A program made the position numbers and the translations under genes. A model generated the notes under the pieces. That model did not search any database and was not told where the DNA came from. It saw only the letters and a list, made by a program, of their open reading frames with translations. A DNA stretch of 64,000 nt from Aliikangiella coralliicola. GTDB taxonomy: Bacteria; Pseudomonadota; Gammaproteobacteria; Enterobacterales; Kangiellaceae. Location: the NCBI RefSeq assembly GCF_007004725.1, contig NZ_ML660170.1, positions 248,001-312,000 on the forward strand. Reading direction: 5' to 3'. Positions 1 through 64,000 of this stretch are shown here, piece by piece; position 1 is the first letter of the stretch, and each line of letters begins with the position of its first letter.

Positions 1-34
1 GATCTGACAAACGAAAATACCCCTTCGCCTGACA

Positions 35-63
35 CCGATTAGGGAAATCGGCTTATCGCCGAT
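35..63 (+). promoter_or_regulatory. Two overlapping hairpins in the purM leader
   Basis: CCGATT (35-40) can pair with AATCGG (46-51), and ATCGGC (47-52) can pair with GCCGAT (58-63). The two stems share bases 47-51, so only one can form at a time. They lie about 100 bases before purM and could be the terminator of an upstream gene outside the window or a leader element. There is no T-run directly after the second stem. A -10-like TAGAAT lies at 120-125 without a good -35. Function is unproven. Confidence 0.25.
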
Positions 64-165
64 ATTGGATTATTCTTCAAATTAATTCTCAAAACCCTCG
101 ATCTCAGCATAAGCCATGGTAGAATACGCGCAAATTATTGCCGCAATACCATGAGAGCTTAAAGT

Positions 166-1206
166 ATGTCAGAAACAAGCGATAAATCACTCAGTTACAA
201 AGACGCAGGCGTCGATATCGAAGCCGGAAACCAGTTGGTTGATAGAATCAAAGGGGTCGCCAAAGCGACTAGCCGACCGGAAGTTGTGTCTAATCTAGGT
301 GGATTCGGCGCAATGTTTGAATTACCGAAAGGTTATCAAGAGCCGGTATTAGTCTCTGGCACCGACGGCGTGGGCACTAAACTCCGCTTAGCGATTGACG
401 CAGGCATCCATGATAAAGTCGGTATTGACCTGGTTGCTATGTGCGTTAACGACTTGATAGTTCAAGGTGCAGAGCCGCTGTTCTTCCTTGATTACTATGC
501 CACTGGAAAGCTTGATGTCGATATCGCGACAAGCGTGGTTACAGGAATTGGCGAAGGCTGCAAACAGTCTAACTGTTCTTTAATTGGCGGTGAAACTGCG
601 GAAATGCCAGGTATGTACGACGGTGAAGACTACGATTTAGCCGGCTTTTGCGTCGGGATCGTTGAAAAATCAAAAGTCATTGACGGTACTCAGGTTGCAA
701 CCGGCGACCAGCTTATCGGGTTAGCTTCGAGCGGCCCCCACTCTAATGGCTATTCGCTTATTCGCAAGATCATTGAAGTTTCCGGTGCCGATCTCAAGCA
801 AGACTTCCACGGAAAAACACTGGCGGAAACTTTACTAGAGCCGACAAAAATCTATGTAAAGTCGGTCCTGGAACTTGCCAAAAATATTAATTTGAAGGCC
901 TTGTCCCACATCACCGGTGGTGGTTTACTCGAAAATATTCCACGTGTTCTGCCACAAAACACTTGTGCTCAGATAAACCGTTCTAGTTGGCAAATGCCAG
1001 AAATATTTAATTGGTTGCAAAGTAACGGGAATGTTGAACAGCAGGAAATGTATCGAACCTTTAACTGTGGTATTGGCATGGTTCTGGTCGTTTCTTCAGA
1101 AGAGCTTGAAACAGCGTTAGACCTCCTTAGAAAGCTTGGCGAAAATGCCTGGCATTTGGGTGAAATTGTTAGCGCTGAAAACTCACAACAGGTGACTTTC
1201 ATTTAA
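166..1206 (+). CDS. purM: Phosphoribosylformylglycinamidine cyclo-ligase (AIR synthase)
   Basis: Catalyses the ATP-dependent closure of the imidazole ring, FGAM to AIR, the fifth step of de novo purine synthesis in the cytoplasm. The 346-residue product has the usual PurM length (345 in E. coli). It starts with the typical [13 protein letters not shown] segment and carries the [10 protein letters not shown] nucleotide-binding loop, the [13 protein letters not shown] motif and the C-terminal HITGGGL segment of the AIRS fold. The ATG follows a GAGAGCTTAAAGT leader. purN follows on the same strand after 216 bases, the common purM-purN order, but the gap is longer than in a tightly coupled operon. 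Identification is secure. Confidence 0.98.
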
Positions 1207-1287
1207 CTCTGTGTCTGACGATTTGTTCAGTGACTTTTACTGAGACAGTTTATTCTCACTAACTTAGTCGTGCCAACTGGCAATAAA

Positions 1288-1321
1288 CTAGTTTTTATAC
1301 GCTTTATGAGCTAGTTTTTAT
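1288..1321 (+). repeat. Short direct repeat CTAGTTTTTAT in the purM-purN gap
   Basis: The 11-mer CTAGTTTTTAT occurs at 1288-1298 and again at 1311-1321, a 23-base period. A shorter TTTATGAAA motif continues at about 1318 and 1331. The gap also contains the quasi-palindrome TGCCAACTGGCA at 1271-1282. No gene is present in this gap. Function is unknown and it may only be AT-rich low-complexity sequence. Confidence 0.4.
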
Positions 1322-1422
1322 GAAACGGCCTTTATGAAATCGTTTTATTAAAGTAGGCCTGTTGCGCGCGATCTTATTGTTTTCTTGCTTTACAATTAAT
1401 TAAACGAATTAACGGATCTAAA

Positions 1423-2091
1423 ATGGGTAGTAAACGACTAGTTATACTGATTTCCGGCAGTGGTTCAAACTTGCAGGCTTTTATCGAGAAGCAACAACAA
1501 GGAAGTTTAGGCGGTACTATCGTTTCGGTCATTAGCAATAATCCAGAAGCTTATGGCCTTACCAGAGCGCGAGAGGCAGGAATAAAAGCAGTATCACTAG
1601 ACCATAAAACTCACGCTAGTCGTGAATCTTTTGATAAAGAATTGGCAGAAGAAATTAAGAAGGACCAACCGGATCTAATTATTCTCGCAGGATTTATGCG
1701 TATTTTGACGCCCGAATTTGTGCAAACTTTTCGTGGTAAATTATTGAACATCCACCCTTCTCTGTTGCCGAAATATCCTGGACTTCACACTCACAAAAAA
1801 GCGCTGGAAAATAATGATGAATTTCATGGTACCAGCGTGCACTTTGTAACAGAAGAGCTGGACGGTGGTCCACTTATTGCGCAATCTCAAATGCGATTAA
1901 TCGTAGGTTCAGAATCCAACGAAGAAAATGAGCTCAATGAACAACAGGTCATGCAACGAATTCAGAAACTCGAACATCGATTATATCCAGAAGTTGCATC
2001 CTGGTACTTGAATAACAGGCTAACAATGGAAAAGGACGGCGTTTATTTTGATCACAAAAAACTGGAAAGACCAATTCTTTTTGGCGACTGA
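1423..2091 (+). CDS. purN: Phosphoribosylglycinamide formyltransferase (GART 1)
   Basis: Transfers the formyl group of 10-formyl-THF to GAR, giving FGAR, step three of de novo purine synthesis. Family marks visible in the 222-residue product are the N-terminal LVILISGSGSNLQAFI loop, IILAGFMRILTPEF, the catalytic region NIHPSLLPKYPGLHTH and the EELDGGPLIAQ segment with the conserved Asp. The length is close to E. coli PurN (212). It lies downstream of purM, and its TGA ends two bases before the next start, so the DUF3108 gene is probably co-translated. Confidence 0.97.
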   Translation: MGSKRLVILISGSGSNLQAFIEKQQQGSLGGTIVSVISNNPEAYGLTRAREAGIKAVSLDHKTHASRESFDKELAEEIKKDQPDLIILAGFMRILTPEFVQTFRGKLLNIHPSLLPKYPGLHTHKKALENNDEFHGTSVHFVTEELDGGPLIAQSQMRLIVGSESNEENELNEQQVMQRIQKLEHRLYPEVASWYLNNRLTMEKDGVYFDHKKLERPILFGD

Positions 2092-2092
2092 T

Positions 2093-3355
2093 ATGTCGCT
2101 TTTTGGCCATTTGGCAAAAAGTGTGCGTTTAGTCGAATGCAAAGGATTAGCTAAAAAATTGACCCCAACTTCGAGCCTGAACTCGGTATTACTGATTGCA
2201 TCCTTGCTGTTCTCGTTAAACTCCCCTGTTTCCTTAGCCGAACCAACATCGCCTGACAATTCCAGTACACCAACTCAAAACGAACAGGCAAATCAAAACC
2301 AGGATAAAACAGCAACAAATGAAACACAAAACGACAATGAAATTGCTGTAGAACAAACCCAACCAGTTGAAACAGTCAATCAAAACTCTTCAACCGCTCC
2401 CAACAACTTAAACAATCCACAAGTGGGCGACGGTTCACAATCACATACCGATCAAATAGAGGAAGGTACTGTCGAGTTAAGTGGTGAAAAAATTGATGAA
2501 GATATCGTCAAAAACAATGAAGACAAACAAGCTCCTGACGACACTCGTGCCGAAAACCACCGACAAGGTAATAACAGTCTTGATGATTTTAAAGCGGAAC
2601 AAAGTAACCCACAAACTCCGGATAACAGTGGCTTGTCTGCAAACGAGCACAACAGGCTAACCTCTAGCCTACGTGAAAATCCCTGGGTTTTTCTTCATGC
2701 TTATAACGCTTCCTATGATATTTACTCCGACGGTGACAGGTTGGGTAGCGCTTCTCGCAATATGCTTTTTGAAGATGGAAACTGGAAACTGCAGGTCTCG
2801 ACTAAATTGAAAAAATGGATGCTGACCCTAAAAAGCAGGGAGTTTTCTAAGTTCGTCATTCAAAATAACAAGTTATTTACCAATGAGTTTTTCACGTCTA
2901 CTAAAATTAGCTTTAAATCTGAGCGTAAAGTAGAGCAATCTTTTGACTGGCAACAAAAAATGGAAGCGGGTAAAAAAGGAAAACGAAATTGGCAGTTACC
3001 GCTGGATCAACATTTATATGACCGCATGTCCCACTTGGTGAAATTGCGTTCAGATTTATTATCGGGAGCTAAAGATTTTAACTACATCATCAGCTATAAA
3101 GGTAAGCGTAAAACTTATAGCTATCAAATCACCGGAGATGAAACTATCATCACCCCCATGGGTGAAATAAACACCATTAGACTCGATAGAATCAGCGGCG
3201 ATGACAGTCGCTTCTCATTATGGCTAAGCCCGGAGTATAACTACTTTCCCATTAAAATTGCCCAGGTTGAGCAAGATAAACCGGATGTCGTGCTTACCTT
3301 AAACAAACTGGAGTTTGTGACCCCTAAAGATGACATTAAACAGGCTGCCAGATAG
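2093..3355 (+). CDS. DUF3108 family exported protein with N/Q-rich linker
   Basis: This 420-residue protein matches the DUF3108 family, commonly encoded just after purMN in gammaproteobacteria. The ATG at 2093 was chosen over an in-frame upstream codon because it follows the purN stop by one base. It puts a hydrophobic signal-peptide stretch (LLIASLLFSLNSPVSLAEP) near residues 35-53. A long N/Q/D/E-rich low-complexity segment follows (about residues 55-195), then a folded C-terminal domain (about 200-420). That domain has the family-like features YDIYSDGDRLGSA, LYDRMSHLVKLR and a terminal WLSPEYNYFPIKI. It is probably periplasmic. The biochemical role of the family is unknown; the linker is longer than I would expect for it. 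Confidence 0.88.
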   Translation: MSLFGHLAKSVRLVECKGLAKKLTPTSSLNSVLLIASLLFSLNSPVSLAEPTSPDNSSTPTQNEQANQNQDKTATNETQNDNEIAVEQTQPVETVNQNSSTAPNNLNNPQVGDGSQSHTDQIEEGTVELSGEKIDEDIVKNNEDKQAPDDTRAENHRQGNNSLDDFKAEQSNPQTPDNSGLSANEHNRLTSSLRENPWVFLHAYNASYDIYSDGDRLGSASRNMLFEDGNWKLQVSTKLKKWMLTLKSREFSKFVIQNNKLFTNEFFTSTKISFKSERKVEQSFDWQQKMEAGKKGKRNWQLPLDQHLYDRMSHLVKLRSDLLSGAKDFNYIISYKGKRKTYSYQITGDETIITPMGEINTIRLDRISGDDSRFSLWLSPEYNYFPIKIAQVEQDKPDVVLTLNKLEFVTPKDDIKQAAR

Positions 3356-3433
3356 CCCCGCCCTATTTCCGCCAAATGCAGCAGGCCAGAAGAAAAAGGT
3401 AAAACCTTGCTAGTCAGTAATTTACGCAAATGA

Positions 3434-3973
3434 TCATTGCTCTCGTTGATTAATCAATTTAACCACTTTTTCTTTTAAGCTTTTCAGTCCCGCTTTTTGG
3501 CCATCGGCGATAGCCTCTTTGAGGCTTTTATGCTGAACACCATAAGCACGCAAAGCAATCAACGCCCCAACGCGATTGCTACTGGCGCAATGAATCAGCG
3601 TCATTCCCTGATGGCTACTTAATATTTTGTCGAGTTTATTCGCATTTTCAAAAGTAATGCCTGTTGCGCCAGAAATTTCGAGGGAAGTATAATTAAGCCC
3701 CAAAAGTTTTGTTTGCTCAGACTCATCGAACTGATTAAATTCACCTTCGGTCCTCAGATTAATAACATTGTTAACGCCCATCGCTTTAAGCTTTGCCAAA
3801 TCTTCCGCAGAAGGTTGGCCGCCAGTAATGAGTTTGCCATTAAAAATCTTGGCATTTTTCATTGAAATATCTGAGAGATTAACTTGGTTTTCAGCGGACG
3901 CATTATTGAGTGAAAAGAAACTCAATAGCAAAACCAGACGAAATAAACTTGAGTAAATGCTTGCTTGTTTCAT
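3434..3973 (-). CDS. Secreted CX4R phosphatase-like protein (DUF442/BLH type)
   Basis: A 179-residue protein with an N-terminal signal peptide (about residues 1-27, ending SLNNASAEN). The rest has a dual-specificity-phosphatase-like fold: LITGGQPSAEDLAKLKAMG, then NNVINLRTEGEF, then the presumed nucleophile loop HCASSNRVG. The Cys-to-Arg spacing is CX4R rather than the classical CX5R of tyrosine phosphatases. CX4R is typical of the DUF442 / beta-lactamase-hydrolase-like group. Location should be periplasmic. It stands alone on the minus strand, convergent with the DUF3108 gene. The substrate is unknown, and phosphatase activity is inferred only from fold and motif. Confidence 0.8.
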   Translation of the reverse strand: MKQASIYSSLFRLVLLLSFFSLNNASAENQVNLSDISMKNAKIFNGKLITGGQPSAEDLAKLKAMGVNNVINLRTEGEFNQFDESEQTKLLGLNYTSLEISGATGITFENANKLDKILSSHQGMTLIHCASSNRVGALIALRAYGVQHKSLKEAIADGQKAGLKSLKEKVVKLINQREQ

Positions 3974-4140
3974 TAATTTTTCCTCTCAGTCTTTTGGGGT
4001 ATTTTCCGCGGCTAACGTGATTTAGTCGAGCCAGCTCAACGTTCTGTTTGTTTAATTTCTCGACAGATTAATTTCTTTAAAATTTAATCTCATCGAACTT
4101 CAAATCATGATATCGATCAAACCATATTTCTGTCTGATTC

Positions 4141-4371
4141 TTAGCCATCCTTTCCATCTACAAAAACTTCGTCACGTGATTTTAAAGTGACGCTTTCGTC
4201 AACTTCCGAAAACTCAATGATCAACTCTCCCGACTTAACTTTTTCTATCACACTATCAACCCAGCCGGAATACTTTGGATCTTGTTCAGTTTCCGATAAA
4301 TGGGTTACAACGTACTGCTCACACACCCCTTTTAAGGCTTCATCAGACAGCGTTTTATAGTCAATTAGCAT
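4141..4371 (-). CDS. UPF0270 (YheU-like) small protein
   Basis: The 76-residue product matches the UPF0270 family in length and pattern. It starts MLIDYKTLSDEALKG, has a central helix ending VIEKVKSGELIIEFSE, then ESVTLKSRDEV near the C terminus, comparable to E. coli YheU (ETVNIMPRSQF). The family is acidic, cytosolic and uncharacterised. The gene is a single unit between a minus-strand phosphatase gene and the divergent response regulator. Confidence 0.82.
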   Translation of the reverse strand: MLIDYKTLSDEALKGVCEQYVVTHLSETEQDPKYSGWVDSVIEKVKSGELIIEFSEVDESVTLKSRDEVFVDGKDG

Positions 4372-4545
4372 CGCATTACAACCCTTTGATATTCAATCTA
4401 TAATTGGAGAAACTTTGGATTATTGTATACTGACGGGCACTCATTTCGGCAATTATTTTGTGAGATTTTTAGTATATGTTCTATTCTTAACTAAACAAGA
4501 TCATTTGATTCACATAAAACACCGATTTATTTGGGAAAAAGCACA

Positions 4546-4908
4546 ATGTCCAAAATTTTAATTGCCGACGACTCGTCCAGTATGCGCCAAATGGTCAGCT
4601 TTACACTAAAAGCTGCAGGACATGAAGTAGAAGAAGCCAAAGACGGCAACGAGGCCCTGGCAAAAGCCAAGTCAACCCAATACGAACTGATTTTATCTGA
4701 TGTTAACATGCCAAATAAAAGTGGTTTTGAGCTAACATCAGAACTCAGAAGTCTGGATAACTATAAGTTTGTCCCTATTCTGCTCCTAACCACAGAATCA
4801 GCAGCGGAGAAAAAAGGCCAAGGAAAAGCAGCAGGTGCAACTGGATGGATTGTTAAGCCCTTTAACCCGGAAACCCTGGTACACACCGTTAAAAAAGTGA
4901 TTCGATAG
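4546..4908 (+). CDS. Stand-alone CheY-like response regulator
   Basis: A 120-residue protein made of a single receiver domain and no output domain. Phosphorylation residues are all present: acidic pair D8/D9 (LIADDSSSMRQ), phospho-acceptor D52 (ILSDVNMPNKSGFEL), the LLLTTES Thr and the WIVKPF Lys. The ATG at 4546 begins MSKILIADD; a TTG 15 bases upstream would only add MGKST. No kinase gene is adjacent, so the partner is unknown. It may act on chemotaxis, twitching or another protein target. It is followed by a strong hairpin terminator. Confidence 0.93.
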   Translation: MSKILIADDSSSMRQMVSFTLKAAGHEVEEAKDGNEALAKAKSTQYELILSDVNMPNKSGFELTSELRSLDNYKFVPILLLTTESAAEKKGQGKAAGATGWIVKPFNPETLVHTVKKVIR

Positions 4909-4927
4909 TCGTAAATCCAAAAACAAA

Positions 4928-4950
4928 AAAGGCCACCAATGGTGACCTTT
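4928..4950. terminator. Bidirectional intrinsic terminator
   Basis: A 10-base stem (AAAGGCCACC 4928-4937 with GGTGACCTTT 4941-4950) has a 3-base loop. On the minus strand the one imperfect pair becomes U-G and the stem runs into TTTTTTTG, so it should end the tRNA-Arg transcript. On the plus strand it follows the response regulator, but the following T-run is broken. Confidence 0.85.
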
Positions 4951-5002
4951 TCAATATTACTTTTTTTAACGACACAAATAGTGTCAATTTACTAACAAAA
5001 TT

Positions 5003-5079
5003 TGGCGCGCCATGAGCGATTCGAACGCCCGACCCTCAGGTTCGAAGCCTGATGCTCTATCCAGCTGAGCTAATGGCGC
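5003..5079 (-). tRNA. tRNA-Arg (anticodon UCG)
   Basis: Read on the minus strand, the 77-base gene folds as a full cloverleaf. The acceptor stem GCGCCAT pairs with ATGGCGC, followed by discriminator G and an encoded CCA. The D-arm is TAGCTCAGCTGGATAGAGCA. The anticodon stem TCAGG/CCTGA surrounds loop CTTCGAA with anticodon TCG, reading CGA. The T-arm has loop GTTCGAATC. It has its own promoter (5094-5122) and terminator (4928-4950), so it is a single-tRNA transcription unit. Confidence 0.97.
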
Positions 5080-5093
5080 GTGTTGAGGCGCTT

Positions 5094-5122
5094 AATCTAA
5101 CTGAATGCCATAAAAGACTCAA
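5094..5122 (-). promoter_or_regulatory. Sigma70 promoter of tRNA-Arg, GC-rich discriminator
   Basis: On the minus strand TTGAGT (-35, 5122-5117) and TAGATT (-10, 5099-5094) are separated by exactly 17 bases, and the tRNA starts 15 bases after the -10. A GCGCC stretch follows the -10. Such a GC-rich discriminator is known from stringently controlled stable-RNA promoters, so ppGpp control is a reasonable inference. Confidence 0.65.
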
Positions 5123-5299
5123 GCAATTTTCTCATTAATTTTCAGATTAGGATCAATTTGATTTTTAAGTGTTGAATTTTTGAACGAAAATCAATGTATT
5201 TATGAATCTAAGATCAGAAATCTGGAGCCTACCTGTAATTTATTAGATAATGAGTTCATTCGTTACTCACTGCTTTCCTTCAAGTTAAATTTAGCGCCG

Positions 5300-6445
5300 A
5301 TGCTGTCAACAGAAGCCCTCACTGAAATAAAAAGTAAACTTGTCATCAAGGCAAGAGAACACGGCTTTCAAGACGCCAGAGTGTCTGACACCTCAACCAG
5401 TGGTTATTTCGCAAAATTTAAACAATGGGTCAACGATGGATTTCACGGCGATATGTCTTTTTTGGAAAGAAATCAAAATCTACGCTCATCACCTGATGAA
5501 TTGCACCCGGGTACACTCAGAGTTGTCTCTTTACGTTACGATTACCTTCCCGAACATGCAGGCTTTGTGAAACCGCTAAAACATCCTCAGCAAGCCAATG
5601 TATCGAGGTATGCATTAGGACGCGATTATCATAAATTAATGCGCAAAAAACTCGATGCTGTCTGTCGTCAGCTTCAAGCTGAAATTGAAACAAGCGATGC
5701 CGTTGATTATCGTGTTTTTGTTGATAGCGCGCCCGTGTTAGAAACTTCATTTGCAGAAAAATCCGGGTTAGGCTGGAAGGGAAAACACTCTCTGATTATC
5801 AACAAAAAAGCGGGGTCCTGGTTTTTCCTCGGTGAAATATTTATTAATTTACCGCTGCCAATTGATGAGCCCGTTGAAGATTTATGCGGCAACTGTAGCG
5901 CCTGTATTAGTTTATGCCCTACCGACGCTATCATCGACTCCAAGAAAGTAGATGCCACCCGTTGCATCTCGTATCTAACGATCGAAAATAAAGGCCCCAT
6001 ACCAATATCGCTTCGAAGTAAAATGGGTAACAGGATTTATGGTTGTGATGATTGCCAGTTGGCGTGTCCCTGGAATCGATACGCGCAAATATCTAAGGAA
6101 ACAGGGTTTCAACCCAAAAATAATCTCGACACTATTTCATTGCTCCAGTTATGGCAATGGAATGAGAAAGAGTTTCTTGATAATTTTCAGGGTAGTCCAA
6201 TACGAAGAATTGGATATCAAAACTGGCTGCGTAATCTGGCAGTGGCAATCGGTAATTCTGTCTACGAGCCACAAACCATTGAGTTACTCGTTAACAAGAA
6301 GCAAGAAGCAAACGATTTAGTCTGCGAACACATTGACTGGGCTATTTCACAATTAAAAAATCGCCAATCAAATGATTTAACGGTCAATAAAAAAACTCAA
6401 AAACTAATTAATTGCGTTACCAACATGCTGCCAAGAGATGCATAA
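5300..6445 (+). CDS. queG: Epoxyqueuosine reductase
   Basis: Reduces epoxyqueuosine in tRNA to queuosine, the last step of queuosine synthesis, using cobalamin and two 4Fe-4S clusters. The product from the ATG at 5300 is 381 residues (E. coli 379) and begins MLSTEALTEIKSKLVIKA, as in the family. The open frame extends another 40 codons upstream to a TTG with no family counterpart, so 5300 is preferred although its ribosome site is weak. Cluster ligands are in CGNCSACISLCPTDAI and the second CDDCQLACPWNR. The catalytic acidic region is VDSAPVLETSFAEKSGLGWKG. The neighbouring tRNA-Arg does not carry the GUN anticodons that QueG modifies. Confidence 0.96.
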   Translation: MLSTEALTEIKSKLVIKAREHGFQDARVSDTSTSGYFAKFKQWVNDGFHGDMSFLERNQNLRSSPDELHPGTLRVVSLRYDYLPEHAGFVKPLKHPQQANVSRYALGRDYHKLMRKKLDAVCRQLQAEIETSDAVDYRVFVDSAPVLETSFAEKSGLGWKGKHSLIINKKAGSWFFLGEIFINLPLPIDEPVEDLCGNCSACISLCPTDAIIDSKKVDATRCISYLTIENKGPIPISLRSKMGNRIYGCDDCQLACPWNRYAQISKETGFQPKNNLDTISLLQLWQWNEKEFLDNFQGSPIRRIGYQNWLRNLAVAIGNSVYEPQTIELLVNKKQEANDLVCEHIDWAISQLKNRQSNDLTVNKKTQKLINCVTNMLPRDA

Positions 6446-6478
6446 CTAACGGGAGCTGTTGAGCCAACACCTCCCGAA

Positions 6479-6494
6479 AAACCCTCGCGGGTTT
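6479..6494 (-). terminator. Hairpin terminator of the lipoprotein gene
   Basis: AAACCC (6479-6484), a 4-base loop and GGGTTT (6489-6494) form a stem overlapping the stop codon of the lipoprotein. On the minus strand it continues as TTTTTC. It also lies just after queG on the other strand, so it may serve both convergent units. Confidence 0.6.
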
Positions 6495-8397
6495 ATTGAA
6501 GCACCAAAGTTTTTATTTCACTGTACCAATTATCAATGTCTTTTCCTTTACTCTCGGCAATTGACAGTGCATTGGCTAAAAGTTCGGTGGCACCAGGCAC
6601 ATCACCTTGTGCTTTGGCTTCGACATACTTGTGGTGAAAAACCTGCTCAGGACTACGTAAATAATTGCTCAACTTTTCACCCAGCATTGCTGCCAGTTCA
6701 GTGGCAAGGCTATCCATTATTTTAATATCTGATGGTAAATCTGCTCGCACATAAGGCTGATGAAAGTCTCCTTTCTGGTATTCATTGATAGACTCGCCGG
6801 CATGCTCTGCTTCTTTAACAAAATTATCAGTTAATAAAATTTTTCCAGTCGAAGGTTCAATAATTCTAAAGGCAACTTCCGCAATCGCCTGTTTACGAAC
6901 ATGTTCAACTCTCAGTACCACTTCTTCAACAATCGGAGACTCATTGTACTGCTTTGGCGCTTCGCCACGTTTTCGCTTTGCCCATTTTTTATACTCTTCG
7001 GTTTCAACTCGATTTATTCCCGTTTGAACCTGCTGTGATCTTTGACCATTATTGACTGAAGTTTCGATCGCAGCTTGCAGAATTTCCCCATCAACCTTCA
7101 GAAGTAATCCCTGATAGTTTTGTGCTGTCGAATTCGGAGTATCGGTAACAATAAGCACTTCATTGCCTAATTGTTCAAAGAGAATTTTTTCTAACTTACT
7201 ACCGACCCTTCTTCCAACAGATGCGACAACAGAATCCCCTGACTGAACCTCTTTAAATTCAGCAACAGATAACTTTGTCATCGCCCTGTTTTTTACTTCG
7301 TCACTAAGCTTTAAAAACTCTGCTTTTAATCCTGGGTAGTTGGGATCAAATTCATTCACAACCCGCATTAATGCCTGTCGTTTACCATCCCCACTCTGTT
7401 CTTGCCGAGCTCTGGACATCACTAAATCAAGGAATCGTTTTTCCTGAATAAAACCTTTCTGCGAAACATCCAGCTTTTCCTGAACTGTTCGACCTTTTTG
7501 GAAGTTCTGATAAGCCGTTAACAAATCTCCTTTTTCATAGGCTTTTTTAGCGGCGCCGGCAAAATAAGTTGCCAACACAGGAATGCTAGTTCCCATTGAT
7601 TTTTTTAGCTGTAAAAAGATAGGTTCGTCAGCTACCTGCAGTAAAGATTGGTAGGCAGATTCTGGCTTACCATTTTCCAGTGCAAAACGAAAATCTTTTT
7701 CGAATAAGCCTGCTTGTCCTTGAGATAACATTGACTCAAACTGAATACTCCCAGGGTCAAGTAACAACCCCGATTTGGCCGCGCTAACCACCGTACTAAA
7801 CAAGCGCTTGGAAAGCCCATCATTCCCTTGATAAAGTAGTTGAGAAATCACTTTTTCATGAGTTTGTTGGTACATTTTAGTTTCAGGCTGTTCTTTACCC
7901 GCCAAGGTTGCTGCTTTTTTGAGCGCGAGTACACTGGCAACTTGATCTTTACCTGACTCTTTAGATTCATCGACAAAGCGCTTTATTTTTTGATTTAAAG
8001 ACTCTATTGCTCGTGCGAGTTTAGTGTTTAGGCGCGTATAGTCAGTCGCAGACCATTGTTGCATTCCTTCTATCGACTGTTGAGTTTGCAACAATTGCTG
8101 CCGAGTAATACTTGTATTATCTTCGGTTAATTTAGACAAAACAGATTCTACTTGCTGGCCTTTATCTACAACCAGAAGCTGTGCAATTTTAGAACGTAGT
8201 TCAACCGCATCCTTCCTCGCACTTCCCTTACTTTCAGCAACAAATCCCGATGCTTTATCATACAAATTTTCCAATGAGCCACCGTGACGAGCCGCATCTA
8301 TCTCCGCTTGAGAAATAAGTGCTTTATTGGCTCCCCCACAGGCGAGCAATAAACAAAGAAATGAAGCCGTAATTAATGAAATTAATTTGTTTTGCAT
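6493..8397 (-). CDS. Large outer-membrane-type lipoprotein next to a Ser/Thr kinase
   Basis: A 634-residue protein with a clear lipobox (SFLCLLLACGG, modified Cys at residue 20). The mature part is mostly alpha-helical with TPR-like pairs (AKKAYEKGDLLTAYQNFQKG, and GATELLANALSIAES near the C terminus). The C-terminal third has a mixed segment resembling a beta-rich domain (VLRVEHVRKQAIAEVAFRI, TGKILLTDNF). I do not recognise a named family. It is encoded 133 bases after a membrane Ser/Thr kinase with its own extracytoplasmic TPR-like part. The two are probably one transcription unit and may interact across the periplasm; this is inference. Membrane side cannot be assigned firmly, although the residue after Cys is Gly, not Asp, so outer membrane is likelier. 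Confidence 0.8.
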   Translation of the reverse strand: MQNKLISLITASFLCLLLACGGANKALISQAEIDAARHGGSLENLYDKASGFVAESKGSARKDAVELRSKIAQLLVVDKGQQVESVLSKLTEDNTSITRQQLLQTQQSIEGMQQWSATDYTRLNTKLARAIESLNQKIKRFVDESKESGKDQVASVLALKKAATLAGKEQPETKMYQQTHEKVISQLLYQGNDGLSKRLFSTVVSAAKSGLLLDPGSIQFESMLSQGQAGLFEKDFRFALENGKPESAYQSLLQVADEPIFLQLKKSMGTSIPVLATYFAGAAKKAYEKGDLLTAYQNFQKGRTVQEKLDVSQKGFIQEKRFLDLVMSRARQEQSGDGKRQALMRVVNEFDPNYPGLKAEFLKLSDEVKNRAMTKLSVAEFKEVQSGDSVVASVGRRVGSKLEKILFEQLGNEVLIVTDTPNSTAQNYQGLLLKVDGEILQAAIETSVNNGQRSQQVQTGINRVETEEYKKWAKRKRGEAPKQYNESPIVEEVVLRVEHVRKQAIAEVAFRIIEPSTGKILLTDNFVKEAEHAGESINEYQKGDFHQPYVRADLPSDIKIMDSLATELAAMLGEKLSNYLRSPEQVFHHKYVEAKAQGDVPGATELLANALSIAESKGKDIDNWYSEIKTLVLQ

Positions 8398-8530
8398 GAG
8401 TTTGAAACCTTAATATTCAGCAGCTTGCTTATTTGACTGTCGACCGATAACAAAATCCGTTAACCAGTTTTCAGATAGCATGATTTATCGTTTTATTTGT
8501 AGAGAATACTTTAGCACAAAAAGGCTCAAG

Positions 8531-11212
8531 TTATGAAGCCGAAGGCGGATCGTCTTTGTCTTTATCTTCGTTCTTTTGTTCAGATTGTTGCTCTACTGGC
8601 GGTGGGTTCTGATCAGCAGACGATTCTTCTGTATTTAGTTCGTCGCCAGAATTCGAACCAACTTCTGATAGTGGTTTTGTTTCTGGCGGCAACTCAGCTT
8701 TTACCGCGGTTTCATCTGCAGTTTTAGATTCTTGGGGTAGTAATTCATCAGCCGCTTCTGTAGAAGCGCTATTGCTCTCACCTTCGGTGCTATTTATAGG
8801 TTCAGATGAATCGACACTCAACTCTGCCTCATTAATATCCAATGTTGTATTATTATTCTCAGAGTCCGTCGGTAGTTTTTCTTCAGTTTGGGGAGTTATC
8901 TCAATAATATCCTCCACAGCCCGGTTAAACGATGCATACTGAGGATGGTTAGCATCAAATAGTTTGAGTTTATTTAACCATTTAAATGCCTCTGATTTGT
9001 TTGACGCCGCAATGCTATTAGTCAAACCACTTAGCACAGCTTGTTCTATTCTAACAACACCGTTTTTTGCTTCTTCGTTGCGATCATCCATTTCCAGTGC
9101 TAGTCGATATTTCGCGAGCGCATTATTTTCTTCTGGCTCAACCAGCAAATTTTGTTGCTCAAGTGCTTTTGCAGCGTCCAGACTACCTTGCAATCGCATC
9201 TGCACCAAAGGATCACTTAATCTGGCTTGCCTTTCAGATTCCGCCTGCTTTTTCTTTTCGGCGATTGCCGCTAGTCTTTGTCTCTCTTTCCTGGCGATAT
9301 TATAAGCTTTCTCTCCTTGGGTAATCTTCTGTCGCAAACTCACTTTTTTGGCTTCATCGTCAGAAAGACTACTAAATCGAGCTAACAAAGTCCGTGCTCG
9401 AGAATAAGTATTTTCGCTAATGGCTGCTTCAACTAAATTAGCGTATGTATCAGTGACTTGTTCAAGCCCTTCTTTCGCATTTTGATTCTGTGGTTCAAGT
9501 TTGAGAACTTGTTGAAAGTAATAGATAGCATTGTTGTCTTGAGGAGAGGACAGTCTCTCTTCTTTTAGCGCCAGATTTCCCTGAGATATGAGCTCATCGA
9601 TTTTTATCTGGCTTTGTTCACGTTCTTTCACCTTCGATTCAAAATCAACTTTCAAGCGAGCAATGTTTTGCTTGGTTGCGTCCAGCAAGGTGTGTTGCGG
9701 TTGTTCATACTCAACCAAGGCGATCCACTCCCCCGCCTGCTCAAAGTTATTATTTTCAGCCAGTGTTGTCGCCTCAGATAAACTCACACTAATGATATTT
9801 TGATAAATCAATTGCGCATTTTTGTTTTCGGGTTGCAAAGTGTTAACGGTTGCAAGCAATTTGAGCGCTTGCTTAATATCATCTAATTTCTGTGGTAAAA
9901 ATTGAACCAGCGTGTCAGCTTCTTGCAACAGTTCCTCAACATTTGCCGTTCTTTTCACGCCGTTACTTTCAGAGCCGCTAACGGACTGGCCGCCATTTTT
10001 GTTCGCAGATAAATTTTCTGAACCACTATCTGTTTGAGTGGCAGAATTTGGTCCGCCACTATCGGTTGAAACAGTTTTATCAGATTTTTGCTCGGCAGTT
10101 GAAGTCGACTTTTCGGACGCGGCATTTCCTGAAATATTTTCATCGAACCAAGCCATAGTTGCCGGTAACCATCTGTCTTTGGTGAAAAAGCCGCCAATTC
10201 CCAGTAGTGTGAGTAAAATAATACTGACAAATAAAGGAACTTTATTTTTGGGTTCCTTCTCTTGCACGTGAAAGCGACGTTCCGAATGCAAATCATCAAA
10301 ATCGTCGTGCTCATCAAGTTTATTGGTCGCAACGGTTTTCTGGATACTCTGTTTTTTAGCCCGGGATTTTTTTATTGGTGGCGCTTCAGCTTTGGGCACC
10401 TCGGTTCGCTTTCCTGTGTCTTTGAAGTCGCTGATAACTTTAACGAGTTCGACCCCGGTCTGAACACGTTTAGCAGGCTCTTTAGCGAGCAATAGCTCTA
10501 GCAACCACTGAAAATGCTTTAACCTGGCGGGCAGTTCAGGTATGGGCTTTGTCACATGTTTAATACAAACGGCGACCGAATCTTCGCCGCTGAAAGGAAC
10601 ACCTTTAGTTAACATTTCAAACAGAATAATACCCAGACTATAAAGATCGGAACGGCCATCAACCGTTTTACCACGGCATTGTTCTGGACTCATATATTCG
10701 GGCGTACCAATTAGTTTGCCAGTTTGAGTCATTTGAGTAGAAGAATTAGATGCTTTAGCGATACCGAAATCGGTGAGCAACGGCTCATTATCCCGGTCAA
10801 ACAAGATATTTTCAGACTTTACATCTCGATGGATATACCCTTTTTCGTGGGCAAAGTGCAGCGCATTCGCAATCTTACTGATAATCGCCAGGCACTCGCG
10901 CGCCTTCATGCCGTCGGAAATCCGCTTTTTCAGGTCACCGCCGGGCAGATATTCCATCGCAAGATAATAGAAATTCCCACTTTCGCCGACATCATAGACT
11001 GTCACAATGCTCTTGTGAGAAAGCTTGGCGACAATTTTAGCCTCGCGAACAAATCGCTCGCCGAAAGTTGGATCAGCAGCCAATGCAGGCGACATCACCT
11101 TAAGCGCCACTTCTCTGTCAAACCCTTGTTGTATCGCTAAATAGACCGTTGCCTGGCCACCTACACCCAAAGTTCTAACAATTTTATATCCTGGAATTTC
11201 AATCGCGCTCAC
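8531..11212 (-). CDS. Membrane Ser/Thr protein kinase with periplasmic helical repeat region
   Basis: An 893-residue PknB-type kinase. The N-terminal catalytic domain (about 8-260) has the P-loop LGVGGQATVYLA, K38 in VALKV, E57 in FVREAK, H128-R129-D130 in YIHRDVKSENILF, D148-F149-G150 and GTPEYMSPEQC, so it should be active. A basic juxtamembrane linker follows, then one transmembrane helix (about 325-343). The remaining 550 residues are extracytoplasmic: a Ser/Thr/Gln-rich stretch, TPR-like helices (EQAGEWIALVEYEQPQH, NNAIYYFQQVLKLEPQNQNAKEGL) and an acidic disordered tail. The layout suggests a sensor on the periplasmic side and signalling in the cytoplasm. No phosphatase or FHA gene is adjacent. 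The downstream lipoprotein is the obvious candidate partner. Confidence 0.93.
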   Translation of the reverse strand: MSAIEIPGYKIVRTLGVGGQATVYLAIQQGFDREVALKVMSPALAADPTFGERFVREAKIVAKLSHKSIVTVYDVGESGNFYYLAMEYLPGGDLKKRISDGMKARECLAIISKIANALHFAHEKGYIHRDVKSENILFDRDNEPLLTDFGIAKASNSSTQMTQTGKLIGTPEYMSPEQCRGKTVDGRSDLYSLGIILFEMLTKGVPFSGEDSVAVCIKHVTKPIPELPARLKHFQWLLELLLAKEPAKRVQTGVELVKVISDFKDTGKRTEVPKAEAPPIKKSRAKKQSIQKTVATNKLDEHDDFDDLHSERRFHVQEKEPKNKVPLFVSIILLTLLGIGGFFTKDRWLPATMAWFDENISGNAASEKSTSTAEQKSDKTVSTDSGGPNSATQTDSGSENLSANKNGGQSVSGSESNGVKRTANVEELLQEADTLVQFLPQKLDDIKQALKLLATVNTLQPENKNAQLIYQNIISVSLSEATTLAENNNFEQAGEWIALVEYEQPQHTLLDATKQNIARLKVDFESKVKEREQSQIKIDELISQGNLALKEERLSSPQDNNAIYYFQQVLKLEPQNQNAKEGLEQVTDTYANLVEAAISENTYSRARTLLARFSSLSDDEAKKVSLRQKITQGEKAYNIARKERQRLAAIAEKKKQAESERQARLSDPLVQMRLQGSLDAAKALEQQNLLVEPEENNALAKYRLALEMDDRNEEAKNGVVRIEQAVLSGLTNSIAASNKSEAFKWLNKLKLFDANHPQYASFNRAVEDIIEITPQTEEKLPTDSENNNTTLDINEAELSVDSSEPINSTEGESNSASTEAADELLPQESKTADETAVKAELPPETKPLSEVGSNSGDELNTEESSADQNPPPVEQQSEQKNEDKDKDDPPSAS

Positions 11213-11753
11213 AAAGTTATCCCGATTAGTTGCTTTATTAATATTATTATTTTCATGCCATTAAAAACAAAATCCGCTATTAACGAACGAAGCTATTGGT
11301 TAAAACGAAACCGCCTTTTGAATTCTTTTAATGAATTTCTTTTATGAACCCCGTCTTTTTGAATCATTATTATTTGGAGAATGCCTTTTTTAGAGATGTC
11401 CTTGAAATCTTAACAAATACAATAATTTGTGTGAATTAACATATTACCGATTAAGGCCGGTTGGTCAACAGGCACTAGTTATTTTAGTCTAAAAAGTGTG
11501 AATTCGCCCTGCGATAATCAAACTGTGTAATAGTTGTCTGCCAAGCCGCTTTCTCACTAACTCAACAATCTCATATTGTGATTTTTGTTTGAACCTATCG
11601 CTTGAAAATGCTCTTATAAAAGGTGCTCTAGGGCTAATGCCTGCAGTCTATTAAGGCAAAAGCTTTAATCGACAATTCTTATTATGGAATTGCCGAATTT
11701 TTGAGCTAAACTGATACCCAGGTCTGGACGACTTAGCAAAGGAGGTTTCGACC
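11213..11753. other. 540-base AT-rich intergenic region
   Basis: Divergent gap between the kinase (minus) and the DUF6316-type gene (plus). I see no convincing ORF or RNA gene. It contains T-rich stretches with repeated TTTTGAAT/TTTTATGAA-like words around 11315-11365 and a small inverted repeat ACAAT-CTCAT-ATTGT near 11562-11576. It must hold the promoters for both genes, but I could not identify convincing -35/-10 pairs. Confidence 0.5.
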
Positions 11754-11954
11754 ATGCGTACACGAGCAGGAGAAGCTGCGAGACCCTGGTTTAGAACTGA
11801 TCGATTCTATCACACCAACGAAGGCTGGTGGTTTCTAACTAGAGAAAAGACAGAAAAAGGCCCTTACGTCTCTCAGTTGGAAGCAGAGCACGAGCTGATT
11901 ATTTACATTCGTAACGCCAACGAAATTTGTAATCAATTCACAGCTCAGCAGTAG
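11754..11954 (+). CDS. Small DUF6316-like protein
   Basis: The 66-residue product begins MRTRAGEAARPWFRTDRFYH and continues WWFLTREKTEKGPYVSQ, then a helix EAEHELIIYIRNANE. This aromatic-rich N-terminal half plus one helix fits the small gammaproteobacterial DUF6316 family as I remember it, whose role is unknown. A near-consensus ribosome site AAAGGAGG lies 8 bases before the ATG, strongly supporting real and efficient translation. It is a single gene with no operon partner. A nested hairpin (12001-12048) follows it. Confidence 0.82.
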   Translation: MRTRAGEAARPWFRTDRFYHTNEGWWFLTREKTEKGPYVSQLEAEHELIIYIRNANEICNQFTAQQ

Positions 11955-12000
11955 ATTACGCAGTAAGCTGACTAAAAGTCATACAATTTGTTCATTCACG

Positions 12001-12048
12001 CCACATTACCGGTGACCCAGGTCGAACCTGGCATTTTAATCAATGTGG
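12001..12048. other. Nested hairpin with tRNA T-arm-like core between convergent genes
   Basis: Outer arms CCACATT (12001-12007) and AATGTGG (12042-12048) are perfectly complementary over 7 bases. Inside them CCAGGT (12017-12022) pairs with ACCTGG (12026-12031) across CGA. On the minus strand the core reads CCAGGTTCGACCTGG, like a tRNA T-arm. At 48 bases with no D or anticodon arm it is not a tRNA. It probably helps terminate the two convergent genes, or it is a tRNA-derived remnant. Confidence 0.4.
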
Positions 12049-12071
12049 TATATACCGGGCTACTCCAAAAA

Positions 12072-12896
12072 TCAGCATTCCGAAAGTTTATTGATAACCC
12101 TTGCCGCGGCCACCATGCCAAATGTTGATGTCACTACAACGCTTGCTCCAAGACCGCCACTACAGTCTAGTTTTACACTACCATCGGAAAACTGTTTTTG
12201 CTGGCAAACTTCCCCTTCAGGGGTTGGGTAACTCAACTGCTCAGTCGAAAACACGCATTCGATACCAAATCTTCGTTTGGGGTTTTTAGTAAAGTTATAT
12301 TTTCGTCTTAACTCACTTCTCACCCGTGCCGCAAGCGGGTCTTGCCAGGTTTTACTCAGGTCTGCCACGGTTATTTTTAGCGGATCTTGCTGGCCACCTG
12401 CACCACCAACAGTGATAATTTTTATCTTATTGCGCTTACAATAAGCAATCAGCGCGACCTTCGCTGGAACGCTGTCGATTGCATCAACTACAAAATCAGG
12501 CTTATCACTCAATAATTCGGCCTGGTTGTCAGCGCTAATAAAATCGCTCACCGCGGTGACATTACAAGCCGGGTTGATGGCTTTGATACGTTCAGCCATT
12601 GCTTCTACTTTGAGGCGACCGATATTTTCCTGGTAGGCATGAATTTGTCGGTTGGTATTTGTCACGCAAATATCATCCAGATCAATCAGCTTAATATGGC
12701 CAATTGCAGTTCTTGCCAGCCCTTCAGCGACCCAACTACCAACTCCCCCAATACCAACAACCGTGACCCTGGCATTCGCCAGTTTTTCCCGTCCCTGTTT
12801 TCCGTATAATCGCTGCGTACCGCCAAACCTGCTGTCTTCAATAGACTGAGTCTGTCGTAAATCTTGAACCTGCTGTATATCTTGATCCTTCTGCAA
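12072..12896 (-). CDS. tcdA: tRNA threonylcarbamoyladenosine dehydratase
   Basis: An E1-like ThiF/MoeB-fold enzyme that uses ATP to cyclise t6A37 to ct6A in tRNAs reading ANN codons. The 274-residue product (E. coli TcdA/CsdL 268) starts its fold with SRFGGTQRLYGKQGREKL. It has the ATP-binding VVGIGGVGSWVAEGLAR loop, LIDLDDICVTNTNRQ, DAIDSVPAKVALIAYC, and KRRFGIECVFSTEQL typical of the group. A Cys-poor C terminus agrees with TcdA rather than ThiF. It is a single gene, divergent from the acyl-CoA dehydrogenase. Confidence 0.94.
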   Translation of the reverse strand: MQKDQDIQQVQDLRQTQSIEDSRFGGTQRLYGKQGREKLANARVTVVGIGGVGSWVAEGLARTAIGHIKLIDLDDICVTNTNRQIHAYQENIGRLKVEAMAERIKAINPACNVTAVSDFISADNQAELLSDKPDFVVDAIDSVPAKVALIAYCKRNKIKIITVGGAGGQQDPLKITVADLSKTWQDPLAARVRSELRRKYNFTKNPKRRFGIECVFSTEQLSYPTPEGEVCQQKQFSDGSVKLDCSGGLGASVVVTSTFGMVAAARVINKLSEC

Positions 12897-13055
12897 ACCC
12901 TCTACCTTTTATGAATTAATGTCGGTTAAAGAAGACTGCGGATTATATCACCGAACAAATCGGCCGATCGAGATAAAGCGAATGTTGCCAAATTGCTACT
13001 TGACCACACTCATCTGACCAGTTAGATTAAGGGAAATATTCTCAGGAGCTAATCA

Positions 13056-14822
13056 ATGCCTCAATACACCGCACCACTTGAAGATATCCAATTTATCTTG
13101 CACGACTGTCTTAATATTACCAACCATTATGAAAACATCGGGTATCAGGATGCGGCTGACGAATCGTTAGTTAACGCTATCTTGGAAGAAGCCGCAAAAT
13201 TTGCCGGTGAAGTGCTATCTCCGATTAACTACTCTGGTGATCAACAAGGCTGCAAAATAGAAAATGGCGTGGTTGTAACCCCCGAGGGATACGTTGAAGC
13301 CTATCAACAATACTGCGAGGCCGAATGGTCAGCGCTGGCTTTTCCAACCCAATATGGCGGTCAAGGCCTTCCCCACTCTCTATCAGTGGTTACTTCAGAG
13401 ATGAACGCGGCAGCCAACGCCTCTTGGAGTATGTATCCGGGCTTGACCCATGGCGCGATCAGTGCGCTGTTGCATCACGGAACAGACGAATTAAAACAAC
13501 AATACCTGCCTAACCTAATTACCGGTGAATGGACCGGCACCATGTGCTTGACAGAATCTCATTGCGGTTCCGATCTTGGACTATTAAAAACGCGAGCAAT
13601 TCCTCAAGAAGATGACAGTTATGCCATAACCGGTACCAAAATTTTTATTTCAGCCGGCGAACACAACATGTCACAAAACATCATTCACCTGGTGCTCGCT
13701 CGACTTCCCGACGCGCCCGAGGGCAGCGCCGGTATTTCTTTATTTCTGGTGCCAAAAATACTGGATACAAATGCCTCGTCTACCCTAACTGACAACCAGG
13801 TTACCTGTAGTGCCATCGAGCACAAAATGGGGATCAACGGTTCGGCAACCTGTGTCATTAACTTTGAGAACTCTAAAGGCTTTTTGCTTGGACAACCTAA
13901 CAAAGGACTCGCCTGTATGTTCACTATGATGAACGTCGCGAGATTAGCAACCAGTGTCCAAGGTTATGCCATTGCAGAACTGTCTCGTCAGGCATCTTTA
14001 GAATACGCGAAAGATCGCCTTCAAATGCGGTCGTTATCCGGGATTAAAGCGCCGGAAAAACCTGCAGACCCTATTATTGTTCACCCTGATGTCAAACGAA
14101 TGCTTTTTACGCAAAAATCATTAGTTGAAGGGTCTCGAGGGTTAGCCTACTACGTCGCTTCGCTGGTAGATAAAGTAGAAACTCATCATGATTCTGATGG
14201 CAAGTTTGAGCAACGTCTCAGCCTGCTCACACCAATCTGTAAAGCATTTATGTCGGAAATTGGATTTGAATCGACGAATCATGCGGTTCAAGTGCTTGGT
14301 GGTCATGGTTATATTTCAGAATGGGAACTTGAACAACAGGTACGTGATTCACGTATCGCAATGATCTATGAAGGAACCAACGGGATCCAGGCGCTGGATT
14401 TATTGGGTCGAAAAGTCCTTAGAGACAAAGGTGCTGCGCTGGCAGACTGGGTCAGTGAAGTAAAAACTCAAGCATTAAAATCTTCTGAAACTAACTCTGA
14501 GCTAGCCAGGCAATTGGCACACTACTGTGACGAATGGTTGGGCCTCGCACAACAAATCGGTCAGAAAGCCTCAGAAGATATGGATGAAGTCGGCGCAGCA
14601 GCATTCGATTTTTTAATGTACTCAGGATATCTTTCAGTTGCGCACATTCTGTTGCAACAAGCAGAAATTGTTAAAACTACGAATAGAAGCGAGGCTTTCA
14701 AACAGGCGAAACAACAGACGATGACCTTTTATTTCGCTCGAATTTTACCGCGTGTTAAAACGCACAAGGCATTAATCCTAAGCGGAAATGATACGCTACA
14801 GTGTTGTGAGTTCGAGATTTAG
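13056..14822 (+). CDS. Long acyl-CoA dehydrogenase (DmdC/FadE-like)
   Basis: A 588-residue FAD enzyme that introduces the alpha-beta double bond into an acyl-CoA. It is about 200 residues longer than classical acyl-CoA dehydrogenases. It fits the group with an N-terminal extension (YTAPLEDIQFILHDCL) and a C-terminal extra domain (roughly 470-588) found in 3-methylmercaptopropionyl-CoA dehydrogenase DmdC and related enzymes. Visible motifs are MCLTESHCGSDLG, the FAD-contact region GTKIFISAGEHN, QVLGGHGYISEWELEQ and the IYEGTNGIQALDLLGRKVL signature. The catalytic Glu is most likely that of YEGTNG. Ribosome site CAGGAGCTAATCA precedes the ATG. There is no operon partner. The substrate cannot be told from sequence; medium/long-chain acyl-CoA is the default inference. 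Confidence 0.93.
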   Translation: MPQYTAPLEDIQFILHDCLNITNHYENIGYQDAADESLVNAILEEAAKFAGEVLSPINYSGDQQGCKIENGVVVTPEGYVEAYQQYCEAEWSALAFPTQYGGQGLPHSLSVVTSEMNAAANASWSMYPGLTHGAISALLHHGTDELKQQYLPNLITGEWTGTMCLTESHCGSDLGLLKTRAIPQEDDSYAITGTKIFISAGEHNMSQNIIHLVLARLPDAPEGSAGISLFLVPKILDTNASSTLTDNQVTCSAIEHKMGINGSATCVINFENSKGFLLGQPNKGLACMFTMMNVARLATSVQGYAIAELSRQASLEYAKDRLQMRSLSGIKAPEKPADPIIVHPDVKRMLFTQKSLVEGSRGLAYYVASLVDKVETHHDSDGKFEQRLSLLTPICKAFMSEIGFESTNHAVQVLGGHGYISEWELEQQVRDSRIAMIYEGTNGIQALDLLGRKVLRDKGAALADWVSEVKTQALKSSETNSELARQLAHYCDEWLGLAQQIGQKASEDMDEVGAAAFDFLMYSGYLSVAHILLQQAEIVKTTNRSEAFKQAKQQTMTFYFARILPRVKTHKALILSGNDTLQCCEFEI

Positions 14823-14855
14823 CCAAAATAGCTATATTATATTCCCTCCCTCTAG

Positions 14856-14877
14856 CTCCTTCCCAAAAGGGAGGGAG
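14856..14877. terminator. Palindromic CCTCC/GGAGG hairpin between convergent genes
   Basis: CTCCTTCCC (14856-14864), loop AAAA, GGGAGGGAG (14869-14877): nine pairs including one T-G. A competing outer pairing TCCCTCCC (14843-14850) with GGGAGGGA (14869-14876) is also possible. There is no T-run. A sibling element occurs at 59684-59704, also between convergent genes, so this may be a dispersed palindromic repeat used as a terminator. Confidence 0.55.
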
Positions 14878-14941
14878 AACACAATCCTTATTTTGGTCAA
14901 GCACTAAACAGGTTCAATCCCGCCTTGCTTGAAAACAGGCC

Positions 14942-15625
14942 CTAAAGGTCTAATATCTCTTTGATCAGAGGGATCGTTACTTTCCTCTGTAAAACCATGC
15001 TTGAATGGTCTATCTGATCAAGAATATCGATTAAATCAGATACTGAACGACTTTGGCGAGATAAAATAAACTTGGCGACATCAGCCGGAACATCCATTCC
15101 ACGATTGGCCGCACGCTTCTGTAACAAGGTAATTTTTTGCTCATCATTCAAAGGTTCAATCTTGTATATTTCCATCGCCGATAATCGAGACTTTAAGTCG
15201 GCGAGTTTGATAGAAGACTTGGCCGGTGGCGACGCACTAAAAACAACCAGATTTTTCTGTTCTAATTTTAAGTTATTGTACAAATCGAACAGCCCTTCTT
15301 CCCATGCTTTATCTTTCTCAACTGACGCCAGGTCGTCAATACAAACCAACTCCATAACACTCATACCATCAAGAATTTCAGCACTTAAGTCACGGTTGGC
15401 GAGTGGTAAGTAAGCAGCCGACCAAGCTTGTTGGTTAAAGTGATTACACAACGCTTGAGCAAGGTGAGTTTTTCCACTTTCAGCCGATCCCCAGACGAAA
15501 ATAAACTCTGCACTGGTCGCGGTTAGCTTTGTTAGCTTTTCGACTAGCTGTAAGTTATCTCCTGACAGAAAGTTGTCAAAATTAGCATTATCGTTAAGCT
15601 GAACATTGAGAGGTAGTTGAAGCAT
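14942..15625 (-). CDS. hda: DnaA regulatory inactivator Hda
   Basis: A 227-residue AAA+ DnaA homologue (E. coli Hda 233). With the DNA-loaded beta clamp it stimulates ATP hydrolysis by DnaA, preventing re-initiation. The N terminus LQLPLNVQL is the clamp-binding QLxLPL-type motif, followed by NFLSGDN. Walker A is VWGSAESGKTHLAQAL, Walker B ELVCIDDLASV, sensor-1 region NLVVFSASPPAKS, and the box VII/sensor-2 region LKSRLSAMEIYKIEPLNDEQ. It lacks the DNA-binding domain IV of DnaA. It is last in a minus-strand block with DUF2066 and a CDP-alcohol phosphatidyltransferase, separated from the latter by 27 bases. Confidence 0.95.
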   Translation of the reverse strand: MLQLPLNVQLNDNANFDNFLSGDNLQLVEKLTKLTATSAEFIFVWGSAESGKTHLAQALCNHFNQQAWSAAYLPLANRDLSAEILDGMSVMELVCIDDLASVEKDKAWEEGLFDLYNNLKLEQKNLVVFSASPPAKSSIKLADLKSRLSAMEIYKIEPLNDEQKITLLQKRAANRGMDVPADVAKFILSRQSRSVSDLIDILDQIDHSSMVLQRKVTIPLIKEILDL

Positions 15626-15652
15626 AATACTGAAACGCTGATCATTCAGAAA

Positions 15653-16279
15653 TTAACCAGCGGACTCTCCTTCTCCTGAATTTTCGCCGGCCTTATCGGC
15701 TTCGTCATTTCCGTGTTGTGACTCTTTTTTCAGTTGGAGTTCTTGTTTGAATTTTTTCCCCCATACAACCCCATAATGCACGCCACTGGAGACGGTGGTG
15801 AAATAGGTCAACCAGATAAGCACCGTAATAAATGTCGGCGGAATCGGATGATACCCAAGAGAAACCAATAATCCAGAGACCAATAACAACTGTATGAAAG
15901 TATTAAACTTAGAGAGGTAGCTCGGCTGCATTTTGTATGGACCAAGCCGATAGTGATAGTAATACGCACCAGCCACAATGAAAATATCTCGAATAGCCAC
16001 CACAATAAGTAGCGTCCAGCTTAGCACACCATTAATGACCAATATCGTCATGGTAACCACAAGTAACGCTTTATCCGCCAGCGGATCAACGATTGCGCCG
16101 AAACGACTTACCCAGCTAAAGTGTTTCGCCAAAAAACCATCGAGAGCATCTGAAAATCCTGCAACAATGAATAGCATCAAGGCATAGGTATAATTCTCAT
16201 CGAGCAGTAATAATGACAGTGGAACCAACAAAACCACTCTTAGCAGAGTGATAAAGTTAGGCAACATGCTCCAATTCAT
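15653..16279 (-). CDS. CDP-alcohol phosphatidyltransferase family protein
   Basis: A 208-residue integral membrane enzyme with about five helices, transferring a phosphatidyl group from CDP-diacylglycerol to an alcohol; the PgsA-like branch is likely. The family signature is SDALDGFLAKHFSWVSRFGAIVDPLADK (residues about 43-70), matching the DG..A..G..D..D pattern. Lys replaces the usual Arg after the Ala. The ATG at 16279 forms an ATGA overlap with the DUF2066 stop and follows GGCAGGA; a GTG nine bases upstream would add three residues. The C-terminal tail is polar (SQHGNDEADKAGENSG). Whether this is the cell's main phosphatidylglycerophosphate synthase cannot be decided here. Confidence 0.88.
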   Translation of the reverse strand: MNWSMLPNFITLLRVVLLVPLSLLLLDENYTYALMLFIVAGFSDALDGFLAKHFSWVSRFGAIVDPLADKALLVVTMTILVINGVLSWTLLIVVAIRDIFIVAGAYYYHYRLGPYKMQPSYLSKFNTFIQLLLVSGLLVSLGYHPIPPTFITVLIWLTYFTTVSSGVHYGVVWGKKFKQELQLKKESQHGNDEADKAGENSGEGESAG

Positions 16280-17643
16280 TCCTGCCACCGATAGTAGAGA
16301 ATAATACTCTGAGCGGTGTCGCTATTTTCAAGCGTCACCAATTCAGCGTTTTCACCGGTATTGTCGGCATTTTGTTGATTAACTTCCGATGTTGCCACCT
16401 GCTCGCCTGTCAATTCATCAGTCGATTGTTGAGGATCAGTTAATAATGTATCGGATTCTTTATCGAGTTGCCAATCAACAACTTGAACCGGGTTACCAAA
16501 TTCGTCGACAGCAGCCTCGGTTGAAATAGCGAAGGGATCAACTTTATGTGCTTCTTCTTCGATGAGTTTTTTACCCAGCCTTATTCCGTCCTTCAAACTT
16601 TCCAGATCGCCGAGCAAGCGCAGGTTTAATTTCACAAACGTACCTGCAATTTTACTTAATTCGACTTTACGAATTGACGAAAGACCTTCCAAATACGTCT
16701 GCAGTTTTTTGTAGCTAGCAAAGTTCTTAACATTTGATACCTGAATCTCTATTTGATTTGACTCCGCTAACTCCACTACGCAATATTTTTCACACAATAG
16801 TTCTGCCAAGCGATTGGCGAGTGTGCCAAAAAGCTGCTCAGGTGTCGCTTCGTTGAATTCCAGTCGAGTTTCTCGATCATCATTCACGAATACAAGTTGT
16901 GCTTGCCATTGCTCTCCCACTTTAAGCAATCTTCCCGCGATGATTGAGTCTGCCGCATAACGATTACTTGCTTCGATAACCGGTGTAATAAATCTGCCCC
17001 AAACGTCGCTGATCGTGATACTAAGCTGATCTTCGAGGTCCATTAATGGCAAAATGACAGGTACGCCCCTTCTTTCAGCATGTTTGTTGAACACCTCGGC
17101 GAAGGATTTGAGGTTATTTTGCTGCTCAGTCAGGCTGCTATCTGCACTATTTTGCGCAGCGCTATCCTCTTTAATGATTTGGCGTTTTAAATTTTCTTCA
17201 ATGGCCAGCCAAAGAATTGTTACTGGACGGTTGCTGCCCCAAATAGGCATGCCTGCTTCTTGAATTAACTCATCCACCAGGCGAGGATCGAAGTCCAGCT
17301 GCAACTCAAATGAAAACTCAGCGTCTTTTTCGGTTAGCGTGGCGTACTGAAACCTCTGAATAAAGGCGCTGACTTTGCCGTAAGCTTGTTGCACCTCGTA
17401 AGCACCTAAGACATTTCGACTGCCACTTTTGCGCACCAGCACTTCTTTAAAGCCCGTCACGAATGCTCCCCAACGGGTTTTAGCAGACTGGTCTGGTACA
17501 GCTACCTTAACTTGGTATAAATTAGTGACTTCTACAGCTTCGCTTATCGGCTGATAAATGCCCGATAAAATGGCAATTGCCCATAAAATCACTTTGAATG
17601 TCATAACTTTAGACGTCACGACTTTAATGGTCGAAATTCTCAT
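16276..17643 (-). CDS. DUF2066 family exported protein
   Basis: A 455-residue DUF2066 protein with an N-terminal signal peptide (about 1-36, ending QPISEAVEV). The DUF2066 core covers roughly 40-400: LYQVKVAVPDQSAKTRWGAF, VLVRKSGSRNVLGAYE, MPIWGSNRPVTILWLAIEE, RRGVPVILPLMDLED. An acidic low-complexity C terminus ends in IILYYRWQE. The ATG follows GGGAAAAAT. It overlaps the phosphatidyltransferase by 4 bases, so the two are translationally coupled. In pseudomonads DUF2066 lies next to purM; here it is 16 kb away on the other strand. Function unknown, probably envelope-associated. Confidence 0.9.
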   Translation of the reverse strand: MRISTIKVVTSKVMTFKVILWAIAILSGIYQPISEAVEVTNLYQVKVAVPDQSAKTRWGAFVTGFKEVLVRKSGSRNVLGAYEVQQAYGKVSAFIQRFQYATLTEKDAEFSFELQLDFDPRLVDELIQEAGMPIWGSNRPVTILWLAIEENLKRQIIKEDSAAQNSADSSLTEQQNNLKSFAEVFNKHAERRGVPVILPLMDLEDQLSITISDVWGRFITPVIEASNRYAADSIIAGRLLKVGEQWQAQLVFVNDDRETRLEFNEATPEQLFGTLANRLAELLCEKYCVVELAESNQIEIQVSNVKNFASYKKLQTYLEGLSSIRKVELSKIAGTFVKLNLRLLGDLESLKDGIRLGKKLIEEEAHKVDPFAISTEAAVDEFGNPVQVVDWQLDKESDTLLTDPQQSTDELTGEQVATSEVNQQNADNTGENAELVTLENSDTAQSIILYYRWQE

Positions 17644-17797
17644 ATTTTTCCCAAAACTAGTAAGCTGCCAATGATAATCGAAGTTTCTATGAGAACCAAG
17701 GCTTTTAAAATCGCAGTGTAATCAATTTTTTCTGTTTAATAATCAGTTACTTCACGAAACTTTCAAAATTAGGAAATGAACTTGCGTAATGTGGTGT

Positions 17798-18784
17798 TTA
17801 ATTTGATGAGGCGAGATCTTTTGAGATGAATAACTTGCCATGTTTATTAACCATTATGGCGGAAACATCGGGCATATTGTTCACCAGCGCCATCCCCTTT
17901 TCTACACCAAGAACAAAAATGCTGGTCGAAAGCGCATCTGCGGTGGTGGAATCGTTCGCTAATATGGTCGCACTTTGAATTTCCCAGGCGGACTTACCTG
18001 TTTTCGGGTCAATAATGTGGTGATATCGCACCCCATCTTCCTCGAAAAATCGCTCATAATCTCCAGAAGTCGATAAAGAAATCTCTTCTAACGGCAAATT
18101 AGCGATTAATTTATTTTCATCCCGTGGATGCTTGATACCAATATACCAGAGGCGATCCGCCTTTTTACCAATTAGCCGACTATCGCCACCAGAGTTCACA
18201 TAAGCATTTTTCACGCCCGCTTTCTGTAAAATCTGGATACATCGATCCACAGCATGACCTTTACCGATACCGCCCAAGTCGATTTTTACCCGTTTATCGG
18301 TAAAAAATACGCTGGATTTGGACTCATCCAGCTGAATTCGTCGATAATCGATATAATCTTTGAGCTCAGTTATCTGTTTTTCGTCTGGCCTCTTAGACTC
18401 GCGATAATCATACAAATAGCCAACACTTGAAAAACTGATATCAAATGCGCCGTTGGTTAACCGGGAAAAATAGAGCGAGCGTTGCAATAATTGGAATAAT
18501 TCCGGGGTTATCACCACGGGCTTAATGGCAGCTTCGCGGTTAACTTTGGAGAGTTCACTCGATTCTTTATAAGGGCTCATCGCTCTGTCAATTCGGTGCA
18601 TCTCATCGACAACTTGCGCAATCAGCTTTTGTGCTTCCGCTTCATCACTATGCTCAAACTCAACCTTTGCCTGGGTTCCCATGACTTCAAAGGAATGATT
18701 AAACCATTGGGCATTCACCCCTTGAGCTAAAACCAGCAAAACCAGCCCGGACGCAAATGCTTTCAGGTATTTTCGAATATTAGA
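17798..18784 (-). CDS. apbE: FAD:protein FMN transferase (ApbE)
   Basis: Attaches FMN covalently to Thr/Ser of exported flavoproteins such as Rnf/Nqr subunits; acts in the periplasm. The ATG at 18784 gives 328 residues with a signal peptide (MSNIRKYLKAFASGLVLLVLAQGVNAQ); a TTG further upstream adds an unlikely 18-residue leader. ApbE motifs are SFEVMGTQAKVEF, GAFDISFSSVGYLYD, KIDLGGIGKGHAVDRC, NAYVNSGGDSR, the HHIIDPKTGKSAW metal/FAD region and TTADALSTSIFVLG. No lipobox is present. It is the last gene of the same-strand run that contains the TolQ/ExbD/AgmX-like proteins, 130 bases after the spanning protein; no Nqr/Rnf gene is nearby. Confidence 0.94.
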   Translation of the reverse strand, partial: SNIRKYLKAFASGLVLLVLAQGVNAQWFNHSFEVMGTQAKVEFEHSDEAEAQKLIAQVVDEMHRIDRAMSPYKESSELSKVNREAAIKPVVITPELFQLLQRSLYFSRLTNGAFDISFSSVGYLYDYRESKRPDEKQITELKDYIDYRRIQLDESKSSVFFTDKRVKIDLGGIGKGHAVDRCIQILQKAGVKNAYVNSGGDSRLIGKKADRLWYIGIKHPRDENKLIANLPLEEISLSTSGDYERFFEEDGVRYHHIIDPKTGKSAWEIQSATILANDSTTADALSTSIFVLGVEKGMALVNNMPDVSAIMVNKHGKLFISKDLASSN

Positions 18785-18914
18785 CATTTTTCTATTCCGT
18801 TGGTGGCTAGAAGCTGACGCCACAAGTTTCAAAATCAATTAAACGCAATTATTCATCAAAAACTTGTGGCAGACAATCCAACATCTGATCAGCCAGCACC
18901 AAACCAGGTTAAAT

Positions 18915-19850
18915 CTAGGTGGGTAAGAAGTTAATCAGGTAAGTATCATTCCAGGTAGCAACATCCATCGCACCGAAATTAATTCGCTTAATTCGCGCGA
19001 TTAATCTTTTTTCAAGGGCTGGATCGTTAAGTTCACTGGAAACAATCGAACACTTAGACACCTTACCGCTGGGCAAAATGGTTAATCTGAAATTAACTCG
19101 TCCTTGCAAACTTGGCGCTTTACGCAGCGCTCGGTGATACAAGGCAAATATCGCTGGTTTGTGTTTTTCAAACGCTAACTGGATATTTTCGGAGCTACGT
19201 TTCAAAGTACCTGATTTAGTGCGACGTTTAGTGTTCTCTACTGCATCACCAATATCGCTCTTAACATTGGTTGTATTTTGTCCAGCCAGGGCTCCCGTGC
19301 CCGAAGATTGACTTGCAGTGGCCACCTTAATACCGCCACTGCCCTGAGTGGCTTTTTTAGTAATTAAAGAACGGGTCACTGTTGCCGCCTGACCGGCATC
19401 ATTCGAGAGGCTCTGATTCTTTTTCAAATCTTGCATGTCATCAGGGTCACGCAAGTCTGCCAACGCGTCGAAAACCGCTATATGCTTTTTAGCCACTTCT
19501 TTGGCGGTCTTTTTTTCTTCTGGCTTAGGCTCTTCCTTTTTCTCCTCCGGCTTTTTCTCTTCCGGTTTTTCTTCAGGCTTCTCTTCTTCTTTAGGCTCTT
19601 CTTTCGGTGGCGGTGGCGGTTTGACTTCCTTTTTCTTTTGCTCCAACACCATCTTCACCAAGCGTGGTGGGATACTGGTTCGTTTATTCCGATCAGCTTT
19701 TTCCACTTCGAGAAAAGGAATAATAATACTCAAAATTAAACTTGCCACCAGGAAACTGACCAGAATTCGACGGAAACGTGAAGCTTCCTTTTCGTCAGTG
19801 TCCCAGGGAAGAATTGGGTCAACAATAGATCTTAACAAGTAACTAGCCAT
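18915..19850 (-). CDS. TonB/AgmX-like envelope-spanning protein
   Basis: A 311-residue protein with a TonB/TolA layout. It has a short cytoplasmic N terminus and one membrane anchor (ILVSFLVASLILSIIIPFLEV, about 29-49). A P/E/K-rich rigid spacer follows (about 75-118, with PPPPPKEE and repeated PEEKK units). Then comes a linker with RDPDDMQDLKKN and a C-terminal AgmX/PglI-type domain (about 215-311) with FRLTILPSGKVSKCSIVSSELNDPALEKRL. The C-terminal domain is like that of Myxococcus gliding protein AgmX/GltJ and of TonB-family transducers. It is encoded 11 bases after the second ExbD and presumably couples the TolQ/ExbD motor to periplasmic or outer-membrane partners. It is not the canonical TonB. 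Confidence 0.88.
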   Translation of the reverse strand: MASYLLRSIVDPILPWDTDEKEASRFRRILVSFLVASLILSIIIPFLEVEKADRNKRTSIPPRLVKMVLEQKKKEVKPPPPPKEEPKEEEKPEEKPEEKKPEEKKEEPKPEEKKTAKEVAKKHIAVFDALADLRDPDDMQDLKKNQSLSNDAGQAATVTRSLITKKATQGSGGIKVATASQSSGTGALAGQNTTNVKSDIGDAVENTKRRTKSGTLKRSSENIQLAFEKHKPAIFALYHRALRKAPSLQGRVNFRLTILPSGKVSKCSIVSSELNDPALEKRLIARIKRINFGAMDVATWNDTYLINFLPT

Positions 19851-19860
19851 AACCTATCTA

Positions 19861-20376
19861 TCACCTTCCCGCTGATTTTGATTCGCTGCGCTTCATAACC
19901 GCCATCGAAATATTGGTGTAATTAGCCTGACTCAAAGTAGAAAGAATTTTTCTCAAGAGTTTGTAAGGGATTTTCTTATCTCCCATCACTGTCACATCAA
20001 GCCCTTCTTCTTCTTCATTTGCAGTTTCTGGTTGCCAGCTATTTTGTGACTGAAACTTCATTTCCGCGAGTAATTCTGGAATTATCGCGTCCTCATTTTT
20101 GAGTACATTTGCCACCGTCGCAATAACTCTTCCCTGCACAAGTATTTGTTCATTGTTAACTAACACAATTACCGTTTCTTCAGGCAATTGTTGCGCGGTA
20201 GACTCTGGTAACTTCACCGCTTTACTACTTGGAAGTTGCTGTACGGTGGAAGAGTTAACCAGCAAAAAGAAAACCAAAATGGTAAAGATGTCCATTAATG
20301 AAACCAGGTTCAGGCCACCACTTCCAAAGCGCTTGTGGTGTCTTTCCATTCGCACGGCACGATAGGACTTCTTCAT
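19861..20376 (-). CDS. ExbD/TolR family protein, proton-site Asp present
   Basis: A 171-residue inner-membrane protein: basic N terminus (KKSYRAVRMERHHKRF), one transmembrane helix (about 24-45) beginning GLNLVSLMDIFTILVFFLLV, then a periplasmic domain. D29 matches the essential proton-relay Asp of ExbD/TolR. The periplasmic part has TVIVLVNNEQILVQGRVI and a C-terminal VMGDKKIPYKLLRKILSTL. Its start overlaps the previous exbD stop by four bases (ATGA). Partner subunits are the upstream TolQ-like channel and the Asn-bearing ExbD homologue. Confidence 0.93.
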   Translation of the reverse strand: MKKSYRAVRMERHHKRFGSGGLNLVSLMDIFTILVFFLLVNSSTVQQLPSSKAVKLPESTAQQLPEETVIVLVNNEQILVQGRVIATVANVLKNEDAIIPELLAEMKFQSQNSWQPETANEEEEGLDVTVMGDKKIPYKLLRKILSTLSQANYTNISMAVMKRSESKSAGR

Positions 20377-20921
20377 GGATTTTTTACCTCCGTGGTCGCG
20401 GCTGCCTCAGGTGGTGCATCCCCCATCGATATATTGGGAAATAATTCACCCTGGATGACATTACCATATTCGTCGAGTTCTCTTTCATCACGAACAATCA
20501 AACGAACCGCATCCATTGTCTGTACCAAAGTGTCATATTCAGTATCCATTTCCATCAACAAGGTCACGCCCGTATCAATATTAAATTCGGGGTGTGCTTT
20601 AACCTGCTGTAAAAACTCGTTTAATCCTTTAAAATCATATCCTTCTTCGGTATTTTCAATTCGCTTCAGTAGGCCTGAATTACGTTCCAGTACATCAAAT
20701 TTATCGGCTCGAATCACCACCTCCAATGCCTTTGGCGGCTCTTCATCTGTGGGCAATGCTTCACTGGTTCCGGTGGGTAAATTCAAGTTTAAAATAGACA
20801 CTTGAGAAAACACTGCTGTGATCAGCAAAAACGGAACCAACACAACCATTAAATTCATAAAGGCTGTAATATTGAGTTCAGCGTTTGCTTCTCTTGATCG
20901 TTTCGATTTACGATTAAACAT
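20373..20921 (-). CDS. ExbD/TolR family protein with Asn in place of the proton-site Asp
   Basis: A 182-residue ExbD-like protein with a single membrane helix (about 20-41). The helix begins ELNITAFMNLMVVLVPFLL; residue 23 is Asn (codon AAT, minus strand 20855-20853), where ExbD/TolR normally has the membrane Asp that carries protons. The periplasmic domain contains LEVVIRADKFDVLERN, HPEFNIDTGVTLLMEMD and a C terminus rich in Glu/Ala. It lies 42 bases after the TolQ-like gene and overlaps the second exbD. The pairing suggests a hetero-dimer with one proton-competent and one structural subunit; this is inference. Confidence 0.92.
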   Translation of the reverse strand: MFNRKSKRSREANAELNITAFMNLMVVLVPFLLITAVFSQVSILNLNLPTGTSEALPTDEEPPKALEVVIRADKFDVLERNSGLLKRIENTEEGYDFKGLNEFLQQVKAHPEFNIDTGVTLLMEMDTEYDTLVQTMDAVRLIVRDERELDEYGNVIQGELFPNISMGDAPPEAAATTEVKNP

Positions 20922-20963
20922 TAAAACACCTGTCTATGTGCATGATTAACACTAAAATATTGA

Positions 20964-21689
20964 TTATGCTTTCGGCTTGCTTGCAGGTGTTTTAGCAGAT
21001 TCCGACGGTCTTGCATCTCTAATCAGGTTAACAAACTTTACTGACGCCATTTCAATACTATCGACAATTTCAGTCGTTTTAGTTTGCAAGAATGTGAACG
21101 CAAGTAATAAAGGAATAGCTGCCATCAATCCAAATGCTGTCGTATTCATAGCGATGGAAATACTGGCGGAAAGAATGTTAGCTTTTTCAGCAGGATCCAC
21201 ATTGGCAACTGCGGTAAACGCTTTAATCAAACCTAAAATGGTTCCTAGTAATCCTAACAAGGTTGCGATGTTAGCAAAGGTCGCCAGATAAGGTGTTCTC
21301 TTTTCCAGTCGTGGCAAAATCTCCATCAAACCTTCTTCCATCGCCATTTCCAGGTCATCGTGACGACGGCCTTTGCCTACCTTCGACAAACCATAAGCTA
21401 AGATTCGACCAACAGCAGACTTAGAGCTCGATGCGACTTCCATCGCCTGGCGGAAATTTCCCTGATTCAAAATTGGCAATAATTTTTTCCACGCTGATTG
21501 ATTTTTCGCTTTCATCAAATTCAGGAAGATGAATCTCTCAACTGCGATTGCCAGGCCAAAAATGAAAACAATCATAATTGGATACATAAACGCCCCACCG
21601 TCCTGGAAAAAGCTGACAATCGTTGTAAAAAGTCCTGGATCTGATTGCTCCGCTGCGGCGATAAGGTTGGTAGATTCTACTTGAGCCAT
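20964..21689 (-). CDS. MotA/TolQ/ExbB proton channel family protein
   Basis: A 241-residue TolQ/ExbB-type inner-membrane protein. It has a first helix (about 35-56, AFMYPIMIVFIFGLAIAVERF) and a large cytoplasmic loop. Two further helices form the channel (TFANIATLLGLLGTILGLIKAF and NTTAFGLMAAIPLLLAFTFL). The loop has the family motif MEEGLMEILPRLEKRTPYLATFANIATLLGLLG. Ribosome site AGAGGAATACC precedes the ATG. A TATACT -10-like box lies upstream on the minus strand near 21780, so a promoter internal to the long run is possible. The channel should be assembled with the two ExbD proteins encoded next. Confidence 0.94.
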   Translation of the reverse strand: MAQVESTNLIAAAEQSDPGLFTTIVSFFQDGGAFMYPIMIVFIFGLAIAVERFIFLNLMKAKNQSAWKKLLPILNQGNFRQAMEVASSSKSAVGRILAYGLSKVGKGRRHDDLEMAMEEGLMEILPRLEKRTPYLATFANIATLLGLLGTILGLIKAFTAVANVDPAEKANILSASISIAMNTTAFGLMAAIPLLLAFTFLQTKTTEIVDSIEMASVKFVNLIRDARPSESAKTPASKPKA

Positions 21690-21849
21690 GGTATTCCTCT
21701 AGGGGGTGTTAATTAAATAAATACAATTCAAAACAAAACTTATTCGACTAAAAATAACAGAATTTCAATGTCACACAAGTATAGTCGATAATTTTTGCTA
21801 TAAAAGCATGAACAGTTCACATTAAAAGGTGCTAGCTATTGATTTTTTC

Positions 21850-22281
21850 TTAGTTATTATCTTGTGATTGGCCCGATTTAATTTTCGAGTTTTCACCTTC
21901 TGAAGTGAGCTGGTAGTAAAACTTAACCTGCTTACTAAAAACCTCAGGATCAACCGGTGCATAAATTTCGTCAACCAACCGGCTAACCTGCGGTTGCAAA
22001 GCCTGGGTAGCATTTGCCTTCCAGGGGATAATATAAAGGACATTGGGCAATTCTTTATTACCCGATACATTCATGCCCAAAACCGTTTCTTCTATCACCG
22101 ATCGAGGCCTATTCTGACTAGCAGGTTGTGAATCTTGCTGCTGAGAATTCTGGCTTTCAGTTTCAGTCTGTTCTTGCTCAGTATCGACGGTACTATTCTC
22201 GGCAGCTGGTAAAAAATCGGCATAAATAATGCTGATAACAATTAATAACGGATAAACTAGACGACCAGTAACTACTTTCAT
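21850..22281 (-). CDS. Small exported protein of the Tol/Agl-like cluster
   Basis: A 143-residue product from the ATG at 22281, which follows the TPR-lipoprotein stop by one base. A longer reading of the frame overlaps that gene and is unlikely. A signal peptide or anchor is seen (VTGRLVYPLLIVISIIYADF). A Gln/Glu/Ser-rich linker (about 28-55) follows, then a short folded region with SVIEETVLGMNVSGNKELPNVLYIIPWK and FYYQLTSE near the end. I recognise no family. Position between the TPR lipoprotein and the TolQ-like channel suggests a periplasmic part of the same machine. Confidence 0.72.
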   Translation of the reverse strand: MKVVTGRLVYPLLIVISIIYADFLPAAENSTVDTEQEQTETESQNSQQQDSQPASQNRPRSVIEETVLGMNVSGNKELPNVLYIIPWKANATQALQPQVSRLVDEIYAPVDPEVFSKQVKFYYQLTSEGENSKIKSGQSQDNN

Positions 22282-22282
22282 T

Positions 22283-23038
22283 TTAATTGCCTCTCTGAAT
22301 TCGTCTTTGCAAATCAAGCACCCAACCTGAAACTTTCTTATCTTCCGTGCCAATCAGGTCGAGATAGGCTTGGTAATGTTGCTGAGCCAACCCCAAATCA
22401 TACAGATAAATGTCAGCCAGTATGCCCAAGTTTAGATGGCTATTAGGATAACCCGGATATAAGTCTATCGCTGTGACATAAGCCTCTTTGGCTTTATCGA
22501 AACTTCCCAGTTCGCGTAAAACAACGCCTTTTAAGTTATGCGCATAATAGTTTTGCGGATCAATTTTAATACTCTCATTAACAGCCTTCAACGCCTCTTC
22601 GAATTGTTTTTGTTGCATATACAGCCTTGCCATTCGATAGCTTGGCCCAGATTGCTCAGGGTGCGTTGTTTGCAACTGTTGGAGCTTTGCGATGGCATCC
22701 CCGGTCTTTTTTCCTTTAATAAGTTGATTGATAGCGCCGTATCCCTTGACCAATTCAAGCGGCGCGACCTTTTCTTTCATTGGATCAGGTTTCGTAATTG
22801 CTGCAACCTTGGTTGCATCCTGCTCTGCACCAGCCGCATCAGCTGGTTGCTCCTCATCGACCTGCTCTTTGGCGACAGTCTGATCCGGCTGTGTTTTTTC
22901 TTCCGGCAACAGACCGGCACATCCGCTGATAGTCAAAAATGCAAGTATGGCTAACGGTAGCCGAAAAGACTTTGGAATTCCGCAAAACCTTGAGAATTGA
23001 ATATTTTTCAACATCTGAAGGCGTTTAAAAATGAACAT
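22283..23038 (-). CDS. TPR lipoprotein
   Basis: A 251-residue lipoprotein. The hydrophobic stretch RLPLAILAFLTISGC ends in lipobox ISGC (Cys 40 from the first ATG, Cys 32 from a second ATG at 23014). A Glu/Asp/Ala linker is followed by three to four TPR units (about 125-230), for example PSYRMARLYMQQKQFEEALK, AHNLKGVVLRELGSFDKAKEA and SHLNLGILADIYLYDLGLAQ. The first ATG overlaps the preceding TPR gene by 14 bases, so translation is coupled. PilF-like lipoproteins share this layout, but the context points to an accessory of the TolQ/ExbD complex. Confidence 0.85.
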   Translation of the reverse strand: MFIFKRLQMLKNIQFSRFCGIPKSFRLPLAILAFLTISGCAGLLPEEKTQPDQTVAKEQVDEEQPADAAGAEQDATKVAAITKPDPMKEKVAPLELVKGYGAINQLIKGKKTGDAIAKLQQLQTTHPEQSGPSYRMARLYMQQKQFEEALKAVNESIKIDPQNYYAHNLKGVVLRELGSFDKAKEAYVTAIDLYPGYPNSHLNLGILADIYLYDLGLAQQHYQAYLDLIGTEDKKVSGWVLDLQRRIQRGN

Positions 23039-25982
23039 CAGGTAATGCCTCCAATCTTTCAGACTTATCGTATTGTGCAGGCTTCAATAACTTCAGTTCG
23101 TTGATACTCGCCTTCACTGAGTCATCATAAATTTTATCAACGGTCCTTTGCGCATTCACTTCATAAAAGTTGATTGCTTTATCTTCAAAAGGTAATGCTT
23201 GCTCTTCAAGTAAGTAACCATACTCCTCCAACTCATCTTCACTCAGACCTTTCGGTTTTTGCGAAGCCATTAGATCTTTGGATAGTAAATGGTAAATTTG
23301 GGCAACCTTGTGCGTACTTGCCGTCGTAAATTTTGCCACATTATATTTCGCAATCGAATTGTAAGCACTTAGCGCTTTTTTCATCGCAGCACGTTTTTTC
23401 TTCAAGCTTTTAGCTAATGGAAGCTTCAGTTTAATCTTCTTAAACTGGCTAAATAGAGACTCACTTAAAATAAACTTCGACTCTGCGGCAAGAAACGTCG
23501 TTCGGGTATTATTTTCAGATTTATTTTTAGCATAAAACTCAACAATTTTCTGGCGCCAAAAGTGACTCTTGGTAATGTCGCCAGTTTTTTCGTAAAGCTC
23601 AACCAGTTTATTTCTGCCTTCCTGAGAAAGAAGATAAGGACTCGGGTAAGTCCAAACGTAGTGTTTGTAGGCTGCAATCGCTTGCTTGCTGTTGTCAGCT
23701 TTCAAGTATAACTCAGCGACGCGCCAGCGACCTTCACGAGCAAGTTGAGGGTCGTTTTGATTTTCAGCGAGTGTAATATATTCTTTGGCTGCTTTATTCC
23801 AATCTTGTTGCTTTTCATAAACTAAAGCCAGCTTCTCTGGAATCGTTTTCGATAACTCGTTTTTCGGATAAGCCTTACGGAAAGACTCCAGTAGTTGAGA
23901 GGCTCGTTGCCATTTTTCTGTCTGTAACAACAATGTTGCAGCATCGAAATGGGCATTAATCGCAATTTTTGATGAAGGTTCAAGCTGCTTAACTTTTAAA
24001 AACAGGTTAATCGATTCATCAAGCTTATTTTCTGCTTTCGCATTTTCCGCCAGCTTATAGACCGACTCAACTCGTCTCTGCCTGAACTCTGCACGTTGCT
24101 TTTTAGATAATTGTACTGTGTTTAACAACTGAGTAATTGCGACTTCAGCTTCTGCATAACGCTTCAGATCAAACAGTCCGTTAGCAATAATGATTTTTGC
24201 CCGTTCAGCTTGCTTTTTGTTTGGTTTGGCCGGCAAAACAAGGAGCTTATTACTTGAATCAATGGCACCTTGTACATCATTAATCGAGAGTTGCTGCTCA
24301 GCCACTCTGGATAAAATTTCAGGTGCCTTTGCATCGTTAGAGAATGTGCTACTAAATTTTAATCCACTTAAGATTGATGGTAAGAGTTTTTCTTGCGTGG
24401 TTGCGTTTTTAGGGTGCGTAACTCCCTGGTATGCAACTAGCGCCCGGTAACCGGCATCTCGTGAAAATTTACTCTTCGCGTTCTTATAGGCAACGATCTC
24501 ATATTCTTTCGCCGACTGTAGTAAGTCACCGCCATCGGTTAGAGTTTCTGCGAGCAAGAACCGATATTGAGAATCGATCTGCGGATCGGTAAAAGTCGCC
24601 AGAATTTCTCGATACCATTTAGCTGCAACTAAATAGTCAGCTGGCTTTTTAGATTTTTGTGCGGCGGCGTGATAAAACTTAGAAACATCATCAAGGTGAA
24701 GGCGTAACAAAGGTTTTAAATCATCAATAACTTTACCAGAATATTTTTGCCAGAACGCGCTTTGGCGTCCGTAATTCACCACGAAACTTTCTTTGGCCGG
24801 CAGTATTAAACTCGGGAAGCCGCCTTTTCGATAGACCTCAATTACACGTGAATGAAATTCTGGAGAAGACAAGGACAAAGGATTTCGATTGATAAATCCC
24901 ATGTAGGTATCTGCAGCATCCTGAAAGCGTTCTTGTTCAATGTAAAGTTCCGCCAGCCCAGCATATATCTGATCTTCAAAAGGCTGGCGACCATAGGTTT
25001 CAAAATATTTCTTAACTGAGTCTGCCCCATCCATATTATAGAATGCCAGGCTTATCACTCTGCCAGTATCGACGATCAAATCATCAGTCAGTTTGTTTTT
25101 ATTGGCCGCGTGTTTTTGCTGATAAAGTAATCTCTCATATAATTTAAAGAAATCCTGTTGTGCTTCAAGAAATAAACTCTGTTTAAACAGCGACCAGCCT
25201 CTTTTATAGAGCGCTTTATCATAAAACTGGGTGTTAACTCCCTTGGTGATAACTTCTCCATATGCCTTTTCCGCCACCTGGTATTGTTTGCGAACAAAAT
25301 AAGATTCGCCACGGCGAAACTGGCTCTCAACATAGGAATTAGATTCCACATGAACTACAGCAATTTGATCGAGAACTTTCAGTGATGATTCTGGGTCAGC
25401 ATTAAGAGAATGCGCGCGAGCCAATTGATACTTTACTTCATCGATTGCTTTATAATCAGGGTGCTCGTTGAGTAAAGTCTGATATAGCTGAATAGCTTTA
25501 TTAAACGACGCGTCTCTCATCGCTGGTGTTAGATTACTTTGACTACTTGACTCACTCGCCGACATCTTAGCTTCAGCCAAACGCATAGTTAGATCGGCTA
25601 ATCGGTGTAAAGCCTCTCTTCGAATTGTTGGATTACCGCGGTTAAGTAGTCGCTCGTAACTTTTGACCACCTGCTCCGCATCAATACCTTTTATCTGAGA
25701 AGTTTCCACTTCAACAACTTGTTGATCGATAAATTCAACGCGCGGCTCAAGATCTTCGGGTTTCAATTCGCTAATAGGAATTAACCGCTTAATACTGGCA
25801 CACGAAGCGATAGCCAAAGCGAGCGAAACTCCTAAACTCAATCTGAACAATTTTTTCGCTACCGCTTTTCTATTTTTTTTAACCAGGCAAGAAAACTTTG
25901 ATACCAAACCCGACCCAACCGATAAATTAGAATGATTGAAAAACTCATTAATGCTCACGTCAATCAATCTCCGGAATAACAA
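23025..25982 (-). CDS. Very large TPR lipoprotein of the Tol/Agl-like cluster
   Basis: A protein of up to 985 residues with a lipobox LALAIASC (Cys 61 from the first start codon). Because 60 residues is a long leader, the true start may be an internal TTG/GTG about 20-35 codons in; no good ribosome site decides it. The body is an array of TPR/Sel1-like repeats from about 95 to 860, such as AYGEVITKGVNTQFYDKALYKR, KEYEIVAYKNAKSKF and KEYITLAENQNDPQLAREG. A C-terminal helical tail with LLEEQALPFEDKAINFYEVNAQ follows. It resembles AglT-type gliding proteins and YbgF/BamD-like scaffolds. Likely a periplasmic or outer-membrane scaffold. It overlaps both neighbouring genes (23 and 14 bases). Confidence 0.85.
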   Translation of the reverse strand: MLFRRLIDVSINEFFNHSNLSVGSGLVSKFSCLVKKNRKAVAKKLFRLSLGVSLALAIASCASIKRLIPISELKPEDLEPRVEFIDQQVVEVETSQIKGIDAEQVVKSYERLLNRGNPTIRREALHRLADLTMRLAEAKMSASESSSQSNLTPAMRDASFNKAIQLYQTLLNEHPDYKAIDEVKYQLARAHSLNADPESSLKVLDQIAVVHVESNSYVESQFRRGESYFVRKQYQVAEKAYGEVITKGVNTQFYDKALYKRGWSLFKQSLFLEAQQDFFKLYERLLYQQKHAANKNKLTDDLIVDTGRVISLAFYNMDGADSVKKYFETYGRQPFEDQIYAGLAELYIEQERFQDAADTYMGFINRNPLSLSSPEFHSRVIEVYRKGGFPSLILPAKESFVVNYGRQSAFWQKYSGKVIDDLKPLLRLHLDDVSKFYHAAAQKSKKPADYLVAAKWYREILATFTDPQIDSQYRFLLAETLTDGGDLLQSAKEYEIVAYKNAKSKFSRDAGYRALVAYQGVTHPKNATTQEKLLPSILSGLKFSSTFSNDAKAPEILSRVAEQQLSINDVQGAIDSSNKLLVLPAKPNKKQAERAKIIIANGLFDLKRYAEAEVAITQLLNTVQLSKKQRAEFRQRRVESVYKLAENAKAENKLDESINLFLKVKQLEPSSKIAINAHFDAATLLLQTEKWQRASQLLESFRKAYPKNELSKTIPEKLALVYEKQQDWNKAAKEYITLAENQNDPQLAREGRWRVAELYLKADNSKQAIAAYKHYVWTYPSPYLLSQEGRNKLVELYEKTGDITKSHFWRQKIVEFYAKNKSENNTRTTFLAAESKFILSESLFSQFKKIKLKLPLAKSLKKKRAAMKKALSAYNSIAKYNVAKFTTASTHKVAQIYHLLSKDLMASQKPKGLSEDELEEYGYLLEEQALPFEDKAINFYEVNAQRTVDKIYDDSVKASINELKLLKPAQYDKSERLEALPDVHF

Positions 25983-27954
25983 CCGCTTTTTCGTGGAGTC
26001 TCGCCACAGATAAGTCCGATTGCAACAGGTAATGATCGATTGTTGTTCTGCGTTTAGCTAAAACAGCGAGGATTTGAGACTTAAGCTCTGCCGCTTGAAT
26101 TCGAATATGCAGTTGTATTTTATCTCTCAGACCAAGCAGCTGATTTTTACCCACATCTACTTTTTCCTGGTAACCACTAAAACGAACTTTAGCACTTGCG
26201 CGCGCTCTTTCCAGACCACCTTTACGGGACTGGATTTCGGCTAGTATCCGCTTAATTTGTTTCGCTTCTTTTTCTAGTAACCAGATCTTTCCCACCTTGC
26301 CACTTTCCAGCTGCCACTGAAAAACCCCCTGTGCTCTCTTTGCTTTGAGTCTTTTTTCTGGCGTCAACATATCATCGGGAATTCTCGCCACTTTTTCCAT
26401 CAGCCGGCTAATACGTGCGTGGGTTCTAAGTTCACTAGCATCAGCCAATAAGTGAAGTTTTTCATTATTTTTTAATGCTTGAATATCAGACTCTAACTGG
26501 GCTAACGCTTGTTGATATTTATCAAACGCGCCTTCAGTTAAATACCGCTCAACCAGCGGAATTTTTTCTTCAAAACGTAAAGTGTTTGCTTTCAGAATTT
26601 CGTCAAAAATAGGCAACTGTTCTTCCCAATGACGCAAAAGGTTCGCTAACTTACCGAGCTTTTGATAACTTCTGAAATTTTCATTAAAACGATGTTGGGA
26701 AATTAACTCAAATAAATAGTAATCGTATTTATCGCCAAATAATTTTGAGTCCTGAATGCCTTGATCTCTAATGTCTTTGTTATTACCAAAAAGATCGTTA
26801 TCGTTCATTTGAGCAAGTACTATCTTATCAATAAATCGATCAATCAGATCGCCCTGTTCAACTTTTTGTGTCAACTCATCAATTAAGTCCATTTGCTGCT
26901 GGAAAACATCCGACGCGTGTAGATAATTATCCAGAGAAAGTTGCATCGAATCTAATTTCTGATACGCAAAAGGAACTGCCAACAACGCTTCCTGAACGGC
27001 AGTATCACGAACATCTCGTTTACTCAATTCAAGCCAATGTGACAAAGCCATGCGGTAAGAACCAGACTCAAGATAACTCCAGCCAATGCCTAGCAGTGCA
27101 CTATTGGATGAGGGAGAACTTAAACGAACTTTACGTAAATTAATCCGCGCTTTCTGATAATCTTTCTGTGATAAATAAAAATAGCCGAGCGCTACCTTTG
27201 CTTTATCTTGCAAACTTCTAATGACTTTATCTTCTGTGTAGCTCGGATGAATGTTGTTGAGAAACTTCTCCGCTTCCACAAGATTGGCTTCACGCAACCA
27301 TAAGATTCCAAGGTTAAAACGACTGAAAGCTGCCATTGACGAGTCTTGAGAGATTCCCGCTAACCAACTTTTTGCCTGCTCTTTTTCATCAGCGTGTAAA
27401 GCCATGTTGCTTAACATAATCAAGCACTCGTCCTTTAACGAAGCTTCTAACGCATCAACGACTCGCTTTAATCGATACTGAGCTTGGGTGAAATCCCCTT
27501 GTCGATAGTGTAGTTTTCCGAGGTAAAACTCTAACTTGGCCAAGAGTTCAGTTTTCAGATCTTGTTCACTCAACAGGTCGTTAAATATTTTCTGCGCATG
27601 GGTCAACATGCCCAAATCAAGATAAATAACACCTGACAAAAGTTGAGCACTTTGCCGATGGTTTGGCAATTGTTGCCTTTCGTTTGCGACTAAAATCGCA
27701 TTAAGCGCTTCAATCGTATTGCCTCGATAATATTCGAACAAAATATTACCATAAGCTAAATCTTCCAGAATAACCGGTTTCTTGAGGTCTTCTTTAGGTG
27801 GTTGCTCAGCTTCATTTGCGGAAGCTTCGGTAGATGTCGTCTCAACAGAGGGCTCAGCCGCTGACACAAGCATCCCATGACTCAGAGTAATCGCTAATAA
27901 ACAGTTTCGAACGCTCGGTCTTAACAAGCATTGCATAACTTTTGAGAGATTCAT
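25960..27954 (-). CDS. Periplasmic TPR protein with coiled-coil C terminus
   Basis: A 664-residue protein with a signal peptide (CLLAITLSHGMLVSAAEP, about 18-35). A TPR-rich region (about 75-350) includes LLSGVIYLDLGMLTHAQKIF, LGKLHYRQGDFTQAQYRLKR and ALLGIGWSYLESGSYRMALS. The C-terminal 200 residues are mostly long charged helices (KLEAKRAQ-like, ERARASAKVRFSGYQEKVD) likely to form coiled coil. It begins 10 bases after the 178-residue protein and its end overlaps the next gene. A structural role in the same envelope complex is inferred; no named family is recognised. Confidence 0.83.
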   Translation of the reverse strand: MNLSKVMQCLLRPSVRNCLLAITLSHGMLVSAAEPSVETTSTEASANEAEQPPKEDLKKPVILEDLAYGNILFEYYRGNTIEALNAILVANERQQLPNHRQSAQLLSGVIYLDLGMLTHAQKIFNDLLSEQDLKTELLAKLEFYLGKLHYRQGDFTQAQYRLKRVVDALEASLKDECLIMLSNMALHADEKEQAKSWLAGISQDSSMAAFSRFNLGILWLREANLVEAEKFLNNIHPSYTEDKVIRSLQDKAKVALGYFYLSQKDYQKARINLRKVRLSSPSSNSALLGIGWSYLESGSYRMALSHWLELSKRDVRDTAVQEALLAVPFAYQKLDSMQLSLDNYLHASDVFQQQMDLIDELTQKVEQGDLIDRFIDKIVLAQMNDNDLFGNNKDIRDQGIQDSKLFGDKYDYYLFELISQHRFNENFRSYQKLGKLANLLRHWEEQLPIFDEILKANTLRFEEKIPLVERYLTEGAFDKYQQALAQLESDIQALKNNEKLHLLADASELRTHARISRLMEKVARIPDDMLTPEKRLKAKRAQGVFQWQLESGKVGKIWLLEKEAKQIKRILAEIQSRKGGLERARASAKVRFSGYQEKVDVGKNQLLGLRDKIQLHIRIQAAELKSQILAVLAKRRTTIDHYLLQSDLSVARLHEKAVVIPEID

Positions 27955-27964
27955 TTAAAAACTC

Positions 27965-28501
27965 TTACCATTCAACAATGTTTAGCCGAGGCTGTTGCTT
28001 AGATTGATCGTCTCGAATTTGAACTTCTAATGCTTTGGCCTCATTACCTTTCTCAAAGTCGAAAGATATCGCGCGACGATACTCTCGTTTTCGAGGCCCA
28101 ATCCCAATCACAATTGCAACAATTTCATGTTTACCTGTGCTTAAATTGCCGAGATAAAGCTTTTGAATTGCGCCACGGTGCAGCGCGTCAATGTCATTTT
28201 TAGTATATAAATAGTGGGTCACATCTTCATCGTCGATTTTTAGCTTGACGTTATCAAGAGCAAAGAAATGCCCGACATCAACCGACATATAAATAGCGAC
28301 CTGGGTGGAAGCAGGAAATAATAGATCTTCTTCAAGAATAAAGAGATCCCTGTTAACACTCAAAACTTCTTTTTTAAGTGCTTCTAGCTTAGCGGCGGTA
28401 GTCTGCTCTTCTGCGGCGCCAGCCACAACAGAAAATAGACAGAGAAGGCAAAAAACTAATTTTTTCAATATTTTTTTGAAACAAGTCAAACGAGTTTGCA
28501 T
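27965..28501 (-). CDS. Conserved periplasmic protein opening the TPR/TolQ cluster
   Basis: A 178-residue product with a signal peptide (LVFCLLCLFSVVAGAAEE). A short helix (KLEALKKEVLSVNRDLFILEEDL) is followed by a beta-sandwich-like region: QVAIYMSVDVGHFFALDNVKLKIDDEDV, then LYLGNLSTGKHEIVAIVIGIG and REYRRAISFDFEKG. The 'LSTGKHEIVA' pattern is reminiscent of PEGA/Ig-like extracellular domains. It is the first gene of the minus-strand run and the only one preceded by a long non-coding gap, so the run's main promoter is probably just upstream. The function is unknown. Confidence 0.78.
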   Translation of the reverse strand: MQTRLTCFKKILKKLVFCLLCLFSVVAGAAEEQTTAAKLEALKKEVLSVNRDLFILEEDLLFPASTQVAIYMSVDVGHFFALDNVKLKIDDEDVTHYLYTKNDIDALHRGAIQKLYLGNLSTGKHEIVAIVIGIGPRKREYRRAISFDFEKGNEAKALEVQIRDDQSKQQPRLNIVEW

Positions 28502-29136
28502 TTTTATCCACTAATTCCCAATGACAATATAGGTGTTGGCCGGACTAAATGTTCTGCAAAAGTAGGTTGCACACACAACGTAGTCGTCATGCTGACAGTA
28601 CACTTTATACATTACTTCAGTATTTTATACATCAGTGCTCTTTCTAACGCTTCATTTTTGCATTATCGATCTGTTCTCAAGACCATAGACTATTTGACCG
28701 CCTGAAACCAATGCTCAGCAAGGTCACCTGCTTTAATCTTAAATATTGAGTAACAGTTTAATCTAAAATCAGTTTCTTTGGCCTATCTTGGTCATTATTG
28801 CATTTGCAAAAACCAGATATTCCCAATAAAACCAATATATTAATCGCTTTTATTCAAATTGATAACAATGTCTATTAATAGCCAATTGCGTATGACAAAG
28901 CTAGTAAAGATTCACTAAATTACTAAATTCAAGCAAATTAGCCACTGCAAAAAGTGAAAGCTTGCCCAGATTTTATCTCAAGCTCATATAAAAAAATCTA
29001 TACCAGTCCTCATTTTATCGTCATTTAAGCTGGACAGTATTCAATTTCATCACAAATAATTAATTTACAATAACTTAACGAGTCTGAGCTCGAAATTAAA
29101 ACACGCCACAAATATCTATCGTCAGAAAATTAAACT
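28502..29136. other. 635-base AT-rich intergenic region
   Basis: Lies between the start of the minus-strand TPR/TolQ run and the end of the TlpA-like gene. I find no ORF with a credible ribosome site and no RNA fold. Composition is strongly AT-rich from about 28740 on. It should contain the promoter of the TPR/TolQ run (next to 28502) and the 5' control sequences, but no clear -35/-10 pair was resolved by eye. Confidence 0.5.
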
Positions 29137-29619
29137 TCACTTGTTATATTGTTGCTTTGCATGATTTAACGCTTTTTCCAGTGACTCAACTGTTTGAGTG
29201 CCAACGAGCTTGTGAACAACTTGTCCATCAGGGCTAATAAGGTAGTTGGATGGCAGGGTTGGTGGTAATCCAAACGGCAGAATCGGCGTGGGCTCAGTTA
29301 ACATAACAGCGTATTTAAATTCCCATTTTTGGATAATTTCAATTAATTTGTTTTTGGGTAAAGGGTCATAACTGACGCCGATAACCTTTAGATTAAGACT
29401 TTCGCCGTTTGCTGCAATTTGATTAAGAGCTGGAACCTCCTCTAAACACGGAGCGCACCATTCCGCCCAAAAATTAATAATCAACCATTGCCCTTCAAAA
29501 TCATCAAGCGAATATTTTTTGCCGTCTAACAGTTGAAATTGACCATTTTGACTGCAACTTGAGATAAATAAAACCGCTGGGAATAGAATTAAACAAAAAA
29601 AATATGCTATAGTTTTCAT
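29137..29619 (-). CDS. TlpA-like thioredoxin lipoprotein
   Basis: A 160-residue lipoprotein (lipobox FISSC, Cys 22) with one thioredoxin fold. The redox motif WAEWCAPCLEEVPALNQ is preceded by QWLIINFW, and the cis-Pro loop is in TLPSNYLISPDGQVVHKLVG. It belongs to the AhpC/TSA-TlpA branch of thiol-disulfide proteins that reduce periplasmic disulfides, for example in cytochrome c or copper-site assembly. No cytochrome maturation genes are adjacent, so the client is unknown. It is a single gene flanked by long non-coding gaps on both sides. Confidence 0.92.
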   Translation of the reverse strand: MKTIAYFFCLILFPAVLFISSCSQNGQFQLLDGKKYSLDDFEGQWLIINFWAEWCAPCLEEVPALNQIAANGESLNLKVIGVSYDPLPKNKLIEIIQKWEFKYAVMLTEPTPILPFGLPPTLPSNYLISPDGQVVHKLVGTQTVESLEKALNHAKQQYNK

Positions 29620-30144
29620 AGATCTGGTAATATTTCGCTAGTTATCGTATTGATTTTGAATGGGAAGTTTAAAGCCCCAGACTTTGCTAATTTGTCGACC
29701 GTAAAAGCAAGTTCATTTCCGACTTACTAAAGAAAACAGGATGTTATGATGCTTTATGTCGGGTCTTTAGTGCAGGGATTTGGATGCCTCGAAAATCGCC
29801 GAAAGCAGGATAGCAGTTGGCTAACAAAAAACAAAATAAAATAACAGGTTTAGATGTTAACCTGCGATTACTAGTCAAAGAATCAAGTGAATTATGATTG
29901 TGGCAATAATTGTAGCAATACTAGAAAAGCTTGATAAAAAAGATAGTTTAATAAGAGGCAAACTGTCAAAGTCGGACTTAGTAAGCACCAGAATAATATA
30001 AGTGAGAATAAGTTAAGTAAGAGTAAGCTAAATAAGAATTACAAAATAGCAATAATAGAGTCAGTACATTTAGGTAGAGCAATTCGAGTCAGTAGATAAT
30101 TGCAAGTTAGGTCAGTTTTTTAACAAGAGCGCAGTCTATAAGTC
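29620..30144. other. 525-base AT-rich intergenic region
   Basis: Divergent gap between the TlpA-like gene and the PilZ gene. It contains a 6-base hairpin (CAGGTT 29845-29850 with AACCTG 29859-29864). From about 29990 to 30060 it carries loosely repeated AGTAAG/AATAAG words on an A-rich background. A 32-codon ORF at 29746 (MMLYVGS...) has a weak AGGAT ribosome site and was not accepted as a gene. Confidence 0.45.
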
Positions 30145-31893
30145 ATGGAAAGTCTAAGATTAACTATCCCCTCACAACAGGAAGGGCAACATATTCTGGT
30201 TGAAACCGATCGTGCCAAGCTATCCGATTGGTTACGGTCATTACCTCTCGCTGATATGGCCAAGACGCTTCCTGAAGTAACCCGCGCAATTTCAAGTCTC
30301 AATCGAACCGAAATATCCTATAAACAGCGAGCAGAATTAGTCGAGTTATTTGACTCAACCTATCGACTTATCCACGATTACTATCGCCCCAAGATTTCAC
30401 CTGCCGGTAAAAATCTACTAGCGGAAAGAGAAAGCCAGGAAAAACTTCATAATCTCACTCGTGAAATGGCTTTTGCCCATAAGATCATTGTTAATGACAG
30501 CCAACATAAAAGACAACTCTGGGGAAAAAACAAGTTAAAGGCTAAGGCTACAGCATTTGCTATTTTCTACCTTGGCATGATGCTGATAGAACAATATGAA
30601 GTCTACACGCCTATCCCTATTTATTTGTGGAGAGAAATTAACGCGCTGTTTGCCCACGCAGGCAAAGATGAACTGGAAAACTTTGAAATCGAAACCGGAC
30701 AATCTTACTGTATGGCGACAGTTGAACAAAATTATGTAAGGAACTGTCTGATTGCCCTCGCCGACCCATATCACCTGGACAAAGGTGAACATTGGCAAGT
30801 GTTCTATTATTTACAAAACTGGGTTCACCTTGCCCGAATATCAGAAGATCCTGACGACTTCCGCAAGGAAGAATGTTTTATTATCGATGTCACTAGTGAA
30901 AACAAACCCAATTTTGTCACCAGTGAACTCGACGACCCTGAAGACCCTAAAATTCGCTTACTACTCACATATGACTTATTGCGCCAGATGAAATATGACC
31001 TGGAAAGTTTTGAAGAATCCAAAAAACTCCCAGAAAAATCTTTTCATCGTTCGGTCAACTTCGCGTCTGCGAAATACTTGTGGGAGCATTTGGACAAACA
31101 CTGGCGTAAAAGAATCGAAAGAACCGCGCGGCGTTATCCCATAGTCACTAAGGTTGACGTAGTTTGGGGAATTAGCGATATCAGCAGAGTGCTCGGCCGG
31201 GCTGAACAAAATGGCCGCAAGCCACTTTCTTTTGACGAAATTAGTGCATTAACCGAAATTAAAGATCCCGATCATTTAAGCTGGGACGCAATTAATGTGA
31301 GCAGCGGTGGTATCGGCCTCTGTTCTCGTCAATACCTGATCCCTCGATTATCGCTGGGTGATTTGGCGCTGATCCGTGAGTATATGGATGGAAAGCCCGC
31401 CCCTCATTGGCGATTAGCCGTGTGTCGTTGGCATACTGGCGATGAGCATAACGGAACAATGTTGGGTCTGAAATATATTGAAGGCAAATACCAGCCAGTA
31501 CGCCTTATTCTTTATCAAGGTAAAAATGAAAAAGGTGGCCAGCCAGGAATCGTTGTGTCAGATACGGTGGTGGAAGGCAGCAATTCTTCAACCATTATCA
31601 CTACCAGAGGTTCGTATCAGGGCGATCGAGTCTATGCCATGCTTGGTATAGAAAAGCCGGTCGAAGTACGACCACGAGTCAAAGTTGAAGTAACTCCTTG
31701 TATCGAACGGTTTTTCTTCCAAACCTATGAACTGCGTGACGAGTTAGCTGAAGAAGTTCAAGAAGAAGTCTCGGATGTTATTCCCTGGACCGCCATTCCT
31801 CATGAGAAAGGTAATATCAACGATGAGTTTCAACTTGAAGATGACTCAAAGCCGGTGAGTCTTGATGATTTGAGACTACCAGGCGATCACTAA
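30145..31893 (+). CDS. PilZ-domain protein (probable c-di-GMP receptor)
   Basis: A 582-residue cytosolic protein. The N-terminal half (about 1-310) is helical and unassigned. A PilZ-like barrel follows, with RTARR (R326-R330, fitting RxxxR) and NVSSGG (N384-G389, fitting D/NxSxxG). These are the two c-di-GMP contact motifs of PilZ proteins. The C terminus is acidic. A GGDEF/EAL protein is encoded 13 kb away, but no direct link is visible. The last 77 bases overlap the 3' end of the oppositely oriented YihY-family gene. Its target is unknown. Confidence 0.82.
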   Translation: MESLRLTIPSQQEGQHILVETDRAKLSDWLRSLPLADMAKTLPEVTRAISSLNRTEISYKQRAELVELFDSTYRLIHDYYRPKISPAGKNLLAERESQEKLHNLTREMAFAHKIIVNDSQHKRQLWGKNKLKAKATAFAIFYLGMMLIEQYEVYTPIPIYLWREINALFAHAGKDELENFEIETGQSYCMATVEQNYVRNCLIALADPYHLDKGEHWQVFYYLQNWVHLARISEDPDDFRKEECFIIDVTSENKPNFVTSELDDPEDPKIRLLLTYDLLRQMKYDLESFEESKKLPEKSFHRSVNFASAKYLWEHLDKHWRKRIERTARRYPIVTKVDVVWGISDISRVLGRAEQNGRKPLSFDEISALTEIKDPDHLSWDAINVSSGGIGLCSRQYLIPRLSLGDLALIREYMDGKPAPHWRLAVCRWHTGDEHNGTMLGLKYIEGKYQPVRLILYQGKNEKGGQPGIVVSDTVVEGSNSSTIITTRGSYQGDRVYAMLGIEKPVEVRPRVKVEVTPCIERFFFQTYELRDELAEEVQEEVSDVIPWTAIPHEKGNINDEFQLEDDSKPVSLDDLRLPGDH

Positions 31894-33061
31894 GCACTCT
31901 TTGCATTTCCTCTGAAAAAGCCATCAGCTGCCGTTTGGTTTGTTCCGGCAGCTCGGCGTTCTCTATTTGTGAAGAAGAAGGAAATCTTCTATCAGCCACC
32001 TGAAAAATCCCCCACAAATCGATACTATCTGAAGCCTTTGTCAAACAGTATGATTGGTCTTGGGTTTTTACCGCGATACCTTTAGCAACTAACTTTTCCA
32101 TCCATTCAATATTAATTTCACGCTTTCCCTTTTTTGAAATTTGCTTTAACTGTTCCTCATCCAGAGTTTTTCCAGTAGCCTGAAATTCAGCCAGAAATAA
32201 TAAGACAGCAACCACCTCAATAAATGGATGTTGCCGCTTTTCTTCCAACGTTAGTTCAAAAGCCTCTAATCCGTGACAAAACTCCGCGCCAAACAAAATA
32301 ATGCCCCAACTGAGGTAAATCCATATTAAAAATAAGGGGACTGCAGCTAACGCACCGAAAATTATCTGGTAAGTGGAAAAACTCGACACAAACAATCCAA
32401 ATCCAAACTTAGCGATTTCAAACAGCGTCGCGGTCAGAACCCCCGATGAAATAGCATGGGCAATCAAAATTTTGCGATTGGGAATGACGTAGTACATGAT
32501 GCTAAACGCAACACTGGCCATTAAAAAAGGTAGCCACAAAGTCAGCCACTGACCATGTTCACTCACCACATCGGAAACAACTGGTAATGACTGGATATAA
32601 GAAGTGATGAGTAAGCTAGACCCCAACAAAATTGGCCCCAGCGTTAAAACGGCCCAATAAACCAGGAAAGTTCTGACAAATGATTTATTCGATTTGACGT
32701 GCCAGATTTTATTAAAACTGCTATCAATCGTTTGCATCATTAATAATGCAGTCACCAACAACATCAAAGAGCCTACACCAGAAAGCCCCCTCGCCTTAGT
32801 GACAAACTCATTAATATAAGACTGAACGGTTTCTCCGGTTCCGGGAACAAAGTACTTAAAAATCAAAGTTTGCCATTGCTGCCCGAGTTCCTGAAAACTG
32901 GGAATAAAGGCAAGCAACGCAAAAACCACTGCGGTTAACGGCACTAAAGCCAGTAAGCTGGTAACGGTCAACTCAGCCGCAATTGAGGAGCAGCGATCCT
33001 TCGAATATTGCTTAAAAATGTAGGAAATAAATGCACCAAGGTATTTAACCCTTTCTTCCAT
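31817..33061 (-). CDS. YihY/BrkB family inner-membrane protein
   Basis: A 414-residue member of the YihY/UPF0761 family. It has about six membrane helices in the first 290 residues: LTVTSLLALVPLTAVVFALLAF, GVGSLMLLVTALLMMQTI, FLVYWAVLTLGPILLGSSLLI, PLFLIWIYLSWGIILFGAEF. The motif DRCSSIAAELTVTSLLALVP is typical. A cytosolic C-terminal part (about 300-414) has a winged-helix-like segment, as in longer family members once misnamed RNase BN. The function is not established. It is divergent from arsC with a 63-base gap and overlaps the PilZ gene tail-to-tail by 77 bases. Confidence 0.93.
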   Translation of the reverse strand: MEERVKYLGAFISYIFKQYSKDRCSSIAAELTVTSLLALVPLTAVVFALLAFIPSFQELGQQWQTLIFKYFVPGTGETVQSYINEFVTKARGLSGVGSLMLLVTALLMMQTIDSSFNKIWHVKSNKSFVRTFLVYWAVLTLGPILLGSSLLITSYIQSLPVVSDVVSEHGQWLTLWLPFLMASVAFSIMYYVIPNRKILIAHAISSGVLTATLFEIAKFGFGLFVSSFSTYQIIFGALAAVPLFLIWIYLSWGIILFGAEFCHGLEAFELTLEEKRQHPFIEVVAVLLFLAEFQATGKTLDEEQLKQISKKGKREINIEWMEKLVAKGIAVKTQDQSYCLTKASDSIDLWGIFQVADRRFPSSSQIENAELPEQTKRQLMAFSEEMQRVLSDRLVVSNHQDSPALSHLQVETHR

Positions 33062-33124
33062 TACAACTTAGTCCTAAAATAACGGCTTTTAAAAGATACT
33101 ACCTAACAAGAAAGGTAATAACAA

Positions 33125-33478
33125 ATGGCAAGCTTTACAATTTATCATAATCCCCGGTGTTCAAAATCCCGTCAAACCCTCCAAATACTCAATGACAATG
33201 GCGTTGAAGTTGAGATCCTTGAGTACTTGAAAACGCCGCCGAGCAAAGCGCAGCTTAAGAAAGTTCTAAAGGCTCTGGGCATGAAGCCACAAGACATAAT
33301 GCGCAAAAAAGAAGCCGAGTATAAAGAATCGGGGCTCGATAACCAGGACTTGAACATCGACAGCCAACTCGATCTGATGATTGCTTATCCAAAAGTGATT
33401 GAGCGGCCTATTGTTATCAAGGACGACAAAGCGGTAATTGGACGCCCACCTGAAAATGTACTGGAACTGATCAAATAA
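33125..33478 (+). CDS. arsC: ArsC-type (glutaredoxin-dependent) arsenate reductase homologue
   Basis: A 117-residue thioredoxin-fold protein with the catalytic NPRCSKSRQTL motif (Cys 12), EYLKTPPSKAQLKKVLKALGM, and the RPIVIKDDKAVIGRPPENVLEL C terminus of the ArsC family. Arsenate reduction via glutaredoxin is the family reaction. In this genomic context (followed by wrbA and DUF2069, as in pseudomonads) it is a housekeeping homologue rather than part of an ars resistance operon, since no ArsR or ArsB gene is present. Ribosome site GAAAGGTAATAACAA precedes the ATG. Its TAA overlaps the wrbA ATG (TAATG). Confidence 0.93.
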   Translation: MASFTIYHNPRCSKSRQTLQILNDNGVEVEILEYLKTPPSKAQLKKVLKALGMKPQDIMRKKEAEYKESGLDNQDLNIDSQLDLMIAYPKVIERPIVIKDDKAVIGRPPENVLELIK

Positions 33479-34119
33479 TGCTGAAAGTACTCATCATTTA
33501 TTATTCGTCAGGCGGCAGTACCCGTCGCCTTGCCCACCTGATTGCTCGCGGTGTCGGAGAATTTAGTCTTGAACACGAAAATCAAGAACCCGGCTCTCTG
33601 GGTATGGAACACCAAGGTATTGAAGCGGTCATTCGCACAGTTCCGGCAATTTCGAGCAAAACGGAAGCGGTTGAAAATCCGATACCTGAAACCGGTGACC
33701 TTTATGTAACCAAGCAAGAACTGGCAGAATGTGATGGGTTAATTGTCGGCAGTCCAACCCGCTTCGGTAACATGGCCGCGCCGCTAAAGTATTTTTTTGA
33801 TCAAACTAGCGAATTATGGATGAACGGAAAATTGGCGAATAAACCAGTGAGTTTTTTCACCTCTAGCAGCTCAATGCATGGCGGGCAGGAATCGACACTT
33901 TTAACAATGATGATTCCCTTTTTACACCACGGAATGTTGGTTTGCGGACTTCCCTACAGTGAAACGGACTTATTGCATACCCAATCCGGCGGGACGCCCT
34001 ATGGAGTTAGCCACTGGGATGGTCATAATAGTGATCAGGCTATCAGCGAGCACGAAAAACGATTAGCCATTGCGCAAGGAAAACGAGTTGCTCAATTGGC
34101 AGTTAAACTAAAAAATTGA
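33478..34119 (+). CDS. wrbA: NAD(P)H:quinone oxidoreductase, WrbA family
   Basis: A 213-residue flavodoxin-like FMN protein that reduces quinones by two electrons. The FMN phosphate loop is IYYSSGGSTRRLAHLIARG. The second FMN region is LIVGSPTRFGNMAAPLKYFFDQT, and the third is FTSSSSMHGGQESTLLTMMIPFLHHGMLVCGLPYSE, all typical of WrbA. An insertion after the first strand-helix (about 25-65) is slightly longer than in E. coli WrbA (198). The start overlaps the arsC stop, so the two are co-translated; DUF2069 follows 77 bases later. Confidence 0.94.
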   Translation: MLKVLIIYYSSGGSTRRLAHLIARGVGEFSLEHENQEPGSLGMEHQGIEAVIRTVPAISSKTEAVENPIPETGDLYVTKQELAECDGLIVGSPTRFGNMAAPLKYFFDQTSELWMNGKLANKPVSFFTSSSSMHGGQESTLLTMMIPFLHHGMLVCGLPYSETDLLHTQSGGTPYGVSHWDGHNSDQAISEHEKRLAIAQGKRVAQLAVKLKN

Positions 34120-34196
34120 CAACTGAAAATACGATTAACGTGGTTCTAAATTCCGAACCGTAAAACTTAAACCCCATCAACATCGAACATCAAATT

Positions 34197-34601
34197 ATGA
34201 GTATACAGGCCCCGACACCACAAATGTTAATAGCGCACCGAGTGACCCTGATTGGCTATTTTGGTCTGATTCTTCTGATTCCGATATGGAACCTGCTCTG
34301 GTATCCTTCGGATAAGTTTTCGAATGAAGTTCTGACTGGGTTCTGGCTAATTCCGCTGATATTTCCATTGTATGGATTAATCAAAGGAAAAGCTTACACT
34401 CATGCCTGGTCTGGCTTTATCGCTGTGATTTATATTTGTCACGCTTTGACATCATTGGTTACTAATTTTGAAGAACTCGCAGCCATTTTGCTAGAACTGG
34501 TGTTTGCGGCAATGTTTTTATTCGGTGGAATGTACTTTGCGAAATGGCGTGGTGAGCAACTCGGATTGCAGCTGCCCAAAAGTTCTGACTCAAAAAAATA
34601 G
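34197..34601 (+). CDS. DUF2069 family membrane protein
   Basis: A 134-residue inner-membrane protein with four predicted helices (LIGYFGLILLIPIWNLLWY, FWLIPLIFPLYGLI, WSGFIAVIYICHALTSLV, AAILLELVFAAMFLFGGMYF) and a short polar C-terminal tail. It matches DUF2069 by length, helix pattern and its usual place after arsC and wrbA. The function is unknown. It is convergent with aroC, 68 bases away. Confidence 0.9.
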   Translation: MSIQAPTPQMLIAHRVTLIGYFGLILLIPIWNLLWYPSDKFSNEVLTGFWLIPLIFPLYGLIKGKAYTHAWSGFIAVIYICHALTSLVTNFEELAAILLELVFAAMFLFGGMYFAKWRGEQLGLQLPKSSDSKK

Positions 34602-34669
34602 GCTTTTCAGGCTGAATGATAGTCAGGTTGAACCTTCATCAGACAGCCTGGAAGATAAACAACTAAAAT

Positions 34670-35752
34670 TTAAGCGCGATAAGCGCGGTATCGCAACAAA
34701 TGATCGCATAATACCAGCGCGGCCATTGCATCAACAATTGGCACGGCTCTTGGCAACACACAAGGATCGTGACGCCCTCTTCCCTGGTATTCTATTTCAT
34801 CACCGTTTAAATCGACGGTTTTCTGTTTTTGCATTAGTGTTGCTACCGGTTTAAACGCCACTTTGAAATCCAAATCCATGCCGTTGGATATGCCGCCTTG
34901 TACGCCACCGGAATTATTGCCGTGAGTTTTTATCGCACCGTCTTCATCGCGATAGAATATATCGTTGTGTTCACTTCCCACCATGGTCGTTCCGTCAAAA
35001 CCTGAACCAATTTCAAATCCTTTACTGGCATTGATCGATAACATGGCTTTGGCCAGATCAGCTTCAAGTTTGTCAAAAAGCGGCTCACCTAATCCCACCG
35101 GCATATTTCTAACTACACATCGAACCACACCGCCAATCGTATCTCCCTGTTTGCGTATTTCCAGAATTTTTTGTTCCATTTCTTTTGCTATATTTTGATC
35201 AGGACATCGAACAGGATTACTCTCAACTAAAGACTCAGTGATCTGCTCAATCGGTAATTGCGATTTGATTGCGCCAACCGTTTCAACCCAGGAAAGCACT
35301 TCAACGCCAATCTCACTCAAAACTTTTTGCGCGATTGCGCCTGCAGCGACATTTGCTGCCGTCGTTCTGGCAGAGCTGCGACCGCCACCGGCAACATCTC
35401 GAATGCCATACTTTTGCTGATAAGTGAAATCCGCATGACTGGGACGGTAAAGCTTGGCAAATTCGCTATAATCTTTGGAGCGCGAGTTACTATTTTCGAT
35501 CATTAAACTAATCGCAGTGCCGGTGGTTTTTCCATCGACAGTTCCAGATAAGATTCTCACTTGATCGGCTTCATTACGCTGTGTAACTAGCTGGCTTTGA
35601 CCTGGACGGCGTTTATCCAGATAGGGTTGGATATCCTGCTCACTAAGCTCAATTCCTGGCGGACAACCTTCAACAACGCAACCAACAGCGGGGCCATGGG
35701 ACTCTCCCCAATTGGTGACTTTAAACAATTTTCCAAGACTATCTCCAGACAT
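34670..35752 (-). CDS. aroC: Chorismate synthase
   Basis: Converts EPSP to chorismate with reduced FMN, the final step of the shikimate pathway. The ATG at 35752 gives 360 residues (E. coli 361) starting MSGDSLGKLFKVTNWGESHG, the family N-terminal signature; a TTG three codons earlier is less likely. Other signatures are RNEADQVRILSGTVDGKTTGTAI, GRSSARTTAANVAAGAIA and RHDPCVLPRAVPIVDAMAAL. It is encoded on the same strand as aroA and tyrA, 113 bases after tyrA, forming a chorismate/tyrosine block. Confidence 0.97.
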   Translation of the reverse strand: MSGDSLGKLFKVTNWGESHGPAVGCVVEGCPPGIELSEQDIQPYLDKRRPGQSQLVTQRNEADQVRILSGTVDGKTTGTAISLMIENSNSRSKDYSEFAKLYRPSHADFTYQQKYGIRDVAGGGRSSARTTAANVAAGAIAQKVLSEIGVEVLSWVETVGAIKSQLPIEQITESLVESNPVRCPDQNIAKEMEQKILEIRKQGDTIGGVVRCVVRNMPVGLGEPLFDKLEADLAKAMLSINASKGFEIGSGFDGTTMVGSEHNDIFYRDEDGAIKTHGNNSGGVQGGISNGMDLDFKVAFKPVATLMQKQKTVDLNGDEIEYQGRGRHDPCVLPRAVPIVDAMAALVLCDHLLRYRAYRA

Positions 35753-35865
35753 CTCTTGCAATACTCTTTTTTAGTAAATAATTTTAATTTTCGACAAATG
35801 GCTAATCACCAGTTTGCCACTCAAATCTAATTGGTTTAAGTAAGACCGACTGCGATAAAAGATAA

Positions 35866-36858
35866 TCACCTGCTATCTCTTATCGAGTGGTGAGCCGCGG
35901 CGAGCATTTGACCACTCTCAGTTAAAAAACGATCAGCGTATTCACCAAACCATTCGCGGGTCTGCAAAAAGGCTTTTTTAAATGCTGCCTTATCGTCAAG
36001 TTTGATTAGTGTAAGCAACTCGCCAAAGCGATCGATAAACCGTTGCATCATATCGACATTATCCTGATTTGCAAAAATGATTTCAGTATAAAGATCAGGG
36101 TTTTGAGCAAATAATCGACCAACCATCGCCAACTCAAGTCGGTAAATAGGAGAGCTCATCGCCAATATATCACTTAACGTCCCATTTTCTTTGGCTAAAT
36201 GAACGCCATACGCAACTGTCGAAAAATGGCGTAGTACTTGGACAATCGCCATGGTTTGATCATGCTCGGCTGCAGTCACTCGATGGATACGAACTCTCCA
36301 GATTAATAACTGTCTCAACAACCACTCATATTGTTCCTCTTCCCTGCCGTGACAAACCACAATCGTCTGGTCACAAAAATCTTCAACATCTGGCCCAAAC
36401 ATCGGGTGCAATCCAACCACCGGCCCACCATGAACATCTAACATTGCGGATAACGGCTTTTGTTTAATACTGGTAATATCAGCCAAAATACAATCATCGG
36501 CGAGACCTTTAAGCTGGCTGATAATTGAATCTGTCAGATGAATAGGAACCGCGACTATCACCAGAGCGGCATTCGCTAATAGTTGACTAGCATGAGGCCA
36601 GTCATCTTTCTCGAGAGTTTCTACCGGGTAATCCGAATCACGAAACAGCCGAACAAATAAGCGCCCAAGCTGCCCCTTTCCACCTATCACAACCACTTTT
36701 CGATTACCGTTTTTTACACATTCGTATTTTTGTGATGGTGTATCTTCTGTTTTTTCCTGCGCGACCAGCTTCTGTTTATATTCATTCAATAAATGAATCT
36801 GCTTATCTATTTCTTCAAGCGTTAATTCATCGACGTTGATCATTGGTTGTTGATTCAC
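35866..36858 (-). CDS. tyrA: Prephenate dehydrogenase (T-protein type with eroded chorismate mutase part)
   Basis: Oxidatively decarboxylates prephenate to 4-hydroxyphenylpyruvate for tyrosine synthesis. The dehydrogenase domain (about 53-325) is close to that of E. coli TyrA: VVVIGGKGQLGRLF NAD loop, VPIHLTDSIISQLKGL, GLHPMFGPD, EHDQTMAIVQVLRHF and SPIYRLELAMVGRLFAQ. E. coli TyrA has about 90 chorismate-mutase residues before this. Here only about 50 remain, with a remnant of the first helix (LTLEEIDKQIHLLNEYKQKL), so mutase activity is very unlikely. The GTG at 36858 is chosen because AGGAGA lies 8 bases upstream. It follows aroA by 45 bases. Confidence 0.95.
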   Translation of the reverse strand: MNQQPMINVDELTLEEIDKQIHLLNEYKQKLVAQEKTEDTPSQKYECVKNGNRKVVVIGGKGQLGRLFVRLFRDSDYPVETLEKDDWPHASQLLANAALVIVAVPIHLTDSIISQLKGLADDCILADITSIKQKPLSAMLDVHGGPVVGLHPMFGPDVEDFCDQTIVVCHGREEEQYEWLLRQLLIWRVRIHRVTAAEHDQTMAIVQVLRHFSTVAYGVHLAKENGTLSDILAMSSPIYRLELAMVGRLFAQNPDLYTEIIFANQDNVDMMQRFIDRFGELLTLIKLDDKAAFKKAFLQTREWFGEYADRFLTESGQMLAAAHHSIRDSR

Positions 36859-36903
36859 CGCGATGTTCTCCTTGCTTAATATTGCGACTGAATTGATGGG
36901 AAG

Positions 36904-38169
36904 TTAGAAACACCGACTATCAATGCCTATTTGTGTCATATATTCCCAATAATCAGGGAAAGATTTTTCCACCACATCCGCCGCCACAATACGAATTCCC
37001 GCGGTCTTAATCCCTAGCAAAGCCAGACTCATGGCCATCCGATGGTCTTCATGGGTGTTGATATCGGCAGGACCAACTGCGCCACCGTGAATGATAAGAA
37101 AATCTTCTCCCGACTCAACCTCAATGCCGGTTTTGCGAATTTCCTTTGCTGTATCTTCTATTCGGTTAGACTCTTTAAAGGCAAGATGAGCGATATTGGT
37201 GATCTTAGTTGTACCTTTGGCATAACAAGCGACAGCGGCTAATGTTTGGACCGCATCGGGCATTCCCCCCATATCAACTTCGATGGCTGACGGCTCTTCA
37301 GGCCCAATAATAGTCAAGTCAGCACCATTGATTTCTATCCTGGCCCCCATCGATTCCAATACCTGGTAGAACTTCGCTTCTCCCTGTACAGAATCCAGAT
37401 CGAAATTTTTGATCGTGACCTTTCCACCAGAAATCGCAGCAGCTCCCATAAAGTAAGTCGCAGATACCGAGTCACCAGGAATTGCATAATTCAATCCTTG
37501 ATAGGACTGATTTGGTTTAACACTAAAACAGTTGTCTTGCTCTACCACCTCAACGCCCATCTTTTGCATAAGCTGAATGGTCATATCAACATAAGCTCGA
37601 GAAACGACTTCTCCGTCAACCTTGACTTGTAAACCGTCGGCTAGCAATGGCGCTATGATTAACAAGGCACTCAAGTATTGGCTGCTTCTAGCTGCGTCAA
37701 GGTGGCACTCATTACCTATGACCGGGCCAGTTATTGTCGCGGGTAAACACTGATTAGGGCTGTCAATCTTGACTGACAGCTCAGTCAAAGCATCAAACAA
37801 TTCGACCATCGGCCGTGTCGCCATTTTATCGGAACATCCAATTGATACCGGATGTTGCTCCAACGCTGCAACAGCCGCGACAAAGCGTGAAAATGTGCCA
37901 CTATGGGCGGTGTAAAGCGAAGCTTTAGATTGGATCCCCTGCTCTCTGGGAAATATATTGACGCCATCGGCGGTCTTTTCAAAGTGATAACCCAGGTTTG
38001 AAAGCCCTTCGATGGCGGTATTAATATCCTTGTTATTAACCACATTGGTTAGTTTTGACTTGCTGGTTGCCAGCGCGCACATTGGTACTAAGCGATTAGC
38101 GACATATTTGCTGCCAGGTAGTTGAATACTTGCATTGATTTTTTGGTTTGGAATAATTTCTCTGTTCAA
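36904..38169 (-). CDS. aroA: 3-phosphoshikimate 1-carboxyvinyltransferase (EPSP synthase)
   Basis: Transfers enolpyruvate from PEP to shikimate 3-phosphate, the sixth shikimate step. The 421-residue product (E. coli 427) has LPGSKYVANRLVPMCALA (substrate Lys and Ser region), YTAHSGTFSRFVAAVAAL in the position of the PEP-binding LxNAGTAxR motif, and DGDSVSATYFMGAA-like GDSVSATYFM. The C terminus has KESNRIEDTAKEIRKTGIEVE and HEDHRMAMSLALLGI. The AHSGTFSRF loop departs from the class I consensus NAGTAMR and is worth noting. First gene of aroA-tyrA-aroC. Confidence 0.95.
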   Translation of the reverse strand: MNREIIPNQKINASIQLPGSKYVANRLVPMCALATSKSKLTNVVNNKDINTAIEGLSNLGYHFEKTADGVNIFPREQGIQSKASLYTAHSGTFSRFVAAVAALEQHPVSIGCSDKMATRPMVELFDALTELSVKIDSPNQCLPATITGPVIGNECHLDAARSSQYLSALLIIAPLLADGLQVKVDGEVVSRAYVDMTIQLMQKMGVEVVEQDNCFSVKPNQSYQGLNYAIPGDSVSATYFMGAAAISGGKVTIKNFDLDSVQGEAKFYQVLESMGARIEINGADLTIIGPEEPSAIEVDMGGMPDAVQTLAAVACYAKGTTKITNIAHLAFKESNRIEDTAKEIRKTGIEVESGEDFLIIHGGAVGPADINTHEDHRMAMSLALLGIKTAGIRIVAADVVEKSFPDYWEYMTQIGIDSRCF

Positions 38170-38381
38170 GAGTGAATGTCCACAGTTTGTGTTTATGCGA
38201 AGAATTAAAACGTCTAACCGGGGAAAAGTAAATTGACTTTTAACTATATAATTATTTTTTATTAACTATATCTACTTTTTAGATACACATAATGCTCTCA
38301 AAGGAAAAAACGTCTAATTATTGAATCTTAATCGGCTAGTAAACGGAAGACATAAAACACGCTTTTAAATCAAATAGCCAC

Positions 38382-38690
38382 TTAAAGCCAATCAGCCAAC
38401 TTAAAATGGCAATCTTGCCAATCTAACAGCATATGAATGAGCAAACCAGTTGCGACTAACCGAGTTTTACGATGGAACATTAAGCCGACATACAATGCGA
38501 TTGCCCAATATGAATGTAATGGGTGGAAATTAATACTACACCGCATTAGATCATAAATCGGATCAGCCAACAGATGATCCAGATCCACCAACATGGTTAA
38601 ACACAAAACCAGCCAGATTTTAAACCAATTTTTCCGGCTAATGGCGACCGCAACCAGAGCGGGAATAAAAAAGTGAGAAAAAATATGCAA
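38382..38690 (-). CDS. DUF6122-like membrane protein
   Basis: A 102-residue membrane protein from the ATG at 38690 (MLHIFSHFFIPALVAVAI), preceded by a GGG at about 8 bases; a start 20 codons upstream is possible but adds a polar leader. It has three to four helices, with the metal-ligand-like clusters HIFSHF, LVDLDHLLADPIYD, HPLHSYW and GLLIHMLLDWQDC. These His/Asp motifs recall the membrane hydrolase YdjM/DUF6122 group. The function is unknown. A single gene, divergent from pabB. Confidence 0.75.
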   Translation of the reverse strand: MHIFSHFFIPALVAVAISRKNWFKIWLVLCLTMLVDLDHLLADPIYDLMRCSINFHPLHSYWAIALYVGLMFHRKTRLVATGLLIHMLLDWQDCHFKLADWL

Positions 38691-38850
38691 CATAAAAGAC
38701 CCATTGAATTTATTCTGGGGATCTGAACACAGTTGAATAACCAGAAGCAATCACAAAAACACGCTTTACACAGAGTTTATTTTTGTCGATTTCGCTGAAT
38801 GGGATACAATGCTGTGTTGGATAATAAATTAATTACGAAAAGCAGTATTA

Positions 38851-40260
38851 ATGAACGGGATCAACCTGCCCTACCTCAGTCGAGAAAGCAAGCTCAAATC
38901 ACTTGCTGGCCTACTCAAACATCCCTGGGCAATGTTGCTCGATAGCGGTGGAAATGACATTAATTATAACCGATATGATATTTTCTGTTGTCGGCCGACA
39001 GTACAATTAACCTTTAAAAATGAAAAGGTTAAAGTTGACTCTAAAATAAACCTGCCTGCGCTTAAACTGGATGAGCCATTAAGCTGCATGCGAAAAATCC
39101 TCAATACCTTAAAACCCTCGGCACAAAAAGAACGGACAACAGATTTACCTTTCAATGGCGGCTGGCTGGGTTATGTCAGCTACGATTTTGGCAGACATCT
39201 TGAAAAAATACCCGAGATTGCCTCCGATGACATTGATCTGGCCGCCATCAAAATGGGTTTGTACCAATGGGCCTTAATCACTGATCACCATAAACAGACA
39301 ACCGCGCTTTATAACTTTGGCTTGCCGGAGAAAGAGTGGCACTCCGTTAATCAACTGATTAACACATACCTGACAGCAGAATCATCCCAGCCTATAGATT
39401 CAAGGCAAGAACCTCCTCAAGATTTCAAAATAGTTTCCGATTGGAAAAGTAATACAACAAAGGAAACCTATATAGATGCTTTTAATCACATTCAGAATTA
39501 CATTCGTGAAGGCGACTGTTACCAGGTGAATTACGCACAACGATTTTGTGCTGACTATTCAGGTGATGTGTTTCAAGCCTATCAGGGGCTTTCTGAAGCT
39601 AACAAAGCCCCCTTCTCTGCTTATCTTAATTTTAATGATCACCAGATTCTGAGTTTATCGCCTGAGAGGTTTATCGAGAGCCACGATAACAAAGTGATCA
39701 CACAGCCAATCAAGGGAACTCGACCAAGAAGTAATGATCCCAAAGAAGACGCGCAACTCGCACAAGCCCTGATCAACAGTGAAAAAGATCAGGCTGAAAA
39801 TCTGATGATTGTTGATTTACTGCGAAATGACCTGAGTCGAACCGCCGCAACGGGTAGTGTTAAAGTCACCGAGTTATTCGGACATTATAAATTTGCATCA
39901 GTCCATCATTTAATTTCAACTATCGAATCTAAACTGGGCTCAGACTTCGACAACTTAGACTTGCTAGCAACCACTCTTCCCGGTGGCTCAATTACCGGTG
40001 CGCCTAAAATTCGCGCCATGGAAATAATTGAAGAACTGGAACCGGTAAGAAGAAATCTTTACTGCGGAATTATCGGCTATATTGATTTTGCCGGGAATAT
40101 GGATACGAATATCTGCATTCGTACCCTAATTGCGAAAGATAACCGACTATACTGCTGGGCAGGTGGTGGCCTGGTCGCAGATTCAGATGCGCTCACAGAG
40201 TACCAGGAAACTTTTGATAAGTTGGTAAAAATATTACCGATATTGGATGAATACAGATAA
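38851..40260 (+). CDS. pabB: Aminodeoxychorismate synthase component I
   Basis: With PabA, converts chorismate and glutamine-derived ammonia to 4-amino-4-deoxychorismate for folate synthesis. The 469-residue product (E. coli 453) has the N-terminal Trp-binding-type domain (GGWLGYVSYDFGRHLEKI) and the chorismate-binding domain. That domain carries YQVNYAQRF, SPERFIE, the PabB-specific PIKGTRPR (Lys in place of the Ala of TrpE), SEKDQAENLMIVDLLRNDL and LPGGSITGAPKIRAMEII. PIKGT distinguishes it from anthranilate synthase. It is followed by a nudL-like gene on the same strand after about 78 bases, as in many gammaproteobacteria. Confidence 0.96.
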   Translation: MNGINLPYLSRESKLKSLAGLLKHPWAMLLDSGGNDINYNRYDIFCCRPTVQLTFKNEKVKVDSKINLPALKLDEPLSCMRKILNTLKPSAQKERTTDLPFNGGWLGYVSYDFGRHLEKIPEIASDDIDLAAIKMGLYQWALITDHHKQTTALYNFGLPEKEWHSVNQLINTYLTAESSQPIDSRQEPPQDFKIVSDWKSNTTKETYIDAFNHIQNYIREGDCYQVNYAQRFCADYSGDVFQAYQGLSEANKAPFSAYLNFNDHQILSLSPERFIESHDNKVITQPIKGTRPRSNDPKEDAQLAQALINSEKDQAENLMIVDLLRNDLSRTAATGSVKVTELFGHYKFASVHHLISTIESKLGSDFDNLDLLATTLPGGSITGAPKIRAMEIIEELEPVRRNLYCGIIGYIDFAGNMDTNICIRTLIAKDNRLYCWAGGGLVADSDALTEYQETFDKLVKILPILDEYR

Positions 40261-40338
40261 ACTCAGCAAGCAAAATAAAGCGACACTAGTGATTGAAAAC
40301 CGCTTACGCTCAAATAAACAGGGTTGACGAAAAACAGC

Positions 40339-40908
40339 ATGATCGAAAAAATACAGTCAATATTACTCCCGCTTTCGACCCCCAGTGAGTCATCGGATTC
40401 GTTAAAATGCGCGGCAGTGCTCATGCCGATTGTTAAAAATAGTCACAGCGGAGATTGGGAAGTCATTTTCACGCGAAGGGCTGAACACTTAAAACATCAT
40501 CCCGGTCAAATCAGCTTTCCCGGTGGCGGTTATGAAGTTCAAGACGACGGACTGGGCGACACTGCGATAAGAGAGACCTTCGAAGAAATCGGCATTTCTC
40601 CAAAACAAATTCAATTAATAGGACGGCTGCCACAACAGCAAACGATATCCCAATATAACGTGACTCCCTATGTCGGTATTATCGATCCCGATTATCAACT
40701 GGCCATTGACGACAATGAAGTGGCCGAAGTCTTCACTGCTCCTTTTAGCTTTGTTACTGATCAGACCAATCAGAAAAAGGTGGAAGAAACCATCAAAGGC
40801 AAACAATATAGTTTCTACGTTATACAATATAAGCATTATAATATCTGGGGAGCGACTGCTAAAATTCTGGTCAATTTTACCCGTCGCCTAAACCGCGACG
40901 AGAATTAA
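40339..40908 (+). CDS. nudL: NUDIX hydrolase, CoA pyrophosphatase type
   Basis: A 189-residue NUDIX protein of the CoA-pyrophosphatase (NudL/YeaB) group. The ATG at 40339 is used; a TTG five codons earlier is unlikely. The CoA signature is IFTRRAEHLKHHPGQISFPGG, directly followed by a NUDIX box with RETFEEIGI (REUxEExGU). The expected first Glu of the box falls in a EVQDDG segment, as seen in this branch. It likely hydrolyses CoA or its derivatives to phosphopantetheine and 3',5'-ADP. It follows pabB, a frequent arrangement. Confidence 0.93.
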   Translation: MIEKIQSILLPLSTPSESSDSLKCAAVLMPIVKNSHSGDWEVIFTRRAEHLKHHPGQISFPGGGYEVQDDGLGDTAIRETFEEIGISPKQIQLIGRLPQQQTISQYNVTPYVGIIDPDYQLAIDDNEVAEVFTAPFSFVTDQTNQKKVEETIKGKQYSFYVIQYKHYNIWGATAKILVNFTRRLNRDEN

Positions 40909-40909
40909 A

Positions 40910-40939
40910 CATAAACGAATTAAGCATAAACAAATTACG
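40910..40939 (+). repeat. Imperfect 15-base tandem duplication
   Basis: CATAAACGAATTAAG (40910-40924) is followed directly by CATAAACAAATTACG (40925-40939), with 13 of 15 bases identical. It lies just after the nudL stop, in the gap before sdaA. A small hairpin GCCTG (40977-40981) / CAGGC (40989-40993) follows. Confidence 0.5.
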
Positions 40940-41122
40940 TTAAAACCAATAACGGTGATAACTAACTATAACTAGTGCCTGGTTTTATCAGGCTCTGATA
41001 ATAAAAATGAACGAGCATTACCATGCCACAACTTTTGGTAAATCATAGTTACCAGCGGTGGTGTCGATGCTCACAAAAGCACGCAACTCGTTTTAATAAG
41101 ACACATTAATTAGAGGTATCCA

Positions 41123-42487
41123 TTGGCTGTTTCAGTTTTTGATCTTTTTACTGTTGGCATAGGTCCAAGCAGTTCTCATACCGTGGGCCCAATGCGCGCC
41201 GCGCGCAAATTTATTTTACATGCACTGTCACTGGAAAAACCGGTCCACAGGGTTTTATCTGAGTTGTTCGGTTCCCTTGGTCACACCGGTAAAGGGCACG
41301 GCAGCGATGTGGCTGTGTTGTTAGGTCTTGAAGGTGAAAAACCCAACCTGGTTGATACAGATTCAGTTCCAGGCAGAATGAAGGAAATACGAACACAAAA
41401 CGAACTCAACCTGAACGGCCAACATTCGATTCATTATAATGATAAAAACGATTTAATATTCCACCGAAAGAAAACCCTGCCGCGCCACGCAAATGGCATG
41501 AAATTTACAGCCTTTGACGTAGATGGCAATGTACTGTCGGAAAAAATCTACTACAGCGTCGGCGGTGGTTTTGTCATCAGTGACGAAACCAATACCCAAC
41601 CTTTAAAAGATTTACACCTGAAACTGCCCTATGATTTTCAGTCTGGCGAAGAACTGCTTAACTTAACAAAAACGAGTGGATTAAGTATTAGCAGCTTGAT
41701 GATGGAAAATGAAAAAGTGTGGCAGGAAGAAGAAGCAATTAATTCCCGCCTGGATGAAATCTGGAGCACCATGAGCGGCTGTATTGATAAAGGCATTCGT
41801 ACCGAAGGCATTCTTCCCGGCGGTCTGAAAGTTAGACGAAGAGCCCCTTCGTTACACCGAAAATTACTGTCTCGTGGTAATAATCTAGACCCGCTCGCAG
41901 CGATGGACTGGGTTAATCTTTACGCACTTTCCGTTAACGAAGAAAATGCAGCAGGCGGCCGAGTGGTGACTGCGCCGACAAACGGAGCAGCAGGCATTAT
42001 TCCAGCAGTAATTAAATATTACGAGCACTTTTACCAACCGACCGGACAAGAAAATATTCGCCGATTCTTGTTAACCTCGGCAGCGATTGGAATTTTATAC
42101 AAACTCAACGCTTCCATATCTGGCGCAGAAGTTGGCTGTCAGGGAGAAGTCGGTGTGGCTTGCTCAATGGCCGCCGCCGGATTAACTGAAGCCCTCGGCG
42201 GCTCTCCTGCACAAGTAGAATGCGCCGCAGAAATAGGTATGGAACATAACCTGGGGCTCACTTGCGATCCAGTTGGCGGATTAGTTCAGGTTCCTTGTAT
42301 TGAAAGGAACGCAATGGGCGCTGTCAAAGCCATCAACGCAGCACGTTTAGCAATGCAGGGCGATGGCGACCATAAAGTGTCTTTGGACAAAGTAATTAAA
42401 ACCATGCGAGAAACTGGGGCAGATATGAAAACCAAGTATAAAGAAACGGCTCGTGGCGGACTCGCAGTGAATATTATTGAGTGTTAA
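41123..42487 (+). CDS. sdaA: L-serine ammonia-lyase, iron-sulfur type
   Basis: Deaminates L-serine to pyruvate with an oxygen-labile 4Fe-4S cluster. The 454-residue product (E. coli SdaA 454) is a fused alpha/beta form. It starts [27 protein letters not shown] and has [29 protein letters not shown], and cluster cysteines in [20 protein letters not shown] and [19 protein letters not shown]. The start codon is TTG; it is fixed by the GAGGT ribosome site 7 bases upstream and by alignment to the family N terminus, and there is no better ATG. It is a single gene ending in a hairpin shared with the convergent kinase-like gene. Confidence 0.96.
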
Positions 42488-42500
42488 TTTCTAGCAAACC

Positions 42501-42519
42501 AGGCACTTAATCAGTGCCT
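42501..42519. terminator. Hairpin between sdaA and the convergent kinase-like gene
   Basis: AGGCACT (42501-42507), loop TAATC, AGTGCCT (42513-42519): a perfect 7-base stem 14 bases after the sdaA stop. It overlaps the last codons of the minus-strand gene. T-runs are short on both sides, so terminator strength is uncertain. Confidence 0.45.
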
Positions 42520-43262
42520 AACTCCACTACCGGCATCTTTAATAAAAAGCCTTTGTCTTCCTGCCATTCGAATGTGCCTTTTATTTGAATGAGGAATCCC
42601 TTAATCATTGCCAAGCCAACATCTTTTTGTCCAAGCAGATTCCGACTGGAATAAAATGGCACAAAAAGGTTTTCCTGTTGTTCCTCGTCAAAACTAAGCT
42701 CAGTCGAATTCACAGTAATAATTAGCTCGTCATCCTGTCGCAAAACGCTCATTTCAATATCGCCACCATCAAAATTTTGAGTATCAGATTTATCTTGAGA
42801 AGAATGATGACTTGCGAGGTAATCACGACAGAAGCCGACCAGAGAAGTTAAACAGTGTTTAAACCATTCTGTCTCAGCATTAACAAAAAGCATCTTTTCA
42901 TCAATTTGAATATCAATAGGGCATTTAGATTCACTCGAAACAGATTTCAAAGTAGATAAAATTTCAACCGGGGAAATAACGACTTGCAGCCTGGAAATAG
43001 ATGATAATAACTCCTTGCCGAATATGACTGCTTTCTTCCCGGAGCTAAGCGCCATCTGAAGTCGCTCCTCAACTTCACTCTGCTCACATTCGAGTAACGC
43101 CAACTCATTAAAGCCCATCATACCTGACAGGAAATTATTATAGGCATGAACCATCAACCCGATGCTATCCTGATTTTGTTTTTGCTCGACTCCTTGCCTG
43201 TCCTTCAGCCGTTGCTGTTCATTTTGACTATTTTGTTGATACGCTTGTTTATCTCTACTCAT
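42507..43262 (-). CDS. Degenerate histidine-kinase-like protein
   Basis: A 251-residue soluble protein. A Gln-rich N terminus (about 1-30) is followed by a DHp-like helix VHAYNNFLSGMMGFNELAL. This matches the phospho-acceptor box of NtrB-type and hybrid kinases (VAHDFNNLL..I.G.AEL), with His about residue 39. The ATPase-like half keeps an F-box-like LFVPFYSSR and a G2-like VGLAMIKGFLIQIKG. It lacks the N-box Asn (LTSLVGFCRDYL) and the G1 DxGxG (STELSF). It probably does not bind ATP normally and may act as a phosphotransfer or scaffold protein. No receiver or sensor domain is present, and no regulator is adjacent. Confidence 0.75.
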   Translation of the reverse strand: MSRDKQAYQQNSQNEQQRLKDRQGVEQKQNQDSIGLMVHAYNNFLSGMMGFNELALLECEQSEVEERLQMALSSGKKAVIFGKELLSSISRLQVVISPVEILSTLKSVSSESKCPIDIQIDEKMLFVNAETEWFKHCLTSLVGFCRDYLASHHSSQDKSDTQNFDGGDIEMSVLRQDDELIITVNSTELSFDEEQQENLFVPFYSSRNLLGQKDVGLAMIKGFLIQIKGTFEWQEDKGFLLKMPVVELGTD

Positions 43263-43360
43263 CTATCAAATTTCCACAACCAAACTAGTAGTTAATTGAA
43301 TATCCGATCTTCTTTGAGTTTATACTCAAACAACTGAAAATCTTGCTGACGGCAACAGGC

Positions 43361-43409
43361 TTATACCCGTGCAACCTGAATCCTGAATTTCCAGATAGCA
43401 CGGGTATAA
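43361..43409. repeat. 12-base perfect inverted repeat
   Basis: TTATACCCGTGC (43361-43372) is the exact reverse complement of GCACGGGTATAA (43398-43409), with a 25-base spacer. It lies between the kinase-like gene's start and the Usp terminator. The long spacer argues against a simple terminator; it could be an operator pair or a remnant of a palindromic element. Confidence 0.55.
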
Positions 43410-43421
43410 TTATTAAGCAAT

Positions 43422-43453
43422 AAAAAAGCGGGAGATGCAACTCCCGCTTTTTT
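43422..43453. terminator. Strong bidirectional intrinsic terminator after usp
   Basis: AAAAAAGCGGGAG (43422-43434), loop ATGCAA, CTCCCGCTTTTTT (43441-43453): a 13-base stem with A/T tracts on both sides. It sits 22 bases after the usp stop on the minus strand. It is the best terminator in the window. Confidence 0.9.
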
Positions 43454-43474
43454 TACGAAAAACTAGTTCGATTT

Positions 43475-44350
43475 TTATTTAATCACGACAACGTCAGACG
43501 GTACTTTATGCAATACATTTTCAGCAGTATTACCTAACAGGCGCCCTCTTAAGCTTGTGCGAGTTTTATTACCCAAAATAACAACATCCGCATCAATGTT
43601 TTGACTAATTCGGCAAATTTCTTTTGCCGGCTTACCCGCAACCAGGTGCAATTTGCTACGATCAAGTCCTGCGTCTTCAACTAATCGACGAATCATCGGA
43701 TCTAACGAGGCTTTCATCTTATCTTCGTAAGTTTTCGGATCAATTAAGTCCAGGTCAGCCAAAGCTTTCGGCACTGCGATCGAATAGCACGCATGAACTT
43801 CACTGTTGGTTGCTCCGGCTAATTTAATCGCCTGGCGCATAATATCTTCGTTAAGATCGAGTGTTCTTTGGCTGGTTGAACCTAAATCTAGAGCTGCTAA
43901 TACTACACCCCCTTCTTTCCATGGTTTGTCGCCAACAATCATCACAGGCTCAGGACAGTGGCGCATTAATTGCCAATCAGATGGTGTATACATAAACGCT
44001 TCGGAGCGATGACCTGATTTAAATACCATATCGAACGATTTTTGATCACATCGTGCAATAACCCAACGCTCAAAAGATTTTTCCCAAACAACATCAACAT
44101 GGATTTTAACATCTCCCAAGTCGATACCTTCTAAAAAGGTATCCATTACCTCTTGTTTGCGGTCGATGTAGTTATGATGGACTTTGCGTTTTTCTTCATG
44201 AGATAGAATTTCAGAACTATCGACACCCGGCGCATGAACAAAACCGACAAACTCGATTTTCGCTCCCGTGTTTTTAGCTATTTCTAACGCATGATAAAAA
44301 GCTGACTGCTTTCCGCCTTCCTTATCTGCAATAACCAATAATTCTCTCAT
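43475..44350 (-). CDS. Tandem universal stress protein
   Basis: A 291-residue protein with two UspA domains (about 1-145 and 150-291). The ATG at 44350 (MRELLVIADKEGGKQ) is chosen because TTGGAG lies 7-8 bases upstream. The second domain has the ATP-binding pattern LHLVAGKPAKEICRISQ..VDVVILGNKTRTSLRGRLLGNTAENVLHKVPSDVVVIK, with the G2xG9G-like loop. The first domain's matching loop (VFKSGHRSEAFMYTPSDWQLM) is degenerate. The layout is like E. coli UspE. A single gene with its own terminator. A stress-survival role is known for the family; the trigger here is unknown. Confidence 0.92.
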   Translation of the reverse strand: MRELLVIADKEGGKQSAFYHALEIAKNTGAKIEFVGFVHAPGVDSSEILSHEEKRKVHHNYIDRKQEVMDTFLEGIDLGDVKIHVDVVWEKSFERWVIARCDQKSFDMVFKSGHRSEAFMYTPSDWQLMRHCPEPVMIVGDKPWKEGGVVLAALDLGSTSQRTLDLNEDIMRQAIKLAGATNSEVHACYSIAVPKALADLDLIDPKTYEDKMKASLDPMIRRLVEDAGLDRSKLHLVAGKPAKEICRISQNIDADVVILGNKTRTSLRGRLLGNTAENVLHKVPSDVVVIK

Positions 44351-44621
44351 TTCTATCTCCAAGCAAATTAACAATAAATTTTACTGCTACGTATTCTATC
44401 AACAAACATCGTTTAGGTCATAACAGAATTAATAATTTTGCCTTATATTTTAATAACATTGAGCACTATCTCAAATAATTATCTCGATCATCATTTGATT
44501 TAACCAATCGAGCGTAAAACTAACCAATATTGAGGATATGGTTTATACTGTGACCTGAGACAAGCGTTTTAGAACTGGCTCTGTAGTTTAAGGAATATTT
44601 CACCATTTTTGTCGAGGTAAT

Positions 44622-47123
44622 ATGGCGCAGTTGGCGGAAGCTAGACAATTATTATTAGTTAATTCAAATCCTGACCGTCTCAAAACATTAGAGGCTTTAT
44701 TAAAGAATGGAACCGATTTCGAGATTTTAACAGCTTCAAATGCAAAAGAGGCCGTCGAACTTCTTAAAGCAGAAATAATCCATTTTGTGGTCAGTAATAT
44801 TAAATTACCGGATTTTGACGGTTGGCGTTTAGCGCGCTTAGTCCGCTCCGGAGTGCTAAGATGTGCCGCAGATACCCCCTTCGTCATTGTCGCTAATACC
44901 TGGTGTCAACATATCGCCAGCACAACAGCGAGAGAATTTGGTATTAATCGACTGATTGCTTTTGAAGAAAACCCCAAACTCCTCGATATTATTAATGGCG
45001 ATCAGTTAACTCCCCTGGAAGACATGAAAAAAGCTTCTGTTCTGGTGATTGAGGACAATCAGGATACACGACATTTAGTGACCAGAATATTAAATCACCG
45101 TTTTCAAATTGAAGTTGCTGAAGATGGAGAGTCAGGATTGGAGAAATGGCGGCAGCGTAATTATTCACTTGTGCTTCTTGACGTAATGCTGCCGGGTATT
45201 TCCGGAAATCAGGTCTTGGGCGAAATTTTAAAAGAAACCCCCTCTCAATCTGTCGTTATAATGACCGCAAACCATACCATGGAGCTGGCCGAGGAATTGA
45301 TGCTCAAGGGCGCCGCTGATTTTGTCACAAAACCCTTTAGAGCGGAGCAACTCAGACGCGTCTGCGAAACGGCGGCACGCCGTGAAGATTTTATTATCAG
45401 TAATGAAGAATTTGCAGCGAAGGTAGACTCTCTTAACCGAAGCCGAAAAGAATACAAACGTATTTTTGAAGCCCATCAACATTTGCTCGATCAGTTAGGC
45501 AGTGTCGTTATCGAACTCAATACTAGCGGCCACATCTGTTTTCTAAATCGTGCCTGGGAAAAACTCACGGGATACGCCATACAGGAATGCCATCAACGCT
45601 CCCTGCTCGACTTTATGGTGAAACCAGATACACCGGGAGTCTACATTTCAAATGAGTTAGACACCGTTTTATCTGGTAATGTTACTTCTCACCGCTTTGA
45701 ATTCCGATTGAAAAATAAATTCAAAGAAGAGCTTTGGGTTGAGGCAAGATTTGAAATTACCCTTTCAAAAGATCACAAGTCTCGCAGTATTTCCGGCACC
45801 ATCGATAATGTAACTGCGCGCAAAAAAGCCCAAAGAGATCTTGAATACCTGGCCATGCATGACGGATTAACCGGGTTATTTAATCGCCACTATTTTGAAA
45901 CTGAACTCAGACAATTTACAGCCACCGCATCCCGTGGAAACGGCCCACATTCACTACTTTACATCGATCTTGATCATTTCAAGGTTATCAATGACACACT
46001 TGGCCACCATCACGGTGATATCGTATTAAGAAATATTTCATCGCTTGTTACCACCCGATTGAGAGAATCAGATATTCTTTCCAGAATCGGTGGCGACGAG
46101 TTCGCCCTGTTGCTACCTAACACCAATCAACAAACGGCACTCATGATCGCCGACGATATTTGTCGACTATTAGATGATTATCAATGTAGCCTCGAAGGAC
46201 AATCGTTTAAGGTTAACTGTTCGATTGGTATTTCTGAAATCAGCGGCGTCGAAGCCAGCGCCGAAGAATACATGAAACAGGCCGATATCGCGCTCTACGC
46301 GGCCAAAAAGCAAGGGCGAAATCTAGCCCACGTTTATGATAAAAATGACACTCATAGCAAAGCATTACAAGCCAGCTTAGAATGGGCGCGAAAACTACAC
46401 CAGGCAGTCGCAGACGATAATCTGGAACTTTATTTTCAGCCAGTTGTTGAAATTGCCAGTCGGCAGACGGTTTACCATGAAGCGCTGGTCAGACTGAAAA
46501 TAGAAAATCGAGTAGTATCACCTGGAGAATTTATTCCCGCGCTTGAACGCGAGGGCGACATGAATTTACTCGATCGCCAAGTGGTCAGTAAGGCGATCAA
46601 ATATTTACACGACTACCCTTCTCTCAACAAAATAGCCATTAATCTCTCCGCCCAAGGTTTCGGCGATGAGAGGCTGGTACCTTTGATAAAAGAAAAACTC
46701 AGACAACACCGAGTTGACGGTCGGCGTATCATCTTTGAACTCACTGAAAGTGCTAGTTTGAGCAACATTACTGCCACCAGACAAATTGTTTCAAAAATCA
46801 GAGAATTGGGCTGCGAGTTCTCCATCGATGACTTTGGTACCGGTTTTAGCACTTTCAATTATCTGAAACAACTTCCGGCCCAATCGGTAAAAATAGATGG
46901 CTCGTTTATTGTTGATTTAACGACCAATGCGGTCGACCTGGCCCTGGTTAAAGCTATTTATGAAGTCGCAACAGCGCTAGACAAAAAAACGGTCGCCGAA
47001 TTTGTCGAAAACGAGCAAACCCTCATTCTTTTGAAGAAGATAGGTGTGACTTATGCGCAAGGGTACCATTTGGGTAAACCGCTGCCAGTAGAAAAGCTAT
47101 TTGCTCAAAGTGCCGTTTGTTAG
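44622..47123 (+). CDS. REC-REC-PAS-GGDEF-EAL protein (c-di-GMP turnover)
   Basis: An 833-residue protein. REC1 (about 8-130) lacks the phospho-acceptor: VVSNIKLPDFDGW has Asn where Asp is expected. REC2 (about 140-260) is complete: VIEDNQDTRH, LLDVMLPGISG, MTANHT, FVTKPF. PAS spans about 285-400 (VVIELNTSGHICFLNRAWEKLTGY). GGDEF (about 410-570) has an intact GGDEF and an upstream RESD inhibitory site. EAL (about 590-825) keeps EALVRL, NLSAQGF, FELTES, IDDFGTG, KIDGSF and VAEFVEN, so both synthase and phosphodiesterase sites look active. Ribosome site GAGG precedes the ATG. It probably answers a partner kinase through REC2. Confidence 0.95.
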   Translation: MAQLAEARQLLLVNSNPDRLKTLEALLKNGTDFEILTASNAKEAVELLKAEIIHFVVSNIKLPDFDGWRLARLVRSGVLRCAADTPFVIVANTWCQHIASTTAREFGINRLIAFEENPKLLDIINGDQLTPLEDMKKASVLVIEDNQDTRHLVTRILNHRFQIEVAEDGESGLEKWRQRNYSLVLLDVMLPGISGNQVLGEILKETPSQSVVIMTANHTMELAEELMLKGAADFVTKPFRAEQLRRVCETAARREDFIISNEEFAAKVDSLNRSRKEYKRIFEAHQHLLDQLGSVVIELNTSGHICFLNRAWEKLTGYAIQECHQRSLLDFMVKPDTPGVYISNELDTVLSGNVTSHRFEFRLKNKFKEELWVEARFEITLSKDHKSRSISGTIDNVTARKKAQRDLEYLAMHDGLTGLFNRHYFETELRQFTATASRGNGPHSLLYIDLDHFKVINDTLGHHHGDIVLRNISSLVTTRLRESDILSRIGGDEFALLLPNTNQQTALMIADDICRLLDDYQCSLEGQSFKVNCSIGISEISGVEASAEEYMKQADIALYAAKKQGRNLAHVYDKNDTHSKALQASLEWARKLHQAVADDNLELYFQPVVEIASRQTVYHEALVRLKIENRVVSPGEFIPALEREGDMNLLDRQVVSKAIKYLHDYPSLNKIAINLSAQGFGDERLVPLIKEKLRQHRVDGRRIIFELTESASLSNITATRQIVSKIRELGCEFSIDDFGTGFSTFNYLKQLPAQSVKIDGSFIVDLTTNAVDLALVKAIYEVATALDKKTVAEFVENEQTLILLKKIGVTYAQGYHLGKPLPVEKLFAQSAVC

Positions 47124-47545
47124 TTATCAGCGTCGATGAAATGTGAAAATTCACAATATGATTTCAAGCTTGAATTCATGACGACCAAGGCCCCCCAAAG
47201 GCAATCAACGAGTGCAGTTTTAACATTCCGTTTTTTGCCAAAATGGCCAAAGACAACATCGCTTTCCTAATTTTTCACTAATAATTTCAGATCACTGCTA
47301 AATTTGCCCTTTTACAGTCCTTATAAATGCCGCAGTGCACTAGTGACGAGGGTTATTAATATTTTTTATTGACTCTTGAGATGACTAATACGGCCATTTT
47401 AGGTTATTTTAGGCTATCGCAATATTGAGATTGTTTGACAAAAAAATCTCTTCTGATTAATTTTTGTTCTAAGCTTATAACTCTGAGTGTTTTCTCGGCG
47501 CTTTGTTTTTGCAGTTACCAGACAATAAGATGTAAGAGGTATGGT
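47124..47545. other. Intergenic region before the ThDP/citrate-synthase-like operon
   Basis: No gene is seen. Near its left end is the palindrome-like TGTGAA-AA-TTCACA (47142-47155). The spacing (TGTGA-N4-TCACA) is two bases too short for a standard CRP site. TTTTAGG occurs twice around 47396-47413. The right end holds the operon promoter (47435-47463) and an approximately 75-base leader. Confidence 0.5.
47435..47463 (+). promoter_or_regulatory. Probable sigma70 promoter of the four-gene operon
   Basis: TTGACA (47435-47440) matches the -35 consensus fully. After exactly 17 bases TAATTT (47458-47463) matches three of six -10 positions. The element predicts a start of transcription near 47470, leaving about 75 bases to the ATG at 47546. 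It also explains why the upstream in-frame TTG, which is inside the -35 box, cannot be the real start codon. Confidence 0.55.
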
Positions 47546-49351
47546 ATGAATTTATCACTGATCGCCAACGACGACTCGAAACCTGAGGCTCAGATGCCCC
47601 ATCCTCAAGATAACGCAGATCTAATTATCGAATATCTGAAAACACTGGAAGTTGACTATGTATTTGGCGTACCTGGTGGTGCGATCGAACCGCTTTATAA
47701 TGCCCTGGCCCGAAGTCAAGCCGCGGGAGGCCCCAGAGCCATTATTGCGAGACATGAGGCAGGCGCGGCATTTATGGCAGAAGGCTATGCCAGGGAAACA
47801 GGTAAACTAGGCGTTTGTTGTGCAACCACAGGTCCGGGAGCAACTAACTTGCTCACCGGCACGGCTTCGGCTTTCGCAGATAATGTCCCCATGCTGGTTA
47901 TCACAGCGCAAACACCACTACCAAAATTTGGGAAAAATGCGCTGCAAGAGTCATCGTGTACCGCCATCGACACCGTCGGCATATTCCGCCATTGCACCCG
48001 GTATAATACACTCGTCTCCCATACCGAGCAGCTAAACAACAAAGTTATTAGCGCAATCATGTCGGCTAACCGAGTACCATCGGGACCATCTCATATTAGT
48101 ATTCCGTCTGATATTCTTCGGCAAAAACCTTCTGAAAATGTGAAGATTAAAGCCGAACGACTGAAACAAGAATTTACCTTAACGGACAATGCCGCGGTCG
48201 AACAGTTGACCGACATGCTCTCCAGCGCGTGGCGAGTCGCCCTGTTTTTAGGTAAAGGTTGCGGAAGCTCAATTGATGAAATCATGGAATTTGCCGAGCT
48301 GACCAGGGCACCGATTATGACCGGACCGGCCGGTAAACGCTGGATCAATGGGTTTCATCCCCTCTACCGCGGTGTCTATGGTTTTGCAGGACATCAAAGT
48401 GCCGAAGAAACCATGAAGGATGATACTATCGACCTGGTGTTGGCCGTCGGGACACAGATTACCGAGCTGGGAACCGGGGGTTGGCAATCATCATTACTAA
48501 GTGATCGACTTGTGCATATTGACTCAACCGTCGAGCATTTTTCCCGCTCCCCCATGGCGCAGCTGCACGTTTGCGGTGATTTGAAATCTATATTTCAACA
48601 GTTGAATGAAAATGTGAGGCTAGGAATAAAATGGGGTCGCACTTGGGATGCCGTTGATCCAGTTAAGCAAAACTATCTCGATCATCATATTCCAAGTACC
48701 AACCACGGCTACCAAATCCGTCAGAACGAGCCAGATAAGTGCTTTTCCAATGACATACCGCTTAAACCTCAGCGTATCGCCACAGAATTTAGTCGGCGTA
48801 TTCCATCTACTTTCAGAATTCACCTGGACGCCGGCAACGTCTGGTCGTGGTTCACTCACTATTTCCATCGCGCCAGTGCTAAAGGCCACTATCATATCGC
48901 GATGGGCCTGGGTTCTATGGGCTGGGCAATTGGCGCTTCGGTCGGTAACGCGTTAGGTAGCAACGAGCCGAGTGTTTGTATTACCGGCGATGGTAGTTAC
49001 TTAATGTCTGGTCAGGAAATCACAACCGCACTGCAACAAAAGTTACCGGTGATTTACGTGGTCTTCAATGACAGTGCCCTGGGAATGGTCATGCACGGCC
49101 AACGACTCGGTGGCGCCGAACAGATTGGATTTCAACTGCCGCCCATCAATTTCGCAAAAATGGCCGAAGCAATGGGCATTGAAGGTATCCGGGTGGAAAC
49201 CCCTGAAGATTTGGTCAATATTGACTGGAAAAGACTTGGTGAAAAACAAGGACCAACCATGATCGATTTGTTGGTTGACGGTGAGGAAATTCCACCCATG
49301 GGTCAAAGGGTCAAAGGGTTGGCCAATGAGTCAGCTACTCCGGGAGGCTAA
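47546..49351 (+). CDS. Acetolactate-synthase-like ThDP-dependent enzyme
   Basis: A 601-residue enzyme of the acetolactate synthase/pyruvate oxidase superfamily. The ATG at 47546 follows AAGAGGT; upstream in-frame codons lie in the promoter. The N-terminal PYR domain has VDYVFGVPGGAIEPLYNAL and the catalytic Glu in IARHEAGAAFMAEGYAR (E71). CATTGPGATNLLTG follows. The central domain is about 210-350. The C-terminal PP domain has GDGSYLMSGQEITTALQQ and VFNDSALGMVMHGQ, the Mg/ThDP motif. No small regulatory subunit (IlvN) is adjacent. It is followed by citrate-synthase-fold and asparagine-synthetase genes, so it is more likely a specialised decarboxylase/ligase than a branched-chain amino acid enzyme. 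Substrate unknown. Confidence 0.85.
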   Translation: MNLSLIANDDSKPEAQMPHPQDNADLIIEYLKTLEVDYVFGVPGGAIEPLYNALARSQAAGGPRAIIARHEAGAAFMAEGYARETGKLGVCCATTGPGATNLLTGTASAFADNVPMLVITAQTPLPKFGKNALQESSCTAIDTVGIFRHCTRYNTLVSHTEQLNNKVISAIMSANRVPSGPSHISIPSDILRQKPSENVKIKAERLKQEFTLTDNAAVEQLTDMLSSAWRVALFLGKGCGSSIDEIMEFAELTRAPIMTGPAGKRWINGFHPLYRGVYGFAGHQSAEETMKDDTIDLVLAVGTQITELGTGGWQSSLLSDRLVHIDSTVEHFSRSPMAQLHVCGDLKSIFQQLNENVRLGIKWGRTWDAVDPVKQNYLDHHIPSTNHGYQIRQNEPDKCFSNDIPLKPQRIATEFSRRIPSTFRIHLDAGNVWSWFTHYFHRASAKGHYHIAMGLGSMGWAIGASVGNALGSNEPSVCITGDGSYLMSGQEITTALQQKLPVIYVVFNDSALGMVMHGQRLGGAEQIGFQLPPINFAKMAEAMGIEGIRVETPEDLVNIDWKRLGEKQGPTMIDLLVDGEEIPPMGQRVKGLANESATPGG

Positions 49352-49359
49352 AATCTAAA

Positions 49360-50157
49360 GTGAGTAACAAAAAAAACTTTGGCTACGCAAAGAAAACCAG
49401 CACTAGCATCCTTTATGAAAAACCGAACGAAGACAACCCTTTTGTCGCCGAGTCAGTTTATATCCACGGGTATAACTTAACCGAGCTCACCAGTAAAAAG
49501 TCATTTGTAGAAGTGCTTATTTTACTTTTTACCGGAGAGTTGCCTAACGCAAATGCTATGGCATTGATGAACGCGCTCATGGTTGGATTAATAAACCCAG
49601 GACCAAGAAATCCAGCCGTGCGAGCCGCAATGACCGCCGGGATTAGTAAGTCAAACACGCCTCACCTGCTACCTATTGGCTTAATGGTATTAGGTGGTGA
49701 AGATGGCGGAGCCACCGAAGTAGAAAAATCCATGAGCTTTATTTTAGAAGCTTTTTCAAACAACAATCGATTCTATTCGTCATTTGACTTTGATAAGACA
49801 GACACTTCTGAGGGCGACTTTAAAATTGCGCCGGGATTCGGATCCTACTTTAGCCAAAGATGCCCAGTCACCCATCAAATCGCAGAACAACTGATCGCCT
49901 TTCCTGAAACCAAATATTTAAATTGGCTCCACTCTCAAATTATCGACAGCGAAAATAATAGTGCGGGATGGTTACCTGTTGGACTGGCTGCCGCTACTTT
50001 TCTGGATTTAGGGATCAAGCCAAGAGAAGGAATCGGACTTTATCAACTATTGTGTGCGCCGGGTATTGCGGCCCACGCACTTGAACAAACTCACAAGCCA
50101 CTATCATCAATGCCGTTCCTGGAAGATTCACAATATGAACTCAAGCAAAAAAGATAA
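49360..50157 (+). CDS. Citrate-synthase-fold protein 1, catalytic residues replaced
   Basis: A 265-residue citrate-synthase-like protein, shorter than true citrate synthases (about 370-430) but covering their core. Compared with E. coli GltA, AHGGANEA is represented by EDGGATEVEKSM (His to D115). GFGHRVYK becomes GFGSYFSQ (His to S162). No Asp stands in the NVDFYSG region (AGWLPVGLAAATF). All three residues of the citrate synthase triad are thus absent. The start is GTG, 8 bases after the ThDP gene stop; the GGGAGG before that stop may serve as ribosome site. It overlaps the next gene by 23 bases, so it is probably made together with it as a hetero-oligomer. Confidence 0.82.
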   Translation: MSNKKNFGYAKKTSTSILYEKPNEDNPFVAESVYIHGYNLTELTSKKSFVEVLILLFTGELPNANAMALMNALMVGLINPGPRNPAVRAAMTAGISKSNTPHLLPIGLMVLGGEDGGATEVEKSMSFILEAFSNNNRFYSSFDFDKTDTSEGDFKIAPGFGSYFSQRCPVTHQIAEQLIAFPETKYLNWLHSQIIDSENNSAGWLPVGLAAATFLDLGIKPREGIGLYQLLCAPGIAAHALEQTHKPLSSMPFLEDSQYELKQKR

Positions 50158-50962
50158 GAACTTATCTTTCTGGACAACCAGGCGAAATAAAATTTCGACA
50201 AGCGTTGGCAAGTGGACCGGTGGAGAAGACGTTATCTGCCACGGTCATTTGATGATGAAAGATTTATTGGGAAATATTTCCTACATGCAAATGCTGGTAC
50301 TGAATATTACCGGCCGCCTGGTAGATGAAAAAGTTGCCAAATGGCTAGAAGGTAATTTTATTGGTGTCAGCTACCCTGACGTCAGAATCTGGTGTAATAC
50401 AATTGGCGCACTGGCCGGTACAACAAAAACGTCGGTTGTCTCAGCGACGGTTGCAGGAACACTGGCGGCAGATTCTCGTGGTTACGGCGGCAGTCAAACC
50501 AGCGTTTACGGCATGAAGTTTATTCAAAATGCCCTCAAACAGAAACAATCTGGAATGACACTCGAACAAATTATTAAAAATGCAAATTACAAAAATGGAA
50601 AACCAGTAATTACCGGTTATGCCCGTCCGGTCGCAAGAAACGACGAAAGACTGGAACCCCATCAGCGAATGACTGAAAAATTAGGCTTCAGCGTGGGAGA
50701 ACACCTTAAACTCGCCTGGGAGATTAATGACTATCTTGAGCAACACCATGACCTGGCGATGAACGTCGCCGGTTATTCTTGTGCATTTCTTTCAGACCAG
50801 GGCTTTTCTCCGCAAGAAGTTTATCGAATTAAATCATTAATGGTTGCCAGCGGCGTCACGGCTTGTTACGTGGACTATTACGAAAGAACGAGTGGTAGTT
50901 TTTTACCACAACGTTGTGATGACATCGAATATGATGGTCACCCCATCAGAACAATAGATTAA
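50135..50962 (+). CDS. Citrate-synthase-fold protein 2, catalytic residues replaced
   Basis: A 275-residue paralogue of the preceding protein. The ATG at 50135 lies 8 bases after GGAAG, within the 3' end of the first gene; the longer frame upstream is only read-through of that gene. Matching positions of the citrate synthase triad are Y117 (SRGYGGSQTS for AHGGANEA), R164 (GYARPVARNDER for GFGHRVYKNYDPR) and A212 (NVAGYSC for NVDFYSG). The fold landmarks around each site are kept, which makes the replacements clear. It may bind a CoA thioester or a carboxylate without citrate chemistry, or use new residues. Partner of the first protein by gene overlap. Confidence 0.82.
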   Translation: MNSSKKDKNLSFWTTRRNKISTSVGKWTGGEDVICHGHLMMKDLLGNISYMQMLVLNITGRLVDEKVAKWLEGNFIGVSYPDVRIWCNTIGALAGTTKTSVVSATVAGTLAADSRGYGGSQTSVYGMKFIQNALKQKQSGMTLEQIIKNANYKNGKPVITGYARPVARNDERLEPHQRMTEKLGFSVGEHLKLAWEINDYLEQHHDLAMNVAGYSCAFLSDQGFSPQEVYRIKSLMVASGVTACYVDYYERTSGSFLPQRCDDIEYDGHPIRTID

Positions 50963-50995
50963 ATATTCGAACGCAATTAAGGTGTGGAGTGAAAT

Positions 50996-52903
50996 ATGTG
51001 TGGAATACTATCGGTATTTTCATCGGATTCTCCAATCGAAGAATCAGCCATCCAGAAAGGTCTAGATACTTTATACCACAGAGGCCCCGATCACAGCAGT
51101 TATTGGCTTTCGCCAGATAAACAAGTTGCGCTCGGTCACACCAGGTTAAGTATCATTGATTTGAGTACCGGCGATCAGCCGATTTCTAACGGCGACGATT
51201 CAACTCACCTGGTTGCAAATGGAGAGTTTTACGACTTCGAAAAAATCAGAAAAGATCTGCAGTCAAAAGGTTATCAATTCAAAACCAAATCAGACAGTGA
51301 AATCGCTCTTCACTTGTATCACGAACACGGTACCGCTTGTTTGCAACACCTGCGAGGCGAATTTGCATTTACTATCTGGGATCAAAACAACCAGACTTTA
51401 TTTGCCGCCAGAGATCGTTTAGGTATCAATCCCTTGTACTACGCGCACTACCAGGGAAAGCTATTTATTGGCTCCGAAATCAAAGCCATTCTCGCCGCCG
51501 GTGTTCCGGCGGTTTGGGATAAAGAATCTTATTTAAGACGAAGTTTTTATTTTACCGATAAAACATTGTTTAGCGGCATTAGTCAGGTACCCCCTGGGCA
51601 TTTTTTACTTGCTTCAAAAGGCAACTTTAAACTCGTTAAATATTGGGACTTTGGCTACGTCAGTGACCAACAGCTCGACCATAAAACAGAAGAAGAATTT
51701 GTTGAAAGTCTACGGGCAAGTTTGTTAGAAGCAACGCAAACTCGTCTGAGAGCAGATGTACCTGTGGGCGTTTACTTAAGCGGCGGTATTGACTCTTGCG
51801 CAGTGTTAGGAATGACTTCGCACCTCAGAGAAAACACCGTTGATGCCTTTACTCTTTCCTTTTCTAATAAAGACTACGATGAAGCATCTATTGCAACTCG
51901 TATGGCAGAGAAAGTGAAAGCAAAGCATCACATTATTTCAGTTTCTCAAGAAGATCTGGCGGACAACTTTTTAAAGTCTATCTGGCATAGTGAAACCATT
52001 TGCATGAATGCACACAGTGTCGCAAAGTTTATGTTGAGTCGTGCGGTTCACGATAAAGGATTTAAAGTCGTATTAACCGGCGAAGGCGCTGACGAAGTTT
52101 TTGCCGGCTATCCCCCTTTCCGCAGCGATATGCTTAATATGCTGGATGATAAAGCAAATTCAGAAAAATTACTCGATGAGTTAAAACAGAAAAATAAAAT
52201 TACCGCCGGACTAATGCTGGCAACAGAAAGTTCACAGTCCACCGAGTTCATCAATCGTTATTTGGGTTACGAACCTGCCTGGTTGATTCCGTTGGTTCAT
52301 ATATTTAACGAAATAAAAACCAATTTTAATTCAGAAACATCGCACGCGCTGGGAAAATCTCATCCGATCAAAAGTTTTTTGAACCAACTTGATTTTACTC
52401 AAATTAATAATATCAATCCTGTTCACACTTCAATGTATATGTTGTCAAAATCAGCATTGCCAAACTATGTACTTACCAACCTGGGCGATAGAATGGAAAT
52501 GGCACACTCTCTGGAAGGCCGACTCCCCTTCCTTGACCACAAAGTCATTGAGCAAGTGGTAAAAATGCCGGTGAACATGAAAATAAAAGGTATGCGGGAA
52601 AAGTATGTTTTGAGAGAAGCGATAAAGCCTTTTGTCACCGAAGAAGTTTATAACCGCCAAAAGCACCCTTTCCTGGCACCACCCTCAGTTATCACCCCGG
52701 GAGAAAAATTGCACCAACTCGTTCAGGATACTTTGCGAAGTGATTTGCTGAATAAAGTACCATTTTTTGATAATAAAAAAATTATTGAAATGCTCGACCA
52801 GGCGCCAAATCAACCCGAACAAAAATGGCCAAGCACCGAAGCGATATTACTCGAAATTCTCAGTTTATGTTTCATTCAACAGCACTTTGATTTATCAGCT
52901 TAG
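50996..52903 (+). CDS. asnB: Glutamine-dependent asparagine synthetase family protein
   Basis: A 635-residue class II glutamine amidotransferase fused to a PP-loop synthetase. The Ntn nucleophile is Cys 2 (MCGILSVFSS). Glutaminase landmarks are LYHRGPDHSS, GHTRLSIIDLSTGDQPI and VANGEFYDFEKI. The synthetase P-loop is VYLSGGIDSCAVLG (about 255-268), with VLTGEGADEVFAGYPPF and EGRLPFLDHKVIE. Ribosome site GTGGAG is 7 bases before the ATG. It is about 80 residues longer than E. coli AsnB and belongs to the type often found in biosynthetic clusters. It amidates an Asp-like or other carboxylate through an acyl-AMP. As the last gene of the operon it may act on the product of the preceding enzymes; ordinary asparagine synthesis is the alternative. 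Confidence 0.9.
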   Translation: MCGILSVFSSDSPIEESAIQKGLDTLYHRGPDHSSYWLSPDKQVALGHTRLSIIDLSTGDQPISNGDDSTHLVANGEFYDFEKIRKDLQSKGYQFKTKSDSEIALHLYHEHGTACLQHLRGEFAFTIWDQNNQTLFAARDRLGINPLYYAHYQGKLFIGSEIKAILAAGVPAVWDKESYLRRSFYFTDKTLFSGISQVPPGHFLLASKGNFKLVKYWDFGYVSDQQLDHKTEEEFVESLRASLLEATQTRLRADVPVGVYLSGGIDSCAVLGMTSHLRENTVDAFTLSFSNKDYDEASIATRMAEKVKAKHHIISVSQEDLADNFLKSIWHSETICMNAHSVAKFMLSRAVHDKGFKVVLTGEGADEVFAGYPPFRSDMLNMLDDKANSEKLLDELKQKNKITAGLMLATESSQSTEFINRYLGYEPAWLIPLVHIFNEIKTNFNSETSHALGKSHPIKSFLNQLDFTQINNINPVHTSMYMLSKSALPNYVLTNLGDRMEMAHSLEGRLPFLDHKVIEQVVKMPVNMKIKGMREKYVLREAIKPFVTEEVYNRQKHPFLAPPSVITPGEKLHQLVQDTLRSDLLNKVPFFDNKKIIEMLDQAPNQPEQKWPSTEAILLEILSLCFIQQHFDLSA

Positions 52904-52912
52904 GCAAGCTGA
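52895..52912. terminator. Hairpin at the end of the asnB operon
   Basis: TCAGCTT (52895-52901), loop AGGC, AAGCTGA (52906-52912): a 7-base perfect stem spanning the asnB stop codon. It lies between the plus-strand operon and the convergent TonB-receptor gene. The following AAACAATTT is a weak T-tract. Confidence 0.45.
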
Positions 52913-52986
52913 AACAATTTGAGCAAATGAAAGAAACATAACAGCATTAAGCAAAACAGCCAGGAATTCTTACTTAACTGATAGTT

Positions 52987-55116
52987 TTAAAATACATAGG
53001 ATATTTCGGCAAAGAAATTACTGCCCGCTAACGGTAAATCAAAAGGAATGTTAGCGATGGGGCCACTGTTCGCTGTGGGTTCTCTGGCATCCTCATCGAA
53101 TAGATTACGAGCGATTAAGGCTAATGATAAATTGCTTTCAGGCGCTTGCCATCGGATAGTAACATCAACAATCTGATAGTCGTCAATCGCACTTCTTGTA
53201 TCTATCTGAGCTCTTTCTCTATCCATTACCCAATTAAACTTGGTGTTCATATGCCAGCTTTTTTCAAGTTGCCAGTCTGCCTGCAAAAACAATTGCTGCT
53301 GTGGCACAAAAGCGATGTCTTGTTTTGTCAATTCATCGGTTGAGCGCTGAATGGAATAGTTTCCTTTCAATTTGAAATGTTCTGTTGCTTCCCATTCAAA
53401 TTCGATTTCAACGCCATAACCTGTTTGTTCTCCGATGTTTTGTGCCGTATTGCTGGTAGCGCCTGTATCGGGAACGAATTGAATGATTTCGTTCCATTCA
53501 TGGTAAAAGAAACTCACACCACTGCTAAAACCCGTTTGTGGATGATAATCCATCACTAATTCAAAAGTTTCGATTCGCTCGGGAGATAAGTTAGGGTTAC
53601 CGAGCGCGACCGGATTATTAATATTACGCGTTTCTGCAAATGAAGGCGCTCTAAATGCTTTACCATATAAAAACTTTGTCGTTAAGTTCAACGAAGATGA
53701 CCAGACTAGCGCCAGCCTTGGGTTAGTGGTTGAACCAAAATCAGAATAATCATCGTAGCGAATGCCCGCGGTTAACTCCCAGTCATTGGCAAACGCCCAT
53801 ATATCTTGAACAAAAAAGTAATTATTCTTGCGATCACCTTCGGTAAGAAACACGAAAGGCGTATCAGAGACATCAACCACTGGACTACCTGGGACAAGAA
53901 ACTCGCCGTTTGGTCCAAACGCAAAGTTTTTAGACTCTTTGACTTTATACAAATCGCTATAATTGTGCCCGATGCCAATTCTTAATTCATGACTATCTAA
54001 CCCTTTATAGCTAGTCGTAAAGTTTAATCGACTGTGTTTTTCGAATACTTCAGGATTACCGATGACACCATCGGGAAACGGGGCTCCAAAACCAATATCA
54101 GCGCCGGGAGGAAAAATAATTAAGTTATTGTCAATTTCTTGTGTGGTATTTAGATGACTGAGTAAAGCTTCAATATTCCAATCTTTTGCCAGTTCATCAT
54201 TTTTATACGTAAGATCAATATTCCATCGATTACTGGATTGAACACTCGTCGGGTCCAGTGCTTCTGCAATCCCGACACCAGCTCCCAGTTCACGACTTTG
54301 CAACCCGCCTCTCAACTTCCATTTTTCAAATGCTAAATCTAACCTTAAATCGAGATTATCTCTTTTATTATTAACACTCCCCGGGGCTAGTGAAGCATTG
54401 GTACCAAAAACAGCATCCAATATTGTCTGTGCGTCACTTTGAATAATTTCATCGTGGCCATCGGTTTTATGAACTTCAACAATTAGTGACGTCGCAACAT
54501 TACCGAGTTTGCCGCCATGAGAAAACCAAAAATCAGTCGTATCATAGCTACCTGCTCGAAAACCGACAGTATTTTTTTCGATGTTTTCTGAAGTTTTCGT
54601 GATCACATTAATGACACCAGAAAAAGCATCGGCACCATAAATTGCCGAACCAGGTCCCCTGATGACTTCCACTCTCTCGATTGCATGAACAGGCATTCCG
54701 CCCCACAGTTGAGAGCGGTTACCAGTAAAAACATTAGTGACCGGAATCCCGTTAATGAGCATCAAAACTTGTGGGTTAAAGCTGCTATAAATGCCACGGA
54801 AAGTATAGATAGATAAATAAACATTGGGTAATTTCGATACATGTAAACCTGGCACCATCTCAAGTACATCGTCTAAATCCATAGCGCCGGTATTGACGAT
54901 TTCCTCCGCCGTAATTACCGTTGCCACTGATGGCGCTTTATGAATGAGCTTTTTAGAACCTGTCGCTAAAGAAATAAAATCTTCATCCCCGTAAAAATCT
55001 GCCAAATCATCTTCAAGCTCATCGAGTTCATCATACTCATCAGCTAAAATCGCAGCAGATCCCAATGATAAAGCAATTGCAATTGAGAGGCTGACTAGCT
55101 TGCGGGGAAACAACAT
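52987..55116 (-). CDS. TonB-dependent outer-membrane receptor
   Basis: A 709-residue receptor from the ATG at 55116, preceded by AAGGTGG; a TTG further upstream would spoil the signal peptide (LVSLSIAIALSLGSAAILA). The plug domain (about 45-165) has APSVATVITAEEIVNTGAMDLDDVLEMVPG and RVEVIRGPGSAIYGADAFSGVINVIT. The beta-barrel carries FRAPSFAETRN, PNLSPERIETFEL and the C-terminal ...FFAEISYVF ending in Phe. The mature N terminus is acidic (DEYDELDELEDDLADFY). It lies 101 bases after a sensor kinase and is the third gene of a binding protein-kinase-receptor set. Substrate unknown; no siderophore synthesis gene is clearly linked. Confidence 0.94.
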   Translation of the reverse strand: MLFPRKLVSLSIAIALSLGSAAILADEYDELDELEDDLADFYGDEDFISLATGSKKLIHKAPSVATVITAEEIVNTGAMDLDDVLEMVPGLHVSKLPNVYLSIYTFRGIYSSFNPQVLMLINGIPVTNVFTGNRSQLWGGMPVHAIERVEVIRGPGSAIYGADAFSGVINVITKTSENIEKNTVGFRAGSYDTTDFWFSHGGKLGNVATSLIVEVHKTDGHDEIIQSDAQTILDAVFGTNASLAPGSVNNKRDNLDLRLDLAFEKWKLRGGLQSRELGAGVGIAEALDPTSVQSSNRWNIDLTYKNDELAKDWNIEALLSHLNTTQEIDNNLIIFPPGADIGFGAPFPDGVIGNPEVFEKHSRLNFTTSYKGLDSHELRIGIGHNYSDLYKVKESKNFAFGPNGEFLVPGSPVVDVSDTPFVFLTEGDRKNNYFFVQDIWAFANDWELTAGIRYDDYSDFGSTTNPRLALVWSSSLNLTTKFLYGKAFRAPSFAETRNINNPVALGNPNLSPERIETFELVMDYHPQTGFSSGVSFFYHEWNEIIQFVPDTGATSNTAQNIGEQTGYGVEIEFEWEATEHFKLKGNYSIQRSTDELTKQDIAFVPQQQLFLQADWQLEKSWHMNTKFNWVMDRERAQIDTRSAIDDYQIVDVTIRWQAPESNLSLALIARNLFDEDAREPTANSGPIANIPFDLPLAGSNFFAEISYVF

Positions 55117-55217
55117 TGAAACCACCTTATGTTTTTGTTTATACGGGGACAACGCAATAAATTAGCTCATTGTTTTAACAACAGACCCTAAATAGTTTAG
55201 TCGAGAATACAGTTTTC

Positions 55218-56807
55218 TCAAGCTGAAGATAGGTCGACTCTTCTGGTTTCCTGTTCAGGTTGCAATGGCAGCTTAATTGAAAATCTGGTTCCCTCACCTT
55301 CCTGACTTTCAACTTCGATTTTTGCTCGCATCATGTCACAGAAATTTTTAGTAATCGCCATGCCCAATCCAGTCCCTTCAAACTTTCTTGTTTGGCTTCC
55401 GTCAACCTGAGTAAACTCTTCAAAAATGTAGTTTAACTTATCTTTTGGAATACCAACGCCGGTATCAGTCACAGAAACATAAAGAAAATTCTTGTCATTT
55501 CGAATTTCGAAGGTCACTTTGCCATTCTTGGTAAACTTACAGGCATTACTTAACAAGTTAAGAAATATCTGCATTAACTTTTGGCGATCAACAACCAAAG
55601 TACTATTGAGATTACCTTTATCAATCAGTAATTGATTGTTATTCGCGGCCGCCATCGGTTGCACTGTTTCAAGAGTGTCGTTGATTAAAAATTCCATATC
55701 GACCGGCTTCAGGTAGAGATCCATTCGACCCGCCTCGATCTTAGCAAGATCCAGAATATTGTTGATCAATCCTAACAGTGTATTTGCACTACGAATTGCC
55801 TTAGCCAAATCTTCAGCCTGCGCATCCATACACTCAAGCTCTAGATCTTCTTTAACCAAATCAGTGTAACCAATTATCGCCTGTAACGGCGTTCTTAACT
55901 CATGACTGATATTGGCTAAAAATTCTGATTTGTGGCGGTTGGCAGTGAGTGCGGTATCTCGCGCCACTCTGAGTTCCTGCGTTCTAATTTCAACTTCAGA
56001 CTCCAGGGTTGCTCGATGCATTTCCAGTTGAGACTTCTGTTTTTCCAGATGAGTCATCATTTGATTGTACACTGCTGCCATTTGACGAATTTCGCTGGCT
56101 CCGTTGACATCAGCCTTGGTGTAGTTTCCTGAATCTCTGGCAGTTTCCATTGTTTGTGACAGCGCTGATAAAGGCAGCGTTAGTCGATTGACTCCCCAGC
56201 TCATTAAAAACGCCAAAACAACGGTAATAACCCCACCAATAACGATATTGTTAACAAAAATTGATTGTTGAATTTCCCGCAAACTGTGCTTATCGTAATC
56301 CACGAGCACATGGCCAATGAGTTGTTCTTCGACGGTTTCTTCATCAGGATCTAATGTTTCCGGATCAAACTGCTCATCCACAAAAATAACCGGCGCACTA
56401 AATACCCAATGATCTTCATATTCATCGATTAACTGCGGCTCACCGGTTAACTTAGTAACGTCAAGATAAAACTGGCTATTGGGACTTTTAGTGGAACTAA
56501 TTAATAACTCACCATTAGGTTTAAATACTGCGACCCCGTTAATTGATTCAAATCCTAAAGTTCTGTTGACGGCTTCTTGTGCATTTTCTTCACTACCGGT
56601 TAACAAAGCAAGAATCGCCTGATCTGAGAAATTTCGAACGATTTGTAAACCATTTTCAATCGTTTCCAGGCGCACATTTCGGCTCGTTTGCCACGCAGTA
56701 ATAATTGAAGTTGTTAGCGAAAGAATAACCACGCTACCAATAAAAAAACTGAGTAGTTGACGTTTTAGTGTTGCCGACGATTTAAATGTGACGTATCCCA
56801 TAACCAT
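55218..56807 (-). CDS. Membrane sensor histidine kinase (CHASE8/HAMP type)
   Basis: A 529-residue inner-membrane kinase. It has a first helix (about 17-38), a periplasmic sensor region (about 40-185, NAQEAVNRTLGFESINGVAVF), a second helix (IVIGGVITVVLAFLMSWGVNRL) and a HAMP/coiled-coil linker. HisKA has phospho-His in HKSEFLANISHELRTPLQ. A full HATPase follows with N-box LNLLSNACKFT, G1 DTGVGIPKD, F-box FEEFTQVD and G2 GTGLGMAI. No receiver is fused and no response regulator gene is adjacent, so its partner is elsewhere. It is 8 bases after the binding-protein gene, which suggests that the binding protein delivers the signal. Confidence 0.92.
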   Translation of the reverse strand: MVMGYVTFKSSATLKRQLLSFFIGSVVILSLTTSIITAWQTSRNVRLETIENGLQIVRNFSDQAILALLTGSEENAQEAVNRTLGFESINGVAVFKPNGELLISSTKSPNSQFYLDVTKLTGEPQLIDEYEDHWVFSAPVIFVDEQFDPETLDPDEETVEEQLIGHVLVDYDKHSLREIQQSIFVNNIVIGGVITVVLAFLMSWGVNRLTLPLSALSQTMETARDSGNYTKADVNGASEIRQMAAVYNQMMTHLEKQKSQLEMHRATLESEVEIRTQELRVARDTALTANRHKSEFLANISHELRTPLQAIIGYTDLVKEDLELECMDAQAEDLAKAIRSANTLLGLINNILDLAKIEAGRMDLYLKPVDMEFLINDTLETVQPMAAANNNQLLIDKGNLNSTLVVDRQKLMQIFLNLLSNACKFTKNGKVTFEIRNDKNFLYVSVTDTGVGIPKDKLNYIFEEFTQVDGSQTRKFEGTGLGMAITKNFCDMMRAKIEVESQEGEGTRFSIKLPLQPEQETRRVDLSSA

Positions 56808-56815
56808 AACAGCAA

Positions 56816-57751
56816 TTACTCCGGAAACGTCATCTTGAAATTCTGTTGTTGCTCCGAGCTATACTTAAAGCCGAGGTGTGCGGCTGTCCTTAAATTAACG
56901 GCGAGTTGCAGAGAAGTAAGCGCGGCAAACTTTTTTTCAGTTGGCTTTTCCGCTAACTCCTGAACCATTGATGATAATTGTTTCCCAAGACCAAAATTGT
57001 CTGGGTAAGTAGAAAATAATGCCCCCCTTTTTGCATGAGAAGGTTTACTCGAAAAAACCACGACTTCTTTAGACCAGGCTTTCTCCAGAATAAATGGAAG
57101 TGTCACTTTATCGTGAGAAGAGATTTTATCAACAGGTAACCAGATGGCGTCCTGACTTGAAATGTCTGACTCAAACAAATTTTCATAAAACTTGACTGCT
57201 TCGGCCGTTTCGCTCACTTTTATAGAAACTAATTCCAGGTCTCGTGCGCTCGCCGCTGTTTTGGCTTTGTTAATTAGCCATTCACTTCTTTTGCTAAATG
57301 CAACATGAACCCTTCTAACTTCCGGTGCAACTAATTTCAAATAATCAAACAGGTTGGCCGGGTCAGAAATTAAACTGATACCAGAAACACCATTAGGTGA
57401 AATGGGTAATGCGCCTGAAACAACGCTAAATTCCTCAGGAAGTTTTTTAGCCAGCCTAAAACCGAGCCTGCCAAGGACAATTACTTTTTTAATACCGAGC
57501 TTACGTAATTCCTCGATAATTTGATTGCTATCAAAATCTCTTTTTATCAGGAATTCGTGAAATTCGAGGTGACTGTGACTTTTGCTACCTGAAATGATTT
57601 CCTGATAAATTGAACGATAGGGATTTTTGGCGTCAGGGTAAAATATTGCTATTTTATTGGTCACGGAAGCCGAATCCGAAGCCGCCGCAACACTGGGAAG
57701 GACTCCCATAATAAGCAATATAAAAATGTTAAAAGCTATCGACAATCGCAA
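56816..57751 (-). CDS. ABC-type periplasmic binding protein (PF04392-like)
   Basis: A 311-residue exported protein with a signal peptide (FNIFILLIMGVLPSVAAASD). Its fold resembles the TrpX/PF04392 binding-protein family: IAIFYPDAKNPYRSIYQEIISGSKSH, IKKVIVLGRLGFRLAKKLP, NGVSGISLISDPANLFDYLKLVAPEVRRVHVAFS and ALFSTYPDNFGLGKQLSSMV. No ABC permease or ATPase gene is adjacent. Together with the kinase and TonB receptor encoded downstream on the same strand it looks like a sensing rather than a transport protein. First gene of the trio, after a 432-base gap. Confidence 0.85.
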   Translation of the reverse strand: MRLSIAFNIFILLIMGVLPSVAAASDSASVTNKIAIFYPDAKNPYRSIYQEIISGSKSHSHLEFHEFLIKRDFDSNQIIEELRKLGIKKVIVLGRLGFRLAKKLPEEFSVVSGALPISPNGVSGISLISDPANLFDYLKLVAPEVRRVHVAFSKRSEWLINKAKTAASARDLELVSIKVSETAEAVKFYENLFESDISSQDAIWLPVDKISSHDKVTLPFILEKAWSKEVVVFSSKPSHAKRGALFSTYPDNFGLGKQLSSMVQELAEKPTEKKFAALTSLQLAVNLRTAAHLGFKYSSEQQQNFKMTFPE

Positions 57752-58183
57752 AAACTAACTTCCTGAACTTCTGAATTCCTAAACTTCTACCCTGGATCAC
57801 ACTGCTAGTCCAAACCTTAGCTTACAAAAGTATACAGACGCAGATCTCCGTAAATGACGCGATACTTTAGACTTGCTCAACTTTGATAGGTTCGATGCAC
57901 AGCGTTTTAAACCCCGGCTCAGCATCGAGCAGCAAGCCTTAACGTAAAGTATACATGCTTTTAAGCAATTGCGAAAAATTAGTTAATGTTGAATAAAATC
58001 GCAAATATCGACCATGGCCGCTAGCAATCACCTTCCCCAATGCACAATTCGCCTAATTTTCATCCAATATAGCTTCATGAGTTTAGCTCGCAATCGGCAC
58101 ACCTGCCCATTGCCAGTTGGCAAAATCGGCCAGCAGCAGTTTCCAGATTTTACCAACATAGTCCTGATTTTTACCTGAAGAGC
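57752..58183. other. 432-base intergenic region with a possible coding remnant
   Basis: No complete gene is present. On the minus strand a 36-codon stop-to-stop frame (58083 to about 58190, ending GVPIAS) has gene-like codon choice but no start codon or ribosome site. The quasi-palindrome TGCCAGTTGGCA at 58111-58122 is the reverse complement of the one at 1271-1282. The left part should hold the promoter of the binding-protein/kinase/receptor operon. Confidence 0.45.
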
Positions 58184-58972
58184 CTACCTTCCTTTAAAAT
58201 CTGGCTCGCGTTTTTCAATAAACGCTGCAACACCTTCACTATAATCGTGACTTCTCCCCAAATGTTGCATTGCTTGTCTTTCCCGTTCTAACTGCTCGTT
58301 CATGCTAAAGTCAAAAGCAGTGTGAACCAACGTCTTGATATTCGCTAGTGCTTCAGTGGGTTGCTTTGCCAGGTATTTTGACAACTCGTCAGTTTCTTCA
58401 GTTAACGCATCATCATCAACAACCTGGTAGATCAATCCCCACTGTTCAGCCTGTTCAGCTTTCACTTTATTACCCAGCATCGCCATTGCTTTTGCCCGAG
58501 GCAGGCCGATCGCTCTGGCAAAATGCCACGAACTTCCAGAGTCTGGTACTAGCCCAACTTTAGCAAAAGATAAAATAAACGACGATGAACGAGCTGCAAC
58601 CACAATATCACATGCCATGACCAGACTGGCGCCGGCACCCGCCGCGACACCATTGAGTGCACAAACTACCGGCATTTTCAAATTCGTGATTCGCCGGATT
58701 AACGGGTTATAAAATTTCTCCACCGACATTCCCAGATCCGGTGGCGCCTGATCAGCGCTGACGGCCCTGTCGTTTAAATCCTGACCGGCACAAAACCCCC
58801 TGCCTGCACCGGTCAATAATAAACAGCGAACCGCTTTATCAGTCGATATTTCGTCCAGTGCAGTTTGCAATTCTTCGTGCATCTGGACATTAAAACTATT
58901 TAATCGGTCAGGACGGTTGAGAGTAAGTTTTGCGACCCCGTCTGATTTTTCAACAACTATCGTTTGGTACAT
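58184..58972 (-). CDS. paaG: 1,2-epoxyphenylacetyl-CoA isomerase (PaaG)
   Basis: A 262-residue crotonase-fold enzyme, the same length as E. coli PaaG. It turns ring-1,2-epoxyphenylacetyl-CoA into oxepin-CoA in aerobic phenylacetate breakdown. Diagnostic similarity is strong: LLLTGAGRGFCAGQDLNDR, DLGMSVEKFYNPLIRRI, ALNGVAAGAGASLVMACDIV and the catalytic Asp in GLVPDSGSSW. PaaB/FadB-type hydratases lack the GQDLNDR pattern. It is divergent from paaY with a 64-base gap, and paaZ is the next minus-strand gene, so three ring-cleavage genes are clustered. The ring epoxidase genes paaABCDE and ligase paaK are not in the window. Confidence 0.94.
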   Translation of the reverse strand: MYQTIVVEKSDGVAKLTLNRPDRLNSFNVQMHEELQTALDEISTDKAVRCLLLTGAGRGFCAGQDLNDRAVSADQAPPDLGMSVEKFYNPLIRRITNLKMPVVCALNGVAAGAGASLVMACDIVVAARSSSFILSFAKVGLVPDSGSSWHFARAIGLPRAKAMAMLGNKVKAEQAEQWGLIYQVVDDDALTEETDELSKYLAKQPTEALANIKTLVHTAFDFSMNEQLERERQAMQHLGRSHDYSEGVAAFIEKREPDFKGR

Positions 58973-59036
58973 ATTGATGCCTCATTTATAATTTACGCAA
59001 TTTTTAAAACTACCGCCCATTACTGGAGAACCCACC

Positions 59037-59624
59037 GTGCCGATCTACGCTATCGATGATTTTATTCCGGTCGTAAAACCTAATACTTATGTTCATCCCA
59101 GCGCCGAGATTATCGGTGATGTTATCATTGAAGAAAACTGTTATATCGGCCCGTGCGCGGTATTACGCGGAGATTTTGGCCGAATTCACGTATCCCATCA
59201 TAGTAATGTTCAAGACAACTGTGTTCTTCATAGCTTCCCAGATAAAGATTGTTTTCTGGAGCCTTATAGCCATATTGGCCATTGTGCCGTTTTACATGGT
59301 TGTCGCATCGGTGAAAACTCTCTCATCGGCATGAACGCCGTCGTCATGGACGATACTGTTATCGGCAAAGAGTCGATGGTGGCAGCGAGCTCTTTTGTTC
59401 GTGCCAAATTCCAGTGCGAGCCGCGCTCAATGGTTATGGGAATTCCTGCGAAAGTTATTCGGCAAATGACCGAGCAGGAAATTCACTGGAAAGGCCAAGG
59501 TACTCAAGAATATATTGACCTCGCTGAGCGTTCAATTAACACCATGCGAATCACTGAAGCATTAATTGAAGAACAACCGAACAGACCACGCTTTCAAGAT
59601 TCAATTCACCAGACAAAAAGCTAA
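59037..59624 (+). CDS. paaY: Phenylacetate pathway thioesterase PaaY
   Basis: A 195-residue left-handed beta-helix protein (E. coli PaaY 196) of the gamma-carbonic-anhydrase-like group. It hydrolyses dead-end CoA thioesters formed when the epoxide pathway stalls. Hexapeptide repeats run from residue 20 to 125 (AEIIGDVIIEENCYIGPCAVLRGDFGRI, SHIGHCAVLHGCRIGENSLIG, NAVVMDDTVIG), and the zinc-type histidines lie in HVSHHSNVQDNCVLHSFP and YSHIGHC. The C-terminal helix ends with RITEALIEEQPNRPRF. The start codon is GTG with a GGAGAA ribosome site 7 bases upstream. Divergent from paaG. Confidence 0.93.
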   Translation: MPIYAIDDFIPVVKPNTYVHPSAEIIGDVIIEENCYIGPCAVLRGDFGRIHVSHHSNVQDNCVLHSFPDKDCFLEPYSHIGHCAVLHGCRIGENSLIGMNAVVMDDTVIGKESMVAASSFVRAKFQCEPRSMVMGIPAKVIRQMTEQEIHWKGQGTQEYIDLAERSINTMRITEALIEEQPNRPRFQDSIHQTKS

Positions 59625-59683
59625 TACACCGAATTAATTTTTAGTTAGCTTGATAAAATTCCATCAATTTAAATCCTTCCCGG

Positions 59684-59704
59684 CCCTCCTTTGCTAAAGG
59701 AGGG
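59684..59704. terminator. Perfect CCTCC/GGAGG palindrome between paaY and paaZ
   Basis: CCCTCCTTT (59684-59692), loop GCT, AAAGGAGGG (59696-59704): nine perfect pairs between two convergent genes. It is closely similar to the element at 14856-14877 (shared TCCTT..AAAGGGAGG core), also in a convergent gap. It probably works as a terminator and may belong to a dispersed palindromic family. Confidence 0.6.
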
Positions 59705-59735
59705 AGCTTTAACCCACGCACTTTGCACAGCGTTC

Positions 59736-61784
59736 TTAGTCTTCGTTTTGTCTTTCCACCAGCGTTAAAATATCATAGATAGCGACCGGCTCATCATTTT
59801 GATTAACCACTTCGACATCCCACACAACAACACCGGTGACATATTTATCATCTGGCTTTTTCGATTTTTTAATCTTACGTTTTACCGACAGCTTGACCTG
59901 AATGGTATCGCCGATCCCAACCGGTTCAACAAAGCGCAAGTTATCGATACCATAGTTTGCGATCACCGGACCTTGTCCTGGGTCGACAAACATTCCCGCA
60001 GCCGCAGAGATCACAAAATAACCGTGCGCCACTCTTTTTTCGAAAAACGAATCCTTGGCCGCAATTTCGTCAAAATGTGCATAAAAATGATCGCCCGATA
60101 AGCAACCAAAATTAACAATATCAGCTTCAGTAACGGTTCGGCGGTGGGTCGTTAATGACTCACCAATTTCTAGCTCTTCAAAATATTTTCTAAAGGGATG
60201 AACGCGATCGCGCTTAACATCTGCGCCACGGACATATTGGTTGGTAACGGCCATCAATGACGTTGGTGAACCTTGAATCGCAGTACGTTGCATATAATGT
60301 TTAATTGCGCGAGATCCACCCAATTCTTCACCGCCACCGGCTCTGCCAGGGCCGCCATGCACCAAACTGGCGAGTGGCGAACCATGACCGGTCGATTCTT
60401 TGGCGCAATTTCTATCAATCACTAGCATTCGACCATGGTGCGATGCCGTTCCTAAAATAATATCACGCGCATTTTCTCGACTTGCTGTGAACACCGAACC
60501 AGCGAGACTTCCTTTGCCCATTTTTGCCAGCTGGATTGCATCTTCAAGATTTTGATAAGGCATCAAAGTACTCACCGGACCAAAAGCTTCGACTTCGTGA
60601 GAGGTTGTTTTAACGAGTGGTTCTTTACAATGTAACAGCGTCGGCGCCATAAACGCGCCCTTATCACCTTCAACGCCAACACATTGAAAATTATCCAGGC
60701 CGTTGAGTACAACTTCACTACTCTGCTTCAGTTGCTCAACCGCTGCTAATACATCTTCTCGCTGAGATTTGCCGACCAACGCGCCCATACGAACACCTTC
60801 TTGAGTAGGGTCGCCAATTACTGTGCCGGTAAGCCTTTTAATTAATGCTTCAGTCACGGCATCAACTTTATCCTGGGGAACAATTGCGCGGCGAATAGCG
60901 GTACATTTCTGGCCCGCTTTAGTCGTCATTTCACGCGCAACTTCTTTGATATAAAGATCGAATTCCGGATCTTCGACAGAAACATCCGGTGCAAGAATAC
61001 AACAGTTCAAAGAATCTGCTTCCATCGTGAAGGGAACACTTTTCGCGATAATATTCGGGTGAACTCGCAACATTTGTCCGGTAGAAGCTGAACCGGTAAA
61101 AGTCACAATATCTTGTTCGGTTAAATGGTCAAACGTATCACCAACGCTTCCACAAATCAGTTGCACGCTGCCCTCAGGCAAAATCTTCGACTCGACAATG
61201 GCTTTAACCACAGCTTCAGTCAAATAACAGGTCACTGTCGCAGGTTTAACAATAACGGGAACACCGGCAATTAAGCTGGGTGCAATTTTTTCTAACATGC
61301 CCCACACAGGGAAATTAAACGCGTTAATATGAACCGCAACACCTTCCTTCGAGGTGAGAATATGTTGACCGACAAATGTTCCCTGTTGTGACAATGGCTC
61401 AACATTCCCTTCGACCACAAAAGTATCATTATTTAATTCGCGTCTTGCGATACCTGAGTAGCTAAACATGGTTCCGATACCACCTTCGATATCAACCCAC
61501 GAATCAGCTCTGGTAGCGCCGGTCATTGAAGAGATCCGGTAAAACTCCTCTTTACGATCTAACAAATATTTTGCCAGAAATTTAATTCTTTCAGCTCGTT
61601 CGTGGATGGTTAATCGGCGTAACGCCGGTCCAGCGACCGTACGACCATAATTGAGGAATTGATCGAAGCCGCTGGTCAAAGAACTTACTTCACCGATGAA
61701 TGCATCGTTAACAGAATTAACCAGCGTGTCGGTACGACCGTCTCCACTACACCATTCACCAGCTAAATAACTTTGTATTTTCAT
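59736..61784 (-). CDS. paaZ: Bifunctional oxepin-CoA hydrolase / semialdehyde dehydrogenase (PaaZ)
   Basis: A 682-residue fusion enzyme (E. coli PaaZ 681). The C-terminal MaoC hydratase domain opens the oxepin ring, and the N-terminal aldehyde dehydrogenase domain oxidises the semialdehyde to 3-oxo-5,6-dehydrosuberyl-CoA. The dehydrogenase part (about 1-520) has NFPVWGMLEKIAPSLIAGVPVIVKPA, FTGSASTGQMLR, the catalytic Glu in FTMEADSLN and catalytic Cys in AGQKCTAIRRA. The MaoC part (about 530-682) has NFGCLSGDHFYAHFDE and RVAHGYFVISAAAGMFVD, containing the Asp-His pair. It begins MKIQSYLAGEWCSGDG as in PaaZ. Same strand as paaG but on the other side of paaY. Confidence 0.95.
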   Translation of the reverse strand: MKIQSYLAGEWCSGDGRTDTLVNSVNDAFIGEVSSLTSGFDQFLNYGRTVAGPALRRLTIHERAERIKFLAKYLLDRKEEFYRISSMTGATRADSWVDIEGGIGTMFSYSGIARRELNNDTFVVEGNVEPLSQQGTFVGQHILTSKEGVAVHINAFNFPVWGMLEKIAPSLIAGVPVIVKPATVTCYLTEAVVKAIVESKILPEGSVQLICGSVGDTFDHLTEQDIVTFTGSASTGQMLRVHPNIIAKSVPFTMEADSLNCCILAPDVSVEDPEFDLYIKEVAREMTTKAGQKCTAIRRAIVPQDKVDAVTEALIKRLTGTVIGDPTQEGVRMGALVGKSQREDVLAAVEQLKQSSEVVLNGLDNFQCVGVEGDKGAFMAPTLLHCKEPLVKTTSHEVEAFGPVSTLMPYQNLEDAIQLAKMGKGSLAGSVFTASRENARDIILGTASHHGRMLVIDRNCAKESTGHGSPLASLVHGGPGRAGGGEELGGSRAIKHYMQRTAIQGSPTSLMAVTNQYVRGADVKRDRVHPFRKYFEELEIGESLTTHRRTVTEADIVNFGCLSGDHFYAHFDEIAAKDSFFEKRVAHGYFVISAAAGMFVDPGQGPVIANYGIDNLRFVEPVGIGDTIQVKLSVKRKIKKSKKPDDKYVTGVVVWDVEVVNQNDEPVAIYDILTLVERQNED

Positions 61785-62013
61785 GTTTTATTCCTGAATA
61801 ATTGTCCCTGAAAATTATTTTTTCAGGGTTCATAACACAAGGGTTAAAATGCTAAGTTTGAGTTTTAAATAATTTTTAATAAACCGCCAAAGTTGAAATA
61901 AAAACCAGGGCTCAAATAAAAACTCAAGTCAAAATGAAATCGACGCCTGACACTATTAGATAACCTGAGTTCAGGATAAATAACTAATACAGGCAAGACA
62001 ATGATTGAAACTA

Positions 62014-63369
62014 TTACTGCCCCCAGTTTTCGATGATTTCAACGAATGCACTCAAAAAGAGATTAGTCTGATGGGCATCTAAGGCGCGATGATCGATACT
62101 CAGCGAAACATAACACTTAGGTTTAATCACCATAGTATCAACACCGCTAACCGGCTCGACCACAACTCTTTTTTCCAGCTTTCCGACACCTAAGATTGCC
62201 ACCTGAGGTTGGTTAATGATAATTGGCGCGGCGAACAAGCTGCCACTCACACCGTGGTTTGAAATAGTAATCGTCCCGTTTCTCATATCCGCCGGTGTCA
62301 GTTTTCCATCTCTTGCTTTTTCGGTCTGCTTATTCAAGTTTTGTGCAATTTCAAACAGATTCATTTCCTGAACTTGTTCAACCACAGGTACGACTAATCC
62401 TGAATCACCTAGCGCTGTTCCAACGCCAATGTTGACGTCATTAAAAATCTCTAGCGAATCATCATGGAACCTGGCATTAACTTGCGGAACCTGTTTAACT
62501 GCGGCAGCCATCGCTGACAGGAAATATGCTGTAAAAGTTAATTTAACGCCGAGCGCTTCAAACTCTTTCTTATGCCATTTGCGATGCTCGATAATATTGG
62601 TCATATCCATTTCAAAAACACTGGTCACATGGGGGGAAGTATGTAATAAACTTTCTACCATGTGACTGGCAATGGATTTGCGCATTTGCGAATGAGGTAC
62701 CCTGGTTCCTTCTAGTGGACGACTTTCTCTGTTCGCAACGGTAGAATATGGTGAGGTGCCAGACGCAGTTTTTGCGGCAGGTGTGCCTGGACTGACTGTT
62801 GGCTGCTTCTCACTTTTTGTTGGCAAAACAACCGAACCTTCTGTTTTAGGTGCTGGCTTTGGCGTCGGATTTTTTAAGTAGGCAATGACATCGTCTCTAG
62901 TGACCCTGCCCCGCTTTCCAGTTCCACGAATATAGTCGATTGTCAGGTTATTTTCTCTCAGTAAACGCCTTACTGCGGGACTGATAAACTCTCGGGCACT
63001 TTGTTGTTCTGCATGTTCATGTGCGCCACCCGGCTCACCATCGGTTTCGTTAGTCGCAGATTCCAGGTTAACGACGTTGTTTTCTTCGCCTTTATCTTGT
63101 TGCGGGCTGATCGAACCTGCACCAACTTCCGTTGTGATTTTTCCTAGCACCTGCTCGGTAACAACATCATCGCCCACATTCGCGGAAAGACTCTGAATTT
63201 GACCGTTTTCCACAGCGCAAACTTCCATCACTACCTTGTCAGTTTCTAATTCTGCAACCGGATCGCCTTCTTTTACCCGGTCTCCTTCTTTTACCAACCA
63301 GGTTGCAAGCGTGGCAGAAGTCCCTTCCAGTTGTCCTTCCGGTAGAACGATATCAACTACTTTACTCAT
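62014..63369 (-). CDS. E2 component of a branched-chain-type 2-oxoacid dehydrogenase
   Basis: A 451-residue dihydrolipoyl acyltransferase with one lipoyl domain (about 3-78, lipoyl Lys 45 in LETDKVVMEV), an E1/E3-binding domain (about 128-166, FISPAVRRLLRENNLTIDYIRGTGKRGRVTRDDV) and the catalytic domain (about 215-451). The active-site region is SIDHRALDAHQ, with Ala where most E2s have HRxxDG. It moves the acyl group from lipoamide to CoA. It starts 16 bases after the E1 gene. A branched-chain (2-oxoisovalerate) substrate is likely from E1 type and neighbours. 2-oxoglutarate dehydrogenase is less likely, since its E1 has a different form. Confidence 0.88.
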   Translation of the reverse strand: MSKVVDIVLPEGQLEGTSATLATWLVKEGDRVKEGDPVAELETDKVVMEVCAVENGQIQSLSANVGDDVVTEQVLGKITTEVGAGSISPQQDKGEENNVVNLESATNETDGEPGGAHEHAEQQSAREFISPAVRRLLRENNLTIDYIRGTGKRGRVTRDDVIAYLKNPTPKPAPKTEGSVVLPTKSEKQPTVSPGTPAAKTASGTSPYSTVANRESRPLEGTRVPHSQMRKSIASHMVESLLHTSPHVTSVFEMDMTNIIEHRKWHKKEFEALGVKLTFTAYFLSAMAAAVKQVPQVNARFHDDSLEIFNDVNIGVGTALGDSGLVVPVVEQVQEMNLFEIAQNLNKQTEKARDGKLTPADMRNGTITISNHGVSGSLFAAPIIINQPQVAILGVGKLEKRVVVEPVSGVDTMVIKPKCYVSLSIDHRALDAHQTNLFLSAFVEIIENWGQ

Positions 63370-63385
63370 TAATAAACTCTCCGGG

Positions 63386-64000
63386 TTAAACTTCTAATAA
63401 GTCTTTCATTGCCGCTTGGATACGTTCCTGAGTCGGTACCGCAGCGTTGAGTAAGTGGATGTTGTGAGGATTTGGCGTATCAGGCATAGTCAGTCGTTCT
63501 ATCGGTGCATCCAGATCGAAAAATGCCTCTTTTGCCAAGGTCGCGGATATTTCCGCGCCAAAACCTGCGGTCAGATTATCTTCGTGAACAATCAGACAAC
63601 GGCCGGTCTTTTTAACTGACGCTAACACAGTTGCTTTGTCCCACGGTTGAATAGTGCGTAAATCAATCACTTCAACACCATTGGCCAACTCTAGTGCTGC
63701 AGCCTCACAGCGTTCTACCATCGCCCCCCAGGTGACAACGGTCAGCTTATGTCCGACTGTCAGCGTGTTCGCCTTGCCAAAGGGAATGACATAATCGTCT
63801 CCCGGGTAGGGTCGTCTGGCCCAGCGGTTATCGAGTAAAGAACGATGTTCAAAGAATATAGTCGGGTTATTATCCCGCAGCGCGTAGCGCAATAGTCCAA
63901 CCGCATCTTCGGCATTTGACGGCATCACGACTTGCCAACCTGTTTTATGTGCCCACTCTACCTCATCGGACATTGAGTGCCAGGGATCGCCTCTGCCTGC
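63386..64000 (-). CDS. 2-oxoacid dehydrogenase E1, beta-like C-terminal part (runs off window)
   Basis: The 3' 205 codons of an E1 gene; the frame stays open to the last base (GRGDPWHSMSDE precedes the internal Met at 63973), so the start lies outside. It contains the transketolase-type C terminus: PSNAEDAVGLLRYALRDNNPTIFFEHRSLLDNRWARRPYPGDDYVI, then LTVVTWGAMVERCEAAA, VEVIDLRTIQPWDKATV and CLIVHEDNLTAGFGAEI. This matches E1-beta, or the beta half of fused alpha-beta E1 proteins; which of the two cannot be decided here. With the E2 gene 16 bases downstream it forms the dehydrogenase operon. Confidence 0.85.
   Translation of the reverse strand, partial: AGRGDPWHSMSDEVEWAHKTGWQVVMPSNAEDAVGLLRYALRDNNPTIFFEHRSLLDNRWARRPYPGDDYVIPFGKANTLTVGHKLTVVTWGAMVERCEAAALELANGVEVIDLRTIQPWDKATVLASVKKTGRCLIVHEDNLTAGFGAEISATLAKEAFFDLDAPIERLTMPDTPNPHNIHLLNAAVPTQERIQAAMKDLLEV

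Follow-up and report, generated by a model that had tools for sequence, protein, structure and literature searches.

The window, a 64,000-nucleotide stretch of the Aliikangiella coralliicola genome, contains four successive plus-strand genes. They encode a ThDP-dependent carboligase/decarboxylase of the acetolactate-synthase/ScyA superfamily (47546–49351), two proteins of predicted citryl-CoA-lyase fold, referred to as CS1 (49360–50157) and CS2 (50135–50962), and an AsnB-type glutamine-dependent amidotransferase (50996–52903). Re-measurement returned the spacing given in the preliminary description: an 8-base gap, a 23-base overlap, in which the CS2 ATG falls inside CS1, and a 33-base gap. Domain scans place a response regulator with two REC stretches followed by PAS, GGDEF, and EAL domains upstream on the plus strand (44622–47123). 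Three genes follow on the opposite strand, encoding a TonB-dependent outer-membrane receptor (52987–55152), a membrane histidine kinase with HAMP-HisKA-HATPase architecture (55218–56807), and a periplasmic ABC-type substrate-binding protein of family PF04392 with a weak TrpX match (56816–57751). No permease or ATPase is found among the open reading frames following the PF04392 gene here. Just past the locus are phenylacetate-degradation genes for PaaG, a PaaY-like protein, and PaaZ (58184–61784), and PaaG likewise lies beyond the locus in L010. The ThDP gene had been described as starting at TTG 47435. The gene and its end at 49351 stand, while its true start is probably ATG 47546, because a Shine-Dalgarno-like TAAGAGG precedes this ATG and the N-terminal extension from the TTG is not conserved in five relatives from same-family loci. 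The strong -35 element proposed for the operon (TTGACA, 47435–47440) overlaps the supposed TTG start codon, and no complete promoter was found with it. None of the promoter-like sites listed lies on the plus strand ahead of the ThDP gene, and such sites are rarer across the region (5) than in shuffled sequences (mean 10.3), so the idea of one strong promoter was dropped. An alignment of upstream DNA has no conserved element.

The N, M, and C TPP_enzyme domains of Pfam and the GDG..N cofactor motif identify the ThDP protein as a ThDP enzyme; it also has an RHEAGAA stretch. It shares 70–83% identity with its counterparts in the five same-family loci. All curated NCBIfam cut-offs are missed among the matches listed (25 of 56 families). 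Specifically, the protein scores 306.9 bits against TIGR00118, the biosynthetic acetolactate synthase (cut-off 538), and 265.9 and 256.0 bits against the ScyA and ScyA-related models (cut-offs 1000–1020). Comparison by sequence score with solved relatives, given here by their PDB molecule names, ranks BbmA first (301 bits), followed by CsmA (274 bits) and then acetolactate synthases (201 bits). The nearest known systems are acyloin-forming ThDP enzymes such as ScyA and CybE, with BbmA and CsmA as solved relatives. CybE converts two alpha-keto acids to an acyloin (PMC13288894). Family membership suggests that the ThDP enzyme is likely an acyloin synthase that carboligates 2-oxo acids. It differs from ScyA in falling far under the ScyA cut-offs and in being accompanied by CS1-CS2 and a receptor.

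CS1 and CS2 score 23.6 and 24.0 bits against PF00285, just under the Pfam cut-off of 27, and miss every curated NCBIfam cut-off among the matches listed; the best PRK06224 models give 76.2 against a cut-off of 212 and 72.1 against a cut-off of 245 for these proteins. Both AlphaFold models have a pLDDT of 93.2, and for both the top Foldseek match is 6hxp, the ATP-citrate lyase core (E 2e-10 for CS1 and 2e-11 for CS2). The predicted structures confirm that the two proteins share the citrate synthase/citryl-CoA lyase core fold. Catalysis in this superfamily relies on two His and one Asp. On an alignment of 64 CS2 sequences (L039 and L076 left out), the first catalytic His column holds Tyr in 58 and Phe in six, and the second holds Arg in all 64. 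The catalytic Asp column, adjacent columns included, has no Asp or Glu and is occupied by non-acidic, mostly small residues. The invariant residues are instead S79, W86, N88, R164, P165, D170, E171, R172, and N210, and the Arg of the DPR motif is retained as DER. By these alignments, the catalytic His/His/Asp set is gone from CS2, which shows a different invariant set. In CS1, whose catalytic columns were mapped through CS2 (67 sequences, L076 left out), His occupies the two His columns in one and none of the sequences, and the third column has no Asp and one Glu. A His does lie one column off the catalytic columns in 12/67 and 20/67 sequences, where the alignment register is doubtful, so some CS1 proteins may have a catalytic role. 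The citrate-synthase label given previously thus describes the fold and should not be taken for the chemistry, since CS2 is devoid of the catalytic residues and CS1 conserves none of them. Unlike the known enzymes of the superfamily, CS1 and CS2 are two diverged subunits with new invariant residues.

We then inspected how widely these genes recur. Loci were gathered around the best 80 of 426 ThDP relatives, and around CS2 in 40 of the 49 genomes that have a strong CS2 besides the window’s own; the two sets do not overlap. Open reading frames were called mechanically and left open at contig ends, and CS genes masked by longer overlapping frames were recovered using all frames. Among the best 80 of 426, the locus has a TonB receptor in 67, CS2 in 67, CS1 in 64, the histidine kinase in 56, the PF04392 protein in 50, and a GGDEF/EAL-type best match, not always an orthologue, in 50; orders and orientations vary. 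By profile, both CS genes occur in 66 of these 80, and they are missing from some, e.g., L084, L038, and L057. The 40 CS2-seeded loci contain CS1 in 36, the ThDP gene in 32, and a TonB receptor in 31, with the receptor missing in the other nine. Eight of the 40 have no adjacent ThDP gene; of five of these checked genome-wide, four carry it elsewhere (G469, G598, G703, and G742) and G526 does not. CS1 lies upstream of CS2 on the same strand in 102/102 loci, and the two overlap or are at most 30 bases apart in 98 of the 102, as measured from mechanical starts. L222 presents a single same-strand run of TonB-CS1-CS2-ThDP-PF04392-hybrid kinase with overlapping gene ends. The locus is common: of 369 genomes in a sample of the class, 42 have CS2-type proteins (E 3.9e-50 or better), the window’s own genome being one of them. 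Hence, the recurring set consists of the ThDP enzyme, CS1, CS2, and the TonB receptor, often joined by the PF04392 protein, the histidine kinase, and a GGDEF-EAL-type protein. A literature search found no description of such a locus.

The fourth gene behaves differently. Its product matches the Pfam asparagine synthase domain (277 bits), passes TIGR01536 (asn_synth_AEB) with 459.1 bits against a cut-off of 267.1, and has the Cys2 (MCGIL) and the PP-loop SGGIDS of AsnB-type amidotransferases. Together with the TPP_enzyme domains and the two sub-cut-off, citrate-synthase-like proteins whose predicted fold agrees, this bears out the enzyme classes named in the preliminary description. Though it passes the cut-off of the glutamine-dependent asparagine synthase-like family, the locus AsnB belongs to a separate subfamily that adjoins CS2 in four genomes, own included, with 53–61% identity; the genome’s own AsnB paralogues are at most 37% identical to it. 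AsnB is missing from 78 of the 80 ThDP-seeded loci (best 80 of 426) and 38 of the 40 CS2-seeded loci, some of which are truncated by a contig end. None of the five other same-family loci read has it either. It is therefore an optional gene outside the recurring core, and its candidacy as a core gene was rejected. An SDR gene occurs anywhere in the locus in 22 of the best 80 of 426, and no more than 400 bases from a core gene in 17 of these 80 and three of the 40 (20/120 loci); in L039 the SDR is fused to CS2. The receptor nearest the window’s among the best 80 of 426 is that of the AsnB locus L049 (58% identity). The receptor of another AsnB locus, L187, is only 38% identical to it, and the idea that receptor type varies with AsnB as such was rejected. 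A likeness to phosphonate clusters, which combine a ThDP decarboxylase with citrate-synthase-like and AsnB-like enzymes, had also been raised. It is superficial and confined to enzyme names. The best PEP mutase score in the whole genome is 113.5 bits against a cut-off of 319.55, and a phosphonate pathway was dropped on this ground. The 113.5-bit gene is probably PrpB, as it adjoins the genome’s second citrate-synthase-family gene.

Comparison of closely related loci reveals that the CS1-CS2 block has been replaced as a whole at a fixed site. L069 and L072 share 97% identity in the ThDP protein, 96% in PF04392, 99% in GGDEF-EAL, and 75% in the TonB receptor, and despite this their CS1 and CS2 are only 38% and 27% identical. 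Their DNA is 94% identical up to the ThDP stop codon, past which one weak 95-column match (70%, E 8e-4) is found before identity resumes inside the TonB gene. The window and L009 behave likewise: 73% DNA identity stops at 49350, the ThDP end, and nothing matches from there until TonB is reached. In L052 and L058, identities are 93% for ThDP, 49% for CS1, 51% for CS2, 74% for TonB, 88% for the kinase, and 91% for PF04392, and one of the two loci has an SDR; here, divergence and replacement are harder to separate because several short DNA matches of 72–76% persist in the CS genes. Fast evolution alone was rejected as the source of the low CS identity on two counts. L069 and L072 keep one weak match between flanks of 94% and 85%, and the CS pairs of L067 and L072 (86% and 80%) are more alike than their ThDP proteins (75%). 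Nine loci forming a single ThDP clade do not form the same clade by their CS pairs (AU p 3.5e-5), with the group having been picked by ThDP identity after the CS identities were seen, and both trees being quick trees with long-branch warnings. Near-duplicates L076, L046, L063, L039, and L027 and loci without a needed gene were left out of the trees.

We then correlated divergence among the genes, using pairs that have loci in common and are not independent. For the all-loci comparison, removal of near-duplicates L076, L046, L063, and L039 and of loci without a needed gene left 57 loci. CS1 and CS2 covary strongly given ThDP (partial r 0.86), compared with 0.11 for CS2 and ThDP given CS1. Among pairs with at least 74% ThDP identity, CS2 and TonB correlate with a rho of 0.64, and equally so given ThDP (0.64; 78 of 127 pairs). 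The corresponding CS2 partials are 0.19 for the kinase (58 pairs), 0.05 for PF04392 (67 pairs), and 0.06 for GGDEF-EAL (42 pairs). At a ThDP identity of at least 80%, the CS2-TonB value is 0.74 (33 pairs) versus 0.31 for the kinase (22), 0.22 for PF04392 (29), and -0.21 for GGDEF-EAL (11). In close relatives, TonB divergence thus tracks CS2, and the sensory proteins track ThDP. Across all 57 loci, the TonB-ThDP partials (0.21 and 0.17) are about equal to those with CS2 (0.15) and CS1 (0.27), and the TonB-kinase partial given ThDP is higher still (0.36; 46 loci). These values are at odds with a clean split into two modules. In the one clade that has TonB away from the CS genes (six loci, 15 pairs), TonB tracks CS2 (0.80) no better than ThDP (0.84) or PF04392 (0.89), so its co-variation with CS2 may be the hitch-hiking of a neighboring gene.

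The reading that we tentatively favor, at close to even chances, is that the locus produces a small molecule and senses that same molecule by means of a constant and a variable module. The constant module would comprise the ThDP enzyme, the PF04392 periplasmic protein, the histidine kinase, and the REC-PAS-GGDEF-EAL protein; the variable one would consist of the TonB receptor, the CS1-CS2 block, and, where present, a tailoring enzyme, which is AsnB in this locus and an SDR in others. As suggested by its family, the ThDP enzyme would join two 2-oxo acids into an acyloin. CS1 and CS2, as a putative heterodimer whose active site lies on CS2, would then condense or rearrange the acyloin by a chemistry different from that of citrate synthase, and in this strain AsnB, also going by its family, would amidate a carboxylate. 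The product would be recognized by the TonB receptor, and the periplasmic protein, a probable sensor input, would act with the kinase and the GGDEF-EAL protein to produce a phosphorelay or c-di-GMP response. Weighing against this reading are the loci that lack the receptor or the CS genes, the all-loci correlations, and the failure to recognize a conserved exporter among the largest ORF clusters.

The same genes could serve uptake and breakdown, which we consider unlikely, though the strongest rival. A compound from the environment would enter through the TonB receptor and be sensed by the kinase and PF04392 protein, and the ThDP enzyme, CS1-CS2, and SDR or AsnB would degrade or modify it, with the variable module tracking the food source. 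TonB receptors and binding proteins commonly have uptake roles, receptor-CS co-variation in close pairs is equally expected, and the phenylacetate-degradation genes here and in L010 fit as well. However, when the 45 largest ORF clusters from the best 80 of 426 loci were judged by their first residues, no widely shared permease, CoA ligase, or hydrolase set was recognized; an ABC-ATPase (10 loci) and a LysR gene (14 loci) are among these clusters. AsnB moreover spends ATP on building, and the PF04392 gene is paired with a kinase and not followed by a permease or ATPase. It is rather improbable that the product is a metallophore, i.e., a hydroxy- or oxo-carboxylate metal chelator made by the locus and retrieved by the receptor, with cassette exchange yielding private chelators. 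Siderophore systems typically have synthesis-receptor pairs that can be exchanged, and the best matches of the receptor among solved and curated proteins belong to the siderophore/colicin, haem, and B12 receptors, with every score well short of its cut-off. Yet no conserved exporter, siderophore exporter, or inner-membrane transporter was recognized in the same 45 ORF clusters, and the neighbors are a kinase and c-di-GMP proteins. In a scan run without a positive control, Fur-box-like scores were near those of shuffles upstream of TonB (99 sites), ThDP (112), the kinase (69), and PF04392 (71); scores of at least 13 were in slight excess, largest for CS1 (12 versus 6.0 expected, n = 99).

The original proposal, a self-contained route of four genes that leads to a single amidated metabolite, counts AsnB as a core enzyme, and involves no receptor, is now very improbable. 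That the genes belong together holds: ThDP, CS1, and CS2 recur jointly in changing orders, CS1-CS2-AsnB with the ThDP gene alongside is found in UBA3532 (L049) and G535 (L187), and G742 has the same four genes over two contigs (L188 and L054/L230). On this point the proposal passes the check that came with it, namely whether homologues of the genes occur together in other genomes. The distinctness of the AsnB subfamily from the genome’s paralogues also speaks for such a unit. Against it, AsnB is absent from nearly all loci of both sets, and TonB, kinase, and binding-protein genes, which the proposal missed along with the GGDEF-EAL partner, are far commoner neighbors. Ordinary central metabolism, with an extra acetolactate synthase and paralogues of citrate synthase adjacent by chance, is suggested by the superfamily names and can practically be discounted, given the cut-offs missed by ThDP, CS1, and CS2, the lost CS2 residues, and the wide recurrence of the gene set.

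The favored reading, a self-made molecule that is also sensed, recalls known polymorphic synthesis-receptor systems such as the pyoverdine/FpvA types and the agr pheromone groups. As in those, a synthesis block is swapped at a fixed site, and in close relatives the receptor diverges with it; the candidate function here would be served by enzymes, a receptor type, and a sensory chain that have no relation to theirs. The locus would provide a citrate-synthase-fold protein with a remodeled active site and a diverged partner, and an instance of a synthesis block exchanged between two genes that stay in place. In strains including Aliikangiella marina, Cellvibrio mixtus, Dechloromonas hankyongensis, and Methylomonas koyamae, it would offer a candidate system for strain-specific signaling or chelation. 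A bolder version, which is possible and more doubtful, is that the locus represents a new and widespread class of proteobacterial communication, in which the constant ThDP enzyme would supply an acyloin scaffold, exchangeable CS-fold heterodimers with remodeled catalysis and AsnB or SDR would turn it into strain-specific signals, and a matched TonB receptor would feed a kinase/c-di-GMP relay. The gene set is shared by many bacteria of water and soil, and the exchange of its CS1-CS2 block between relatives, with a receptor that tends to change alongside, hints at a possible new family of signals or of scavenged chemicals.

The four open reading frames (ORFs) of the preliminary description lie on the plus strand as claimed: 8 bases separate the first from the second, the second and third overlap by 23 bases, and 33 bases separate the third from the fourth. 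They encode a ThDP-dependent enzyme (47435-49351), two citryl-CoA-lyase-fold proteins referred to as CS1 (49360-50157) and CS2 (50135-50962), and an asparagine-synthetase-like amidotransferase, AsnB (50996-52903). The ThDP gene had been started at TTG 47435. ATG 47546 is more likely the true start, because the ribosome-binding-like TAAGAGG precedes it and the residues read from TTG 47435 are unconserved. TTGACA, taken to be a strong -35 element, overlaps TTG 47435, and the scan passed no partner -10; the region around the genes has 5 promoter-like sites versus 10.3 in shuffles. All three ThDP domains were found in the first protein, together with a GDG..N motif. The protein misses the acetolactate synthase cut-off (307 vs 538 bits) and likewise the ScyA cut-offs, and its best solved relatives are BbmA and CsmA. 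Judging from its family, it would catalyze an acyloin step; CybE is described as a ThDP enzyme joining two alpha-keto acids (PMC13288894). The genome also encodes another ThDP enzyme belonging to the first protein's wider family (G000:C7:534348-536204; larger piece 347 bits).

In the domain search, both CS1 and CS2 match citrate synthase under the cut-off. Their predicted structures each have a pLDDT of 93.2 and share citryl-CoA lyase 6hxp as the top structural match, and CS1 and CS2 are related at the family level (hhalign probability 99.2). The catalytic columns of CS2 were read from an alignment with the genome's own citrate synthases. The first catalytic His is replaced by Tyr (58/64) or Phe (6/64), the second by Arg in all 64 sequences, and the catalytic Asp column and its neighbours contain no acidic residue, while the DPR-motif Arg is retained throughout (64/64). 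Invariant residues specific to CS2 are S79, W86, N88, P165, D170, E171, and N210; D82, R84, D221, Y266, and R272 are each present in 63 of 64. In CS1 (67 sequences), all three catalytic positions, located by way of CS2, are unconserved; a His lies one column off the two His positions in 12 and 20 of the 67, which leaves some doubt about the register. We infer that CS1 and CS2 form a heterodimer with a single remodelled active site. The window's genome has no CS1- or CS2-type match beyond this locus.

Five other loci from the same family all hold a REC-PAS-GGDEF-EAL gene, ThDP, CS1, CS2, and a TonB-dependent receptor (TonB) gene, and none holds AsnB. Four also have histidine kinase and periplasmic binding protein (PF04392) genes, the exception (L012) being an 8.3-kb contig. 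GTDB species genomes were then scanned with the ThDP alignment, and the best 80 of 426 relatives, by record title mainly gamma- and betaproteobacteria with a few Desulfuromonadales, were read. These 80 loci contain TonB (67), CS2 (67), CS1 (64), kinase (56), PF04392 (50), GGDEF/EAL-type (50), SDR (22), and AsnB (2) genes in highly variable order and orientation; the kinase and GGDEF/EAL assignments come from best matches, which may not be orthologues, and some contigs stop near the gene. A CS2-seeded search, made to avoid ThDP-seed bias, matched 42 of 369 class genomes at E 3.9e-50 or better (own genome included), 16 further ones weakly (≤70 bits), and 10 of 398 genomes in a phylum sample (two already in the class set, own genome included). 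Forty of its 49 non-window loci were read, none shared with the ThDP-seeded 80. They contain CS1 (36), ThDP (32), TonB (31), PF04392 (25), kinase (24), GGDEF/EAL-type (22), SDR (6), and AsnB (2) genes. Eight lack a nearby ThDP gene; five of these genomes were searched throughout, and four have one elsewhere. In L222, TonB, CS1, CS2, ThDP, PF04392, and hybrid kinase genes are tightly packed in one run. Our literature search, with most subscription journals outside its scope, found no account of the locus.

Individual loci depart from this layout. L084 (Pseudoalteromonas denitrificans) retains ThDP, TonB, kinase, PF04392, and GGDEF-EAL genes, with no CS pair found in the locus; its congener L075 has the pair. 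In L038, a ketosynthase-III-like gene (11747-12721), possibly an alternative block, follows a related ThDP gene at the usual CS-pair position; a binding-protein gene and, farther off, a TonB gene also lie in the vicinity. L185 (11679-14636) and L186 (11503-14526) carry, beside a CS1-CS2-TonB block, a GGDEF gene and a gene resembling YfiR/HmsC (in L185 confirmed as DUF4154; L186 alike by eye), and their ThDP genes are elsewhere in the genome.

The preliminary description, right in its observations except for start codon and promoter, had proposed a four-gene pathway to a small amidated metabolite. This idea is partly right: ThDP, CS1, and CS2 recur together, within a larger locus that rarely includes AsnB. 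The fourth protein scores over the cut-off for AsnB-type amidotransferases and has Cys2 and the SGGIDS loop. Its gene adjoins CS2 in four genomes (window, L049, L187, and L188); L188 has one half of the gene and L054 the other, both in genome G742. The three full-length proteins share 53-61% identity and the G742 pieces are 58-66% identical to the window's AsnB, compared with up to 37% for its paralogues in the same genome. At E 1e-130 or better, 5 of 369 class genomes match: the window's own; G535 and G742, in each of which the gene is linked to the locus; G630 (45%), where it has a TonB-like neighbour and no ThDP relative turned up at 1e-100; and G731 (39%, unlinked). On a short contig (L228:1971-5868), a 44-45% AsnB relative lies beside a TonB-like gene, in a genome without a ThDP relative at E 1e-100. 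SDR genes lie no more than 400 bases from a core gene in 17 of the best 80 ThDP-seeded loci (of 426 relatives) and 3 of the 40 CS2-seeded loci, and L039 has an SDR-CS2 fusion. AsnB and SDR are accessory genes, which fits one product family being tailored in alternative ways.

Both CS genes were seen in 102 loci, and in every one of them CS1 lies ahead of CS2 on a common strand; with mechanically set ORF starts the two overlap or lie ≤30 bases apart in 98. Across 57 loci, the partial correlation of CS1 with CS2 given ThDP is 0.86, and that of CS2 with ThDP given CS1 is 0.11. A single ThDP clade (SH-aLRT 100) unites nine loci from the same family, Pleionea and Colwellia; the concatenated CS pairs, falling into two deep types, reject it (AU p 3.5e-5). 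Two Gallionellaceae MAGs, L069 and L072, share 97% identity in ThDP, 96% in PF04392, and 99% in GGDEF-EAL, and only 38% in CS1, 27% in CS2, and 75% in TonB. At the DNA level the two share 94% identity across 11.8 kb ending at the ThDP stop codon; beyond it is a single 95-column match (70%, E 8e-4), and identity returns to 85% inside TonB. Two strain-named Dechloromonas records, L052 and L058, are alike in ThDP (93%), kinase (88%), and PF04392 (91%) and differ in CS1 (49%), CS2 (51%), and TonB (74%), one of them having an SDR gene. Their 89% DNA identity stops 7 bases short of the ThDP ORF end, and several short 72-76% matches persist in the CS genes. L067 and L072 are closer in the CS pair (86, 80%) than in ThDP (75%). 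Judged from these sequences, the CS1-CS2 block is exchanged as a unit.

The receptor tends to change with this block. Among locus pairs with ThDP identity of at least 74%, TonB and CS2 identities correlate with rho 0.64 and a partial given ThDP of 0.64 (78 of 127 pairs have both); the partials with CS2 are 0.19 for kinase (n=58), 0.05 for PF04392 (67), and 0.06 for GGDEF-EAL (42), all three tracking ThDP. At 80% or above, they are 0.74 for TonB (n=33), 0.31 for kinase (22), 0.22 for PF04392 (29), and -0.21 for GGDEF-EAL (11). These pairs share loci and are non-independent; over all 57 loci TonB tracks ThDP about as well as CS, over 46 it tracks kinase given ThDP at 0.36, and in six loci where TonB does not adjoin the CS genes it tracks ThDP and PF04392 no worse than CS2. 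The co-variation may therefore reflect co-transfer of neighbouring genes. In L027 and L039 (ThDP 97%), TonB is near-identical over an N-terminal stretch and then about 40-70%, which looks like an exchange of the barrel. L009 has two tandem receptor genes (11176-15776; 54% and 40% to the window's), perhaps one for its own and the other for a neighbour's product. L060 has three adjacent TonB-like ORFs between ThDP and CS1 (6247-10638), two of which look like pieces of one gene.

Upstream of the window's locus (42507-44374), three same-family loci retain a Usp gene (79-89% identity) and, judged by eye, the kinase-like gene next to it; Usp is matched in 2 of the best 80 of 426 ThDP relatives. This is probably plain synteny. 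Beyond the PF04392 gene, at 58184-61784, lie phenylacetate-degradation genes, those for PaaG and PaaZ (over cut-off) and for a PaaY-like protein, followed by 2-oxo acid dehydrogenase subunits; L010 has PaaG at the same place. The Paa neighbours may be plain synteny or hint at aromatic 2-oxo acids, or they may support a breakdown role. Uptake and breakdown is a possible function of the locus. A metallophore is also possible, a Fur scan with no positive control being weakly against it.

The ThDP enzyme is constant, the CS block is swappable and accompanied by optional tailoring enzymes, the receptor tends to co-change, and a kinase/c-di-GMP chain is present. The simplest account of these features is that the locus produces a molecule of its own, to which the CS block would give the final shape and which the receptor would read. 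The object of interest is a larger locus with an exchanged block, extending beyond the four genes first noted.
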